Origin: Bryoerythrophyllum caledonicum | Taxonomy: Eukaryota; Streptophyta; Bryopsida; Pottiales; Pottiaceae | Assembly: GCA_963971425.1 (NCBI GenBank) | Contig: OZ020516.1 | Location: 32,414,199-32,478,198, forward strand | Direction of reading: 5' to 3' | Length of the DNA stretch: 64,000 bases | Shown: positions 1-64,000 of the stretch, piece by piece | How positions within the stretch are numbered: position 1 is the first letter of the stretch | Layout of the letters: each line of letters starts with the position of its first letter | Position numbers and translations under genes: made by a program | Notes under the pieces: generated by a model | The model's input: the letters and a program-made list of their open reading frames with translations, nothing else | Databases searched by the model: none | Told to the model about the DNA's origin: nothing

Positions 1-1464
1 ATTCCAGTTGATGACAAGACCAGTAGCAAGGCAAAACTTATGCAGCAGATTAATCATAAACCTCACCGGTTCTTCCTTCGCAAGTAAGGTGAATGAGGTG
101 TCATCGGCGTACTGCGCCATAATCTGTTGGCGGTCAGCTGAGGGGAGTTTGATTCCTTCCACCCGGCCTTTGCCCGCCTCCGCTTTAACCATGGAGTTCA
201 GTGCTTCTGCTATGATGATGAAGAGATAAAGCACGAGTGGGCAACCTTGACGAACTCCCTTTTCTATTTTAAAGGTCACGCCTGGTTTGCCGTTCATCTT
301 GACTGCCGATGTGGCATCCTGGAGTAGGATCTTGATCACTCGAATGAGAGACACTGGGAAGCCGAAGGCCTCCATGATCTTGCAAAGACAATCCCATTCC
401 ACCATGTCGTACGCTTTAGTGAAGTCAAGCTTCAAAAAGAGGAGGGGTTGCTTAGACTGTTCGGCCCATGACATGGTTTCATGAGTGAGTAGCAGGTTGT
501 CGAGGATGTAACGGAGAGGGAGAAAGGCCGATTGATCCGGGCTGATGATGTCCATCAGAATCGGTTGTAGACATCTCTGTATCGCTTTGGAGAAGATCTT
601 GTACGAAGTGTTCAAAAGAGAGATTGGTCTACAGTTAGTTAGTAACCGTCGTTCCCCTCCCTTGTGAAGTAGAGCGAGCAAGCCGTGCGACATTCCATTC
701 GGGAGCTTGCCTTCGTTGATGCTAATACGTATCATGTCTGTGAAATCTTTACCGATAAGGTCCCAGAATGTACAATAGAACTCCACGCCAATTCCATCAG
801 GGCCTGGCGACTTTCCATGGCACATCTCGAGCATAGCTGCTTTCAGCTCCTCTTCTGTGAATGACTCGCTTAGCGCATCCTTCATTCGGTCATCGAGCCT
901 AATGTTAAGGTATTTGATCAATGAGTGCATCGCTTCATCTGTTGTCGCGGAGGATGATCTCGCCTTGTATAACTGCTGGTAAAACTTGTGGCATAGCTGC
1001 TCTAGTCCAATACGTGATGTCTTCAGCCGCCCTTCCTCGTCTTCTAGCTCTGTAATACTCGACGTAGATGAACACGCGCTATGAGACTTGAAAAACCCAC
1101 GTGAACATTTATCCCCGACCTCCATCCATCTAAGTCGGCTTCTCAGCCGTGCTTCGACTGCCTTCTTCACCTCCATCTCTTGGAGGTGCGCCGATAATTC
1201 GTCCAAGAGGGTTTGTGCCGCCGGATTCCCAGGGTCACTCTGCAGCCTTGCATGAGCATTCAACACCTCCCTCTTCGTCCAAGATTCTTCCCTCTTACTT
1301 TCCCTTGCCTTATCGACACAAAAACGTTTGTAGAAACGTATAACTCTTCTAAGTTTCCCGAAAAAGGTCAAATGTGAGAACCTCGACCAGGTTTGGCGGA
1401 TTCCAACTTGCGCTTCGGGGTGCTTTAGCATAGAGGTGTTTAGTACATAAGTTGATATGCGTTC
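1..1464 (-). pseudogene. LINE reverse transcriptase, partial at the window edge
   Basis: Reading the minus strand from 1464 to 1 gives an uninterrupted frame in phase with the endonuclease. It shows the non-LTR reverse transcriptase blocks in order: GKSPGPDGIGVEFY near 760-800, NCRPISLLN near 610-640, DFTKAYD near 410-430 (first catalytic Asp), KGVRQGCP near 250-275 and YADDTSF near 95-115 (catalytic Asp pair). The catalytic residues are intact, so only the upstream stops and the gag damage inactivate this copy. The C-terminal thumb and tail lie beyond position 1. Confidence 0.95.
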
Positions 1465-2676
1465 TTAGGAGGGTTCTAGATGAATCTCCCTCCACACAAG
1501 AAGATGGTCCGAAAGCGACGTGTCCCCGAGTATTTTGTAGTAGTCACTTGTTGCACGTGGAGATGCCCCCAAAAACGTATATACTTGGTCGAGCCTCGCC
1601 AGAATTCTTTGTCCGTCACGTCTTCTACTGTCCCATGAGAACCTAATGCGACTCCTTTCTGGGAATGCATCCTCCACTCCAAGTACACTTTTTAGCTCTT
1701 GAAATAGTTGTTTCTCTTCGATAGAACAGTATGATTTGCATAGGTTGGATTTGTCCTCCTTTGCCTCCATAAAGTTCCAATCTCCTGTCAGTACCCACCT
1801 GCATTCGTGCGGTAATATTTGTAACAGCTCCCTCCAAAGAACGCAACGCTCCGTCGATGCATGTGGACAATAGATGTTGAACACTGCAATATCTCCTCCT
1901 GGAATTCCTTTAAGTCTCATCCATTGTCCATTGCCTCCAATAGTGTGACCTTGACTATCAATCAAATGCGATATCTTTGGGGACACCCACATCCCTGTCC
2001 CCCCACTCCCCGCACCTTCTTCATTTCCTTCGTTATTGTACGCCACTTGGGCTTCCTGGCCTATGAATCTCGCACCTTGCCAGAAAAGACTAGCAAGTGC
2101 TTGATACTTGTTGCCTCTAAGTTTGGTTTCCTGGAGACAGATGATATCGAGTTTACCTAGCAAACTAGAGTAATAATCACGTATGATGTCCCTTTTTGTG
2201 CCTTCGTTCATCCCTCGAACATTATGAGTAACTATGGATACTTTCATAAATGAGGGGGAGGGAGGGGGGACAAACGGTACATACACTCCTTTGGATGTGG
2301 TTAGCGCCTGGCTGAATCTGACCGCCTTATTCGGTTGCAGCTGTTGCTGGTTATCCGGGAGCTCTTCGCTCACCTGGAACAAAGACCTTGTTTTACTTGG
2401 TGAACCTGGATCTAGCACATCGTCCCACCCTTGGTCTCTAAGCCATTGTCTGTACACTGAACTTAGTATGGCAGGAGCGGGGGCCGAGGCGTGACTCTTC
2501 TTATTCAGTCCTCCTGAGAACTCCTCATTCTCTTGTATGTCCATTGGCCCCAGACTAAGATCGTCCGACTCTTTCCTTGTCAGTCGTGAGTATTCCTCTT
2601 CTCTCCCAGTAGGTTGTTGTATTCCTTCCCCGGTACATGGGTCGTATGTTATTGTCCGTGCCACGTCCAAGTCCAA
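1465..2676 (-). pseudogene. LINE AP-type endonuclease domain
   Basis: This is the exonuclease/endonuclease/phosphatase-type domain that nicks target DNA for target-primed reverse transcription. The protein shows the family motifs in order: THNVRGMN (metal-binding Asn), CLQETKL (catalytic Glu), TGDWNF (Asp/Asn) and SDHLLV (the terminal Ser-Asp-His). All key residues are present. The domain is in the same frame as the gag-like part upstream and the reverse transcriptase downstream, separated from the latter only by the TAA at 1465-1467. The frame continues upstream of 2676, so this is an internal domain, not a separate gene. Confidence 0.93.
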
Positions 2677-4315
2677 GTCGAATCTTTGTTTAACTTATAG
2701 ATGTCCAGCCGCCTCTGTTGGCGATGAGAACCCTGCAATCGTATGAGCCGCCGCTTCTATTCTCACGTGGCTTGGTGTTGATGTTGATATTGGAATCCCA
2801 GAATCTGCCGAGGAGGCTGTCGTCTGGTCTTCCGACCTTGAGACACTAGCGCCTTCACCATCCTCCATTCTGTGTGTCTGATTATGCATGCTTGTCGTCA
2901 TCGGTTGCATGAACAGACTTCTCTGTGGTCTTCTAACTTTCCCGTTCCGCTTCCTCCCAACTCCTGCAGCCGACATATGAATTTCAAGGCTTCTCCTAAG
3001 TTCCTTCACCTGTAGGCTTTCTAGGTCCCTAGATGACGTCGTGTCTTGATTATGTTTGAAACTCGCCTCCCTTGCGAGATCTGGGCCAACCGTGGTTCCT
3101 TGATTCACCTTCTCACTTTCCTCGGGCCGAACCGTGGAGAATCGTGGCGGGAGCGGCAAGTGCTCCTACGTGAGTCGCTGGTTTGGGCTCTCCGCCTCCC
3201 CCTGATCCGTCTCTGCTGTTGTCGGGGTCCTGCCGCTCGTGGAAGTGTTCGTTTTCTGTTCCGACCTTTGAGCGTGGCTCTTCTGCGGCTCCCGCACTTG
3301 AATTCTATCCCGATGGACTGCGGCAACTCTACCACCTTGTTGTCTCGAAGTCTGTCTTGCATGTGAGCTCTGTAGCGCGCGATAGTCTCTAATCATGTGC
3401 GATGTAGATAGACAGTGTCTGCACCTTATTGGGAGATTGTTATAGTCCACAGCTAATGGCACCATCTCTCCTGATACCGGGTTCATGACATTGATATTCA
3501 TGACGAACGGTTTGGCCGTGTCAATGTTGACACAAAACTTCTGATCTGCAGAGTGCCTGATACCTCTGTGTTTGCCCACGACCCTTCCGACGCATTTGGC
3601 AATGTCATGTATACTGTTGCGCATCTCGTCTGGGACCGCCTTCAAGGTGATCCATACCGGCATCTGCGCCTTGACGGGCGCGCTCGGGTCGAAACCAGCC
3701 ACCCACGGTTGTAGCATGCATGTCCCCCAACGTGAGATATGCGGAGTAAACATGAGTAGCTGTTGTGTAGCACGCATGTCTTTGGTAACAATCTGGAAAA
3801 AACCATTTCCCAGATTGCGTCCATACAAACATTCTGCTTGTACCTCTCTTGAGAGTGTCTCAAACCATGCCGGGACAGGTTCCCATCTCGATTTACCTCC
3901 CACAAAGTATGCTATTACTGTGTTCCGTTGGAAGTGATCCATTTCCTTCCTCACTTAGCCTCATCAAGCACAAACATTGCAGTTTGATACACAACAAAAA
4001 ACCGGATCCACTACGAAACAGTGAGTCAGGTAGGATCTCACCTGGAATTATCTTTGAGGGGTTGAGCTCGGCATGACTCCCTAAGTGAGCTAGTGCTGCG
4101 ACTACCTCCGGTTCAGGAAGCTCATGCTTGAGTAAAGCTTCCGCTTTCCTCCTTTCCTCCTCCACCAAAGGCTTGATGGGCGCATGTGCTATATGTGCTT
4201 TCAGTGCCTCCACGAAGCTAATCTTTGTTGCTAACTGCGGGCCGGTAGAATCCGTGTCTGCGGTCGATCTCACCAGTGGAGAGCCGGTCGCTGGTAGGTG
4301 AGGTAGATCTGCCAT
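2677..4315 (-). pseudogene. LINE gag-like region with a CCHC-type zinc knuckle
   Basis: The N-terminal part of the LINE polyprotein, expected to bind element RNA. The ATG at 4315 opens about 120 codons, then the frame shifts near 3955-3975 into the frame used by the rest of the element. That frame contains a DUF4283-like block followed by a zinc knuckle reading CRHC-x4-H-x4-Y at about 3415-3460. The last ligand is Tyr where Cys is expected, so the knuckle is damaged. A basic, Ser/Gln-rich linker follows, with TAG at 3166-3168 and TAA at 2695-2697, both at positions where Gln would fit. Assignment rests on the zinc knuckle and its position before the endonuclease. Confidence 0.8.
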
Positions 4316-4700
4316 GATACGACCTTATATCAGATTCGGTGGACCACGCTTGGCTTCGGTTGAATCTGGTTGCTACCTGTCAAACCCTGATCTTGTGTGG
4401 ATGGATTGCCGTGAGACACAGCGGAACTAACCTAACCCTAAATTTCTAACTTGACAACTAAACCCTAAACCCTAACTGGCCCTAGTTCTCACCACTCTTC
4501 GTGTGTTGATCTTGTACACTGTTTGTGCTTGTAGATCACTTACACACGTTGAGTAGATCTTGTTTGACCTAACCTGTTCTGGCATTGACAGTTACTTCCG
4601 AAATCCTACACACACAGCTGCGGTGTCGCCACCGCCTACGAGAGCGCATCGTGCCCCCTGCTAGGTGGATTTTCCTAGGTGTAGCCTGAATTGGCAATTT
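4316..4700 (-). other. LINE 5' leader with telomere-like CCCTAAA motifs
   Basis: Untranslated leader of the minus-strand LINE. It contains a short cluster of CCCTAAA/CCCTAA units at about 4432-4475, which is telomere-like on the plus strand. I see no reading frame. The element's 5' boundary is inferred near 4650-4700, where the sequence changes character; no target-site duplication could be established because the 3' end is off the window. Confidence 0.4.
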
Positions 4701-4739
4701 TTGAACCTCCGCTCCTTCCATAATTTTTTTTGTGACGCG

Positions 4740-5990
4740 ACAGGAACGAAGATGAATTGGGACAAATCTTATGCGATTTGGGCATCTGACAAGGCAAGAG
4801 AATGGGAGTGGGGCACGAAATTAGGGATGAAATGGTTATAACAGGGAGAGTCAGTGAGGAATCTAGGTTTCCCGGTTGGTTTTAAAGTTCCACAAGCGGT
4901 AAGAGATCAGAAAGTTTTACAACAGATCCGACAATAATTGAGCATATGGAGTCCCAGGATGCTTTCGATGGCCGCACGCATATTAGTTACAAACCAGGTG
5001 GTATTGTCATGAATCTGGTATTCCCCATCGGGTATTGATCTATCACAACGGCTCTTTCAAAAAGTTCGTGCACTACAGTGAGGAATTTTGTAAGGGGGGT
5101 GATCCGAATAAGAATTCGAGGGCAAGAATGGCGTGGAATTCGGCAATATTAGTAGATTTAGAAGCCAGATTAGGAAGGTTTTCAATGCTTTTTACAGATC
5201 TCAGAATGTACTGATCTGGGATATAGAGGGACAGAATATACACGGCTTGATGCATCAGAAAAACTTGAGATATCTCAACTCAGGTTTTTGGTTACGATAG
5301 ATACTAGTTTTTGAGAAGCAAGGGTTGTTTCAAAGGATGATAGAGGCAAGGTTCTGGACATTAACCCTAGAGGTACATGTCACTTGCTGAAACAACCTTT
5401 TGGGCAGTAAGTAGTGGTAGGGTTTGGGAACTTAATTTTGATTCCAAGGAATGGAGATGTTGTTCTCGAGAGAGGAATGAAAGAAAGGAAAGCCTTCTTT
5501 GGCACCCCTGGCTCCAGAAAAAGATTGCAACGATGATATGGTTGACTGTTCAGGGAGGGTTACCCCTTGCTGATTGGAGAAGGAGATTAGGACATGATGG
5601 CAGTTGCAACCACTTAGACGCCATTACACTCATTTTGGGCTTGCAGCTCTGTAACTGAGGTATGGTCGAATTACAGGGATCTTCGAACCCGAGCGGGCTT
5701 CAATGATTCCAAGTATACCTGGCTTTTAACACTGACTGGACTGGGTAGATCTGGTGGTCAGATTCAACACACTCAGGATCCAAGTCGACAACCAACTGAT
5801 TTACAAGAAATCAGCTTTCGTCTCGAAAGACAAGATTGAACGTCCTTGGATCATTCTTCGATTATGCCTCATCTGGAGTTTATGGTGCATTAAATGCGAG
5901 TACGATCTCCGTGAAGGTAGTTTTCATGTAGGGATCGCTCTTTTCAAGGCATGGCAACTCTGTGTGCAAGCTTGAAGGTAATTTCTTCAT
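4740..5990 (+). mobile_element. 3' remnant of a second LINE (zf-RVT region and tail)
   Basis: A decayed LINE C-terminus in the opposite orientation to the element at the window start. Near 5560-5700 two frames together give a zf-RVT-like stretch: GLPLADWRRRLGHDGSC, then a shift, then FWACSSVTEVW. This matches the usual pattern of a small Cys/His zinc-binding region followed by a Cys and VW at the end of plant LINE reverse transcriptases. At about 5850-5965 the sequence LRLCLIWSLWCIKC followed by an aromatic-rich tail resembles the common 'LW.IW..RN' end of these proteins. Several frameshifts and stops are present. The upstream limit is uncertain. Confidence 0.55.
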
Positions 5991-6129
5991 GTTGTCTGTC
6001 ATCAATGGTGCTTGATATACTTGAAGTTACCAAAATCCGTGGTCTACTCTTTGTGAAAAGGTAATTCTCTGAATGATAATTATAGTCCAAAGTCCAGAAT
6101 TGATGTGTAAGTCCAGAAATAGCAAAATG

Positions 6130-6515
6130 TGGCATTTATGAACAATGCAGCAGTTGCTTGGGCAAGCCGGTAGCAAGCATGTGTCGCTACTTTCACAACG
6201 GAATCAGAATACATTGCCGCCAGTTCAACCAGAAAGGACGTTGTCTGGTTTCGGCAGCTCCTGGCAAATCTTCGGCTCCCTCAAACCAACGCCACACGGT
6301 TGTTTTCAGATAACTAGAGTGCAATCAGGTTGGTGCACAACCCCGAATTTCATCGCAGGACAAAACACAGACGTAATGTATCACTTTATTAGGGAGTATC
6401 AGCGCCTTGGAGACATTAATGTCTCATATATTCCCACCTCTGCTCAGCTTGCGGACCTCTTCTGCCGACCGTTTCTGCACCCTTCGGGCCTCTCTGCGCT
6501 TAATCCCTCTCCCTG
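6130..6515 (+). pseudogene. Ty1/Copia retrotransposon RNase H, C-terminal fragment
   Basis: The end of a Copia polyprotein. Read in two frames it contains TESEYIAASS, VVWFRQLLANL, DN-stop-SAI followed by VHNPEFHRRTKH, then, after a frameshift near 6365, YHFIREYQRLGDINVSYIP and AQLADLFCRPF. These are the conserved Copia RNase H blocks in the right order. Two in-frame TAG codons (6171-6173 and 6315-6317) replace what should be Arg/Lys or Gln, and Gln in DNQSAI. Only the last roughly 130 codons remain; reverse transcriptase and integrase are not present upstream. Confidence 0.88.
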
Positions 6516-6570
6516 CAGCGGAAGACGTGGTGTCCGATTCCAGCCCGTTTACCTGAGGTAGCGGTCTACG

Positions 6571-6840
6571 GGAGGGTGTTGAAAGACATCCATCCAGCTC
6601 CTCTGACAGCTGGACATACAGACGTAGAAAAGCGCCACAACAAGATACATGAAGCTGACACGATAAAATCGTTAGTTGGTAAGATACATGCCATGAGTAG
6701 TCAGTTAGTAAGTTGGGATGGTATCCCAACTACATATACACACCTCTTTGTACAAGCTGTTCATCCTGATAATTTCTCTATGCAATGAAGTAGCATCTTT
6801 AGTGGCATTTCGTGTGTGTATCATTTACTGCATGTATACG
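6571..6840 (+). repeat. Probable polypurine tract and start of the Copia 3' LTR
   Basis: Just after the RNase H fragment a short purine run (GGGAGGG, 6570-6576) is followed by TGTTGAAAG, the usual start of a plant Copia LTR. About 250 bases with no reading frame follow. The LTR end and the 5' partner were not found, so the right boundary is a guess. Confidence 0.45.
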
Positions 6841-7500
6841 AGCGACGTGAGGAAAACTCTGATATTTCCACCCTTCTCCAAATACTTGAAGACCAAAATA
6901 AGTAACCCCTTTGCGCTGCACCCACTTCCGCCCTAAGTATAAATAAACCTAGAATACCCCTGAGGTGATCAAACTCCCCACAGATGGATTCCAACTCAAG
7001 GAATTGGCATGCATCCACTTTCATCACAGTTATCTCCAACTACTTCCTTACCCACAAGATTGTAAAAATGTGTACTCCTCATTCCTGAACAAAGGAAAAA
7101 GCTACGTGCACCAAGTGTCCATTCTTTAGGCCCATAAACATATGTACTCTCCTCCAAGAATTCAGGACTACTAGGAACAACTGACCGACATCAGGCAACA
7201 ATGAAGCACAAATTGGGTCTTCACACTACCAAACTACTCGCATTCGGCATCACAAAGCACATACGAATATTGTTAAACATGAAAGGGAGCTGAGCACACA
7301 GGAGCGTGATGGCATCATGATTGCTCATAGCTGAGCAGGTCGTTTTATTTTTCTCACAGATTTTATATACATCAATATATAGATTCACTGGTTCGTCTGT
7401 CCCTTGGGCCACCAACATGAACTGTGATATGATACAATCCAATGATATTACATCACTTTACATAGTGTCAAAATTTCTAGCTTCGGTTCATCTCCTCTAT
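6841..7500. other. No recognisable gene; distal 3' flank of PLATZ
   Basis: I see no convincing coding sequence. A minus-strand reading frame at 7221-7442 vaguely resembles a Copia gag but has no diagnostic motif. The right part may belong to the 3' untranslated region of the PLATZ gene. Confidence 0.3.
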
Positions 7501-7572
7501 CTATACACACATACACTTTGATGAGCCTGCTTGCAATCTATACACACATACACTTTGATGAGCCTGCTTGCA
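7501..7572. repeat. Tandem duplication of a 37-base unit
   Basis: The unit beginning ctatacacacatacactt is present twice head to tail (7501-7537 and 7538 to about 7572) with no internal mismatch that I can see. It lies downstream of the PLATZ stop codon, possibly in its 3' untranslated region. Perfect identity suggests a recent slippage or duplication. Confidence 0.9.
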
Positions 7573-7686
7573 TGTCAGAGAGTTTCCTGCTGTTAGTGTA
7601 CATTGATTAAAATGCTCCACATTCCACCAGCGCCATTATTCAATATTACAGTCGGGTGCCATTCCCTCCGCAGCAAGTTTGCAAAC

Positions 7687-7782
7687 CTGTATCCAAAACG
7701 AAGATTTCCATGTCAGCAACTCAGAATTCTTGCGAAGATAGCACTAGATGTGATGATAGCAGACAACTGAGAGATAAGTTAC
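7687..7782 (-). other. Candidate intron in the PLATZ 3' untranslated region
   Basis: On the minus strand, 80 bases after the PLATZ stop codon, AG|GTAACTTATC provides a donor at 7782/7781. TTTTGGATACAG|G provides an acceptor ending at 7687, giving a 96-base intron. Both ends match the GT-AG consensus with good context. An intron this far after a stop could make the transcript sensitive to nonsense-mediated decay. It is supported only by sequence signals. Confidence 0.35.
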
Positions 7783-7864
7783 CTGTCTGGCTTGATTGCA
7801 TGGCCACTACTGCTTCAGATCATGAACCCGTGAGAGCTGGCTGGTGGCGATGATCGGCGGTCGA

Positions 7865-8740
7865 TCAATAAAACGGTGCGCGCGCGGGATGGAACTGCTT
7901 GCGCGGATGCATTCTCGGGCTGTGCTCCTCGTGGCTGTCCGGCGTGGACGGGCCGTGCAGCCAGTCGTGGGCGAAGGCGGTGCCGGAGCCGAGGACCGAC
8001 ATGGGGGAGAGAGGGCATGCGCCGTCGTCGGAGTTCTTGCGCCGCTTGGAAGGCGGGGGTTCTAGCCCGAGAGATGCGCGCTTGCTCTGTTTCTTGGGCG
8101 TCGAGGGGGACATGAAGGCGCTAGTCGAGGTGTCGTGGTTCACGGAGTCGACGACGCCGTCGTGGCCGTCGCTGACGGACGGGGCGAGGTGGCTGTGGCC
8201 GTCGCCGCTGTTGGCGCGGCCGCTGAATCCCAGGACGCTCCAGGAGTCGGAGGAGGGCGAGAGGGTGAGCGCCGGGTCGCGGTCGTGGTTGCCGTAAATC
8301 GCCACCAATTTGCAGTTGATGGAGCAGAATTTGACCTGGTCCGCGAGGCTGCGGTGGCATGTGTCGCAGTACTTGGGAGCGCCTTTGCAGAGCTTGGGCT
8401 GCGGCCGCGACTGGAGGAACACGATCTTGGCGCTATTGATGGTGTACGCCTGAATGTTGGCGACGTCGAGGTAATTCTGGATGTCGGCAATGCGCACCAC
8501 GTCGCGGTGGGACGCCTTGCGCACCTGCACGGAGGCGTGCCCCGGGTGAAGCTGGTGCAGTCCCTCCGGACAGTAGGGCCCCGAGCAGCACGACAGGCAG
8601 AACTGGTTCTTCTCGTGCTTCCCCGTCTGGTGCTTCTTGCAATGCCCGAAGAACTCGGTCCGCAGCAATTGCGGGAGCCATACCGGCCCCTCGCGCGGCA
8701 AGCCGCTCGTGGATTGCTCCATTCCAGCCACGAATTCCAT
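7865..8740 (-). CDS. PLATZ-family zinc-binding transcription regulator
   Basis: A 291-residue intact protein starting at ATG 8740 and ending with TGA at 7865-7867. PLATZ proteins are plant nuclear, zinc-dependent DNA-binding factors that mostly repress A/T-rich targets. The hallmark start GPVWLPQLLRTEFF at about residues 18-31 is followed by a Cys/His-rich region (CKKH, then CLSC, then Cys/His residues to about 75). Next come the conserved DVVRIADIQNYLD and INSAKIVFLQSRPQP, and a second zinc motif C-x2-C-x10-C-x3-C near residue 130. A basic KRRK (nuclear signal) and a C-terminal RK..HPARAPF, a variant of the family's RKGIPHRAP tail, follow. His spacing in the first zinc region is slightly unusual. 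A second Met lies at residue 7. The whole coding region lacks introns, whereas many plant family members have them. The only intact gene in the window; the body is strongly CpG-rich. Confidence 0.95.
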   Translation of the reverse strand: MEFVAGMEQSTSGLPREGPVWLPQLLRTEFFGHCKKHQTGKHEKNQFCLSCCSGPYCPEGLHQLHPGHASVQVRKASHRDVVRIADIQNYLDVANIQAYTINSAKIVFLQSRPQPKLCKGAPKYCDTCHRSLADQVKFCSINCKLVAIYGNHDRDPALTLSPSSDSWSVLGFSGRANSGDGHSHLAPSVSDGHDGVVDSVNHDTSTSAFMSPSTPKKQSKRASLGLEPPPSKRRKNSDDGACPLSPMSVLGSGTAFAHDWLHGPSTPDSHEEHSPRMHPRKQFHPARAPFY

Positions 8741-10595
8741 CCCACGAATTCCTCTCGGAAATGAGGGGCGAGATGACTAAAGATGAAAACAGAGGGAGAG
8801 CGAAATAGACTTGGAAGGCAACCGACAACGAATTACGAGTCACGCGGTAGCGGCGACACGAACTGGACCGTCGTTCTGCGTGCCAATGTTCTGAATTGTG
8901 AGCTCGGAATTCTCAGCAGGGTCAGGACCAACGCGCATAGAAGCGCAACCGAACAGAAAGTTGAGGAGCGCGTAGAAGTACATCACATTGACATGCCGGC
9001 TCCGTCTCTCACAGCAAATTCAGGCTTCAGTCACCCCTCGCAATCACCACCGCATTGAAACCAAAATGCGGCACCAAAAACTCCAGGTTCCTACGATTCC
9101 GCCCGCTCAATCATCCAATTCCACCCAGACGTGAACTACACCCCAATCTCCTAACGGCAGGAATCTGAGACGTCCGTCTTATCTGAAACTCATGAGAATC
9201 TTGATCAGCAAACCTCCATTACCCGCATTCAGCAAAATCCACCTCAATCTAGACGTGATCAACCGACCGAGTCGAGTCCAGTTCTGCGCAGTATCGACTC
9301 TAAATCAAGCGCAATTCAGAACCAATTGCGGCGCCGTGAGGCCTGTACGGAGACCGTAATGTAGGATGTGATTGTGATAGCGGAGGTGGGAGAATTTGGG
9401 TGGAATTGGGAGCCGTGGGGGCGTAGATCAGACTCGTTCTGAGCGGAGACGGCGACTGTCCGAGAGGGCCATGTGGCGCGATAGAGCGAGACGCGTGCCG
9501 GTGTGCAGGCCTTGGGCAGACCGGTATGTCCAAAGATTCCCCACCCAACCCGCCTCGACTGCCAGGCCGGGTGAAGCCCTACGCTCCACCCGCATTGGGT
9601 GTTAGTGTGGTTGCCTGCGACCGCTACCGATGCCGCGGTTTGGCGTGCATGCCGTCGCGAGGTGAAATCATGGTGTGCCGCTTTCAGGTGCTGGAGATGC
9701 CACGCCGGGCAGCGCGATTCCTTCTACGATGCATACTTAACCTCATGCCAATTTTACCAGCATAATACTGACCGGAGGAATTCGCGGGTCAATCATTTTA
9801 GAGTCAACACTTTCACTTTGGGGGACAATGCGGCTGAATTGGTTTGTTACCCACAGTTTCGTAAATAAGTAATCCACAGTGGAGAATGTCTAAAGATTCG
9901 GAAAATTCTAGAGCTTTGTCTAGGTGAGGAGTTCTTCATTTCCTGCTCCTGTTTTTGAGGAATGTGGATCTGCATGTTATTCTCCTCGTAGGGTGGCCTC
10001 TCCAGAATTTACTGCGACAGTAGTGACCGGAGGCTTCAGTGGTAGACCGTAACCCATGCAACACTGTTTAATCTTACTAGGGCCAGTGACAACACTGTGC
10101 ATGAAGAAGCAACTTAAATATACCGAATGCATCCACCAGCTCACAGAAAGTACAAACTCCAGGCTAGCCCACATTTCCCGATAACCACCACAAGTGCTGA
10201 CACATGTCCAAACCCAAAGTAGGTGCATTGAATCACTTATGTTAAAGTGGAGTCGAGCTGTGCATGTAAGGCCAACTCAGCACTGAGCAGATTCATGTCA
10301 AACCACGTTGGAACACGGACATGGAAACCAACTGTGATTATCGCCACCTAAAGGCGTGCCAAGGCGGGTTGGCGACCCAAGTGACTAGGCAGCCTCGAGG
10401 ACTGGCGAGAACCAATCGCGACCGCTAAACTCCTGCACCAATAGTGGGCCGTTGATCTGGGTGCTGAGGTCCTGTCCCTTAGCTGGGAGGCCGAGTAGCC
10501 ATGTGTGCCTATGGGGCGTTTAGGGTTGATGAATCAATTGTCTAATGGTTTATTTACCCTGATATGGGTTTACTGATTTCCTTTGGATATACCGC
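8741..10595. other. GC-rich upstream DNA of PLATZ; no gene recognised
   Basis: From 8741 to about 9620 the DNA is GC-rich and probably holds the PLATZ promoter and 5' leader, but I see no clear TATA box. Open frames here (for example minus strand 9300-9548) look like by-products of base composition. From 9620 to 10595 the composition falls to average and nothing recognisable is present. Confidence 0.4.
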
Positions 10596-10619
10596 GTGTA
10601 CCTGGTTACGTGTTCGAAT

Positions 10620-10760
10620 TCACGGCGACGGTTTTCTGTTGGCTGGGACTACGTCGCGGGCATCGAGGTAATTAGTACGCGGATCGTGGAGGTGATCCAG
10701 TACGCTTGTGTTCCTGTCATCATCGCAGATCATTTCTTGAAGAATTACCACCATTGGCTC
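10620..10760 (+). pseudogene. Exostosin-family (GT47) glycosyltransferase fragment
   Basis: The stretch at 10659-10736 encodes a close match to the conserved core of plant exostosin-like glycosyltransferases, which act in the Golgi on cell-wall polysaccharides. It reads GIEVISTRIVEVIQYACVPV then IIADHF; the family pattern is 'G.EV.SPRIVEAI..GCVPVIIAD.F'. Ser-Pro-Arg has become Ser-Thr-Arg, and Gly before Cys has become Ala. The open frame continues to about 10900, but after the core it no longer resembles the family, and no N-terminal part is seen. It looks like one relic exon or a captured gene piece. Identity rests on about 26 residues. Confidence 0.6.
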
Positions 10761-10904
10761 ACAATTCCCTCTTCTCATGAAGAATCCGTGATCGTGATGC
10801 CGTTCCTCACAGCTTTGATGTCGAGGGTTTCACATTTCGTGGTGGCTAGGCGTGAATTGTGTCAGTTTGCTTCCCTGGACAGGCTTTTTCGTGTCGCCGG
10901 ATGA

Positions 10905-11374
10905 GGGAAGAAAGCTTCACAATCAGTGCCTAGGGTTTGTTTTTGTGTCGGTGATGGAGGAGGAATGCGGAGAAGACGATACACGTTTCAAGGAAGCTTT
11001 GATGAGATTTAGGGCTTGAAGGATGTGGATAATTTAGATTTTGTGAGAAACAATCACCAATCTCTCGGGCTTCCTCGGTGCTGACAAGGTCCGTGTGGCT
11101 CATTTCTCTCATGTCTTTAGGGTTTGCATCACGGATTTAGCTCTCCCATGTATTCAGGTTTTGTTTCATGGATTTCAGGTCTCTTTTGTATTTTGGTTTT
11201 GATTCATGGCTTTACCTTGAGTTCGATGTTTTCCTTGCCATTCATGCCTGTCTTCATTGTGATGCCTCCTTTTCTGAAGCTGTTGTTCGCTTTGTGCAGA
11301 CCACTTTGCACACTTGTGAGGTTTTCGGAAAATTCATTACCCTGCGCCAAAATCGTTGCGAGGATTTTACTCAG
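10905..11374. other. No recognisable gene
   Basis: Short overlapping open frames on both strands at 10930-11423 show no conserved motif. I see nothing else here. Confidence 0.4.
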
Positions 11375-11376
11375 TA

Positions 11377-11926
11377 CACTAAAATTGAGAATTAGTGTTC
11401 GCAACACTAATTACGAACTCTAACACTAAATGTCAACTTGAGATATAGTGTTACAACACTAAATGCCAACATGAACACTAAATACAGAGAATTGTAACTT
11501 TGGGATTTAACTAGCTTTACATATAGTGTAATGGCAAAATAATGTTTAGAAAATTAAGAATTAGAAAATATTACAAAGTTGACAAAAATTGACAAACATT
11601 GACAAAGATCATGTGATTCAAGAAATTACTAAAAATTGAATAGAAAATTTAAATAAATAAGTAATAATATAATATAAATAATAATAATATTTATATTATA
11701 ATAATATAAATAAGATTAATATTTACTATAATAATATAAATTATTTATATAATAATAATATAAATACAATAATAATAATAATAAATAAATTAAAAAAGTC
11801 AAACATGTAACTCGTGGCTCATTAATGAGCGTTACACTAAATTCCAACAAATACACAATTAGAGTAGAAAGGTCAATCGAGGTTATTACATTAAATGTAG
11901 TGTAACACTAATTCTCAATTTCAGTG
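11377..11926. mobile_element. MITE of the CACTRAAA family, TA target duplication
   Basis: A 550-base non-coding element. The left end CACTAAAATTGAGAATTAGT and the inverse of the right end CACTGAAATTGAGAATTAGT match at all but one base over about 23 bases. TA flanks both ends (11375-11376 and 11927-11928), and further AACACTAA/TTAGTGTT units lie just inside. The core (11640-11790) is almost pure A/T with TAA/ATA runs. There is no transposase. A second family member at 54427-55315 proves the TA duplication. Confidence 0.8.
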
Positions 11927-11929
11927 TAG

Positions 11930-13106
11930 TATTCTTGGAGCTCTATGCGTGCAAGTTTTACTATTGAGCTCTACTATTGAAGCAGGTTTTTTAGGGCTTT
12001 GGAGTTGATGGAGTGTTCTGAACCTATCAAGTTTTCCTTCAATCTTTTACAATGATCAAAGTTGTTAGAATTATCATGTCTTTAGTAATCCAAGTTTGTT
12101 ATAATTATCATGTCTTTTGTAGTGAAAAATCTGTCTTTGTACGATAGTACTTGGATGTGTGATTATTCTCTCTTTCACCCTTGAAGCATTTTTAGGGTTT
12201 TAGAGCCACTCTCAGTGTTTTACAAGATGGTTTATCCTCAACGCATGGAATTGCGTCAGATTTTGGGATGTTTACATCAGAATTTGGGATGTAAGAATTG
12301 ATGTATACAATAGTCACAAAAGTTAGTAGTTGTGTTGAGTCCGATTTAATGATACATGGCATTTCAAACTGAGATCATTATTGCACCTACAACCTGGTTG
12401 AGAAGTTGCAAAATGGTCATGTATTCCACATGTATAGTGTCGTATTTGATGATGAAAAGGTTCATGCATTGAAAGATGTTAGTTAAAGAATCTTCAAAGG
12501 TGTATATCTTGCTATATTTAAATACGTTTCTTGTATTCTAAAAGTAAAATATTGGAGTACAAACACTTAAGATATCTTGCAAACCTAGATAACAAGAACT
12601 ACCCTTGTCCGGTCGTGGACAACGGGTCAGTATACAGTGCAATGAAAGTGGGGAAGTCATCCAAGAAGTGACGAACTCAAGCTTACTCACCATTCTTTAA
12701 CCGTGGATCACATAAACCGGGTTGGACATTTCCTCACCGAAGAATGCAGTTGCAGACAACTCATGTTGTGGAAGTAGTTATTCTTATGGTTGCATGGTGA
12801 CTAGGCATCTCATGGACGGGGAGCGCAACAGATGTGCCATGTGGCTCATTGTAGGTGCCATGTCACAACGCGCAAAGACAACAAACAAGCGCATCCCCTG
12901 ACTCAGGTTCCATGTGGGATGCCAGGTTGTCCAAGGGGCACTAAGTGGAATTGCGGGATGGAGCGCTTGCAATAGTTTAGTGAGGACACTTAGGCGGGAA
13001 CTTGTTTGACCATTTAACTGCCCAATTACAATTTCAACATGGTAGACTATCCACATCCATGAGTCACCATTTAGGACTCTAAATATTTAATTTAATCTTA
13101 TTAATC
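11930..13106. other. AT-rich intergenic DNA, no gene recognised
   Basis: No convincing coding region. A minus-strand frame at 12784-13056 has no homology I recognise. Confidence 0.4.
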
Positions 13107-13109
13107 TAA

Positions 13110-13362
13110 GGGCCGCTTCACACCGGGCCAAGTTGAGAGGTGTCCGTCAAAATTTAAGCCCACACAATGGCAGAGGCCAAATTTTTGGGCTAAAAATCAC
13201 ATCAAATGATACAAATTAAAGGAAGTTGACGGCTTCTTGAAGGAAGTTTGAATTGGCTAATAACAGCGACCAAAGGCCAAGAGGCCAAACTTTTGCCATT
13301 TTCGCAATCTAATTCGTGGAAATCGATGGCCTCTTAACCTTAGTTTTTGTGTGTAGCAGCCC
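13110..13362. mobile_element. Tourist-like (PIF/Harbinger-type) MITE, TAA target duplication
   Basis: A 253-base element beginning GGGCCGCTTCACACC. Its right end (the inverse reads GGGCTGCTACACAC) is a degraded copy of the left. It is flanked by TAA at 13107-13109 and 13363-13365. The three-base TAA/TTA duplication and G-rich termini are typical of Tourist/PIF-Harbinger MITEs. It is related to the longer element at 24971-25488. Confidence 0.75.
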
Positions 13363-13365
13363 TAA

Positions 13366-14520
13366 CATGTGTTTGTATCAAGGTTATTGAATATATGTAT
13401 TCAAACACATGTATTATATTAACACTAACTGATAACAATAATACATGTGTTTGGATCCCAATTGCAAGTAGATGCCACACTTAAGTAAATCCGGACTTTA
13501 TGACATTTATATGAGTAAGTGGCTGGACCGGAAGATCCTCCAATGATACAGGTGTGGCAGAATATTTGCATCAAGTAGTATGGAAGTTATCAAGTGATGT
13601 AGGGTCGGGGAAAGTTATTTTGCGAGCGTAGAGTCACGAGCGAGAAGCGGCGAGCCTTCGTTCGCTTGCCCCAGAGCACACAAAGTAGAGAGTTTTAGGA
13701 TAAAATGTAAAAGTTTAGGAAACTTTAAAGTTTAAGTTTAAGGAAAAGTAAAAGTGGAGCTTTAGAATAGGGTCCTATAGCCGTGGAAATTGGACAAGAT
13801 TTGGAGATTGAAGTGTTGTTAAGATGTACTTAGTAGTCACTAGAAGTGAAATTAGAATAGAGAATGATTGATCAAATGGGTATTACTACCCTATGACCGT
13901 GGATGAATTGGGCTTTGATAAAAATGGTTCTTTGCACGAAACGAGGAGAGCAAAGTTGGATTCCAAATAGAATCTCAACTAGTTATTCATCAAGACTTAT
14001 AACTATCCAACAAATAAGAGGGATTCAAAGAGTGAGACTGTGAATTTGAATTAAGTGGAAATTTTAATCGTGAGTTCTATGGACTGAGGGACTCCAACCA
14101 TATATGTGGAACCAATATTGGTAATTAATTCATTTCCTTAAGAAGAACTCAGGTTTAGGATTATAGCTTCAATGGACATAGTGAGGGATCACAAATTGGA
14201 TTGCTATAGCAAAGATCCACATGAACTAATTTAGAGTGATTTTGAAGGTTACTCGGAGGGGAGAAACGTGTTGAGTAGTGCGAGAGTAGTGTTTATATTT
14301 TCCATAGTTGGAAAATTCTATCTGTTGTAGAGTTTGAATAGAACTATTATTGAGTTTGAATCAGATGAAGAGAAGAACTCAAAATTGACCACTCTGAAAC
14401 AATGCAGTGATGCAATTTGATCAGAACGATGACATCAAGTTAGAAATGGAGTGGCAATTCAAAGCCATTATGTCCTTCAATCAATGTCAATGTCGGCACT
14501 CTCTTGAGTGAAGTGTTGCT
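13366..14520. other. No recognisable gene
   Basis: AT-rich sequence with no open frame of interest and no clear repeat structure that I can see. Confidence 0.4.
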
Positions 14521-14599
14521 GCGCACTACAACATCCCTATTGGAACCAGTGCCAATGTTGCCACACTCTCTACAAAGGTGTTGCGTTCATTGGCAACTC

Positions 14600-16250
14600 T
14601 GACATGGATTTTAGGAACGAAGACAAAAAATGAGTTAATTGGCATAAGTGCAAAAAGTGAAAAAATGAATTCAATTTGAAGGACAAAGTTGTTCAGATTC
14701 GGTAGACAATTGTGAACACCAGACAACACTTCCATTGTCTTCTTCAAACTCGTGGGCTCGATAAATACTGAAGTAGGATGTGATAAAATGAAGCGGGAAG
14801 CAGATCTACCAGACGCCACCTTCCTCTTCAATTTCTATGTAACAAAGAAGAGGGGACTTCATTCATCATATATCAACAGTGGTGGGCTAGAGTGATGGCT
14901 CTGGGCAGTGACCGCAACAGACAAGGTAATGTGGACAAGATCAATGATACATATGTCGACACTCAATTCCACTGCTATGACGGCGTCATTGTCCACGGCA
15001 TACTTTGTTGTCATCTGAGCAATAGCAACTTGAGCAAGGAGCTTCATGCTCGCTTTGGCCTCGGCAACCACAACCTTCAACTTCATAGCAGTTTTAGCCT
15101 CTACGGCTATTTTTGCCTCCACCACTACTTTCTCTATCTTAGCCTTGTTAGCTTCAGCCGCATTTTTTTTCTCTCGTCTACCTCACAGACACCGTAGTAT
15201 CCAGCGAAGGAACCACAATCTTAGTGCCAACTTAATTGGACTAGATGCCATTTAAGAGTTTGATATCAACAATAGGGGCTTGGTTACTGGGTAGTCAAAG
15301 TATCATCCGCATTTATGCTAGTGCGAGTGGGCCCACTTCTTCGGGATGTCTTCGGGATGTTTTCGGTTATGATGGAATTATCACCATTGCAATCTAGATA
15401 ACCTTCAAAATACGCAGGCGTCGTAAACGCCGCCTTCTTTGTATACATGATGTAGAAGAAGTATTTGTATAAGACCCGGGTCATGGCCTATGAGAGTCCG
15501 AACTACAACTCTGCAATGTGGTTCTTGTATACACCCTTCACACAACTTATCCATAAATGCCAAGTACTATAACTGAACGCGCATCCGCTCCTCGTAATAT
15601 TTAATTGATGGAATCAGACTCTCTCCAAAAGCCTAAATGATGAAAGCCAATTGTTACTCCAAGTTCAAATAATGTAAAATTAAAACAAGGCCTTTACTTC
15701 AATTGAAAGCTACAGAAGAATCTCTAGTGAGGTCATATGAACTAATTTAGAATCAAAATTGTTGGAGGTATAGAAACAAACATGTGCCAACCAAGTCGCC
15801 TTCATTAGCTACTCAAAAAAGGAATGGTCTGCAAATTTTCCATTAGGGAATTTCACCAAAACGTACAAAGAATTCGGCTTCTTCCACCGCTCTAGCCACT
15901 TGGCCTTTGTGGCGAAGTCCATTGCAAAGGTTGAGAGGTATCTCAACTTTTTTGAAGACATCTTTGGCTCATCTTCGTGACTCTAGTTATGTGGCTTGAC
16001 TTATTCAACAAACTGTGGAGTATACTTAGGGTCCGCAATTGGCAGCAACTTCCTCTACATAGATGCCATCTCTTTCTTCATAATCATCACAACTTTGTTA
16101 ATCGCCTCGTGCAATTTCTCCGTTGTCCACTCAATTGACTTATCGGAAAATTGCTCTTAAAACATCTGAGTTGCATGGGAGCGATATTACCAAATTGTTT
16201 CTAAATTGACAAAGTAAAACTACATCACCAAAGGACGCAATGAAGGATGA
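14600..16250 (-). pseudogene. Decayed transposon-type reading frames, family unknown
   Basis: Several minus-strand stretches read as protein. At about 14870-15170 there is an Ala/Lys/Glu-rich, probably coiled-coil segment with repeats of VEAKIAVEAK and VVAEAKASMK. At about 15480-15640 a piece reads YYEERMRVQL-stop-YLAFMDKLCEGC. At about 15790-16160 pieces contain LERWKKPNSLYVLVKFPNGK and INKVVMIMKKEMASM. Stops and frameshifts are frequent, including TAG where Gln would fit. A long Ala/Lys coiled coil is common in accessory proteins of plant DNA transposons, but I recognise no diagnostic domain. Confidence 0.4.
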
Positions 16251-16449
16251 GAAAAAAAATACTAATGTTCTGAAATACGGTAATGGCAAGTCACAATGCA
16301 GAGGCAGGCGATATCGGCAACTTATTGACCTAAACTAGCAATTGCTTATATTAGCTACCTACAAAGCGGAGGTTGAATTTGAATGTCCGCTTACAAGTCC
16401 GCTACTTCAGCAACCCATGTAGACATTGATACCATTCCAAAAAACCCTT

Positions 16450-17760
16450 TTTTTTAGAACTTCAAAGCATATGCTGACATCTACACCCATGAAGAGGATA
16501 ACTCCAATGTTTAAAAAGGAAACCTCCAAAGAAACTGCGGACATTGGCACCTCTCTAGACGGCCCTTGTAATTTTCATTAAGGGAACCTCCAAAAGGGCA
16601 GCCGATACCAGCGCCCTTCAAGAGGACCTCTCAAATGTTTATTAGGAGAACCTCCAAAAGGGCGGCCAACATTGGCATCTCTCTAAAGGACCCCTTTAAT
16701 GTATATCAGGGAACTTCCAAAAGGAGCCAATATTGGCGCCCCTCAAGACAACTCCTTATATGTATATTAAGGAAACCTCCAAAAGGGTAGCCGACATTGG
16801 CTACCTCTAGAGTGTGCAACCACGCTATGGAAAATTTGAAAAGAATTCCGAAATGGTATCAAATTTTATCATCTAACACTTTACAAATGAGTTATCAACG
16901 GATGAAGTTTTGAAAGTCATAACTTCATCCGCACATAACTCATACATACAACATCCAATGATAAAGTATAATATCATTTCAAAATTCTCTTCAAATTATC
17001 TAGAGCGTGGTTGCACACTCATGAGGTAGCCAATGTCGGCTGCCTTTTTGGAGGTTCCTTTAATATACATTTAAGGGGTCCTCTTAAGGGGCGCCAATGT
17101 CGGCTCCTCTTTTGGAGGTTTTTTTAATAAAAAATTGAAGGAACCCACCTAAACAGATGCCAAGGTTTGCAGCCCTTCTAGAGGTTCGCTTCAAACATTG
17201 GAGGGGCCTTTTGGAGGAGTGTTGATGTCGGCATCCATTTTGAAAGTTCCCTTAATAAACATTGGAAGGGCCCTATAGTATGATTTTGTTGTCGGTACCC
17301 CTTTTGGAGATATTCTTTCTAAACATTGGAAAAGCTCTCTTAAGGGTACCGATGTCGGCACTTCTTTTGGAGGTTCCCTTTCCAAACGTTGGAGGGGCCT
17401 TCTAGAGGAATGCCGATGTTGTGCTTTGGTATGGCTTTCTAAAGTTTTGGTAATAAACATTAAAGATCATATAAAGGGGTTCTAATATTGGTGTCCCTTT
17501 TAGAGGTTCCATTTTGAATATTGGAAAGGCCCTCTGAAGCGGTGCCAATGTTAGCATCCTTTATGGAATTCCCTTTTTAAATAGTGTGATGGCCCTCTCT
17601 AGGGTTACCCATGTCGCCACCCACTTTGAAGGTTTCCTTTCTAAACATTAGAAAGGCCTCCTAGAGGAATGTTGATATCAACATCCCTTTGAAAGTTCCT
17701 TTTCTAAATATATGAAAGGCCCTTAAGAAAAGTGTCGATGTCGGAGACTTCTTCTAGAAA
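16450..17760. repeat. Foldback made of short repeats in inverted orientation
   Basis: Left of about 16830 the sequence is a run of degenerate 60-80 base units containing CTCCAAAAGGG and CCGACATTGGC; right of about 16985 the same units appear inverted (CCAATGTCGGC, CCTTTTGGAGG). The innermost arms match well: GAGTGTGCAACCACGCT at about 16811 pairs with AGCGTGGTTGCACACTC at about 17004. A spacer of roughly 170 bases separates them. The right arm (to about 17760) is longer than the left. Open frames inside it are translations of the repeat. Confidence 0.75.
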
Positions 17761-18787
17761 TTCCTTCTACCATTGGGGAAGTTTGCCATCAAGTAAGGTC
17801 AAAATTATGTGCTCGCCAACATTGGTAACGCAATCTACTTTATTACTAATTCTCCCTTTTCGTTCTACAATGACACACTGCCAACATCGGCAATGCATTT
17901 TTAAATTATTTTTTTCTATTTTTTCCATGATTTTTTAAGAATTTTCATTTCTTTGGTTTTTCTTCTATTCCTATTATAGGCCGCCGGTATCGGCTGTCTC
18001 TTCATAGTATCACTGCAGATGTCGTTTTTCTGCCAATTGAACGTAGCTGGCATCCGCAACGTTCTTGCCTACGCTCTCCCCTATATCCTATGCAAGTATC
18101 AACGCTTTCAAGAGTGTAGTCCTTAGCATTTATTGGATAGTATAATATTTCTATGAGAGCTTGTTGCAATGCGGACGTCGGCTGCCTATAAGAGCCGAGC
18201 AGAATATAGCATTCATTGTTGATGGCGTCAAATGATTATGTTTGGTTCAAGTCCCTAAGCATCACTGACATCAACCACGCTCTACTACGTCTTTCCGTGC
18301 ACTACTATAGTCACTTTTAATCCGTAGAAGTCAAGATTGAGGCATCTGAATCCGGTGAGAATTAGGAATCATATTAGGAAGATAAAAAAGATCAAGCAAT
18401 AGATTTAAAAATCAAGAGTAGGTTAAACGGTAGAGTTTTGAAGCCCGGAAGTTACAAATTTTGAAATTTGGACGGGTTTTGGACGGAACCGAACCGTAAT
18501 TTGCGGATTTGATCCGAAAATTTTGGATCTCGACGGGTTATTTTTTAGAAGGTAGGCTGGCAGGGTTTTGGGGACACGTTTAGTGCGTGTGGCCGTTTCT
18601 GAGGTTTAGAGGGTCGTGTTGACTTTGTGTGCTACTCGGATTTTTAGGATCTAGAGATATTTTCCGTACATAAGTGAAATGGTTGCAAGCCATTCACATC
18701 TTTAATCTTTATCCCCTTACCTTCACATTTGTGTGCTCCTAAGTATCTTTGGAGAGGAGTGATCCCATTAGCTAATGGATGAGTGTC
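17761..18787. other. No recognisable gene
   Basis: Scattered GTCGGC motifs suggest continuation of the neighbouring foldback family to about 18250. From 18400 the sequence has a different character and could be the long terminal repeat of an element, but I found no matching copy. Confidence 0.3.
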
Positions 18788-19373
18788 TTAGTGATGCCCA
18801 GGTGTTGTTGTAAGGAGGGTGGATTCTAGATCCGGTTTCTTTAGGATTCCGTCAATGGGTTGGAGGTTTTTCTTGTGTGTTTTCTTCTTGTGTGAGGTCA
18901 GGAGTGCTCCTTTTTTTCCCTCACTAATCCATTCATTTACTATTCCAATTAATTCTTTTATCTCAACTTCTATTTTTTTAAAATATTCTATATCATTAGG
19001 TCTAAAACGCCTATGATACTCCAATTTTTCAAGTAAGGTTCTAATTATTTGGGTTTTAGGACACTTAGAATCACACTTCCTTAATTGTTCCATCCACATG
19101 GAATAAATTTATTATTTCAAACAATTTTTATTTTATTTGATTATCTAAATTTTAATATAAGCAAAGGTAAATAACTTCCTCTCTCAAGTTCATTCCTTTA
19201 ACATCTTCATGGATATTTCTAGGATAATCTAAGATGATCAACAGTTCTCCCATCTCATTGGTACTTATCCATTGACTCAACACTCCAAGTACTTCATCTA
19301 TCCCGTCCTCGACTATTGTGGGACTCCGTTCCCACATGGTGCCGGAAGTTAACCTTAAAATCCGGCAAAACAA
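18788..19373 (-). pseudogene. AT-rich relic reading frames, unknown protein
   Basis: Two adjacent minus-strand open frames (18788-19099 and 19152-19373) encode Lys/Glu/Ile-rich, probably helical sequence, for example TQIIRTLLEKLEYHRR and EYFKKIEVEIKELIG. Codon use is A/T-heavy, unlike the GC-rich element just to the right. The first resembles the frame at 23321-23545 (TDIINDLLQKFKYP there), so both may be parts of one original unit split by the inserted element. Function unknown; a viral or transposon origin is possible. Confidence 0.35.
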
Positions 19374-19673
19374 AAAAATTTGTTAAGTAGTTACGATAGT
19401 TCGTCCTAGAATACAACCTCTAAACAGCTTGTAAGAATAAAGACGGATGGACCCGGCTGCAAACCCTAAATGAGCCTAAACCTGCTAAATGCCGAGCCGG
19501 AGTAGTTAACGGAATTCCGGGACGGTCTGTTATCCGGAACCATCATCCGGAGCTGTCACCATCAACTGTCATCATGAGCCGTACTAACGGCCAGACTACA
19601 AAAGGTCGGGGCGCGAGGGGAAACTCTTTCTTTTTGTTTCTTCTTCGCGAGTTGAGGTTCCGCTCCTGCGCGC

Positions 19674-19720
19674 TTTCTCTCTCTCTTTTTCTCTCTCTCT
19701 TTCTCTCTCTCTCTCACTCT
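19674..19720 (+). repeat. CT microsatellite
   Basis: A pyrimidine run of CT dinucleotides interrupted by T tracts, lying about 140 bases upstream of the gag-like start codon. Such tracts are common in plant 5' leaders. Confidence 0.9.
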
Positions 19721-19859
19721 TGCGATTTTCTAAACCGCTGGCCGTTAGGGTTTGGAGCTTAGACGGTTAGAACGGACGTGCGTCCGTTAGGGAGAGTTTT
19801 GGTGAGGTTGGTGCATGCAGGGACATCATTGAGAGCCTGTGAGGAAGTAGGGAGGACTC

Positions 19860-21935
19860 ATGAAGACGGTCCCTATGGCAAAGAATAAGAGAACGGATAG
19901 AGATGGGTGCGGACGGAGAGACGAAGAGCCGGCCTTTGCGCTCCCTCCCTTGACACGTGTCATTCCGGACATCCCAGTAGACCTAGACGAGTACAACCTG
20001 CTGAAGGAGAGCCTGAAGACGATGGGGTGCGAAGGTTTGCTTGAAGTCGCCTGGGGCATCCGGGAGGAAGTCTACGTCCGGGAGCTTGTAGGCACTCCGG
20101 ACGAGAAGTACAAGGAGTTGATGCGGGCCCATCCGGAGCTCTGGGGAGTTCCGGAATGGACTTAGGCATACGACTTCCGAGCCGGCCGCACCAAGGTGTT
20201 GGAACGGTGGGACAAGTTCCTGGCGGAGGAATTCGGGGGACAAGCCCACCCGAAGGAAGGTTATAACATGCAAGACCTTCTGCACCAGGATGCCCAGCTG
20301 GTGCTAGGGTTTTTAAGCCCTATTTTCCATCCGGAGAAGCCAAGGCGGGTGGTGGAAAAACAGGCATGTAATTTCCTCGGAGCACTCCGGGGGAAGATCG
20401 TTGTAGACTGGGGGACACTCATGACCGAAATGATCAACCGGCTGGTGGCTAACCTCCAGAAGGTGAAGAAATTGGCGACCCCCCTAGCTTCCTACGTGGT
20501 GCATCTCTACTGCCATCACCAACAGCTCACTCCGGCAGAGGTGAGGAGGTACGACGAAGTACTCAACCTCCAGAAGTACGGAGGTAAAGAGTCGGAGGAA
20601 GAATCCGGAGGGAATGAGCCCGTGCCGGAAGCAACAACCGTAGATATTCCGAAAGGCAGGAGGACCCAGAAGAGACCTCGGGGGAAGGAGCCAGTGCCGG
20701 AGAGTCCGGACATACGCAGCTCCTCCGCATCGTCAAGAGAAGACGAGTCCGGACCATCAGCGAAAACGAGCCGGAAGAAGAGGAGGATTGACCGGGAGGA
20801 CTCCAAGGGTCAACTGAAGCAGATGGACGATCTCAGGCGCGAGGTCGGCTGGAGAGTTGGCCTCCTTAAGGAGACCAACTACATCATCACCACCAACGTG
20901 GAACAGATCTTCCGGAGTCTCGACGTCGACCGGCTGGAGGATGCCATCAACAGGGTGGAGGAACTCTGGAGCAGGAAGACCGACACGAAGGCGCTGTATC
21001 TTCAAATCTCCACCATGTACAAGGCCAACACGGAGATGGAAGAGAAGGTAAAGCACTACCTTTAGGAGACAACTCTGGTGGTGGTGGCCCGGAAACAAGC
21101 GGAGGCAAAGGCCAATGCCTCCGCAGCTGCCTTGACGGAGAGCCGGAAGGCCCTGGAATTTCTGGTTGACGTGATCAACCGGAGCCAACTCTTCACCGAT
21201 CTGGTGGAGAAGAAGGAGAAGGTGACCAGGGCCAACATCATCTGATTTCTCCTGGACCAAGCAGAGAAGATGGGCCATACTTGGGAGCATATGAAGTTGT
21301 TGGTTGACAACATCACCCAGGTGCTTCCGGGAGACCCAACAGCACCAGCACCGGAAGGCGCCACAACCCCGGAACGGACCACGGCCCCTCCGAAACCACC
21401 ATAGGCCAAGACAACTCCAACTTTGGGTACCTCAGCGAATCCGGAGTCCCTGGACACTCCGTCACCTCGGACGCCGGCGGAGGGTATCGTACCTCCCAAC
21501 CCCAGTACAAGTGAGATCCTGAAGAAGCTGCCGGATCTGTTGTCGCCACCCAACATGCGTTTGCTCGATCCTCCGGCAGAGGACGACTTTCCAGCACCAC
21601 CGAAGTCTGTGTCCCGGAGATTGGCGCCCGGACCAATGAGTCCTTCCGAAAGCTACAGGGACTAAGTCTAGAAGACCAGGTCAGCTTCCGAGACGGAACC
21701 ATTAGCGCCTCTTATTCCAGAAGGTTCACCGGAACAGCCACCTCCACTGCCAGACTCCAGGACTCCGGTGGCTAGGGTTTCTCCAGCGACTGGACCATCG
21801 ACTGGACCATCGACCCGGAAGACCAACTTTTCGCCGGAAACGTTGAAGAAAGCAAAGGGCAAGGAACGAGCTTCGGTGGAGATCTCTCCCTCTCGTAGGA
21901 GTGGGAGAAATCGGGGGTCGGGTGCACCGACTTAG
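19860..21935 (+). pseudogene. Gag-like coiled-coil protein of the LTR-like element, copy 1
   Basis: One reading frame runs from ATG 19860 to about 21935 but is broken by stops at 20163 (TAG), 21063 (TAG), 21243 (TGA), 21402 (TAG), 21663 (TAA) and 21669 (TAG). The N-terminal half is globular, with Trp-rich blocks such as VDWGTLMTEMINRLV. It loosely recalls the 'putative plant transposon protein' region of Gypsy/TAT-type elements. The middle is acidic then basic (KTSRKKRRIDR near 20760), followed by a coiled coil and a Pro/Ser-rich tail. The 41.9-43.3 kb copy has RFLLDQ where this copy has stop-FLLDQ at 21243, showing that the TGA was Arg. No catalytic domain is seen. Confidence 0.6.
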
Positions 21936-21985
21936 GTTAGTTAGGTGTAGTCTTCTTTTTGGGGTCTAGATTGCGGATCAGCAGC

Positions 21986-23090
21986 GATTAATGACGGGGC
22001 CCCAAGTGCACCGGGCTGTTGACAGAATTGACTGCCCGTTTTTGCAGTTAGAATAGGGAATCCGGAGCCGGAAACTTTTCCGAGATTTTAGGATCTGAGA
22101 TCCAATCTAGAACTTTTCCGGATTTCTCGGATCTTTTAGATAAGATCTAGCGGATTTCCTGTAGGAGTAGCTAGGAGGAAAGCTAAGTTTAGAAAGGACA
22201 TAGTTGGTACTTAGTAGTGAGGTTTTGGAGAAAAACCTTTCATCTTGTCTTTCTCGCTTTGAATACACTTCAAACCTTATTACCAGACTTGCTTCCTTGT
22301 ATACTTTGGTGTGGAGTGTAGACTTTGTGTGAGACAGATCCCTTCTTGTGAGTATGATTGTGTGAGAATTCTTCCGGAAAGGAGAGTGGTAACCTTGTGC
22401 GTTAGAGGGAAAAACCGGTTAGGGTCCGTGTCGGGAGATCACCTGATAGAGTTGGAGGGCTATTGCAGAAGTGTGCCTGGTAGACTCCAGGGTCCGGAAG
22501 TAGCCTGGAGGGGAAGAGATGAACTGCAGAGGTGTTCTTAGTAATCTCTAGGAAACGGAAGTATCCGTGTTAACCTAGATTCCGGTCAAGGCCGGAGTTC
22601 TCCCCAAAGATAGGAAAAAAGCCTGATGCGTAGGTCGAGACGAAATACCCTTAACGAGTGGTAACCTCCGCTCTAGAGAAGTACAGTCATACTTACCGGA
22701 ATGTCGTTGTAGTCCGGATTTGACTCTATTTGACCGCATCCGGAGGGTCATCCGTATGTCGTGAGAGTCTAAGTCTAGCAACAACAATCAAATCACCAGT
22801 TAGCAAAGTAGGAAAGTGGAGTTCGGTCACTATAAGTTCCGGGTAGTGGGTGCCTAGCCACTTTAAGTCACAGGGCAGTGGGAAATCTAGCCACTTACAC
22901 AAGACATGATCAGTGGACTCCGGCCACTCGCTTAAAAACTCCAAGAGACTCTTTGAGGAGAAACAAAGACGAATCAAACTACCCTCCGGACTTCCGGAAA
23001 TTACTTTCCGGAAGACGTTGTACAAAATCCGGACTCTGGAAGGATCCGGATCCTTACTACATAAGTAAAGAGCATAGCTAACCTTTGAAA
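21986..23090 (+). repeat. Non-coding 3' part (LTR candidate) of copy 1
   Basis: It begins at the CGATTAATGACGGGG block. It contains repeated TCCGGA/TTCCGG words and two near-identical stretches around 22840-22890 reading 'AGTGGGTGCCTAGCCACTTTAAG' in degenerate form. The inverted copy at 40600-41890 holds recognisable equivalents in the same order. Confidence 0.45.
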
Positions 23091-23317
23091 CGATTGTTGT
23101 GATAATTTAGTAATTTGGAGTACTTGGAAAAGGACATTAGGCCTCTGTGGGAACAAAATCGGAGCATTTACTTTGGAAGCATTTAGTGACGATTGGGTGC
23201 ATTCCGGAGGGATACTATCTCTACAAACTGCAACAACTATTTTTAATTTCTTTTTATCATTGGGTGCAATAGTTCTATAACGATACTTTTGATATTACGC
23301 ATCTTAGCACTTAAGAT

Positions 23318-24245
23318 TTATTACTTAGAGGACTCTCCCATGGTTGATTCATACAAAATTTGGTAATGATACCAAATTGTCAAGGTGAAATTTTCTACCT
23401 TAGTTATAAATGGTAAGGGTTCTATTATCATCTCCCACGGATATTTAAATTTTTGTAAAAGATCGTTTATAATATCAGTTTTTTTTTTTGAATTTTTATT
23501 ATTTTCCTTAATTCGTTCTATCTCTTTTTCTAAAAGGTTAAACAACTTTAATTCATTATAATTTATTTTTTGTAAATTATTAATAACCTTTTCAACCTAG
23601 TTCTTAATTTTTTGGCTGTTTCATTTCCAAAACTCATTATTTAGATACATAAAAAATCAAAAGCTATGGCCTCAAAGAGTTCCCGATCTTTAGACAAGAA
23701 ATCGGGAAAGAACACTTTGCTTTGGAAATTTAGCTTACTATAAACAAAAATATAAATTTCTCTATTAAACTTATATCTGTTACAAACTCTAATACCTTTA
23801 GAAATTAAGGATTGTGATTGAGTCTTAATCTACCATATTCGGCAAAAATACATTGTAGTTGGTATTTCAAATACAATGTCTTTTTCTAAACAATCACTTT
23901 GTTAAATCCTTCACCCTTATTCCAAACTTTGTTTTAAATTATTTTTTTAATTTCTATCGGTAATTTTTCAAACTTTTCCTTAAAGTTCTTATCAAAATTT
24001 AGATGCAATTCATAAAATTGAAAACCTTTACCATAATTTGCACCTCAATAAGCACAATATAGGGCACTAATCAAATATGGTCCTTGGAAGAATTCATTTT
24101 GACTTTCTTCATTTATCTTTCATGGAAAAGATATTTTTCCCAACATTGCCCCCCATGTATTTTCACAATAGGTGTGTCCAACTCTATGGATCAAACCTTT
24201 AAATTTTGTGTTTACTAATGAACCTCCATGTTCATTACTACACTT
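23318..24245 (-). pseudogene. AT-rich relic of two tandem reading frames, unknown proteins
   Basis: On the minus strand a first protein can be followed from about 24245 to 23640 across two frames, including EFFQGPYLISALYC and KVFFPDFLSKDRELFEAIAF. A second starts with MSFGNETAKK near 23635 and continues, after a frameshift, as INYNELKLFNLLEKEIERI and KKTDIINDLLQKFKYP to about 23321. Base composition is very A/T-rich. Two TGA codons stand where Trp fits (before KINEE and in CAY-stop-GANYG). Two adjacent genes with A/T-rich codons could be an old viral or transposon insert. I do not recognise the family. Confidence 0.4.
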
Positions 24246-24967
24246 AATTGATAGTTAACTTGAGTGATCCAATTTAAATGAGGACAATTTTATATTTTAT
24301 TTTATCTTTTAATTAGAAACTGTTTAACACTTGGCAGTACCATCCCTAACATGGTTTGCCAAAAAAGTGTAAACCATAAAATCCACACTTGCAAAACACC
24401 CAAACTTCACTCTTAATTCTAAACTGGTTGTTGGTGTGGCTTGGAGTCTAATGTTAAGTAGTTATGCTCTAGTTAAGCATTATAAGGTGTTTTTTATTAA
24501 ATTACTTGAGATTCTTCACTTATTTTAGGAATTTAAATCTTTTTATACACCACTCTTAGCATCACACTCTTAAAACTTATTTTCCAAGCCATGAATGTGT
24601 TTGGTTAGTCTCCTAGGCCTAGCCATCTTTGGCTAATGGATTCTATCCATTGCACTCATTGCATATTCCTTAATTAATTCTTTTATAAATCACAAGTTTA
24701 CCTTGTGCAATAAGCTCCAATTTTCATGTACTCGTCACAAGTATTAGTTTCAAACAACACACAAGTTAGATCAAGTCAAAATTAATTTATGTGTAAGAGC
24801 CTAATTTAGCCAATTAATCTTTAACACTTGAATATACGCAATAACCTACATTTTTACACTTGCATGCCTTGAGTTATTACTCAAAATGGACTCAAGTTTC
24901 TTATTTACCCATGCACTCCTCTCGCTCATGTCTTAATCAATTAATCACACATTAATTCACATGGATC
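24246..24967. other. No recognisable gene
   Basis: AT-rich sequence with no coding signal. Confidence 0.4.
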
Positions 24968-24970
24968 TTA

Positions 24971-25488
24971 GGGCCGCTTTACACCGAGCCGAGTCAAGAG
25001 TTCGTCCGTCAAAACTTTTGCCCAAACTATGGCAAGAGTCTAAACTTTTGGATTTAAAAAAACATTAAAAAAAAAATATATCGAAGTCTTTGGGCGGCTG
25101 TGGTGTGAAGCCCCAAAGCCCAAGTCCAAAGTCCAAACTCAACATCATTACGCAAAAAAAATCAGTCTAAAAAATTAGCCAAAATTTTGGCATCTTTCAT
25201 CTTAAGGTCCAGATCTTGTTAGATTTTGATTATTTTATTGAAAAAATCGACGGACTCTTGAAGGAAGTTTGGGTTGACTAAAAACGGCAGCCCAAGTTTT
25301 GCTCGAGAGTCTATCGCCTTGGTGCCAAAACTCTCTAAAAGTACTGCCATATAGGCACATTGGAAGAGGACGGCTTTTGGACTTTGGCTTTTGGTGTGAA
25401 GGCCGAGAGGTCGTACTTTGGCCATTCAAGCAATCTCATTGGTGGAAACCGACGGACTCTCGACCTTGGATTTGGTGTGAACCGGCCC
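24971..25488. mobile_element. Tourist-like (PIF/Harbinger-type) MITE, TTA target duplication
   Basis: A 518-base element. The left end is GGGCCGCTTTACACC and the inverse of the right end is GGGCCGGTTCACACC. TTA flanks it at 24968-24970 and 25489-25491. Internal imperfect inverted segments (GACGGACTCTTGAAGG, GGTGTGAAG) give it a complex hairpin structure. It shares termini and internal words with the 253-base element at 13110-13362. No transposase is present. Confidence 0.85.
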
Positions 25489-25491
25489 TTA

Positions 25492-27950
25492 CATACTATT
25501 ATGATTAACTTATACACACAGAAGGTCGCTTGAAACTAGTTAGAGTCTTTCTTTACTTAATCTATGAAGAACAAATATGTAATGCATTTATGGCTAGGAC
25601 TTTTATCCACAACTAAACCTTAATGCATACAATTACATTTACAATACACAATTTCTAAATTATTCTATGAAGATCTAATATTATTGCAATTATACATATG
25701 ACTCAAGTCACACACAAGACTCTAACACGTGCAAATACAATAATAAATAATATGTATTAATATATAAATACTCTTACAACATTAAGAGTCATCAACTAGC
25801 TTTCTCTCCTAAAGCTACGGCTCACTCCAATCTTCCTCATGGTAATGGCAATGGCAATGTCAACAAAGTAGTTATTTATGCTACATATTTTCTTAAAGGT
25901 GCATTTCTTACCAAGAGGTTTTTTTCCATTTCCTAGCCAATAGGCTTTTTCTAATTCAATTCTCACACCTCGTCATGAAAAGATGTATCCTACCAAAGGG
26001 TGTCAATTAAACTTTTAGATATGAATAGGTATTTTCTAATTAATTAGCTACTTAGTATAAACATTAACAGTAATGATCTAATTCTTAATATATATACAAC
26101 CCTTTTCACACTATAAAAACTTAAAAAGCTATTTTTAACTTTTTTGCTCTACAAATCACCTCCCGCATCTCAGTGGCGGAAGAACTAGGGTTCTCACGGG
26201 CCAATGAATTCAAGAATGATCATACTTGTGCCACAAGATCCAAGCTTCAATACATCTTAGGAATAGACAAAAATTAAGGGGATAGCACTGCGAAAGAGGC
26301 AATGAGGAATACCTTCATTTGAAGAACCTCACGAGAGTAGCATCCGAATGTTCTAGAATTTCTGCAATAAGTGGATGCCAAAATTCTTATAACATTTTCC
26401 ATTTGATTGAAAATGAATATCTTTTGCAAACTTGTAACATCTCTAACGTGTTTACATGCTTAGTACCATTTGCATCAGTTGGTTTTGAACACTTCATGTC
26501 GAAATATTTAATTTTCTCAATTCAAAGAATTTCAGACACCATGGGTATCACCCCGGTAATACATAGGTATCACCTAGGTATTGTATGGGTTTGACCTTAG
26601 CATTACATGGATATCACCTTCCATAAATTCCTTTACTTTTCCAAAAATTTGAAACAATCTCCATTGTCAATTTATTATAAACAAATCCAACCAACAAGTA
26701 GGTCCAACATATCAAACCACCATAAAAAAATACCTACAACCATAAATGTCTCTTTTAATATATGAAGAATTGTTGCAATAAAACTTCAACAATTCAGACT
26801 TCAATATGTTCAAGTTTCTTGTCATTGAAGGTTTTTACATGGTTTTTTTCATATGGCAAGATAGACTATATACAACTTACAACCATAGGCATTGCTTCCA
26901 AAGTTTTAAAAAGAATGTAGAAAATAAAATTGAAAATCTCAATGCTAACCACTGGCCACTCACCACCCACCGCTTAGAAGATAGCATTTATGATTTCAAA
27001 CTTAATGGAGTTTAAAGACATTTCAAACCCAAAGTGGGCTTTTGCCCTTCGGAGGCATGTTCCTATGATTGCAATTTATATTTCCAAATCTTGAATTTTT
27101 TTTGCAAGAGGACAAGATCTACATGGGAATATAATTTATATTCTTATTGGACCTTTAAAATAGTTATGCCATCTTAAAAAAATATTGTCAAGGGCAAGCA
27201 CATTGGAAAACTTCAAATACTTTTGCTATGCCCCTCTATAAAATATGAGATTTTTAATACAAGTGAATGACATTATTCTAATTGAGATTGTAAAATGAAT
27301 ACCTTCCACAAAGTAAAATTTTCACTCCAAAAGAAGTCAAAGTTTTTTTACCATTTTAACACGCAATTAAGCAATTATGCACTTAGCCAAGTGCATTGGT
27401 TGCTGGTAGAAAGCCGCAAGTTATTTGCTCATATCTTTAAAAAAACAAAATTTGGCAAAAGTTTAGTATGTTTTTTGTCACAAAATTTTGGTGTTTGTCG
27501 TGTCAAACATTGGCATCTTAATGTTCATATCAATAATATATTTTTTACATCCGCTACCTTTTTTTAGAAAATATATGATTTCTAATCTAGTTTGCAAATC
27601 CTGCTACAAAATTATAATCATGTGCCCAAAGAGATTATAAATGTGTTTTGAGTTATTATAGGATTTTAGAGTACTGCACTACAAATACAATGTGTAAGAG
27701 ATACAAAAATACATATGCAATTTCCTAAGACAGTGTAAAGTACCTCACTGTATTTTATAATGCAAAAACATACATAATCAAGCAATTCCACACTATTGCT
27801 GAGGAATTCTAAAATCAAACATATCATATGGACCACCCAATATATAAATATATACCATCCACCGAACGATAGACACATCTCAAACTGCATTATACTAACG
27901 TACTTGCCACCTAAATTGCGTGCATGCTCTACTATAGTATATAGCTCTAG
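25492..27950. other. AT-rich intergenic DNA, no gene recognised
   Basis: No open frame with recognisable content. A short series of GGTATCACC/GGTATC words occurs at about 26540-26620, and stretches near 27330-27420 resemble sequence near 40080-40140 (AAGTGCA.. and GCAATTAAGC words), suggesting an old dispersed repeat. Confidence 0.4.
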
Positions 27951-27953
27951 GGC

Positions 27954-29284
27954 TCAGAGCTCATCTTCTAGTACAACGACTCCCTTCACGTGTCCAATGG
28001 CGCTACCTACCATAGCGGACAGTTCATGATCATGCACTGGACAATCTTCCACATTTTCGATGCCAATGGATGCACACTCAACATATCGGCAATTGCCAGG
28101 AACACCCTCCCGCGTATGCCTTACGCTATCATCATTGTAGAAAAAGCCATCATCTGTATTGAAGGACATCTCTCGCTCTGATGAGAAGGCCCCCTGAAAT
28201 GCAATGATGTCCTCGGATATGCTAGATCTTGGAACGGACGGCAAACCTGTTCTTGTATCACTCTGAGTACCTCCAAAGGTCTCTTGTGTCTCCGATACTG
28301 GCTCTGATTGAGAAGGCATCGAAGGCTGTGGAATCCTCCTCTGCACTGAAAAAATTCCAATGAGTCCAATTCTTCTTCCTCCATCTCCAGCCTAGAACCA
28401 TCAAATGTACACCCCTCTCTTGCCCCTGATGCCAAATTAACATCCACTACACCGGTATCTTGCATCCTCTCCGTAGGTGTTGCAAACGTCTTCCCTAGAG
28501 TATCTCCCTCCGTCTGCTGTGTTGATGAAATCCTCTCTCTTGGAGGAGACTGGGTCATTTCATCTTCATCGGCGTTTGAAGTCCTGCGAGATGAAGAATC
28601 TTCTGTGGTACATGAACGTGGTAATCTCTCATGTAAACCACCTCCATCCTCATTGTTGTCTTCATTACTCACTCCACCAACCTCCTCTTCGGTTTCATGT
28701 TCGATGTTGCAACCAGTACTTGTTCCACCAGTTCTGACCAACAATTGTCCTTGGAAATTATCGGACAATTCATTGTACAGGAATGAAACTCTATTTGTAC
28801 AATCGTCAATGATAAAAATCTCAGATCCTCGGAAATCTCCTTGAAGGATCGTGGGAATGGCCGTGGATATGTTACATGCCACTGAACTCCAACCACAAGG
28901 CAAGTATGAGCCCACTAGTCTTGTCAGCTCCGATGGAGATCTCTCAAGTGAATCAACTTCGGAGGGTTGGCGTGCCTCACTCCAGTGATCCAAGAATACA
29001 AGTGGAAGTGGAAGGTCTCCATAAACATAGTTCAGGCCAGGAGATGTACCCACAGGGTGCTGCATACAAATCACAACATCGCCAATTGGTTGTACTACTT
29101 GCTCCAAACGCCCATTCTCTGTAATATCGAAAGCATAGGAATTAACTGAGTTCGGATCAAATGCCCAACATCTACGTTGCATAGTACATCCGTTTGGAAG
29201 CTTCACCTTTGTGTGAAACTCCTCGTTCGCATATATGGCCGCTCGTAACAAGAAGATGACGTTCCATCGTATAATATTTGCCAT
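27954..29284 (-). pseudogene. Relic reading frame, unknown protein, N-terminal globular and C-terminal acidic
   Basis: ATG 29284 opens 387 codons, but near 28330 coding character moves to another frame that continues to TGA at 27954, so a small indel has shifted the frame. The first half looks globular (for example TMQRRCWAFDPNSVNSYAF and LLVRTGGTSTGCN). The second half is Glu/Ser-rich and low complexity. No known domain recognised. It follows the relic at 29497-31916 on the same strand and may be the last part of the same gene or of a multi-gene element. Confidence 0.45.
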
Positions 29285-29496
29285 CCATAATGTCAGCTGT
29301 GCAAAAGCTGCGGATAACTAGGCGTCTCTTTAATCACCATCTCCATGCTTCCCACCGCCACGCCGACAATCAATCACCCACAAACATAGTTTCCCCAGCT
29401 CTATGCAGTCGGTGCGGAATAATCCTCTTCTACACTCACCAGAAGAAGATTCTTTGTGTCGTTTTGACGTGGCCTCCTGATTTTCATCTGTCATTC

Positions 29497-31916
29497 TTAA
29501 TTAGCAGTAGCCAGTCCTCCCACATCCACGAATAGTCCAATGTATCTAAGCCCCCCTGCTGCAATGTCACCATAATGAAACCTGATGGAAGGGGGGATGA
29601 GGTAGCCTATGTCTTCCAATTTAGACACCTTCCCCCGCACAGGAGCAGTCCAAGCTTTTTTCGTGGTAGCATTCAAAAGCTTTCCAAAGATATGAAGTTG
29701 TGCGTTACTCCTCGGAAAATACTTTCCTACACGGATACAAAAGAACTTGTCCATGGAATTTGGTGTACTTTCCTTGTTCTTTACCATCAATCAACGGATG
29801 GAATCCATCATAGCTTCTCGTCTCTGATATCGATCAACTACACCGGCAATTGTACGAAGATGTGGATTCGGGTCTTTGACACCGTTGAAGTAATATGCTT
29901 GACGAGGTCTTACTCCATCCTCCTTCACTGGCTTTGTTGCAGTAGACTTTGCCAACCGAAGATAATATGGATTTGGAACCCTCCCTAACGGCCTCAACCA
30001 ATTTTGCGTGATCTTCTTTCTTGTTGGTCGTACGTCCACATTTGGATCCAGCTCTTTCTTCCTCGCCTTGTCCTTCGACTTGTCCTATTCCTCCTTGCTG
30101 TAAAAGAGAATGTCGTCTTCATAGTCCTTGCATACTTGAATGATAGCTTCGAAGCAGTCATTGCTCGGATTCCATGCATGATTGGTCAGATCCTCCATGT
30201 TTTTGGCCAACCTCTTCACCGTGACAACTCCATCCCCCTTGAGCAACTTATGCACTGCACTTGCCGCACTCACCAAAGCAACAGCCCTACGTGCATCGTC
30301 CGCACGTAGTGTGCTATCAGGCCTCCTGTATAGATCCCAAATTTGACGAATCTTCCTCAAATCCTCCTCCATGGTAGAATATGAATGTCTCTGGAACTCC
30401 GCCACGTTGATCCGCACAGACTTCTCAATGTAAAAGCGACGATCATCATACACCACAAAAGAAGCCTCCCGCCGCTCAAACGTATCCAGGTACTCATTTA
30501 AAGGCATTGTACCATCTCTCCACTACTGCTGTGCAAACTTACAAGCTGCTACTATGTGTTGCCTATCCACGGGTTCCCAAATGATATGATCTTGAAGCTA
30601 AGAATATTGGGATTCCATGGCATCCTGTGAAGAAACACTCTCGTGTGCAATGAACATGCGCTCAAACTCTCGAGCGGTTCCTACCAACGGAAATGGTAGC
30701 TCCTCCTTCTCGACGACACCATCATCGGTGGTAGTATGCACGATGTATCTGATCGGTCGAAGTACCAATCTACTCACCCGAGTCGCGGATTCTGGATCTC
30801 TTAAGTGGTTTAATACTTCTCTTACCCTCTTTTGTGATAAAATCCGGTGGTTCGTTTTCGGATTCTCCACAGAGACAATACGGTCTATGTGTGCCTTAAA
30901 CACAAAATTTCCCCACACTGAACCTTTTGCAATCTCCTCTGTTGCAGGCACTGGTGCTTTTAAATACATTGAAGTTGAAACATCCTGTGGTATCTCCGCA
31001 CTGTCTTCAAATCCTCTGGAACACTGTCAGATAGGTTATGAAATGATTCTTCCTCCGGCGCCATGGCTGACAAATCAACAAAATCTCCCAGTGTAGATGG
31101 AGGGGCCCTACGATGACCATCAGACGTCTTGAGCCCCGACCTAGGAACCTTGCCATTCGATCTTACATTTTCCCCAATCAACCTCCTCCCGCTTGGATCC
31201 AAACTTGATGGGCCTTCTCTTGAACCAGAAGCTACATCACTCTCAACATGCCATGGCCTCTTTGTAGGACCTCTACTCGTTAATGGAGGATTCGGTAATG
31301 TCTGAACCTTAGAAGTTGTGGTGGGATGTTGGCCTCAACTTCCCCTCCTCCCCTCCAGTGGTCGCCAATCCAACTGCAACGGCTCAGTAAGAATTCGATA
31401 AACTTCTGTTTCTTCTGGTTCCGCTGGTGGGGCTTGAGTTGTCGCACTTGATGGGTCTCTCTCCTGAAATGCCTCATATCTAATATATTCCTCCATAATC
31501 TTCTTAGCCTTCAACACCATCTCTGGTGATAACGCTAAACATGCCAAGACGTTATTGTGTCTAGCAGTATGTACCGCAAGAGAGATGTTCAACCAAAACG
31601 TCTGCAATGATTTTAGAAATTTCACTTGACCTAGATTTTGAAGAAGATTCAAAGGGACAGGTGCAAGAAGCAACTTCTACGAAAGAGAAGTCTTCACCTC
31701 TGATTGACCTAGATTTACTGCGCAAGTAACGTATACCATATCATCACGTCGAAAAGTGATTGCTTGGTTTTTGTCAAAACTCTTCCCCAACGCCAATGTA
31801 CGCTTTCCCAGCTCAAAGGGATAATCCGTCACCCACAAGAAAGCGTTCGACTCATCCACTTCCGGGATCCACCAGCCGTGGCTCTCCCAGATTCTGTCAA
31901 TATTTGGTGGTGCCAT
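29497..31916 (-). pseudogene. Long relic reading frame, unknown protein
   Basis: ATG 31916 begins a frame that, with one shift near 31010, can be followed to TAA at 29497. In-frame stops are at 31677 (TAG), 31335 (TGA), 30598 (TAG), 30523 (TAG), 30085 (TAG) and 29791 (TGA). The protein would be about 790 residues. Between 30960 and 30760 it contains AHIDRIVSVENPKTNHRILS and, further on, SRLVLRPI, faintly reminiscent of ParB-type domains, but this is weak. Later blocks such as RREASFVVYDDRRFYIEKSV and VNEC-free globular stretches look well conserved in composition. Not assigned; probably a transposon-borne or formerly functional multi-domain gene. Confidence 0.45.
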
Positions 31917-31980
31917 AACGCAACACTCAAAAAACCTGTATATCGTTACAAAACCATAGTCACTATTAGTATGGAATAAG

Positions 31981-32760
31981 GATTTTTGAACTTCAACTCA
32001 TTGCACAATATTTTTGAATATGCTACACCCCTTGTCTACCTCTAAAAACTTTTGCACTACACAAGATCTAAATCCAATACCATCATGTTAAGCATGTTGT
32101 TAGTTCTTTGGTGAAATAACATATCAATCCAAGTCAATTATTTTCACACATTGTCACACATTTTAGGCCAACGTACCAAAAAATCTTCTACCTTTCCACA
32201 TAAAACTTTGAGATCTCCGTATGATTCACTTTTGATTTTTCCTACGGCATTATGTCATGTAAACCTTCTTATTGACCATTTGGATTCTCATTTCAAACAA
32301 TATCAAGTTCCCAAAAAAAAAATAACGTGAATTGAGAATTTTTGAACCTCCACTCATTGCACAATTTTTTTGAATATGCTACACTCCTTTTCTACCTTTA
32401 AAAACTTTTGCACTACACAAGATCTAAATGCAATAGCATTGTGTGAAGCATGTTGTTAGTTCTTTGGTGAAATAGCATATCAATCCAAGTCAATTATTTT
32501 CACACATTGTCACACATTTTAGGCCAACGTACCAAAAAAACCACTACCTTCCCACATAAAACTTTGAGATCTTCGTATGATTCACTTTTTATTTTTCCTA
32601 CAGGATTATGTGATGTAAAACTTCTAATTGACCATTTGGATTCTCATTTAAAACAAAATCGAGTTCCCTAAAAAAAATAACGTGAATTGAGAATTTTTGA
32701 ACCTCCACTCATTGCACAATTTTTTTGAATATGCTACACTCCTTTTCTACCTCTAAAAAT
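31981..32760. repeat. Tandem repeat, period about 356 bases, two full units and a partial third
   Basis: The motif TTTTTGAACCTCCACTCATTG recurs in slightly variant form at about 31983, 32339 and 32694, with the intervening sequence closely repeated. The third unit diverges after about 32760 into sequence that reappears at 35830-36130. No coding content. Confidence 0.85.
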
Positions 32761-33100
32761 TGGTATATATCAAACTAACATCATGCTTAACATTATGGTA
32801 ATTAATTGAGACCCTTTAAAATGCAAAAATTGGACACCAATTGAAGTCAAAGTCTGCTGATTTACAAAACGCAGTGATGAAAATGAGCCTTTTCTCAACT
32901 TCAAACATTATAATCTTTCAATCGGTGCGGTCAAACTTTATGAAATTTTGTGAGTATATTACTTAATAAGTCTTTATTGAGATCCTACGGTTTAAACTAC
33001 AAAAAAACCTTCATTTTTTCATCCAATCCAATTGCACTAAAACAAGAATTTTTAACGAGTTTTGGTTGAGATATTCTCTACACCATTTATGGACTATGGT
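32761..33100. repeat. Dispersed repeat family A, copy 1
   Basis: Sequence containing GAAGTCAAAGTCTGCTGAT and TATAATCTTTCAATCGGTGC, closely matched at 35830-36130 in the same orientation and more distantly at about 40400-40480. Non-coding. Confidence 0.7.
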
Positions 33101-33278
33101 ACTTTGGGTATCAATAGCGAGGGTATCCCAATGAGGGTATGAATTCATGGGTACCAACATTCGGTTATTAACATAGGTATTGGATCAGGGTATCAATTAG
33201 GGTTTGAAAATTAGAGTTTTTGTTTAGAGGGTATCAATTGAGGATATCAATCCTTTGCAACCTTGGGTAGTCCAAGGA

Positions 33279-33300
33279 GGGGTGTGCGCGCGCACACCCC
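33279..33300. repeat. Perfect CpG-rich palindrome of alternating purine-pyrimidine
   Basis: Twenty-two bases, each half being GGGGTGTGCGC or its complement, form a perfect palindrome. A related imperfect version (GGTGTGCGCACGCACACC) lies at 33908-33927. Between them the DNA is GC-rich, unlike its surroundings, so the pair may be the ends of an insertion. Alternating GC/GT tracts of this kind can adopt Z-form. Confidence 0.8.
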
Positions 33301-33905
33301 TGCCATAGTTGTGAGGAGGCTGCGAGTGTGAGAGAGAGGGTTTGGAGCAGGAAGAGGCTTGTGAGAGGCTTGTGGGTTTGTGAGAGAGGGGCTTGTGAGA
33401 GGCTTGTAGGTTCGTGAGAGAAGGATTTGTGAGGAGAGAAGAGTTGTGAGGGAGAGGAATGGAGGGGAGGTGTGAGGGAGAGAAGTTTGGTTGCGGCTAG
33501 GGTTTGCCAGGTTTGGGAGAGAGAAGACGAAAAATTTGGGAGGTGTGAGGAATGGGAGAAAAGTGAGAAGCCACATCTTGATGTCACCTCCTGGCGCCCG
33601 CGCTTGCGCTACGCTGCGCTACGCTGCGCTACGCTGCGCTACGCCTGTCGGTGGGCCGCGCCTGCCGGCGCCTGACTGTGGATAGCACCTACGTAGTGCC
33701 GCGCGTCTGCAGGTGGGCAGTGCCTGCGCCGTGCCACACCTGCGGGTTAGGTCGCGCCGTGCCTGCGCTTAACTCAAATGGAAATGACCATTAATTTTCA
33801 GCAGCCCTAAACTTAAGTGTGAACCCTGAACTCACAAAGCTCTTCTTCACCGTCGTCAAGAGGTGGCACGTGACGATTTCGGATGGGTGGAGGAGCACTA
33901 GCAGT
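33301..33905. repeat. GC-rich block with minisatellites
   Basis: At 33310-33480 there are purine-rich units of the type GAGAGGCTTGTG. At about 33604-33644 there is a 10-base tandem of CTACGCTGCG units, about four copies. The remainder is GC-rich with CGC/TGC words. Open frames on both strands are translations of these repeats and have no recognisable function. Confidence 0.7.
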
Positions 33906-33984
33906 TGGGGGTGTGCGCACGCACACCTCTAGACTACGATTACTCTATGAGGTGTCACGCAAACTCCATGGAACGGCGGCTAGG

Positions 33985-34100
33985 AAATATCGGCTAGGGT
34001 TTGGCTGTGGCTGCTAGGGTTTGGCTATGGCTGCTAGGGTTTGATTGCGGCGGCTAGGGTTTGGATGCCTAGGTGTGGCGGCTAGGGTTTCAGGTAGTGC
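33985..34100 (+). repeat. Telobox minisatellite
   Basis: Five units of about 20-25 bases each containing GGCTAGGGTTT. The AGGGTTT core is the plant telobox, found both in telomere-derived DNA and in promoters of growth-related genes. No gene follows closely, so repeat expansion is the simplest reading. Confidence 0.75.
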
Positions 34101-34109
34101 GTTGATGTG

Positions 34110-35525
34110 CCTTATTGAGGATTTAGTGCCAAACTACCAGCTACTCTCTTGACTTCAATTCTATGTGGTTTTGGTGTAATTTTTTCAGTTGATCAAAGGC
34201 TGAACTCACTAGTTGTTGACTGCTACATGTGTATTCATTCAACTTTGTTGAATTTGCAATTTTGTATATACTCAAGTTGGTGTCTTCATTTGTGTATTCA
34301 AATATTGGTACTCACCTAACACTATGGTAACTCTAATTGAACTTCAATCATCATCAACCTAACCCTGGAGTTCCCTCATTCAGAATTGATACATAGTCAA
34401 GAGCAAGTACCAAATTCGCAAAAATCTCCTTGATGTGCAAATTTCCTCCAATCTACACAGTACACAAAGTTGACAGAAATTAGTGAATGAAGTAAAAATG
34501 CACATGGCCTCGAGGTTTCGATTGCAAGAGAGCTCACCTTGGAAACTAGGAAGAGAAATGATCTGTAGGTTTGCATAGAAACCTTATATCCATGTTTAAA
34601 CCTTGTGCCTCAAGTTTACTAGTCAAAATTTGACTTTTGAACTTTGGACCTTTTGCTTTGTTTCTCCTTATGTTTAAACTTTTTACATATTATATTAAAA
34701 TTTCGGGCTATATGTAATACGAAGATACTTAGGAGTTTTTATCACATAGTTTACCATATAAATTTTATGCATGTGTTGCAGGTAAAGTGGGAAGGGTTGA
34801 AAAACATGTTGAACAACAACGACGGAATGGTGATTTAATGTTGAACGCCATCAAGCATTAGTGGGTGTACCGCTAACACTTGCAACGTATCTAGAGGTAA
34901 ACATTTATTTTTATACAAGTTTAAGATTGATTGTTGATTGATCTTCTATACTATGTTGTTTGTAGAATAACCTTTATGTCGATGTACAAACCCTTTTTTA
35001 TTACTAGCGATTGTAACAAATTCCAATGGTGTCAGTAATAGCAAGTAGACAACATGGTTCATTTTCTTCCCTAGGTTCAATGAATTCCCTTCGTTTCAGT
35101 GGATTCCCTTCGTTTCAGTTCACTTGGATTCAAAAGATTGCATCACACATGATTTAGATTCATTATCATCATGTCAGAAATGATATAAGTTCCATTTTAC
35201 ACCAATGTTTAGGGATGCAGAAGAGGTGTAGCAAATGTAACCCCTAGAGGATCAAGTGTCAAAAATGGGCTTTTTGAAATTTCGGTCAAGTTCCTATGGT
35301 GTCAATTTCCAACATTTCTCTTTGGAAATTTTACTGTAGAAAGGCATTACCAAGATTGTAGTGGGAAAACAATTTTTACCTAAATTGGACATTTGATTAA
35401 TAAGTTTAGGGTTTTGAATTTCAAATGGGGAGAGCAGGCAAGTCGGGCACGTCCAAAAACTGTTGCTAGGACACTCTGTTGAATGTGAGATTTTCTGTAC
35501 TTGCAAGTAATATTATTTTCCTTGA
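34110..35525. other. No recognisable gene
   Basis: AT-rich; short open frames lack motifs. A short tandem (CCCTTCGTTTCAGTGGATT type, two copies) is at about 35085-35120. Confidence 0.4.
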
Positions 35526-35529
35526 TGTT

Positions 35530-36130
35530 GTCAAAATAAGTTCTTGTCTTTAGTGAAAAATAGCATACCAACCCAGGTCAAACATTTTCACACATTGTCA
35601 GTCAATGCTGGGCAAGGTACCAAAAAAACCTAGATATCTTTTTATTTTTTACTTTTTATTTTTTCCACAAAAATTTGTTGTGTAAACCTTCTAATTGACC
35701 ATTTGGATTAGCAATCTAAAACATATTAAGTTCACAAAAAATTACAGTGTTAATTAACAAATTCCGAACTTCCACTCCTTGCATAGATGTTTTGAATATG
35801 CTACACCTGTTCCTTACCTCTAAAAATTGGTGTACAAGGAACCAACATCATGCTTAACAAGATGGTAATGGATTTAGACCTTGTGTAGTGCAAAAATTTG
35901 ACACCAAGCGAAGTCAAAGTCTGCTGATCCATTGCACGCAGGGAAGAAAATGAACCATATGCTTCACTTCAAACACTATAATCTTTCAATCCGTGCGGTC
36001 AAAGTTTATGAAATTTTGTTTACATATTACTCAATAAGTCTTAATTGAGATCCTACGGTCAAAACTAAAAATAAAAGTTTTTGTTTCCTTTTTTGTTCAT
36101 TGCACTAGAATCCAACAATTTTGAAGTGTT
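35530..36130. repeat. Dispersed repeat family A, copy 2
   Basis: The sequence parallels 32100-33080: CACACATTGTCA, the TAATTGACCATTTGGATT block, GAATATGCTACACC, the ACCAACATCATGCTTAAC block and TAATCTTTCAATCCGTGCGG occur in the same order and orientation. It ends just upstream of the DUF7869-type gene. Confidence 0.75.
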
Positions 36131-36440
36131 TTTGGTGTAAGATTGTCTTTGTACCTTCAGGGAAAAGACTTTGTGCAAGGAGTTCATACTCTACAAATTC
36201 TTTTTTTTTTCATTTCAAAGTTGTTTAATTAAAAGGTCCAATATCATCATCATACTTTGAACAGTGAATATGTGTTTAGAAACATATCTTTTATCAGATG
36301 AATGGTGCTTTGAAGGTTAACAATTAGTACATGTATTTTGACTAATGTGCAGCCATAATGTTCCTATTTTTTCAATAATGACAATGGAGAGCCGCACGAT
36401 TTAGACTCCTTCGATACGACCACACATCCAAAGAAATAAT

Positions 36441-39400
36441 ATGCATTCCAATAGCTCTGTGGGGGCTCGATTAGTACGAGCAGCACGTGCAAGGCAAATT
36501 CAACAGAGATTTGTTGGGATCACAACATCTGAATTGGAAAGGGCAGTAGAATTTCTTTCTGAGAAAGGACCTGTGGTGGGCTTAGCAAGCAGGGAGCATG
36601 CATTAAAAAGTGGCATGGAATTGAATGGGTCGAAGTTGTTCCCATTCGAGGTGGCCGTGCGTATCACTAGGGTAGATGATGCATTGCATTGGACCGGAGA
36701 GATTGTAGGAGAACGCCTTGGCATATGTGTGGGCTTGATCATTTGTTGGCATCGGTCTTTGCTACGTGTAGTGGCTGTAGAACCTGATATTACAAGTGTC
36801 CATCGTGACATTGGATCACAGATAGCGCCTTCACAAGTGATGGCCCCAGAATTTGATTTTCCTGAGTTCATCAACACACCAAGATCCACCAAGAGGTCTC
36901 GACGTAGGAGTCAAGTTTCAAACGCTGTAGATGAAAATTCGCCCTTTTCCCAGCCTACTCCTTTAAAGATCCAAGATTTGCCCCATGTAGATGGATTTGC
37001 TTATGTTAAACCAGCATGTCGTCCATACTCTATGCAAAATACGAGAAGGAGAGATTCAAGAGAGCCATAATTGACAGAAGCTGCACCATCTAAGGTATCG
37101 CTTGGAAGCGTCCAATTTGCAATGGCACAAGGAGGATGCAAACGCAATTATTTGAGGGACGTTCCAGCAAAGTATGTATTAGACATGCGATATAATGCAT
37201 GGGCTAATGAGTTTTCAGTACGAAGTACTTGGGTGAGACAAATGTTGGTTTTTTTTACACAAGAACGGAAGGAACTCGTCGAGACAAGTTTGTAACAAAG
37301 TTAGATGGGAAACAAGTTTGCAATGCTTGCTATGCTCTTGGGGTTGGATATTCATAGAGGCGCTTTAAGCAATTAAAGAAGGACTGTCTAATATATAGAA
37401 GAGTGACATTGATTCACGGCAGTACCCTTTCAGATTCGATCAGAGAGAGCACTAAAATGTTTGCGGCAGAGGCTTGCTTTAAATTGTTTGTCGATGAAGC
37501 AGGTTGTCTTCAACCCCATCGTTGTATTTGCCGTAACAGTGACAACGAAGTGGTGCCTCTTATTCTCCTTCCTATGAATACAGCCAAATTTGATGTAATC
37601 AATTACATGAACGAGAAGGTCAAGATAATTTGTATTGGGGAAACCATTTCGATGAGTTCGTTCCGGAGGATGTGGCGCATGAAGTATCCCCACGTTCAGG
37701 TACCTCCATTCTCGAGATTCTCAAAGTGTTATCATTGTTGGGAGTATAAATGTGCCATGGAGGGAACCACCAATGCGGATGCAAGGATAAAGATAAAGGA
37801 GTTGTTTATGTTGCATCTCTGCAACCAGATGGAAGAACGTAGGCAGTATTGGATATTCAAGAGGTCGTGTTATATTAGCCCTGAGTTGTACATGTGCATC
37901 ATAGTGGATGGCATGGACCAAAACACGACCATGGTCCCGAGGATGCGTCAAACTATAAAGAATATTGAACACCGGTTTGTGAAGACCCATGTGTGTGGTG
38001 CTCTTATACATGGTATTGGTTTATATTGCGACATGTGGTTTGGGGCTCACCACAAACACGATAGCAACCAAGTGGTGAGTACATTGTTGTACGTGTTAGG
38101 AGATGTGCTACGGAGGAGGGGCTTTTTGCCACCAACATTGCGAATCCAGGCGGACAAGTGCACATGCGAGAACAAAAACATTTATATGTTTGCTCTATGT
38201 GCTACATTGGTGGGATTGGGGTTTTTTCAGGAGGTGGAACTATCTTTTCTTATAGTGGGCTATATACACAAAGATATTGATCGACGCTTCAGTTGTATAT
38301 CAAATACGGTTGAAGAGGTCGGACGTGGACTTGTTGAAGGAAATGATGAGTCTTATAGAATGAGGAACATCTCCTACGGAGCCATTTATTAGCGCCCGGC
38401 TGCTAGAGAATGTATGGGATTGAAAATTGTTCATAACTCCTCACTTACTGATAGGTCAGGATTCATTAGTGGGCATAACATTTCCGCACCACATGTGATT
38501 TTATATGGACAATCGAGAAGGGACTCGTGAAGTTCGAGTACAACACAAACTTTATTACAAGGATCCATGGGGACCGGAGGCAGGGACAAAAACTTTGAGG
38601 TTGTTGCCAAGTAGGGATGAATGACCATTGTTTGCGAAAGTATTTGTATCGGACGAATGGGAGTTGAAGGCGTTGGATGACTTCATTGCATATAAACAAA
38701 GGTGCATTCAAAGATTACAGTATGAGGACAAGAATCGTGAGGCAAAAGTAGAGGATGAAAGATTGAAACTCTATTTAGCTGAATTTCCACACAAAGACCG
38801 TAGCAATGAGCATCGTTCCTCACCGTTTTGGCCTTTCGAGTTCTTCAACATCGGACCTACAAAGAGTACATCTTTGGATGTAATGGATGGTGAAAGTGAA
38901 GAAAATCGCGAGATAGATGTCGTAGAGCAGGTAGTGACGATGCTTCCAAATGCTGAGGCTTGAGGATACTTTGGTCTTCGTAAAGGAAGACCCTCTAATC
39001 AAGCACTGCGCAGGGCACAACGAACAAAGTGCAACTATGTTGACGAAAGTGCCGAAGAAAGAGCAATGTATAAAGGTAAGCATGACCCATTTCCACCATT
39101 TAATCTACAATCTGATATCTGTTGTGGACAATTTGTAGCCTTGAGTGTTGATCAAGCAGAAATAGGAGGCAGTGTACCATTCTATGTGGAGAAAGTGATT
39201 GAGGAAGGAAAAAATCGATAGAGACTTAAGATAAAGGTTTGTTGGTATTGGCCCAACATCCAAAGGGGGGTTGTTGATGGACATGGGTCTTCTGCGTAGC
39301 GGTATGCAAATTGCATGGACTTATTCTGGGAGCCATCTGGGGAGAGCCATAGTTGGGTAGAGAAAGATGCATGCATTTTTTCATGGGTAGATTCACCGGA

Positions 39401-39506
39401 AAGAACCATGTCAGGGGCCAACGGGTGGAGAAAGCGCAATGTATTTGGAGTGCAGGTTGAAAGCAGGATTCACATTCTTCAATCGGCAAAGGCTCACATA
39501 CTATAA
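36441..39506 (+). pseudogene. DUF7869-type transposase-like gene
   Basis: A protein read across several frames. ATG 36441 opens about 209 codons (TAA 37068). The same frame continues with a KRNYLRDVPAKYVLDMRYN block. The frame shifts near the T-run at 37250, then runs from about 37265 through TAG 37355 to TAG 38390, with more pieces to TAA 39504. The core, counted from 37403, shows Cys109/Cys112 (KCYHC), VDGMDQ at about 168-173, HVCGALIHGIG, QADKCTCENKN at about 249-259 and GYIHKDIDRRFS at about 286-297. These match the DUF7869 pattern 'D.MDQ..QLDN...NKN..HTHEDID..FS', in which Asp/Asp/Asp-Glu resemble DDE transposase acids. The family is thought to be transposon-derived. Broken, so inactive. 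Confidence 0.75.
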
Positions 39507-39509
39507 CAT

Positions 39510-40595
39510 ATTGCAATGCAAACCAAAGCTATTGATGACAACCGTTTGCAAGCAGCCCTAAATTCTACGGAGTAGATAGTGTTCATTTTTGAGAGTATAT
39601 TAGTTATGTATGGTAATTGATATATGGTGTGTGTGTAAGAGTAGTATATTCTAAGGGTGATGTAAGATGTTATGTCATTAATCCTTTAGAGTAAAGCTGT
39701 GTTTACTATTGGTGCTAAGTCCAATTGTAGAAGCATCTATATTTAGTTTCCACCATTGTATGCATTATGTACTACGTAGAATATCTTTTAATCAACTGCC
39801 AACCCTTGCATAAAGTATGTTTTTTTGTGATTATGCCTGTTTGTATACTACAATCCTTCAATTCTATCTTTGAAATATTGTGAAACTAAATTAAATATAC
39901 ATTTATCTAGTATTAACGAGGGGCCACCAAAAATTAGTTGAAAATGCCAAAAAATCACTTCCAATATGAACAACCATGATTGTACGTAATATTGTTGCAG
40001 AAGCTCAATTTTTTTCCTTTAGAAAACATTTTTTTTCTTTGAATTTTTTTTTGGGTGCAATTTTGCCACTTTTGTTCGCAATGGCCGCCGTTGTACCCAA
40101 GTGCACTTTTAAATGGCCAAGTGCATAAATGCTTAATTGCGTGTTTTTTTTGAATGGTGCATAAAATAATTTTCACTTTCTCACAAAGATGAAAGATCTT
40201 TATTATTTTATCATTTTTTTGCTGAGAATAGAAATCATGAATATTTGTTTCGTCCATTGAAATTTCCACTTACACAAAAATTCAATTAAAATCCAAAATG
40301 TGCTTTTTAAACCTCTTCTCATTGCTTCATATCGTTGGACATGCTTTAATTCTCCAAAACCTCTGATATTTGATATGCAAAGAACTGATATCCCAAATCA
40401 TAAAGGTGTAACTCTTTAAACTTGAAAAATCCAACAATTAAACACCAAGTGTAGTTGAAGTCTGATAAGTCTTCAAAAGCTAGGGCCAACCACCGCTAAT
40501 GTTGCTTACGTGACCTGAGCTAAACGTGACATGGCTCCAATGCTAGGCCCGTCATCCACAAGGAAAATGCCATTCTCCCTAGATTCCCGAGCGGA
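39510..40595. other. No recognisable gene; distant family A repeat at the right
   Basis: AT-rich. At about 40290-40480 the words CACCAAGTGTAGTTGAAGTC and GATATGCAAAGAAC recall family A at 32-33 kb and 35.5-36.1 kb in the same orientation. Confidence 0.4.
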
Positions 40596-40599
40596 GGAA

Positions 40600-43330
40600 C
40601 TCTCTTCCTCCTTAGGCAAGTTGGTGAAAATCTAGACACGAGTGTTGCAAGTTGTCGGGTCAGTATTCCTCCGGTTAGCACTCAATTGCTATTAAATACA
40701 ACCAAAGTAAACCGCTTCGGTGTTGTTTTCAAAGAGACCTATTGTTCTTTCCCTAAAAGATAGACAAAACCAAACTACCAAACACTACTCCACAGGTTCA
40801 CTTTCCTATTCATTCTTTTGCTCAAGATCCGGATCCTTTTGGCTTCCGGAGGTCTTCACAATAGCTTCCGGAACTAATTTCCAGAAAGCTGCAAGGGGTT
40901 TGATTTATCTCTGTTCCTCCTCAGAGAGTCTTCCGGACGGTTTAAACAAGTGATCGGAACGCCACTGATCCTATTTTGTGTAAGTGGCCGGATTTCCCAC
41001 TGTCTTGTGACTTAAAGCGGCTAGACACCCACTGCCTCGTAACTTAAAGTGGCTAGACACCCACTCTCCCTAATCCGCTAACCAGTGGACGATTGTTGTT
41101 GCCAGACCCACACTCTCACAACATCCGGATGGCCATCCGAAAACGGTCACGCAGAGGTAAATCCGGACTACAACGACATTCTGGTTGGTACTACAGTGGT
41201 TCTACTGGGTGAGTTTTACAGCTTGTAAGTGAACTTCCTTCTAGACATACACATTGGGCTTTTTCCCTATCGTTGGGGAGATTCCGGTCTCAACCGGAAT
41301 CCGGGTACACACGGATATTCCGTGCCCTAGAAACTACTAGGAACACCTTTGCAATACGTCTCTTCCCCTCCTGGCTGCTTCTGGACCCTGATGAATGTCA
41401 AGTCTCTACCTAACCTCTTCTCCAGCTCTTTCGGGCGATCTTCCAATGCAAGCCCCAACCGGTGATTCCAAATACAAATACTTTAATACTCAACACCTAA
41501 GAACTACATCACCATACTCCAACCACGATGGATCCGCTTCCTCACTAGAAAAACACTCAATCACCACAAGTTCAAGATAACGAAAAGAGTGATAGATGGA
41601 AAACGTTCTTAGCGAGAGAAAAACAAGATGAGGAATCTTAAAACTCCTCGGCCTAAACACTAACAAGTTCAGCTAATCTAATCCTACCCTTATCTCGATA
41701 AATTCGGAAATGTGGAACCATAGCGTCCGAAAAGGTCTGCTGACCCATTTGCAAAGTCAATGACCCAAAAAACTGTCTTTTGGAAAATCGACAGATGAGA
41801 GAAGATGCGATCATGCCTTAGCACTTTCGATATGTCCGAATCTCTGAGTTTCCTAAGTCTGCTAAAAAGTAGCCAGGTGCAATTCTGAGCCCCATCGTTA
41901 ATCGCTACTTAACCTAGTTGACTAAAATTCCTAACTATAGAGTGATCTGATTTTTCTTCCTAAGACTATTATGCCTAGGGGTTATCTCTTCTATTGTCCT
42001 ATCGATCTCTAGCTGCTCCGGAGTTGACTCAGGCTCCTTGTCTTTCCGATCGGAAGAGGGTTCCGAGTCTTTAGCCGTTGGTGCTCCTGCCTGTGGTGGG
42101 GGTGACCAAAATCCAGTGTCTAGAAGGTCTCGGAAGCTTCCACTAGGACTAATATCCATGTCGGCCACCCGTCGGCTGTGAGGTGAAGGGGTCGTCTTCC
42201 GCTGTGAACCTGGGGAGAAAGACTTCGATGGAATCCGGAAAAGGAGAGGGGTTTCTTGAGAGCCCTTTTGGCATAACGCTCTGCCATTTCTGGAGTGTCC
42301 TTGTGTTGGAGAATGGTATCCCGCTCCAGTTCATAGAAAAAGCTGAATCCGGAGTCCCAACGAGATCAATGAAACCTCCGGGAGGTGTTTGTGGAGTTCC
42401 GGCTGCAGGTCTAGGTGGAGTCCCAGATGGCTCGGCCCTCGCTAGCGTTGCAAGTGCTTCCTCCGGAACTTGGGTTTCAGGTGCCTTTGGAGTTTCCGAG
42501 GTCAGGTTCTTTACCAGCTCCTACATCTTGTCCCAAATCATCTCCATGTTCCGGCTTTGATCTAAGAGGAACCGGATGATCTGTCCCCGATTGAGATTCT
42601 CGTCCTTCTCCAGACTCTCGGTGTAGAGGAGAGCCATGTTGACGGTGTCCACCAGAAAGTCTAGGGCCGTACAAACCTCCGTCAAGGCCCGGGCGAAGGC
42701 ATAAGCCTTTACTTCCGCCTCATCTCTTGCCTTCTGGGCCTCCGCCTGAGCTGCTTCCGCTTTCTCCAACCGTTGCCAAAGCCGGACATTGGTTTAGGTG
42801 AGGGTGGCTTGTTGCTCCTCCTACTACCGGAGCAGGCCTTCTTTGGCCTTCAACTTCTTAAGCCATAGAAGAAGATCCATGGAGTCATTAGCTCCCACCT
42901 CTTCCATGATGGCTATAATCATGGCCGTTCGATCCTGGATTTCCCTGTCTTGAATCCTCGCCCGCCAAACCACGTGGTGGCAAAGCTCCGCAATGTCTTC
43001 AGGGATGCGGCCGGTCATTACTAGGTAGAAGGTTGGTCAAGGTTATATTCCGGTTTGGTCAGATCCGGACAGTTGGGATGCGGCTGGTTGCGCTCCGGAA
43101 GGTGGTGATTTGGCTGGTGTCTGCGTTGGCCTTTCTTTCGGTGGCTCGCTTGGACCTGGTGGTTCCGGATCCTTCTAATCTTACCTGCTCCTCTTCCGGG
43201 TTCTCCTGCTGATAAGTGGAGACAATGGTGGTGACTCCGTATCGCCAAATTCCTCCTTCTCGTCCTCCGTCTCCCATCCACCGTATAATTGGATGTAGAG
43301 GAGTTCATTGAACTCATCCCGTTCCTCCGA
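40600..43330 (-). mobile_element. LTR-retrotransposon-like element, copy 2, inverted and 5'-truncated
   Basis: The same family as 19.4-23.1 kb in the opposite orientation. The gag-like reading frame (43320 to 41935) is followed by the CGATTAACGATGGGG block near 41890-41905 and about 1.3 kb of non-coding DNA with TTCCGG words. The coding part starts mid-protein near 43320, so the 5' half of the element is missing. The flanking GC-rich minisatellite begins about 150 bases further right. Confidence 0.55.
41935..43320 (-). pseudogene. Gag-like coiled-coil protein, copy 2
   Basis: The coiled-coil and C-terminal half of the protein described at 19860-21935. Matching blocks include ALDFLVDTVNMALLYT and IIRFLLDQSRNMEMIWDKM (copy 1: FLVDVINRSQLFTD, then FLLDQAEKM). 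Stops are at 42824 and 42821 (both TAG), 42794 (TAA) and 42521 (TAG, directly after WDKM). All sit where Gln fits. There are frame changes near 43020 and 42150. Presence of the same non-catalytic protein in two copies supports a genuine element-encoded gene. Confidence 0.6.
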
Positions 43331-43489
43331 ACAGGGTTGTCTACATAGACGGACAGGGGCCCAAAGACAACGGACGGACGGACAACACTTTTTGGTGGAC
43401 AGTTGCGTGTAAAAAAAAATTACAAACCCTAAATCAAATTTTCAACTTACTCCCTAGTAAAACACGTGTGCACGACACGTCATACGGCT

Positions 43490-43975
43490 TTCCACGTCAC
43501 ATCAAGGGGCGGGCGCATGCCTTCGGACCGCGCGTGCAACATTTGGGGATGGACGCGTACCAATCTGGACCGGACACGTTCATGTAGGGCCGGGCGCGTT
43601 CCAATTAGAGTCGGACGCATACGTACAGGGCCGGGCGTTTACCCCTCAGGGCCGGGCGCGTTCCAATTAGAGTCGGACGCATACGTACAGGGCCGGGCGT
43701 TTACCCCTCAGGGCCGGGCGCGTGCATATTAGGGTCGAGCGCGTACGCGTTAGGGCCAGGCACGTAGCACTCAGGGTCGGGAGCGTACCGTTAAGGGCCG
43801 AACGTGCAACGTCACGGACCTGGTGCGTACCATTGTGGGTCGCGTACGCACCTGCCTATCGGGCGCGCGCAGTTTACGGCCGGGTGTGCAACGTTACGGG
43901 CCTGGCGCGTACCATTGTGGGTCGCGCGCCCACCTGCCTATCGGGCGCGAGCGCTCGAACATTGCGTTTGCCTCT
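43490..43975. repeat. CpG-dense minisatellite, left of the hAT element
   Basis: Degenerate 24-30 base units of the form GGGCCGGGCGCGTACCATT. Within it a 60-base double unit is repeated perfectly twice at about 43590-43710. The array is far richer in GC and CpG than the surrounding DNA. Related arrays occur at 47622-47935 and 49283-49412. Confidence 0.9.
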
Positions 43976-44182
43976 CAAAAGGGCTGAGGTTTAGAGAATT
44001 TGAAAGAATATAATTGTACAAGGGTGCTCTAATATTAAAATTATTTATTTCAATGTGGTGCCTTCATGAATGGGCACTCTCAACACCAAGTATATATTTT
44101 AAGCCTTGGTACTATTGTACCATGCAATCACCACACCACTAAAGACACTTTTAACTTGTAGTACCCTCGTGTCCGTCATCTT

Positions 44183-47100
44183 TTAATCATCTAAGCTTGA
44201 GGATTCTTTATTGTGTTTCCGCTTCCGTTTAGATCGGCAAACATTTTCGGGAAGAGAGAGCTCGCGAAGCACCACCGTATTGTGGCCAGGTACCTCATCG
44301 CAATCCTCATCGTCTGCATCATCGCCCGATGATGAGAAGTTCTCCGCTGAATTTTCCAAGATTGGTGCCACGTACTCCTCAATCTCCGAGGCCAAGTTTT
44401 ATAATTGTAGCTCGGCTCCAGTAGTTGATTCGGCGTTCACAAGTCGTTTTACTTGGATATTCTTTCTTTTGTCTGTTACTCCATCCATGTTTTTAGAGCG
44501 GTTGCCTTTGGCCCCAATGACTCTCTTCGAGGTTCCGCTTTGCCAAGGTCCCGTGAAGAAAGGGAGAGTACCATTGTTCTCGCCCCTCCGTGTCCCTAAA
44601 TGGCTGCTCATAGTAGAGGACCCAACCCTCGCGGATGGAAGTTGTGGGGTTAGTATCGTGCACTTCACACCACCATTTGGGCCAAGTGCGCTACGGTGGA
44701 CGGGTGGCCGAACTATGGTTGAAGAGGTCTTTTCCTTTACACGTAAAAGAGTTCTTCCGATCGATGTGGTACTTTCAGCACGTGGCCGCCGAAACAAATC
44801 TTGGAGTGGCATGTCTTCCTCTGAGTCCAATTCTATTGCTTGAGGCAAAACTATAGTGCTTCTCACAACTTCAATGGACCCCGTGGTGGCCATTGGCTCA
44901 TGGGATTCATTATTGTTTCCACCACTGGTCACTTCGTTTCCATTGTGAGGAAATGTATTGTGCGCTGCAATGCCAATGCCATGACCGTCGAGATCATGGC
45001 CATCACCACTAGAAGGGCGTGAGGCGCTAGAGCCATCTGAGTTGGGAGACTGATTCTCCAAGATGTTGTCATCTCCATCAAGATTGCCCCCCAATGCCGA
45101 CCCATCTTCCTCTGCCCTAGCTTCTTGGGCACGGTCTTCACCCAATAATTCTACTACAGTATGGATTGCTTCTGCGTCGACATCATCAAACACAAAAGGA
45201 TCCACTGGGTCACCGAGGACGTTGTAAAAATGGTCACGTAGTGCATCTCCACCGTGCCCGTTGTTTGCAGAGTTGTCTCTAGGTGGGCTATGATCAGACA
45301 TAGGGTTGTTGTCATCGGCTAGGTCTTCCCAATCACCGCCCATCCAGTTGTAACCCCCATCATTCAACTCGGAGCCCTCATCTTTTGTGATTGAAGGAAG
45401 TCCCCCATCTGGATCAAACTCCTCCAAATGCACATTCTCCTCATACCATCGAATCAAGTCTGGTCGAGCACATTCTCGGAGCAATCGGCTATTTGTGTAG
45501 ATGTAAACCAAATCTTCCACTTTCTGCACTCCCAAGCAATTTCGGCTCTTACTATGCACGAACGAATACATGCTCCAATTACGCTCACATGACGAGGCCA
45601 AGCAGGTTTGTGCTAGTATACACTTTGCAATGATAGGCAATGATTGCCCGCCCACGCGGTTCCACCATTGATGAGGCAACAAGTTGATGTTTTCAATTTC
45701 CCCAGCTTCCAATGGTGAATATGGGCCTCGCAATTCTTCATACTCCGTGATTTCGAGCATTACCGCCAAAAAAGACACTCCGAGTGGACCACAGAGCGTC
45801 ATAACAACCTTGTTTAGGGCCCTTTTGGCCTCCCCATTGATTTGAATTTGCAAGTTATTGGCTAGATAAGGATTCAATAAAGCCCCTGCATAATGAAGAT
45901 CTGTTGTCATCATCTTACAACGCCGTAGGAATGATCCTTTCAGGCGAGTTGCAATTGCAGCTGGCATGTTCAACGGCGCATTGCGCAGCTTGAACACGTG
46001 CTCCTTTAGCTCGTTCATGGTTACCCAAACAATTTCCATTGCCAGAGTGTCACCATCAAAAGTCCGCAATGCCTTTAGTACTGGTGCCACTACAAAATCA
46101 AAGTTAGTGCACCGATGCTAGAAAGTCTCGTCTAGAACAGTGGCCCGCACCTGCGATGCCTTTGCATGGGCATGGTGCCCGTTTTGCCTATCAAAAAGAG
46201 AGGATACGTAGGATATCCATGTTGGGTCTATCTCAACCATCTCCTGGGCATTCTTCACTTCCAAGAGTCAACGGATCATCATATAATTGCATGCAAACCT
46301 TATTATTGCTGGCCACAAGAGAGACAATTTTGGCAAAAATCGACGAAAAAGAGCCATGGGCACATGGTGGTTCCGGATATACAATGCAATTTGTTTTGCC
46401 TTCAGGACGAGGTCTGCAAATATGTCTTTCTTCTCCCAGTCCTCGAGGAGGAGGTCCAAAATATGTGGACAACACCTTCGAGTATATATGTACGGGTACT
46501 CATCGTTGACCTTCTTCATTGCCCCCAACATGTTTGAAGCATTATTGGTGCACACTTGGACCACATTCAATTATCCAACCTTACGGATAAAACTTTTCAA
46601 TTGGTCCCCTATATATGCCATAGATTTCTTCATACCCGTGATGTCTATAGATTCCAAGAAGATATCATCCATTGAACATACGAGCATGATATTCATGAGA
46701 GGGCGGCGAGTAACATTGTCCCACCCGTCCGAGCATATTGTTGCCCCATACTTGGCAATATCTACGCCGGTCTTCTTGTCCACCAGGTCTTTCACTTTTT
46801 TTTAAAGGCTCAATGTATGTCGTCCTCATGGCATTGTACAATGGCGGTGTATAATCGAAACCTACCTTTGACGTTGCGAGGGTGGCCTTGATGAAGGCCA
46901 GATGTCTAACCATGTTGAATGCAACGTTGGCTTCATAAAAAAATTGTGCCCATAATTCGTCCAACTCTTTTCGTTTTTCTATTTGGTAAGCCTCTAGGAA
47001 GCTCTATTGTCGTACAAATCTTGGTGTTGATGATGCTGTTTGGCTTAGAGGATTTGTGGATTGCGCGTTCTCTTCATTTCGAGTTTCCAAGAAACTACCT

Positions 47101-47339
47101 TGTTGGATGGATTGGCTAGAACAAGGTTCAGTGGAACATATTGCTGGTGCGCTAGGAAGGCCAACGATCTCCGCCTCGGTCATCCTAGTAGGAATAATAT
47201 TCCCGCATCTTTTAAAACGGGCCTTAACAGCTGATGGGGCCTCAGTGCACGAAGTCTTGGTCCATTGTAGACACCCATAGTGTGACATGCACCTCCCACG
47301 TTTGTATGCAAACATGTAATTGCACCAAACACATGTCAC
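44183..47339 (-). pseudogene. hAT-family transposase
   Basis: Domains in order: a BED-type zinc finger (CVWC...MSHYG at about 47260-47335), a DUF659-type catalytic region (FYEANVAFNMVRH; CSDGWDN with the first Asp near 46720; VVQVCTNNASNM near 46555; CCPHILDLLLEDW near 46460), and the hAT C-terminal dimerisation region (SSCERNWSMYSFVHSKSRN near 45590 with LVYIYTNSRLL). An acidic tail runs to TAA at 44183. The usual second Asp ('TDNA') is Asn here, through a GAT to AAT change. Stops are at 47004 (TAG), 46571 (TAA), 46268 (TGA), 46118 (TAG) and 44399 (TAA), with a frameshift at the T-run near 46800. hAT transposases cut and paste DNA; this copy is inactive. Introns cannot be excluded. Confidence 0.92.
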
Positions 47340-47621
47340 TTGATCCTTCTTGTTAAATGTGTACTATGGAGCCCACTCCTTCCTTTGAGCCCTTTATTGA
47401 GACGACATCACAATAAAATTGGCTAGCAATGTTGTGCCAAAGAGAATTCGGCAAAAGTAATAGGAAATTGTGTGTGCATAGAAAATGTGGATCCAAAGGT
47501 CACTCACAAACTTGTAGATTCATGCAAGGAGCCCAATAAGGAGTTCCAGGACACGAAGCCAAGGATGTGAGGTGAGTCAAGCACATTGCATATGGTTCTT
47601 ATGTAGTGCTGGAGGAGGAGC

Positions 47622-47935
47622 ATCTGGGGTCGGGCACGCACAAGGGGGGCCGGGCACATACTCTATGTGGCCGGGCGTGCACGCTGTGGGCCGAACGCGC
47701 ACGCTTCCAGCCGAAAGTGCACGTTGTGGGCCGGGCGCGCACGCTGTGGGGGCGTGCGCGTACGCTCTAGGGCCAGGCGCGCACAATGTTGGGGCGTGCG
47801 CGTACTTTATGTGGCCGGTTTTGCACGCTTAGGGGCCGGGCGCATTCAATGTGTGGCCGGACACGCAGATTTGGGGCCGGGCACGCGCATTGTGCAGTCG
47901 GGCGCACACTCTAAGGGTCGGGCTGGCGATTTAGA
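47622..47935. repeat. CpG-dense minisatellite, right of the hAT transposase
   Basis: About a dozen degenerate units of the form GGGCCGGGCGCGCACGCTGT, about 24 bases each. It is closely related to the array at 43490-43975 in the same orientation. Confidence 0.9.
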
Positions 47936-48355
47936 TTCTTCCATAATACTTCAAGGTTTGCACTAATTTGACGGTATATTGAAACATTGCAACACTTAAT
48001 ATTTTGATATGTAAAACATCTCATAAAAATCCACTTAATATACATGATGACACTCAATATACAAGGTTTTATTAAATATACAAAATATCGCTCAATATTA
48101 AATGGCAGTTACAAAATTGTCGAAAGCTCTTGTTCCAAAATATTTCAACATTGCTCTATGTACATTTCTAGCACTATTGTAGTTCTAAACTCCAGTAAAG
48201 CCAGTAAAAAATAAAAGAAGATGGTCTTTCTCTTGAACTTTTTCCTTCAAGTCTTGAATTTCTTCGTGGCATTCCGCAACTTCATTTTCCTTCTCATTGA
48301 GATCTTCTCCTAGATCCTCAATCACCTTCAAGCTTTCATTTAGTTGCTTCACAAC

Positions 48356-49111
48356 TCAAAGATAATCGTCACGACTCACCCAGTCACCCTCCGTAGACTT
48401 TTTTTTATTATCCACGCCCTCTTCAGGTACCGCATCCGTCTTCGTGGCATCTCCGTCTTGTTGTGAAACCGACGGTTTAGTGTTCAAGCCTGATATGATG
48501 GACAATTCTTGTTGCCTACGCACAGACTGATGACATCTAGTATCCGAGTCGTCAGATGAAGACACGGACCACTCAATTTTTTGATTCGAAGGTTCAACTT
48601 CCATGGTTTTCTCGAGACCTTCTCCTGGAAACTTCTGCATAAACGGTATTGTTAATCCAATGACTGGAGCTATCTTGGAGTGTGTTTGGATTTCCATTGT
48701 CCTCCAATCAACCGATACGTCAAGTACCACCTCCGCGTAAACCATCCGTAAAATTGAAATATTTACCGAGTTGCGGCGCACATTTGCCTCGTCATAAATG
48801 TGCTGGTACGCTTGGATGCAACGCTCTTTGAAGAACTCATTGGCGCAGTACTCCAAGTTGGCCCTATATGTACGTCGCATTAGAGAATACTGCGAGTGTG
48901 GCCAGAGATGCCCCAAATGACACCATCCAATGTATTTTGCACATTGTGCAAATGTCCATGGAATTGGAACTGCCTCTCAACTAGAAAATGCCTTCATCTT
49001 TTCATCCATCAACACGTGAAGGCGCTTCTTATGCTTTGAGCGTGCGTTACGAAAATCACGTTGTCGTTTTCCGTGGGGACTGCTAGTGATAGATGGTTGT
49101 CCAGAATCCAT
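48356..49111 (-). pseudogene. Unknown protein upstream of the hAT transposase
   Basis: ATG 49111 opens MDSGQPSITSSPHGKRQRDF, continues through a basic region, and is interrupted by TGA at 48977. The same frame resumes as EAVPIPWTFAQCAKYIGW and ends at TGA 48356, about 250 residues in all. The middle is globular; the last 80 residues are Ser/Glu/Asp-rich. It lies on the same strand as the transposase and between two CpG-dense minisatellites of the type that also flank the transposase, so it may be a second gene of the same transposon. No domain recognised. Confidence 0.45.
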
Positions 49112-49282
49112 GGTGACGAGGTGGAGGAATACAAAGGTGGCGAAATACAAAGGTGTCAATAGACACCGTAATAAACTTTCCAAATGTGCCAAGCAAGCAG
49201 CCGCCACGTGGCAGTTGTAGGCCAAAGCGCCTAGGAAGTGGGGCCCGTAACTTTTAAATCTAATATTTATAGTAAATTAGTG

Positions 49283-49412
49283 ACCTAGGCGGGCGCATAC
49301 GACCAAGAGGCGCACGTATGCGAGAGGGCTGCGCGCATACGCTGTAGGGCTGCCCGCGTACGCTAGAGGGTTGCGCGCGTACGCTGGAGGGCTACGCGCG
49401 TAAGCGAGAGGG
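49283..49412. repeat. CpG-dense minisatellite
   Basis: Units of about 22-24 bases such as GAGGGCTGCGCGCATACGCT, in complementary orientation to the arrays at 43.5 and 47.6 kb (GCGTACG/CGCGCGTAC words). Confidence 0.85.
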
Positions 49413-49424
49413 TTGTGCGTTGAA

Positions 49425-49575
49425 CTTGACATACAATACTTATACTTACTTATAACCCAGTGCCTTGAACTCATATTTACATATACAATACTTATACTTA
49501 TACATACAGTACTTAATACTTATATTTACTTATACAATAATTATACTTACTTAGGCACACAATACTTATACTTAC
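49425..49575. repeat. TATACTTA-type AT-rich minisatellite
   Basis: Tandem degenerate units with ACAATACTTATACTTACTTA. It directly abuts the CpG-rich array, giving an abrupt composition change. Confidence 0.85.
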
Positions 49576-49579
49576 TCAA

Positions 49580-50285
49580 TGATTTTTGGGGGAGAGTTAG
49601 TACCTTCAATTAGCATGGAAAATGATTTGTATGGCAAACTTATAATCATATTAAGATATAATATGGATGATTGATATGGTAGAATGCCATCTCTTATCAT
49701 TTGGAAGGCCGTTGCAATTAGTTACATATAATTCAACCAAGAATAATAATGTTGCATTAATATTGGAGATTTTGTTACATCCCAAATCATTTATTATGCA
49801 AGAAAGTAACATGATTTTTATTGTTTAGTCTTATGATTTACATGTTTGAGACATGAATTTAAGTTTTATTCTTCAACACATGATATAAATTCCACTACAA
49901 AAAAATTCACAATGATACTACAGACTATTGTAGTCGATTATCAAATATTAGACAAAAGTGAATTTAATTTATTGACTGGAGTGCATGAAGTTGTACAATC
50001 ATGGAAGATCATAACATAGTCATCAAATATTTAATTTAAACGTATACAAGACTGTACAGAACATTCACTTTATTACATCTAGCCAAATGATAAAACATGC
50101 TGAACCATACAAACTTGATTAACGTCAGAGATAAACAATATTGTTTCGAACTAAAGCCTTTTACAAATGAAGCGCAATTTACAAAATTCACAAGGTCTAT
50201 GATTTCAAAATGTTACAAAATTGCCCGTTTATCATTCATGGCACTACTTCCATTGCTATCAAATTCTACGGCTTTAAGGTAAACA
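49580..50285. other. No recognisable gene
   Basis: AT-rich. CACTACAAAAAAATTC at about 49893 resembles a CACTA terminus but no partner was found. I looked here for the C-terminal exons of the polyphosphate kinase gene and saw none. Confidence 0.35.
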
Positions 50286-50289
50286 CCAA

Positions 50290-52085
50290 CACTAGTACAA
50301 AAGTGGTAAAAAAAAACCGCACTGGATTCAGCATTGCGGTTCTTTTGACCACGTTTTTGCTAGGTGGAAATCGAGTGCCAAAATTTAGGATTTCTTGTGA
50401 CAATGGGTTGGATATTTCCATTGTCGCATAATTTATTGCGCATTCTTGACTTATAATTTCATATTTATTGGAGGTAATAATTGATAAATATGAAACAAAT
50501 ATCTAGCAATTGGTTCTCAATATGTTGTAAAGCCTGTTACATTGTCGTATTGGAGGCATATTATTACATGTGAGCATATTCTAACAACATGCATATGAGT
50601 GACATATTGCGCATGCATCTAATTAATTACTTCAAGCCATATGGCTATACGTTGTCATTAAAAATTCATTGTAGTGGGACAACTTTATAAGATTCAAGCT
50701 ATATCACATGAGATCCATATGAAATAATCATCTCAAATTGCATTTTCATCTCAAATTGATTGTCATGTAAGAACCATATATATTGCTACTTAATTGGATT
50801 CATTGTCAAAGAGAACTTCAGTGCCACTCGTTTTCTAGTGCCACTTGTTTTCCAACACCTCTCGTTTTCTAGTATCACTCACAGGGTCATAGTCCAGTGT
50901 TTCTTGTTTTTTGGTGCCGCTCAAAATCCAAGGTTGCTCGTTTTCTAGTGCCACTCAAGATCTAGTGCCATTCAAAATCTAGTGCCACTCAAAATCCAAT
51001 GCCACTCTTTTTTTAGCGGCACCCAAAATCTAGTACTCCTCGTTTACTAGTGCCACTAAAACTCCAGTGTACAAGAGATTTGCAATATTCAACATTTATT
51101 TTTCAACAAATTGATCATCATCCACATTCAACTTTTCAAAATGTTAGGACGTCCAACATGAATCATCATACCATCAATCAATCAACCTTACTCAAAGTCA
51201 TTAACGATAGCATATTAGGTGGCATATGTTGTACAACGTGTTACGTTGTTGTGTTGGAGGCATGTAGTATTATTGCATGTGAGCATCTAATTAACAACAT
51301 GCGTATGAGTGACTTGCGCATGCATCTAATAATTAATAATTGATATCGTAACTTCAATGCATGTTGTCATTCAAAATTCACTGCAGTCGGACAGCTAAGA
51401 TTCAAGTGTCACATGGAATCCATATGAAATCCTCTCAAATTGCATTTTCATCCCAAATCATTGACTGTAATGTGGGAATCATTGCTACTTGGATCCATTG
51501 TCAAGCAGAACTTCAATGCCACTTGTTTTATATTGTCACACGTATTCTAGTGCCTCTCGCTTTCCTGTATCGCAAAAATTCCAATGTTGATCGTTTTCCA
51601 GTGCTACTCAAAATCCAAGGTTGCTCATATTCTACTGCCACTAAAAATCTAGTGCCACTCATAATCCAATGCCACTCAAAATTCAATGGCAATGGAATTC
51701 CATGCTACTCATTTATGAGCGGCATCCAAAATCCAGTAGTGCTCGTTCTCTAGTACCCCCCTTCTTGTTTGTATAGAGTTGCGGTTGTTTTGTCCATGAT
51801 GTCGGAACAGTGCTGAGTTGTTTCTAAACGGGCTGTCCCAGATTTTAGGCCATAACTCCCCCATTTTTGGGATTGTTTGGAGGGGTAATATACCGTTGGA
51901 AGCGTCTTAAAAACTTGCTTTCAACCGTATATTACACGATCAAAAAATTCCCAAAATGAGGGAGTTATGGCCAATAAACCGAGACAGCTCATTTTAGGAA
52001 CAATTCAACATTGTTTCGACAGCGTGGTCAAAAGAACTGCAACTCGAATTCAAGTGCGGTTTTTTTTGCCACTTCTGTACTAGTG
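50290..52085. mobile_element. CACTA-type non-autonomous element with foldback right end
   Basis: The left end CACTAGTACAAAAGTGG and the inverse of the right end CACTAGTACAGAAGTGG form terminal repeats of about 65 bases. Both continue into poly-A, CCGCACT and TTCTTTTGACCACG. CACTA termini define the En/Spm superfamily. The right 300 bases (about 51785-52085) are themselves a hairpin with arms containing GGCCATAACTCCC and TAATATACCGTTGGAAGCG, shared with the foldback at 54077-54426. The 1.8 kb element has no transposase. The flanks (CAA on the left, ATA on the right) do not form an obvious three-base duplication. Confidence 0.75.
50515..51720 (+). repeat. Internal tandem duplication, period about 707 bases, with GTGCCACTC subrepeats
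   Basis: GCATGCATCTAAT occurs at 50611 and 51318. Around it GTGAGCAT, CCATATGAAAT, CAAATTGCATTTTCATC and the block before TCAATGCCACT recur in order. Each half ends in an array of CTAGTGCCACTCAAAATC-type units of about 20-24 bases (50830-51060 and 51540-51750). Confidence 0.8.
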
Positions 52086-52191
52086 ATAAGGCTTCATAGA
52101 TTCACATTCTAGATAAGATAGGAAAGACACGTGACAAGTTCTTACACTTGAGATATACAAGAACGATCCTAATTTGGATAGAAGAGTACCT

Positions 52192-53180
52192 CTCTACCAA
52201 CCAAATGAACTCATTGCGCATTGTCTTGGAGAAACTAATTAACAACTTGCGATAGGCAACCTCCAAGATCACTCCCTTGGTTGGATAGAAAACTGTGACC
52301 GAAGTAGCAAGGTGAACTCAGAAGTAGATCCAATAAATTATACGTTTTGTTGAATGGCACCTGTCTATGATAACCAATCAAGTACTTGAAAATTTCTGCA
52401 ACGTCCATCCCGAGGTCATAAGGATCGTAGTTGAGAAGTCCAAAGTCTATGTAGATGGACGTTGTCCGAGGATTGTAATTCCTAGTCCCTAAATGATAGA
52501 TCAATAGTCGGAAGTCGAGTAGAACAAGAGACAAACAAAATTATTCACAGGAAGTGAAGAGCTGTAGTACTACCTTCCGTACTACCATGATGCATTTACA
52601 GTGTGTCTTGAGCCCCACCAATCCATAAGCAACGTTGCACCTAACATCCTACATGACCCAACAGTTAGCAAGTTCAATAATAAGATATCAATGCGAGTCA
52701 CCAGGATCAATCTAAGCAACTTAATTACTTCCAAATTTTGTGCAAATCCCATATTTCAAACCTCATCAACTCAAACCTTCAACTCCACCAAAACATCCAC
52801 TTGAAACCAAGAGTATGCAATTGTTAGATAAAGAGAACTCAAAAATCTCTAAATTTCTATATATAATATCTTACACTTGAACTAACCTGCTTTCCAACTT
52901 CGGCAGCGTTCGCCAAAGCAGAGATGATTGGGCTATCAATGTTGGTGCCATACAGAGTGGCCTTCATTGTTGCCACATGACATTCCAAGAAAACTTTCAG
53001 GAATTCAACACCAGATTGAAACCCAACCCTTTCTTTAATTAGCTCACGAAAGCAACGGATGAATTGATACCTTTAGGTCATTGGCCGTTGCTTCTACTAA
53101 GTGCTCGATATTTCTCATAAAATTGTCGTAAGCATGGTGAAGAAGAATATCCCTTTCTTTATGACTTCAAAAACATTAGC
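52192..53180 (-). pseudogene. ppk1-like: Polyphosphate kinase 1 (PPK1)-like pseudogene, C1 and early C2 region
   Basis: PPK1 makes inorganic polyphosphate from ATP. Exons read leftward, most joined by GT-AG-type signals. A, 53180-53071: NVFEV, a one-base loss, then RDILLHHAYDNF, the PPK1 'DILLHHPYDSF' motif. B, about 52976-52887: MKATLYGTNIDSPIISALAN then AAEVGKQ. C, 52800-52729: VDVLVELKV, TGA, VDEV, TGA, NMGFAQNLE, matching 'VVVLVELKARFDE..N'. D, 52648-52574: NVAYGLVGLKTHCKCIMVVR. E, about 52523-52361: YHLGTRNYNPRT then DVAEIFKYLIGYHRQ, matching 'HLGTGNYNPRTA'. F, 52260-52192: VAYRKLLISFSKTMRNEF. Exons D and F keep the reading phase. Lesions: the indel in A, two TGA at conserved Arg positions in C, a poor splice junction before C, and Gly to Arg in E. 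Transposons lie on both sides. N- and C-terminal exons were not found. Confidence 0.82.
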
Positions 53181-53956
53181 CTGCAAACAAGGATAAAATA
53201 GATGATGAAACCAAGATATTAAGATTTGACGATAATAAAGAAGAATTTTTGAAGTAGACTTAACCCCTGTAATCGAGGATGGATCTTTGCCGTCTATGGC
53301 ATGTAAACAAGCAGCGAGTTCACCTCAAGCTTGAATGGTAATGAATCCAGCTCTATTCATAGAAACAAGTCAAGGTATCATTATCAACGAGTTTATGTCA
53401 AGACACTTGTAAAGTCACCAAAAGTATCAATAAGAAACATAATTATACGTCTTAGTGAGAGCCAAGCTCTTCCATGTATAGCTCCAACCCGGGCATGTGT
53501 TAACTGGAGGTATTAGTTTCAAGTGCCCCTCATCAACGTCATCGTTGTGACGTCTGAAAATCTCATGATCGTCTGATTTTGTACAAATTAAATTAATTTA
53601 TGTAATTTGAAAGTATTTTTTTTCCTGAATATTTTATAAGTTTGCCGTGGTTTAAGACGATTAGAATCACTTCTGAACTGCGGAATGAGCTGTCTCCGCT
53701 CTGCATCTTTATTCACAACTTTTGTACGTAGAAACAAAAGAGTGTTTATTTTGCTGTGGGATCAAATTTGGGAAAGGTCAAGCGCACAAACTCAGTAGTT
53801 AACAGCGAGAAGAATCCAAACATTATCCATTTGTCAATACGGTGAACATCCATGTGACAACGATATTGGTGCAATAGAACCAACAAATCCTATCAACTCC
53901 AACCATGAATCGTGATAACGCACAACACATGCCTTAAAAGAAGGAGTGCTACTTAC

Positions 53957-54001
53957 AAGTAAAAGAAGCGCCTCCATCCCAGAAACGTTGACGTTGTACT
54001 C
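53957..54001 (-). other. Candidate small upstream exon, perhaps of the PPK1-like gene
   Basis: A 45-base segment encoding EYNVNVSGMEALLLL, bounded on the minus strand by TTTTCAG before it and GTAAGT after it, both very good splice signals. It faintly resembles the 'GL..LM.L' stretch before the catalytic domain of PPK1. The 53.2-53.9 kb DNA between it and exon A contains no further clear exon. Confidence 0.3.
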
Positions 54002-54426
54002 CTGAAAACATCCAAGAAATTGGTTAATTCTCTACCTTAAACTTAGTCCATCAAACCTCTTCAATGCAATGGCAACCACTAGTACAAAACAGGGGAAAAA
54101 AAACCGCACTCGAACTGGAGTTACGGTTCGTTTGACCACGCTGTCGGAACAGTCAGCGCTGTTCCTATGTTGGGCTGTCCTGGGTTTTTTGGCCATAACT
54201 CCCTCATTTTTGGGAGTTTATGGACGTGTAATATACCGTTGGAAGCGTGTTTTTAAGGCGCTTTCAACGGTATATTACACATCCAAACACTCCCAAAAAT
54301 GAAAGAGTTATGGCCAAAAAACCCGGGACAGCCCGATTTAGGAACAGTGCTGACTGTTCCGACATTATGGTCAAACGAACCGCAACTCCAAATCGAGTGC
54401 GGTTTTTTTTTCCTTGTTTTGTACTA

Positions 54427-55315
54427 CACTAAAAGTTTCATTTAGTGTAATGGCACGAATAGTGTACTTACCTTAGTACACTAATTGCGAACAAGTTGAC
54501 AAATAGTGTACTAAATGCAAACAAGTGTACTTTCTCAAAAGATTATTTGATCAAAATTTACTTTATCAAAGATTACTTCATCGGAATTCACTTTATGGAA
54601 AATTAATTTTTTTAAAGCTTACTTTTTCAAGAGATTACTTTTTCAAGTTTTACTTCTTGAGAAGTTTACTTTTTCAAAATTTCCTTTCCAAACATTTACT
54701 TTTTCAAAACTTTACTTTTTCAAAACCTTACTTTTTCAAAACTTTACTTTTTCAAAACTTTACTTTCAAAATTTTACTTTTTTCCTAGTTTACTTTTGAA
54801 AAAGCTTACTTCTCAAACGTTTACTTTTTCAAATCTTTACTTTTTCAAATGTTTACATCTGGAAAAGCTTATTTTTACAAAAGTTTACCTTTTCAAAAGG
54901 TAAGTTGTCTTTTTACCCTAAATTGATGTTTTTCCCTAGTTCTTGTTTTTTTTCAAAAATGTTGTTTTCTCCTAATTGTTTTTTCCTAATTGTTGTTTTC
55001 GCAAAAATGTTGTTTTTTCCTATTTGTTGTTTTCCCAAATTGTTGTTTTTTCCTTATTGTTGTTTTTTCCAATTTTTTCTTTGTGAGTTTTATTTTTTCT
55101 CTTCTTCACCTTTTTGTACACATAATTCTCTTCTACTTTCAATACACTAAACGTGCACGAGTAAAAAAGTTAATATTCCAATCTTTACAAAAGTTCACAA
55201 ATAGTGTAGTAGTTCTCATTTAGTGTACTATTTTGTCACTACACTAATTGCGTAGTTGACAATTAGTGTATGGGTTCGTATTTAGTGTCCACTACACTAA
55301 ATGAAACTTTTAGTG
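54427..55315. mobile_element. MITE of the CACTRAAA family inserted in the foldback, TA target duplication
   Basis: The left end CACTAAAAGTTTCATTTAGT and the inverse of the right end agree over 27 bases with one mismatch. TA flanks it at 54425-54426 and 55316-55317, and the insertion point is the TA of the host element's terminus. TTTAGTGTA subterminal words match the 550-base relative at 11377-11926. The 889-base interior is mostly AT-rich minisatellite. Confidence 0.88.
54528..55085 (+). repeat. Two AT-rich minisatellites inside the MITE
   Basis: At 54528-54900 there are about 17-base units of TTTACTTTTTCAAAAC. At about 54930-55085 there are units of TTGTTGTTTTTTCCTAA. They explain the Phe/Leu/Ser-rich open frames seen here, which are not genes. 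Confidence 0.88.
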
Positions 55316-55656
55316 TAGTGAACGTTCTAAAGAAAAGCAAGGATATTGAGCACCATATCAAATCCAAGAATGATGAGCATCAAATTCAACAACTTCACCA
55401 CAAGTAACACGATCTCTCTGCATGAGAAAGAAAACCCTCCAAAGTTAAGATCACGCACCCTTATTAAAATTATTCTTTGGATGGTTTTCCTATGATACTA
55501 TAGTACATTGGTTTGAGATAGAAATGCAAATTGAATCATTATAAGCACAAAGATCAACTTTTTTAATATTGAGTTTCGGGCAAGCAATTTACCAACATTA
55601 ATTGTTGGCGTCTTGGGCAAACTCATGAAAGATGTTGTTTGATGGTTTGATCAACT

Positions 55657-56691
55657 TCAAACTCCGCGGCGTTGCCGACTCCCTCGACGACCCCGGCCCC
55701 TGTCCATACCATTGGCCGAAGGTCTCCTCCCATCAACAAGTGCATTTAGTCGTTGAATCTCTGCTGTAGGTACTGCCAAGCCAATGTCGACGAGGGGGGG
55801 TTGGAACTCCACTCCATTCAGGTCTCCAGGCAAGTGCATTCCAACAAGATCGCCACAAATTCCAAGTATTTGCTCGTCTGTTCCATCAACGATGCGTCTG
55901 GACCGCGGCTCCTTTTGTAGGACAATTCTCCATTGAGGGTGTAGCCAATCCTTGACAAAGAACACCTAGCAAGATTTTTTGAAGATCACCATTGTTATTA
56001 GAGAGGGTATTATGTCACCAATTTGTTTTAAACTTGATTATAATACAACATATTATATATGTGCCATACAAATGGTAACAATGGATGCTAGATGTAGTCA
56101 AGTTGCTTACTTGACGGACCGTGGCAGGGAGTACGTATGGTTCTCTAGTAGAAGCAATCCTGTCATGGTACCTCACAAGTGTAAATCCATAGTCGTCAAC
56201 TGTGGTAGATGGACGATAGTTGTGGTCATTTTGGATCCACGACCCTCTAAATACGATCCTCCTTCTTGTCGAGTAACGCACAACTATGATCTCCTTCAAC
56301 ACGCCCACCATGCTGATGCCAGCTGACCGACCTTCTTCTGCTCCAAAAATACTGGCAATTCCATAGTCTTGTGTGAGAAATCCATTATCAAATTCATCGT
56401 CCTGCACCCGGAAGTGGTTTCCGTACGCCCAAATCTGTTTATAGCAATGCGCATCTCTTGATGGGAGACTTGATAACCGCCTTAGCTCCATGTCTATGTT
56501 CTGAGCACCCCGAGCCCGGACCAGGTTGGTTGTATAGGCATGCAACCATTCTATGAAGTCGGGCAATTCTTCACGCATGTTTTCTGGATAGCAAATTTGC
56601 TCCCTCCGTGGCAATCCCGGTGCCGCGGCGGCTGCCCGAAAATTCAAGCGTGCCGTGTCGAGCTCAAATTGAAGTCTTTGATATTGCCTGC
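55657..56691 (-). pseudogene. CACTA (En/Spm) transposase C-terminal region with DUF4216
   Basis: Two exons joined by a GT-AG intron: 56691-56111 and 55965-55657 (donor AA|GTAAGC, acceptor CTAG|G). The first opens after a CCCGCAG acceptor. It carries LRRLSSLPS...YKQIWAYGNHFRV, typical of the TNP2 tail, then VGVLKEIIVVRYSTRRRIVF, DDYGFTLVRYHD and EPYVLPATVRQ, continuing as VFFVKDWLHPQWRIVL, the DUF4216 signature. The C-terminus is Arg/Gly-rich and ends with TGA. TNP2 binds element ends and catalyses transposition; its catalytic Transposase_21 region should lie right of 56.7 kb but is absent, so this is a fragment, though open over its length. Confidence 0.72.
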
Positions 56692-56699
56692 GGGACAAA

Positions 56700-59600
56700 T
56701 GATGAATACATTAGTGATTCTCATGTCTTGTCCGTGGCATATTGTAGCATTCAACAAAAGTTAAAACACGTGTAAGCCCAAAATTACACCCCTAAGAGGA
56801 TTTACTTTTTAAGCCCACAAGGTCCTAGTATAACATGGTTTAAACCACTCCATGTACTGATCTATAACTTGTATTTTTTATTGGATTCGGATCTTTAATA
56901 TATATATAATTATTTATTAATTTATTTATTAATGTTAATTATTATTATTTATTTATCTTTTATTTTATTTTATTTTTATTTCTTTAGATTGTTTGTTCTC
57001 CGCAGTAATTAAGTGTTATTTAATTCGACTTCTTGAGTAAATAATTTTTACCATGCATTCATTAAATAACCCTAAAATTAGTTACTATTAATTTTGCTAT
57101 TTTTATTTTATTATTATTATTTACTTTATTTATTTTTTCTTTGAATTTTCACCGAAAATTCATTAACTCTCAATTCCCACACCCCACGTCGGATTTCTAA
57201 TTTTTTTGAGCGTAATCTTATTATTTTCTTCTTCTCTACTCAACTATGATATTGCATGCATCAGACCTTCGCTCCAGATCAAAGAATTTCAAGTTGAGTT
57301 AAACGTCCATAACTTTTACATGCAAGGACCAAATCCAGAGTTTTTCGAGCTTAAGTAGACTGAATTCTCAAGCTCTACACATTGGTGTATTCAAAAATAC
57401 CATACCAAGTATCTATTTCAAGCTGGGATGACCAGCCCTTGGAAATTTGCAAAACTAAAACAACGCAGATTCAAGCACCAACGCATGATGCATCAAGCAC
57501 AAAACACATGATCCCTGAAGAGAACCATCATTGTTGGACCCTTGATGCACCCAAAAAGAACCAAACAAAACCAAAATAAAACAAGATGAATTAAAAGGAA
57601 GCCAAACACAACCCAACAGCTTGAACTCCACAGTCTTCACCTCACACAGCCACCTTCACCACGCTCCACACTTCGCTTCAATCCTTCGCAGCAACACTCA
57701 TTGCCCATAGCCGCCCTCGCACTTCATCGCAGCTCCGCACTCTCTCACTCTTGGCGCCACATGTCCGTCCCAACTCCGGCGCAGCGACCCTGATCAGCTC
57801 CGGTACCATTCATCCCAGGCAGACTTCGGCACGCACACACAAGTTACGCGCTCCACCAACCTCCAATTCAATTCAGAATCAACACAAAGAGAAATCGATC
57901 AACCAACAGAGAGAAAGCTCGAGATCATCAAACTGAAATCAGCTGTGGTTGCAACCAAGGACTGGCATCCATGATATGCTCGAACTCCTTCTCCATTCCG
58001 TTGGTTGCTGTCTTTTTCGGCGCACAGAGACATCCCTACGCGAACTCCAACAGCCCTCTTGCGGCTCACGGCACCGGACTCCTCACGCAGCGCATTTCAG
58101 CAACCCGAAATCCCACTTCAAAATAAAATATAAAATAAAATAAAATATAAAATAAAATAAAATATAAAATGTCGTCTTCACAGACACATTTCACAGGTCC
58201 GGCACTCCTCCTTGCCTTCCCTGCCAATCTCTTTGCTCTCGAGGTGCAAGATTCCTGATCTATTCCCCACTGTACTGCGCAAGCGAGAAGATGGCCACCA
58301 CCGGCCTACAATCCATACAGACCACGTCCGCTCTCGCTCCAGCACCCTTCAAACCCTAATCGCGTTGTTGCCTTCCAGGCACCGCACACGGACCCCTCCA
58401 AGGTAATGCTCCAACTTTGAATGCGAGGGATGAGCCACTGCGCTCCGCTCTCCGATCGCTCTCAGCAATTGCAATCCACCAAATGTGTTCAAAAACACAC
58501 GGAAGACACTCCAGTTGCATCAAAAATAAAAATTAAAATAAAATAAAAATTCTTCCCCTTAGCAGCTCGCGCGCTCCCTGGCCACCATCGCGCTCGCGGA
58601 CAGATGACCGCCTCGCACAACCGCCCCTCGCTCGGCACACGTTTGCGCGCTCGTCGAGCACCACAAAAACCCTCGCGCTTCGCTCCACAGCACTCCGGAG
58701 CTCCCAACTTCGTCGTTGCTCTTCGGGCTCCACACCCAGCTCTCACCACGGCACACACGAGAACAAGAGAAAACAAACAACCCCCTTCTCTCTCGCATCA
58801 GCACGCGCCTACAGACACGCGCTCTCCAATCGCCGGCACTCCTTCACCGGAACCTCCACCCGATCGCCACAAGTTGCTCGCCTTCCTGCTCGAACATGCA
58901 CGATTACCACGCCCACACAACCGGGGCTCGCTCCTGCCGATTTGAGCACAGACGTGCTCACACTCACACACACTTCGTCACACACAATCACCACCTCTAC
59001 CGCAGCACCAAAACCGGATTCTCCCTGATCGCACAACAACAACAGTCCCCTCGCGGCACACTCGCGCACGACTCCCGCGCATACACAAAAAAAACGCTCT
59101 CCCCAAAAACAGAGACTCCCAGCTCATCTCCCAGAGGTTTGGCCTGGCTGGGTATATTTTTTTCCTTTTTTTTTCTCTGTTTTTTCTTTCCTTTTCCCCG
59201 ACAAGACTGGCTTTCTTTTAATGAGGCAGCCCATGACCTCTCACAGAAGTGCACGATTGGCTACTTACAGCCGTTTTTGCATGTTTTAGTTTATCACGAG
59301 CATTAACTCGCCGCTTTGCTCCTGACAAGCCGCCCTAAAATTAAATCCATGATGGCAAGAATTGTCATGTGGCATGTGCATGGGGAAGTACCTCCAGCCA
59401 CCTTCTTTTCTTTTCTTTTTCCTTTTTTTTTCTTATTCTTTTTATCTTTTAAAGACTATTACACTAGATCTAATACTATCTACTGATGATTTGCAATTTA
59501 CTTATAACTTCAAAAACTAACCACACAGCTGGACTCCCAGCACCCTAATTAGTCTATCTAAATTTCCTTAGCATTTTTGAAGGTTCCTAAGTATTTTTCC

Positions 59601-60960
59601 CGAACGGTCAACCCGCCGATCCACTAGTCAAACCCTAGAATAAAATAGCAATTCAACTCGGGAAATTCTAGAAGTTTTACCACTACTTCGACCTGCTAGT
59701 AGACACTCTTCCAATTTTTCCCATATTTTTTGACCCATTTCTCAAATTTTAGCCATTTTCCAAGGACTTTTCTTTCCATCTTTTTTTAATCTTTCTCTTC
59801 ATTTCCATTCCACTTCCACTACACTTTCAAGCATATTAGTAGGAAGGAGGAAGAATAGGAAACTTAGTGTCACATCATGGCACTAGGCCTATTAATCTAG
59901 GAATTTGACTCTAATAGATGGGTTGACCACCAATTTAACTAAAATTTGGTTAATACTATAAAAAAACTCGGAAAAATGAAGAAAAAGAGTGAGGGCCCAT
60001 TTTGGCTACTCACAACACGCAACAATCATTCTGGCATTGTTAGACATGAAAGATATATGACTCATATTTCTATCGCAAGTTCTATATATTTACATCCACT
60101 GAAGGAAAAAAAGGGTGGAAAGCAAATAATGTTGCACATGGTTTGAGTCGGCCAAAAGTTCTACTACCTCTTGGAAGGCTCAAAAGCCATACATGATTAC
60201 GCGTTTTGTCGGTTTCCAAACTTGACACTCATTGTGTGAACTACTGCACTCCACTGTGCGTGAAATCCTACTATTCTTCTCCAATCACAAAAGACTTGGG
60301 CCATGCAAACTCTTCTAGAATCGCCAATGACTTGTACCACATTGGGGTTACTGTTAAGATGAAGTGCTTAGTGTGGATACAAAGGCAGGAGATGTCCTCA
60401 AAAGGTAGGACCACTGCAGTTGGTAGCAAGAGTTTAACTGTGAGTTGCAAGAACAATGAGGATGTTCAGTCATGAAAATTAAGTATTGACTAAAGTCTTA
60501 CAGTGACTGTCTTTTGTGATAATTCATGGTCATGGTGAGGGTCAACAAACACCATTAATGCCTAACCACGCTCAATAGATAGGATGCAATTATACGGCGT
60601 GGTGTCCTAAGCTATTTACTATGCTTTCTTGAAGACTGGTCACCCGCCAATATTGGCCTGAAATTGCCATTAATATGGCGGTCGAAGCTTTAATGATGTA
60701 GAGGCGACTAACCCTTTTATTAGGTGGCAGTGCAATCCATGCCATGTTCTTGAGCCGCACTCTACACTTCTAGGGCAATGCTATGCATTTATTGTAACTC
60801 CGTCATGCCCATTAGATTTTAGTTGCCATACATGCCATTGAGGATTTCATACATGCATTCATATGGAGCAGTTTTCTTCACCAATGAGACTATAAATTTA
60901 CAAGCCACAGAAGGCCACTCTCACTACACAGTTCAATCCACTCCTATATTTGGATATTTC
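56700..60960. other. Long region without a recognised gene; C-rich block at 57.6-59.3 kb
   Basis: 56.7-57.4 kb is very AT-rich. 57.6-59.1 kb is C-rich with ACACAC, CTCGC and GCTCC words and many overlapping plus-strand frames of no recognisable family. It could be a long terminal repeat or a gene's leader. A T-run lies at 59150-59190. 59.3-60.96 kb is ordinary AT-rich DNA; the frame at 60206-60475 shows no motif. Confidence 0.4.
58120..58170 (+). repeat. AAAATAAAATAT microsatellite
   Basis: About three units of roughly 17 bases (AAATAAAATAAAATATA). A shorter similar A/T tract (AAAATAAAAATTAAAATAAA) occurs at about 58518-58550. Confidence 0.9.
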
Positions 60961-60963
60961 AAG

Positions 60964-63900
60964 ATGGACGCGAATGCTGAAGCTGTGAATCTTGCAGATC
61001 CGGATGTAGTGAAAAGCACGCAGTTTAGTCATGAGCGTATCAATCCTCCAATTCACCGTGAGGTATATAATTGTCTACAACTTAGTTTATCTTGTTCAAT
61101 GGACCAAAATTGTCATTTCATGCAGGAAGTGTTCAAATCTTGTACTGACTTTATGTGTGCCTTTTTGTGCGTCCCTCGTAGGGATTCCCAATTGGATTGT
61201 CACTACATTCTCAATATGAGCAGTCTCAGGTGTGTTGACCGCCATCTCTACTAAAAATGTTGTGCATGTACGATAGTGTTCTTATGTAATGTTCTCTTCT
61301 GCAGTTTGTCGGAGCGCATCAAGTGCACGGGGGTATGCCTTCCTTGCATTATGGACCACGTCAACAACAATGGCCCAACTATGCGACAGGTTTTGAGCAT
61401 GCATATGGCATGCTCGGGGTGGGATATTCAGCACCTTACGCTCGCGGCAACTATGTCCCCATGCATCTTCAACAACAAGGTGCAATGCTGGAACAATATC
61501 CTCCGCACCAGCTCCCATTGCATGGGGCACAGGGGCGTGGAATTCATCCAATGTCCAGCCCAATTGTCAAGCCCAATTGCACCCAAGCTTGTGGGGGGCA
61601 TGTTAACCCAAATGCCACTTCTGTCCCAAAAGATGTTTCCGACATACATGATCATATACCAAACATCAATGCGACATTGTCAAGTCTTCCTTTGTCTTCT
61701 ACTCCAGCTGGATCACCGAACAGTCCTGGTGGAAGCCATATGAGCAAGGGGCTCACAGGTGATGGCGATAGTGCTAGCACGGAGGAAGAGAGGGGTCCAT
61801 GTAAGGACAAGAACGCTCGATCAATACATGGTAAGCTTACTGCCAGTAAGTTAAACACTCCATATGGTACATCCCGTAGGAAGGCTATGAGGATGGATGG
61901 AAAGTTGTATTTGCGTGAAGTTAAAATGGCATTGTCGGAGAATAGGGTCCCCCAGGTCGCACTTTTACAAGATGAGAATGGACGTATTTTGCGATACTCT
62001 TTGCAGTTCAAAAATGCTCTCAAATTGGTTGCGTTATCATTGGTCCAAAGTGCTTATATAGACGTAAAGGATGTGGAAGTAATGACGGACATAATGGATG
62101 AGGTCAAAAGGCAATTTACTATAAGCACACCTCTACAAGAAAAAATGGTTTCAACATATTTATTGGGTTCATTTAAACGAAACCGGTCAAAATATCATGA
62201 GCACTGGATTATGCACAAGGGCCGAAAGAAACCTGATGATTGTCCTACCACGACTTGGTTGAAATTGATAGAATATTGGAACTCCGAGGCAGGTGACAAG
62301 GAATGCAAGCAGAATCAGAAGAATGCATCTGGCCGTGCAAAACGTGAGGTATGTCAAGTGAGATGATTATGGCTCATGCATGATTGTATTTATTGTCTGT
62401 GTGTATTATTGCCACATTTCATGTTGTTCTGCAAACGGGGATATCACTAGGCTTGACTTGTGCAGAATAGGGGCATGTCCAGTGAGTGCATTTCTGCAAG
62501 GAAGAAGGTGAAGACGAATGTTGTGCCTTTGGACGACATGGATCAACTATTTGCTGACTTCCCAGCAAAGAGTACTCTATATGCCTAACCTACATCCACT
62601 ACTCGGGGCTCAATTGCCAACAAGGCACGAGCCGAGGTTGACATCTCTAGCCAGCTTCAAGCTATGGTTTCTTTGTATGTGAAGAAGGCAATGGACGAGT
62701 ACACATTGGACAATGTTGGAGCTCAATTACATGACGATCGTACGAAACGCAAGACGGAAACCCCAATGGCGGATGCGTTGCTGAAAAGGGGCCCGTTGCG
62801 GACTCCACATCAAGTGATGAAGCGATCATGCAAGCCTTTTGTGGGTGATCCAAACCCTTCCACATTTCCCGGATCTTCAACGCCAGTTCATAAAGTAAAT
62901 CAGCGACAGGCCCAAGTCGGACTAGATACAATTGTCATTACGCTTTTGTCGTCTGGAAAATCTGCAAGTGGTGAAGACGGATCACTTTCAGGGGATGGTA
63001 GGAAGATTGTTGGTGAATCAAATTGCCAAATTCTTGATGGACCGGAAGAAATATCAAGCTTCATGGATGTAGAGCACTTACGCGCCGCTTCCTCCATGAA
63101 GCCAACCCTTGATTTGCGTACGCCTCTTACACCGTGGAGTAAAGCCACACAAAATGCATCTCGTCTAAGCAAAAAAATTAGCCTTGGTGCATGAACATTA
63201 GTAGAGCATACGCCTGCAGGTGATGAATACGACTCGCATGGCAATGGTGGCGATGGCAACGACAGCGAGGGTGGTGTGGCTGATAAAGGATCTAGTGAAG
63301 AAAACAACCTTTGTAAGGGGCATGATGATCTTAAAGGTGTGGAAGACAGTGATGGCTCTAGAAACAATAGAGGATGTAGCAAAGACGATGAACCTCCAGT
63401 GTTTCCAAGGCAACCAAAGAAACTAGTCAAGGGCAAGGAGAAAGTGATTTCATCCACAAGGGCACCTGCAAGGTCGAAAGGAAAGAAGAATTTGTCCAGA
63501 AAGGTAGAAAAGAAGCATCGGGCGCCAACCATCGATGCTTCAATTATTGCAAGACTAAAAGTTATACCAAGGCCTATGAATTCGGTAAGTGTTTACTGCT
63601 TTGCTTTTAATGATCCAAGCTCCTATCCTTGAGCTACCATATTCTTAGATCTTGTAGTGTTGTTTGCATGATTTGATTTGGACTTAAGGTTGTGTATTGC
63701 ATTTCTTCTAGGAACCCATCAAGGCAAGGACCAAAGTATGGCTGCTACATAAGTGTGTGCCAGGTAGCGTGGTTGCTGAGGGATACGCTGGAGTCAACCG
63801 GAATTCTAGAAGCCAAAGCGACCTCCACATGCAATGTAAATCGGGTACTCAGATGGTAAGCATTGTTCGTGTCTTCTTTGATGGCATACCGGTGATGTTG

Positions 63901-64000
63901 GACAAAGAAAAAAGATTTCCTCCCGATGTGGATTTGGTGGATATGGTTGTTGGTATGCCCAACAATCCAATCTTGTGGGAAATCCCATATCTACGTCCAG
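60964..64000 (+). pseudogene. CACTA-associated accessory gene (Transposase_24-like), multi-exon, cut by the window end
   Basis: ATG 60964. Exons in phase with GT-AG introns: 60964-61062, 61182-61229, 61305-62348, 62466 to about 63582, and about 63713 onward. Exon 3 starts with a Gln/Pro/Gly-rich stretch and ends with a helical domain (STYLLGSFKRNRSKYHEHWI, then WLKLIEYWNSEAGDKEC). This matches the plant Transposase_24 pattern in which a helical 'K..W..FK..L' block is followed by 'W..L..YW.S.......K.NR..'. The last exon (VAEGYAGVN..., RVFFDGIPV) resembles the DUF8039 region found at the end of such proteins. Stops at 62586 (TAA, where Gln fits) and 63192 (TGA, where Arg fits) break the long acidic and basic linker. 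Role in transposition is inferred. Confidence 0.68.

Follow-up and report, generated by a model that had tools for sequence, protein, structure and literature searches.

A broken PPK1 gene fragment, very probably captured by a long CACTA transposon, in the moss Bryoerythrophyllum caledonicum

The stretch of DNA analysed here, referred to as the window, comprises 64,000 nucleotides of the Bryoerythrophyllum caledonicum assembly (437 Mb, 894 contigs) and corresponds to C3:32414199-32478198. It contains seven ordered exon remnants of a bacterial-type polyphosphate kinase (PPK1) gene at 52189-53353 on the minus strand, and a very short eighth remnant near 53498-53439. Spliced alignment placed residues 532-754 of the 963-residue Ceratodon PPK1 at 53353-52189, on the minus strand and in order. 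The remnants cover residues 532-561 (53265-53353), 562-598 (53071-53181), 599-628 (52887-52976), 629-652 (52729-52800), 653-677 with the GLKTHCK motif (52571-52648), about 679-730 with the HLGT.NYNPRT motif (52361-52516) and 731-754 (52189-52260), where the copy stops at the next exon boundary; the two motif-bearing remnants were also identified by Pfam. The eighth remnant, residues ~408-427 at 53439-53498 on the same strand, was weak on the tblastn match alone (E 0.54), and it is backed by the DNA at 53475-53429, which is 91% identical over 47 bases to an intact-looking PPK1 gene on contig C10. An earlier note, made from the sequence of the window, had claimed six minus-strand PPK1 segments in the correct order, and all six were recovered within 52189-53181.

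When the segments were joined (171 aa, with X at the stops), the product matched the Pfam family PF17941 (PP_kinase_C_1) with E 5.2e-37, NCBIfam polyphosphate kinase models with E down to 1.5e-51, and solved structures of polyphosphate kinases, 1xdo among them, at about 4e-18. On the sequence scores, chance is excluded as the source of the match. Five open frames were also compared with Pfam singly; four matched PF17941 at E <= 0.0012, two of them exceeding the curated cut-off, and the frame at 52102-52317 gave no match on its own. In the window copy, all six junctions between exons coincide in residue position with introns of the C10 gene. In a search of about 5.8 billion proteins, the best-scoring relatives included mosses, then streptophyte algae (Spirogloea, Closterium), followed by other algae, environmental proteins and bacteria. 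The identity was 74% to Ceratodon purpureus and 68% to Physcomitrium patens, over 67% of the query.

The spliced alignment showed that this copy is broken. W551 is replaced by TAG, and R638 and R643, both in the remnant of residues 629-652, are each replaced by TGA. One base has been lost near residue 571, in the remnant of residues 562-598, causing a frameshift. Splice acceptors have also been lost. The statement in the earlier note that several segments are joined by GT-AG signals holds for the introns after residues 652 and 730, which keep both signals according to the spliced aligner, but it was generous since these are only two of the six. No credible trace of PPK1 before residue ~408, between residues ~428 and 531, or after residue 754 was found in the window by spliced alignment or among the listed tblastn matches of six PPK1 proteins. 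Of the 963 residues, ~408-427 and 532-754 are all that is present, whereas a functional PPK1 would have an uninterrupted frame through the N-terminal, the middle and the two C-terminal domains. The motif LYRT reads LYGT and ARFDE reads V*VDE, while the histidines of GLKTHCK and HLGT are kept, so that the set of catalytic histidines and phosphate-binding arginines, whose positions and roles in the PPK1 motifs we take to be those of E. coli PPK1, is incomplete. Because of the stops, the frameshift, the missing parts and the altered motifs, the window copy is predicted to be unable to make polyphosphate kinase, and synthesis of the polymer would not be expected of the fragment. Judged by its sequence, the feature is a truncated PPK1 pseudogene.

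A search of the rest of the genome for an intact paralogue identified an apparently intact PPK1 on contig C10, with relatives in Ceratodon, Physcomitrium, Spirogloea and Closterium. At C10:5526688-5521952 (minus strand) there is an open PPK1 frame of 784 codons that runs from residue 178 to the end, followed by TAG. The spliced alignment resolved 20 exons, and all 19 introns are GT-AG. Upstream of 5526688, the region of the first 177 residues, one candidate exon contains a stop and one junction is non-canonical. The C10 protein is 93% identical to that of Ceratodon (732/784) and 79% identical to a Physcomitrium isoform (621/782). Read by eye, the protein alignment shows breaks in Physcomitrium isoforms and in a paralogue from Ceratodon at residues ~261, 356, 392, 426 and 754, which are likewise exon boundaries of the C10 gene. 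In a tree of 48 PPK1 proteins (47 chosen from 241, plus the C10 gene), the C10 gene stands beside Ceratodon, and the neighbours of the mosses are zygnematophyte algae. A supported branch separates these from the rows labelled as bacterial, but long branches meet in the tree and several of its rows are environmental. The 20-exon C10 gene and the streptophyte relatives bear out the proposal that this lineage carried a nuclear PPK1 long enough to gain introns. The PPK1 genes of Physcomitrella patens have been described with 21 and 22 introns, and horizontal transfer has been argued (Whitehead et al. 2013, PMC3680246). Intron-rich moss PPK1 is, on that account, known biology that has been in print since 2013, which lowers the surprise value of an intron-bearing PPK1. 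The C10 gene is the counterpart of these intron-rich, bacterial-type PPK1 genes in the moss nucleus, whereas the window copy, unlike the Physcomitrella genes of that report, is a transposon-borne fragment and not the gene.

The PPK1 remnants lie within a CACTA (En/Spm) transposon, a cut-and-paste DNA element, of which the part in the window spans 50290-64000 (minus strand). The homology to sister copies stops at 50290, and 69-bp ends are found in inverted orientation at C3:32464488 (+) and C3:32502550 (-). The whole element therefore occupies C3:32464488-32502550, a length of 38.1 kb, with its far end at the window-equivalent position 88352. Comparison of the sister copies defined the terminus TTTTGTACTAGTG (inverted: CACTAGTACAAAA) at 50290-50302 on the minus strand. 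This 13-base terminus is exact in 13 copies including the window, has one mismatch in two others and three in one, an old copy at C1:57.7M. The element is flanked by a 3-bp target-site duplication, TTG, at 50287-50289 (minus strand), with the partner TTG at C3:32502551-32502553.

A DNA search with positions 51700-54500, from which the C10 gene was excluded, found the PPK1 piece, whole or partial, at 19 loci including the window: one on C3, two on C4, three on C11 (one of these in two pieces), four on C1, and one each on C12, C7, C871, C2, C852, C846, C841, C861 and C8. Fifteen fetched copies were comparable on the right side, L020 and L021 stopping short of the point in question. In 13 of the 15 the match to the C7 copy (L015) ends at L015 position 7228-7229, which corresponds to window position 50290, and in the other two at 7219 and 7234. 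The flanks beyond the terminus differ between copies, apart from a flank common to C2 and C852. About 0.8 kb of the right flank of the C4:6.7M copy recurs (91%) about 160 bp past the end of the C12 copy, and these two right flanks are therefore not independent.

When the 69-bp end was used as the query, the 40 matches listed included 14 loci at which CACTAGTACAAAA ends form inverted pairs, 31.6-59.9 kb apart. The distances were 39.2 kb on C7, 31.6 on C871, 34.0, 37.1 and 54.9 on C11, 42.1 and 37.0 on C4, 39.4, 39.2 and 32.7 on C1, 38.1 on C3 (the window element), 49.0 on C12, 59.9 on C8 and 58.0 on C861. Half of the copies (7/14) thus have 37-42 kb between the ends, a measure that may include nested insertions and, at the far end, about 24 kb that was not read. 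Ends of similar score without a partner among the 40 matches were found on C2, C852, C846, C841 and at C11:1869927. The far end was compared in 13 of the 14 paired loci (C861 was left out); it reads CACTAGTACAAA in 12 of them and TACTAGTACAAA in the C7 copy. Identical 3-bp flanks were present at both ends in 11 of the 13 copies, TTG/TTG in the window element, and the flanks did not match at C4:6725434 and C12:15409067. CACTA ends together with a 3-bp duplication are described as marks of the superfamily (PMC8978399), and the family has both, the terminal inverted repeats starting with CACTA at 14 loci and the 3-bp duplication in 11 of 13 copies. In rice and maize, the duplications made by CACTA elements are described as 5 nt long, not 3 (PMC8903248).

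As a separate observation, the end pattern CACTAGTACAAAAGTGGGAAA occurs 309 times genome-wide when up to two mismatches are allowed, versus 0 for the reversed control, and several of the matches form closely spaced inverted pairs. A family of CACTA MITEs therefore seems, from these matches, to share the ends of the element.

The C7 copy encodes a Transposase_21 domain (PF02992, E 6.5e-24), with its core at C7:5044234-5044893, and a DUF4218 domain (E 2.6e-29); of seven C7 frames compared with Pfam, four had no match and one a weak one. When 150 candidates were scored, PF02992 was found in the orientation of the element within at least 9 of the 14 element intervals. Seven of these have stop-free PF02992 frames of 621-637 aa, while the C7 frame has two stops. 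The family as a whole carries a TNP2/Transposase_21 transposase, and the window copy is without the core. At 56753-60013 (unstranded), comparison with the C4 and C7 copies showed other DNA in place of their TNP2 core, for which reason the window copy looks non-autonomous. A strong GC skew (-0.32) was noted at 58001-60000, inside the replacing segment. An open frame at 56018-56710 (minus strand), without a Pfam match, is collinear with the region just past the C7 transposase core, and 60014-64000 (minus strand) is element body common to the C4 and C7 copies at 97-98%. An open frame at 61290-62363, on the plus strand and so opposite to the transposase, is conserved in the C4 and C7 copies and also had no Pfam match.

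A CACTA-type foldback common to other copies lies at 51776-52085 (minus strand), and about 26 bp separate its end from the captured PPK1 DNA. A second foldback, a CACTA-type MITE at 54077-54426, forms a later insertion of 1.24 kb together with a block of tandem repeats (54077-55320, unstranded), which is absent from all six sister copies compared. The possibility was considered that the two foldbacks bound a 2.6-kb mobile unit (51776-52085 to 54080-54426); this was rejected, as the first belongs to the element itself and the second to the later insertion.

The captured host PPK1 DNA extends over 52111-53475 (minus strand), comprises both exons and introns, and is ~83% identical to the C10 gene by DNA comparison. 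In the C7 copy the captured interval is about 2.25 kb of contiguous genomic PPK1, from L015 position ~3118-3138 to 5392, equivalent to C10 ~5525431-5523179. It starts inside one exon, ends inside the intron after residue 753, and matches C10 through exons and introns alike. The window copy has an internal deletion junction at 53429-53438 (minus strand), at which about 0.88 kb of the C7-type copies (L015 3184 to 4061, residues ~427-532) is missing. The same deletion is found in the C4:6.7M, C11:22.6M and C12 copies (L016, L017 and L025). The PPK1 reading frame is broken in both the window copy and the C7 copy. The introns are retained and align to those of C10, indicating that genomic DNA and not mRNA was taken up. 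The CACTA-type foldback begins 26 bp past the 3' edge of the captured piece, and no CACTA remnant was seen in 0.6 kb before its 5' edge. According to a published proposal (PMC8903248, PMC13317346), CACTA-type insertions that are neighbours and have compatible ends can move as one unit, taking the DNA between them along. Such joint mobilisation is perhaps the route by which PPK1 was captured, and the one neighbouring foldback fits it.

Among 18 copies, some of them partial, the mean pairwise difference was 0.040 in exons and 0.041 in introns, and 0.037, 0.037 and 0.047 at codon positions 1, 2 and 3; these means are lowered by inclusion of the near-identical C2, C852, C846 and C841 contigs. Since exons and introns are equally diverged among copies, no selection on the piece is seen, and after capture it appears to be evolving as if neutral. 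The difference from C10 was 0.11-0.12 in exons and 0.14-0.15 in introns for 15 of the 18 copies. The remaining three are L011 (0.160 in exons, 0.164 in introns) and the short L018 and L024, in which exons exceed introns. Second codon positions differ least from C10 in all 18 copies, as expected with constraint on the C10 side. The introns have diverged 3.6 times as far from C10 (~0.147) as the copies have from one another, which suggests that the capture predates most of the spread.

A different, decayed 5' part of PPK1 was found at 13 further loci (L027-L039), for example at L032:3094-5332 and L035:2594-5423. In the four of these that were spliced, the match starts somewhere in residues ~123 to ~214 and runs to residue 615; shared by all four are the replacement of W416 and R488 by stops and a shift of frame at residue 551. 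Of the 13 loci, nine are on a small contig or no more than ~170 kb from the end of a contig. Tandem repeats were examined in one locus, L032, where the PPK1 part is followed by six CCCTAAA units (6418-6459) and then by a 42-bp satellite (6483-7356). This spread is an event separate from the CACTA capture.

The earlier note had taken 52192-53180 as the nuclear PPK1 gene itself, which would mean an intron-bearing gene that works, or did so until recently, at its native locus. The exons are indeed ordered and at true intron positions, and the family match is strong once the segments are joined. However, the three stops, the frameshift, the lost acceptors and the missing N- and C-terminal exons, the presence of the piece at 19 loci and the intact-looking gene on C10 make this reading extremely improbable; a functional gene in the window is ruled out by the stops, the frameshift and the missing exons, and what lies there is a truncated pseudogene inside a CACTA transposon. 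Bacterial contamination is ruled out by the introns, the moss relatives, the intact-looking gene on a 26-Mb contig and the transposon context. That the piece is a retrocopy of PPK1 mRNA has a vanishingly small probability; the introns are kept and align to those of the intact gene, and no point in favour of a retrocopy was found. It could also be supposed that the copies were made by segmental or assembly duplication instead of transposition, given that C2, C852, C846 and C841 are near-identical and may be haplotigs or collapsed repeats, that C2 and C852 have the same flank, and that a repeat is common to the C4 and C12 right flanks. The shared boundaries, the 3-bp flanks that agree in 11 of the 13 loci checked and the transposase in sister copies leave this highly improbable, and the target duplications and shared ends rule out segmental duplication as the main cause.

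We are therefore highly confident that the window feature is a captured, dead piece of the moss's own PPK1 inside a long CACTA (En/Spm) transposon. A single capture of PPK1 as DNA would have taken place, perhaps through the joint mobilisation of two CACTA-type insertions that lay next to the gene or inside it. The element would then have spread through the action of its transposase, and the captured piece would have decayed without selection, leaving polyphosphate kinase to be made only from the C10 gene. Whether the captured piece is regulatory was also considered, for instance through small RNAs that arise from copies of the element and target the C10 PPK1. The copies are many, and the long foldbacks beside the piece could yield double-stranded RNA, but in the BLAST alignments the piece is ~83-87% identical to the intact gene, a low value for targeting by small RNAs, and this role is very unlikely. 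Slightly less unlikely, though still doubtful, is the broader proposition that, with a long CACTA family (31.6-59.9 kb) carrying one PPK1 piece and a second PPK1 spread beside it, the 32 pieces (19 + 13 loci), if transcribed, could be a source of small RNAs by which the one apparently intact gene is tuned.

The captured-fragment reading places the element beside the Pack-CACTA and transduplicating CACTA elements of Arabidopsis, rice and maize (PMC8903248), in which CACTA ends likewise enclose host gene fragments copied as DNA; here too a host gene fragment lies between the ends and the parental gene elsewhere. In the part of that paper on capture, neighbouring insertions with compatible ends are likewise proposed as the route. 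Pack-TYPE elements are described there as non-autonomous by definition. In contrast, the present family as a whole carries transposase, with sister copies that have an open TNP2 frame and 32-60 kb between the ends, and it is the window copy that has other DNA at that position. The duplications also differ, being 5 nt in that paper and 3 bp here. Tgm-Express1 of soybean (PMC1947982) is similarly a CACTA element with host gene fragments that keep their exon/intron structure, but it is described as 5.7 kb with five such fragments, whereas the present element is much longer and a single host fragment was recognised in it. A review (PMC6431247) calls the 16-20 kb En/Spm elements of the red alga Chondrus crispus "significantly enlarged". 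They resemble the present family in being larger than usual for CACTA and in having extra ORFs; the present family is longer still between its ends, 7 of 14 copies having 37-42 kb there, and carries a piece of a host gene. No report of PPK1 capture by CACTA, or of such elements in mosses, was found in the titles and abstract openings of the open-licence literature.

What is particular here is the long gene-capturing CACTA and, separately, the second PPK1 spread, mostly near contig ends. A striking signal of a bacterial gene with introns in raw plant sequence can be the cargo of a transposon, and two claims need to be separated, as the moss nuclear PPK1 is real and apparently intact in this genome and the window copy is another thing. 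In this moss family of gene-capturing CACTA elements, the donor gene, the captured interval, the target duplications and the transposase-bearing sisters are all visible in one genome. Moreover, pieces of one PPK1 gene have been multiplied by two routes, which matters for PPK1 copy counts and read mapping in mosses.

Other features were noted in the window. A LINE-type retrotransposon with endonuclease and reverse transcriptase domains, at 1-2694 (minus strand), runs off the window start. A PLATZ transcription-factor frame (PF04640, E 4e-26) lies at 7868-8776 (minus strand); its named relatives are from mosses, and the higher-scoring rows are unnamed. With the C10 gene, this frame points to a moss near Ceratodon as the host. 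A DUF7869 frame (E 6e-34) at 37358-38389 (plus strand) is perhaps part of another mobile element, and nearby DNA at 35238-36162 recurs (85%) beside a C4 element copy. A long open frame at 44402-46117 (minus strand) has a hAT dimerisation domain (E 4.6e-5).
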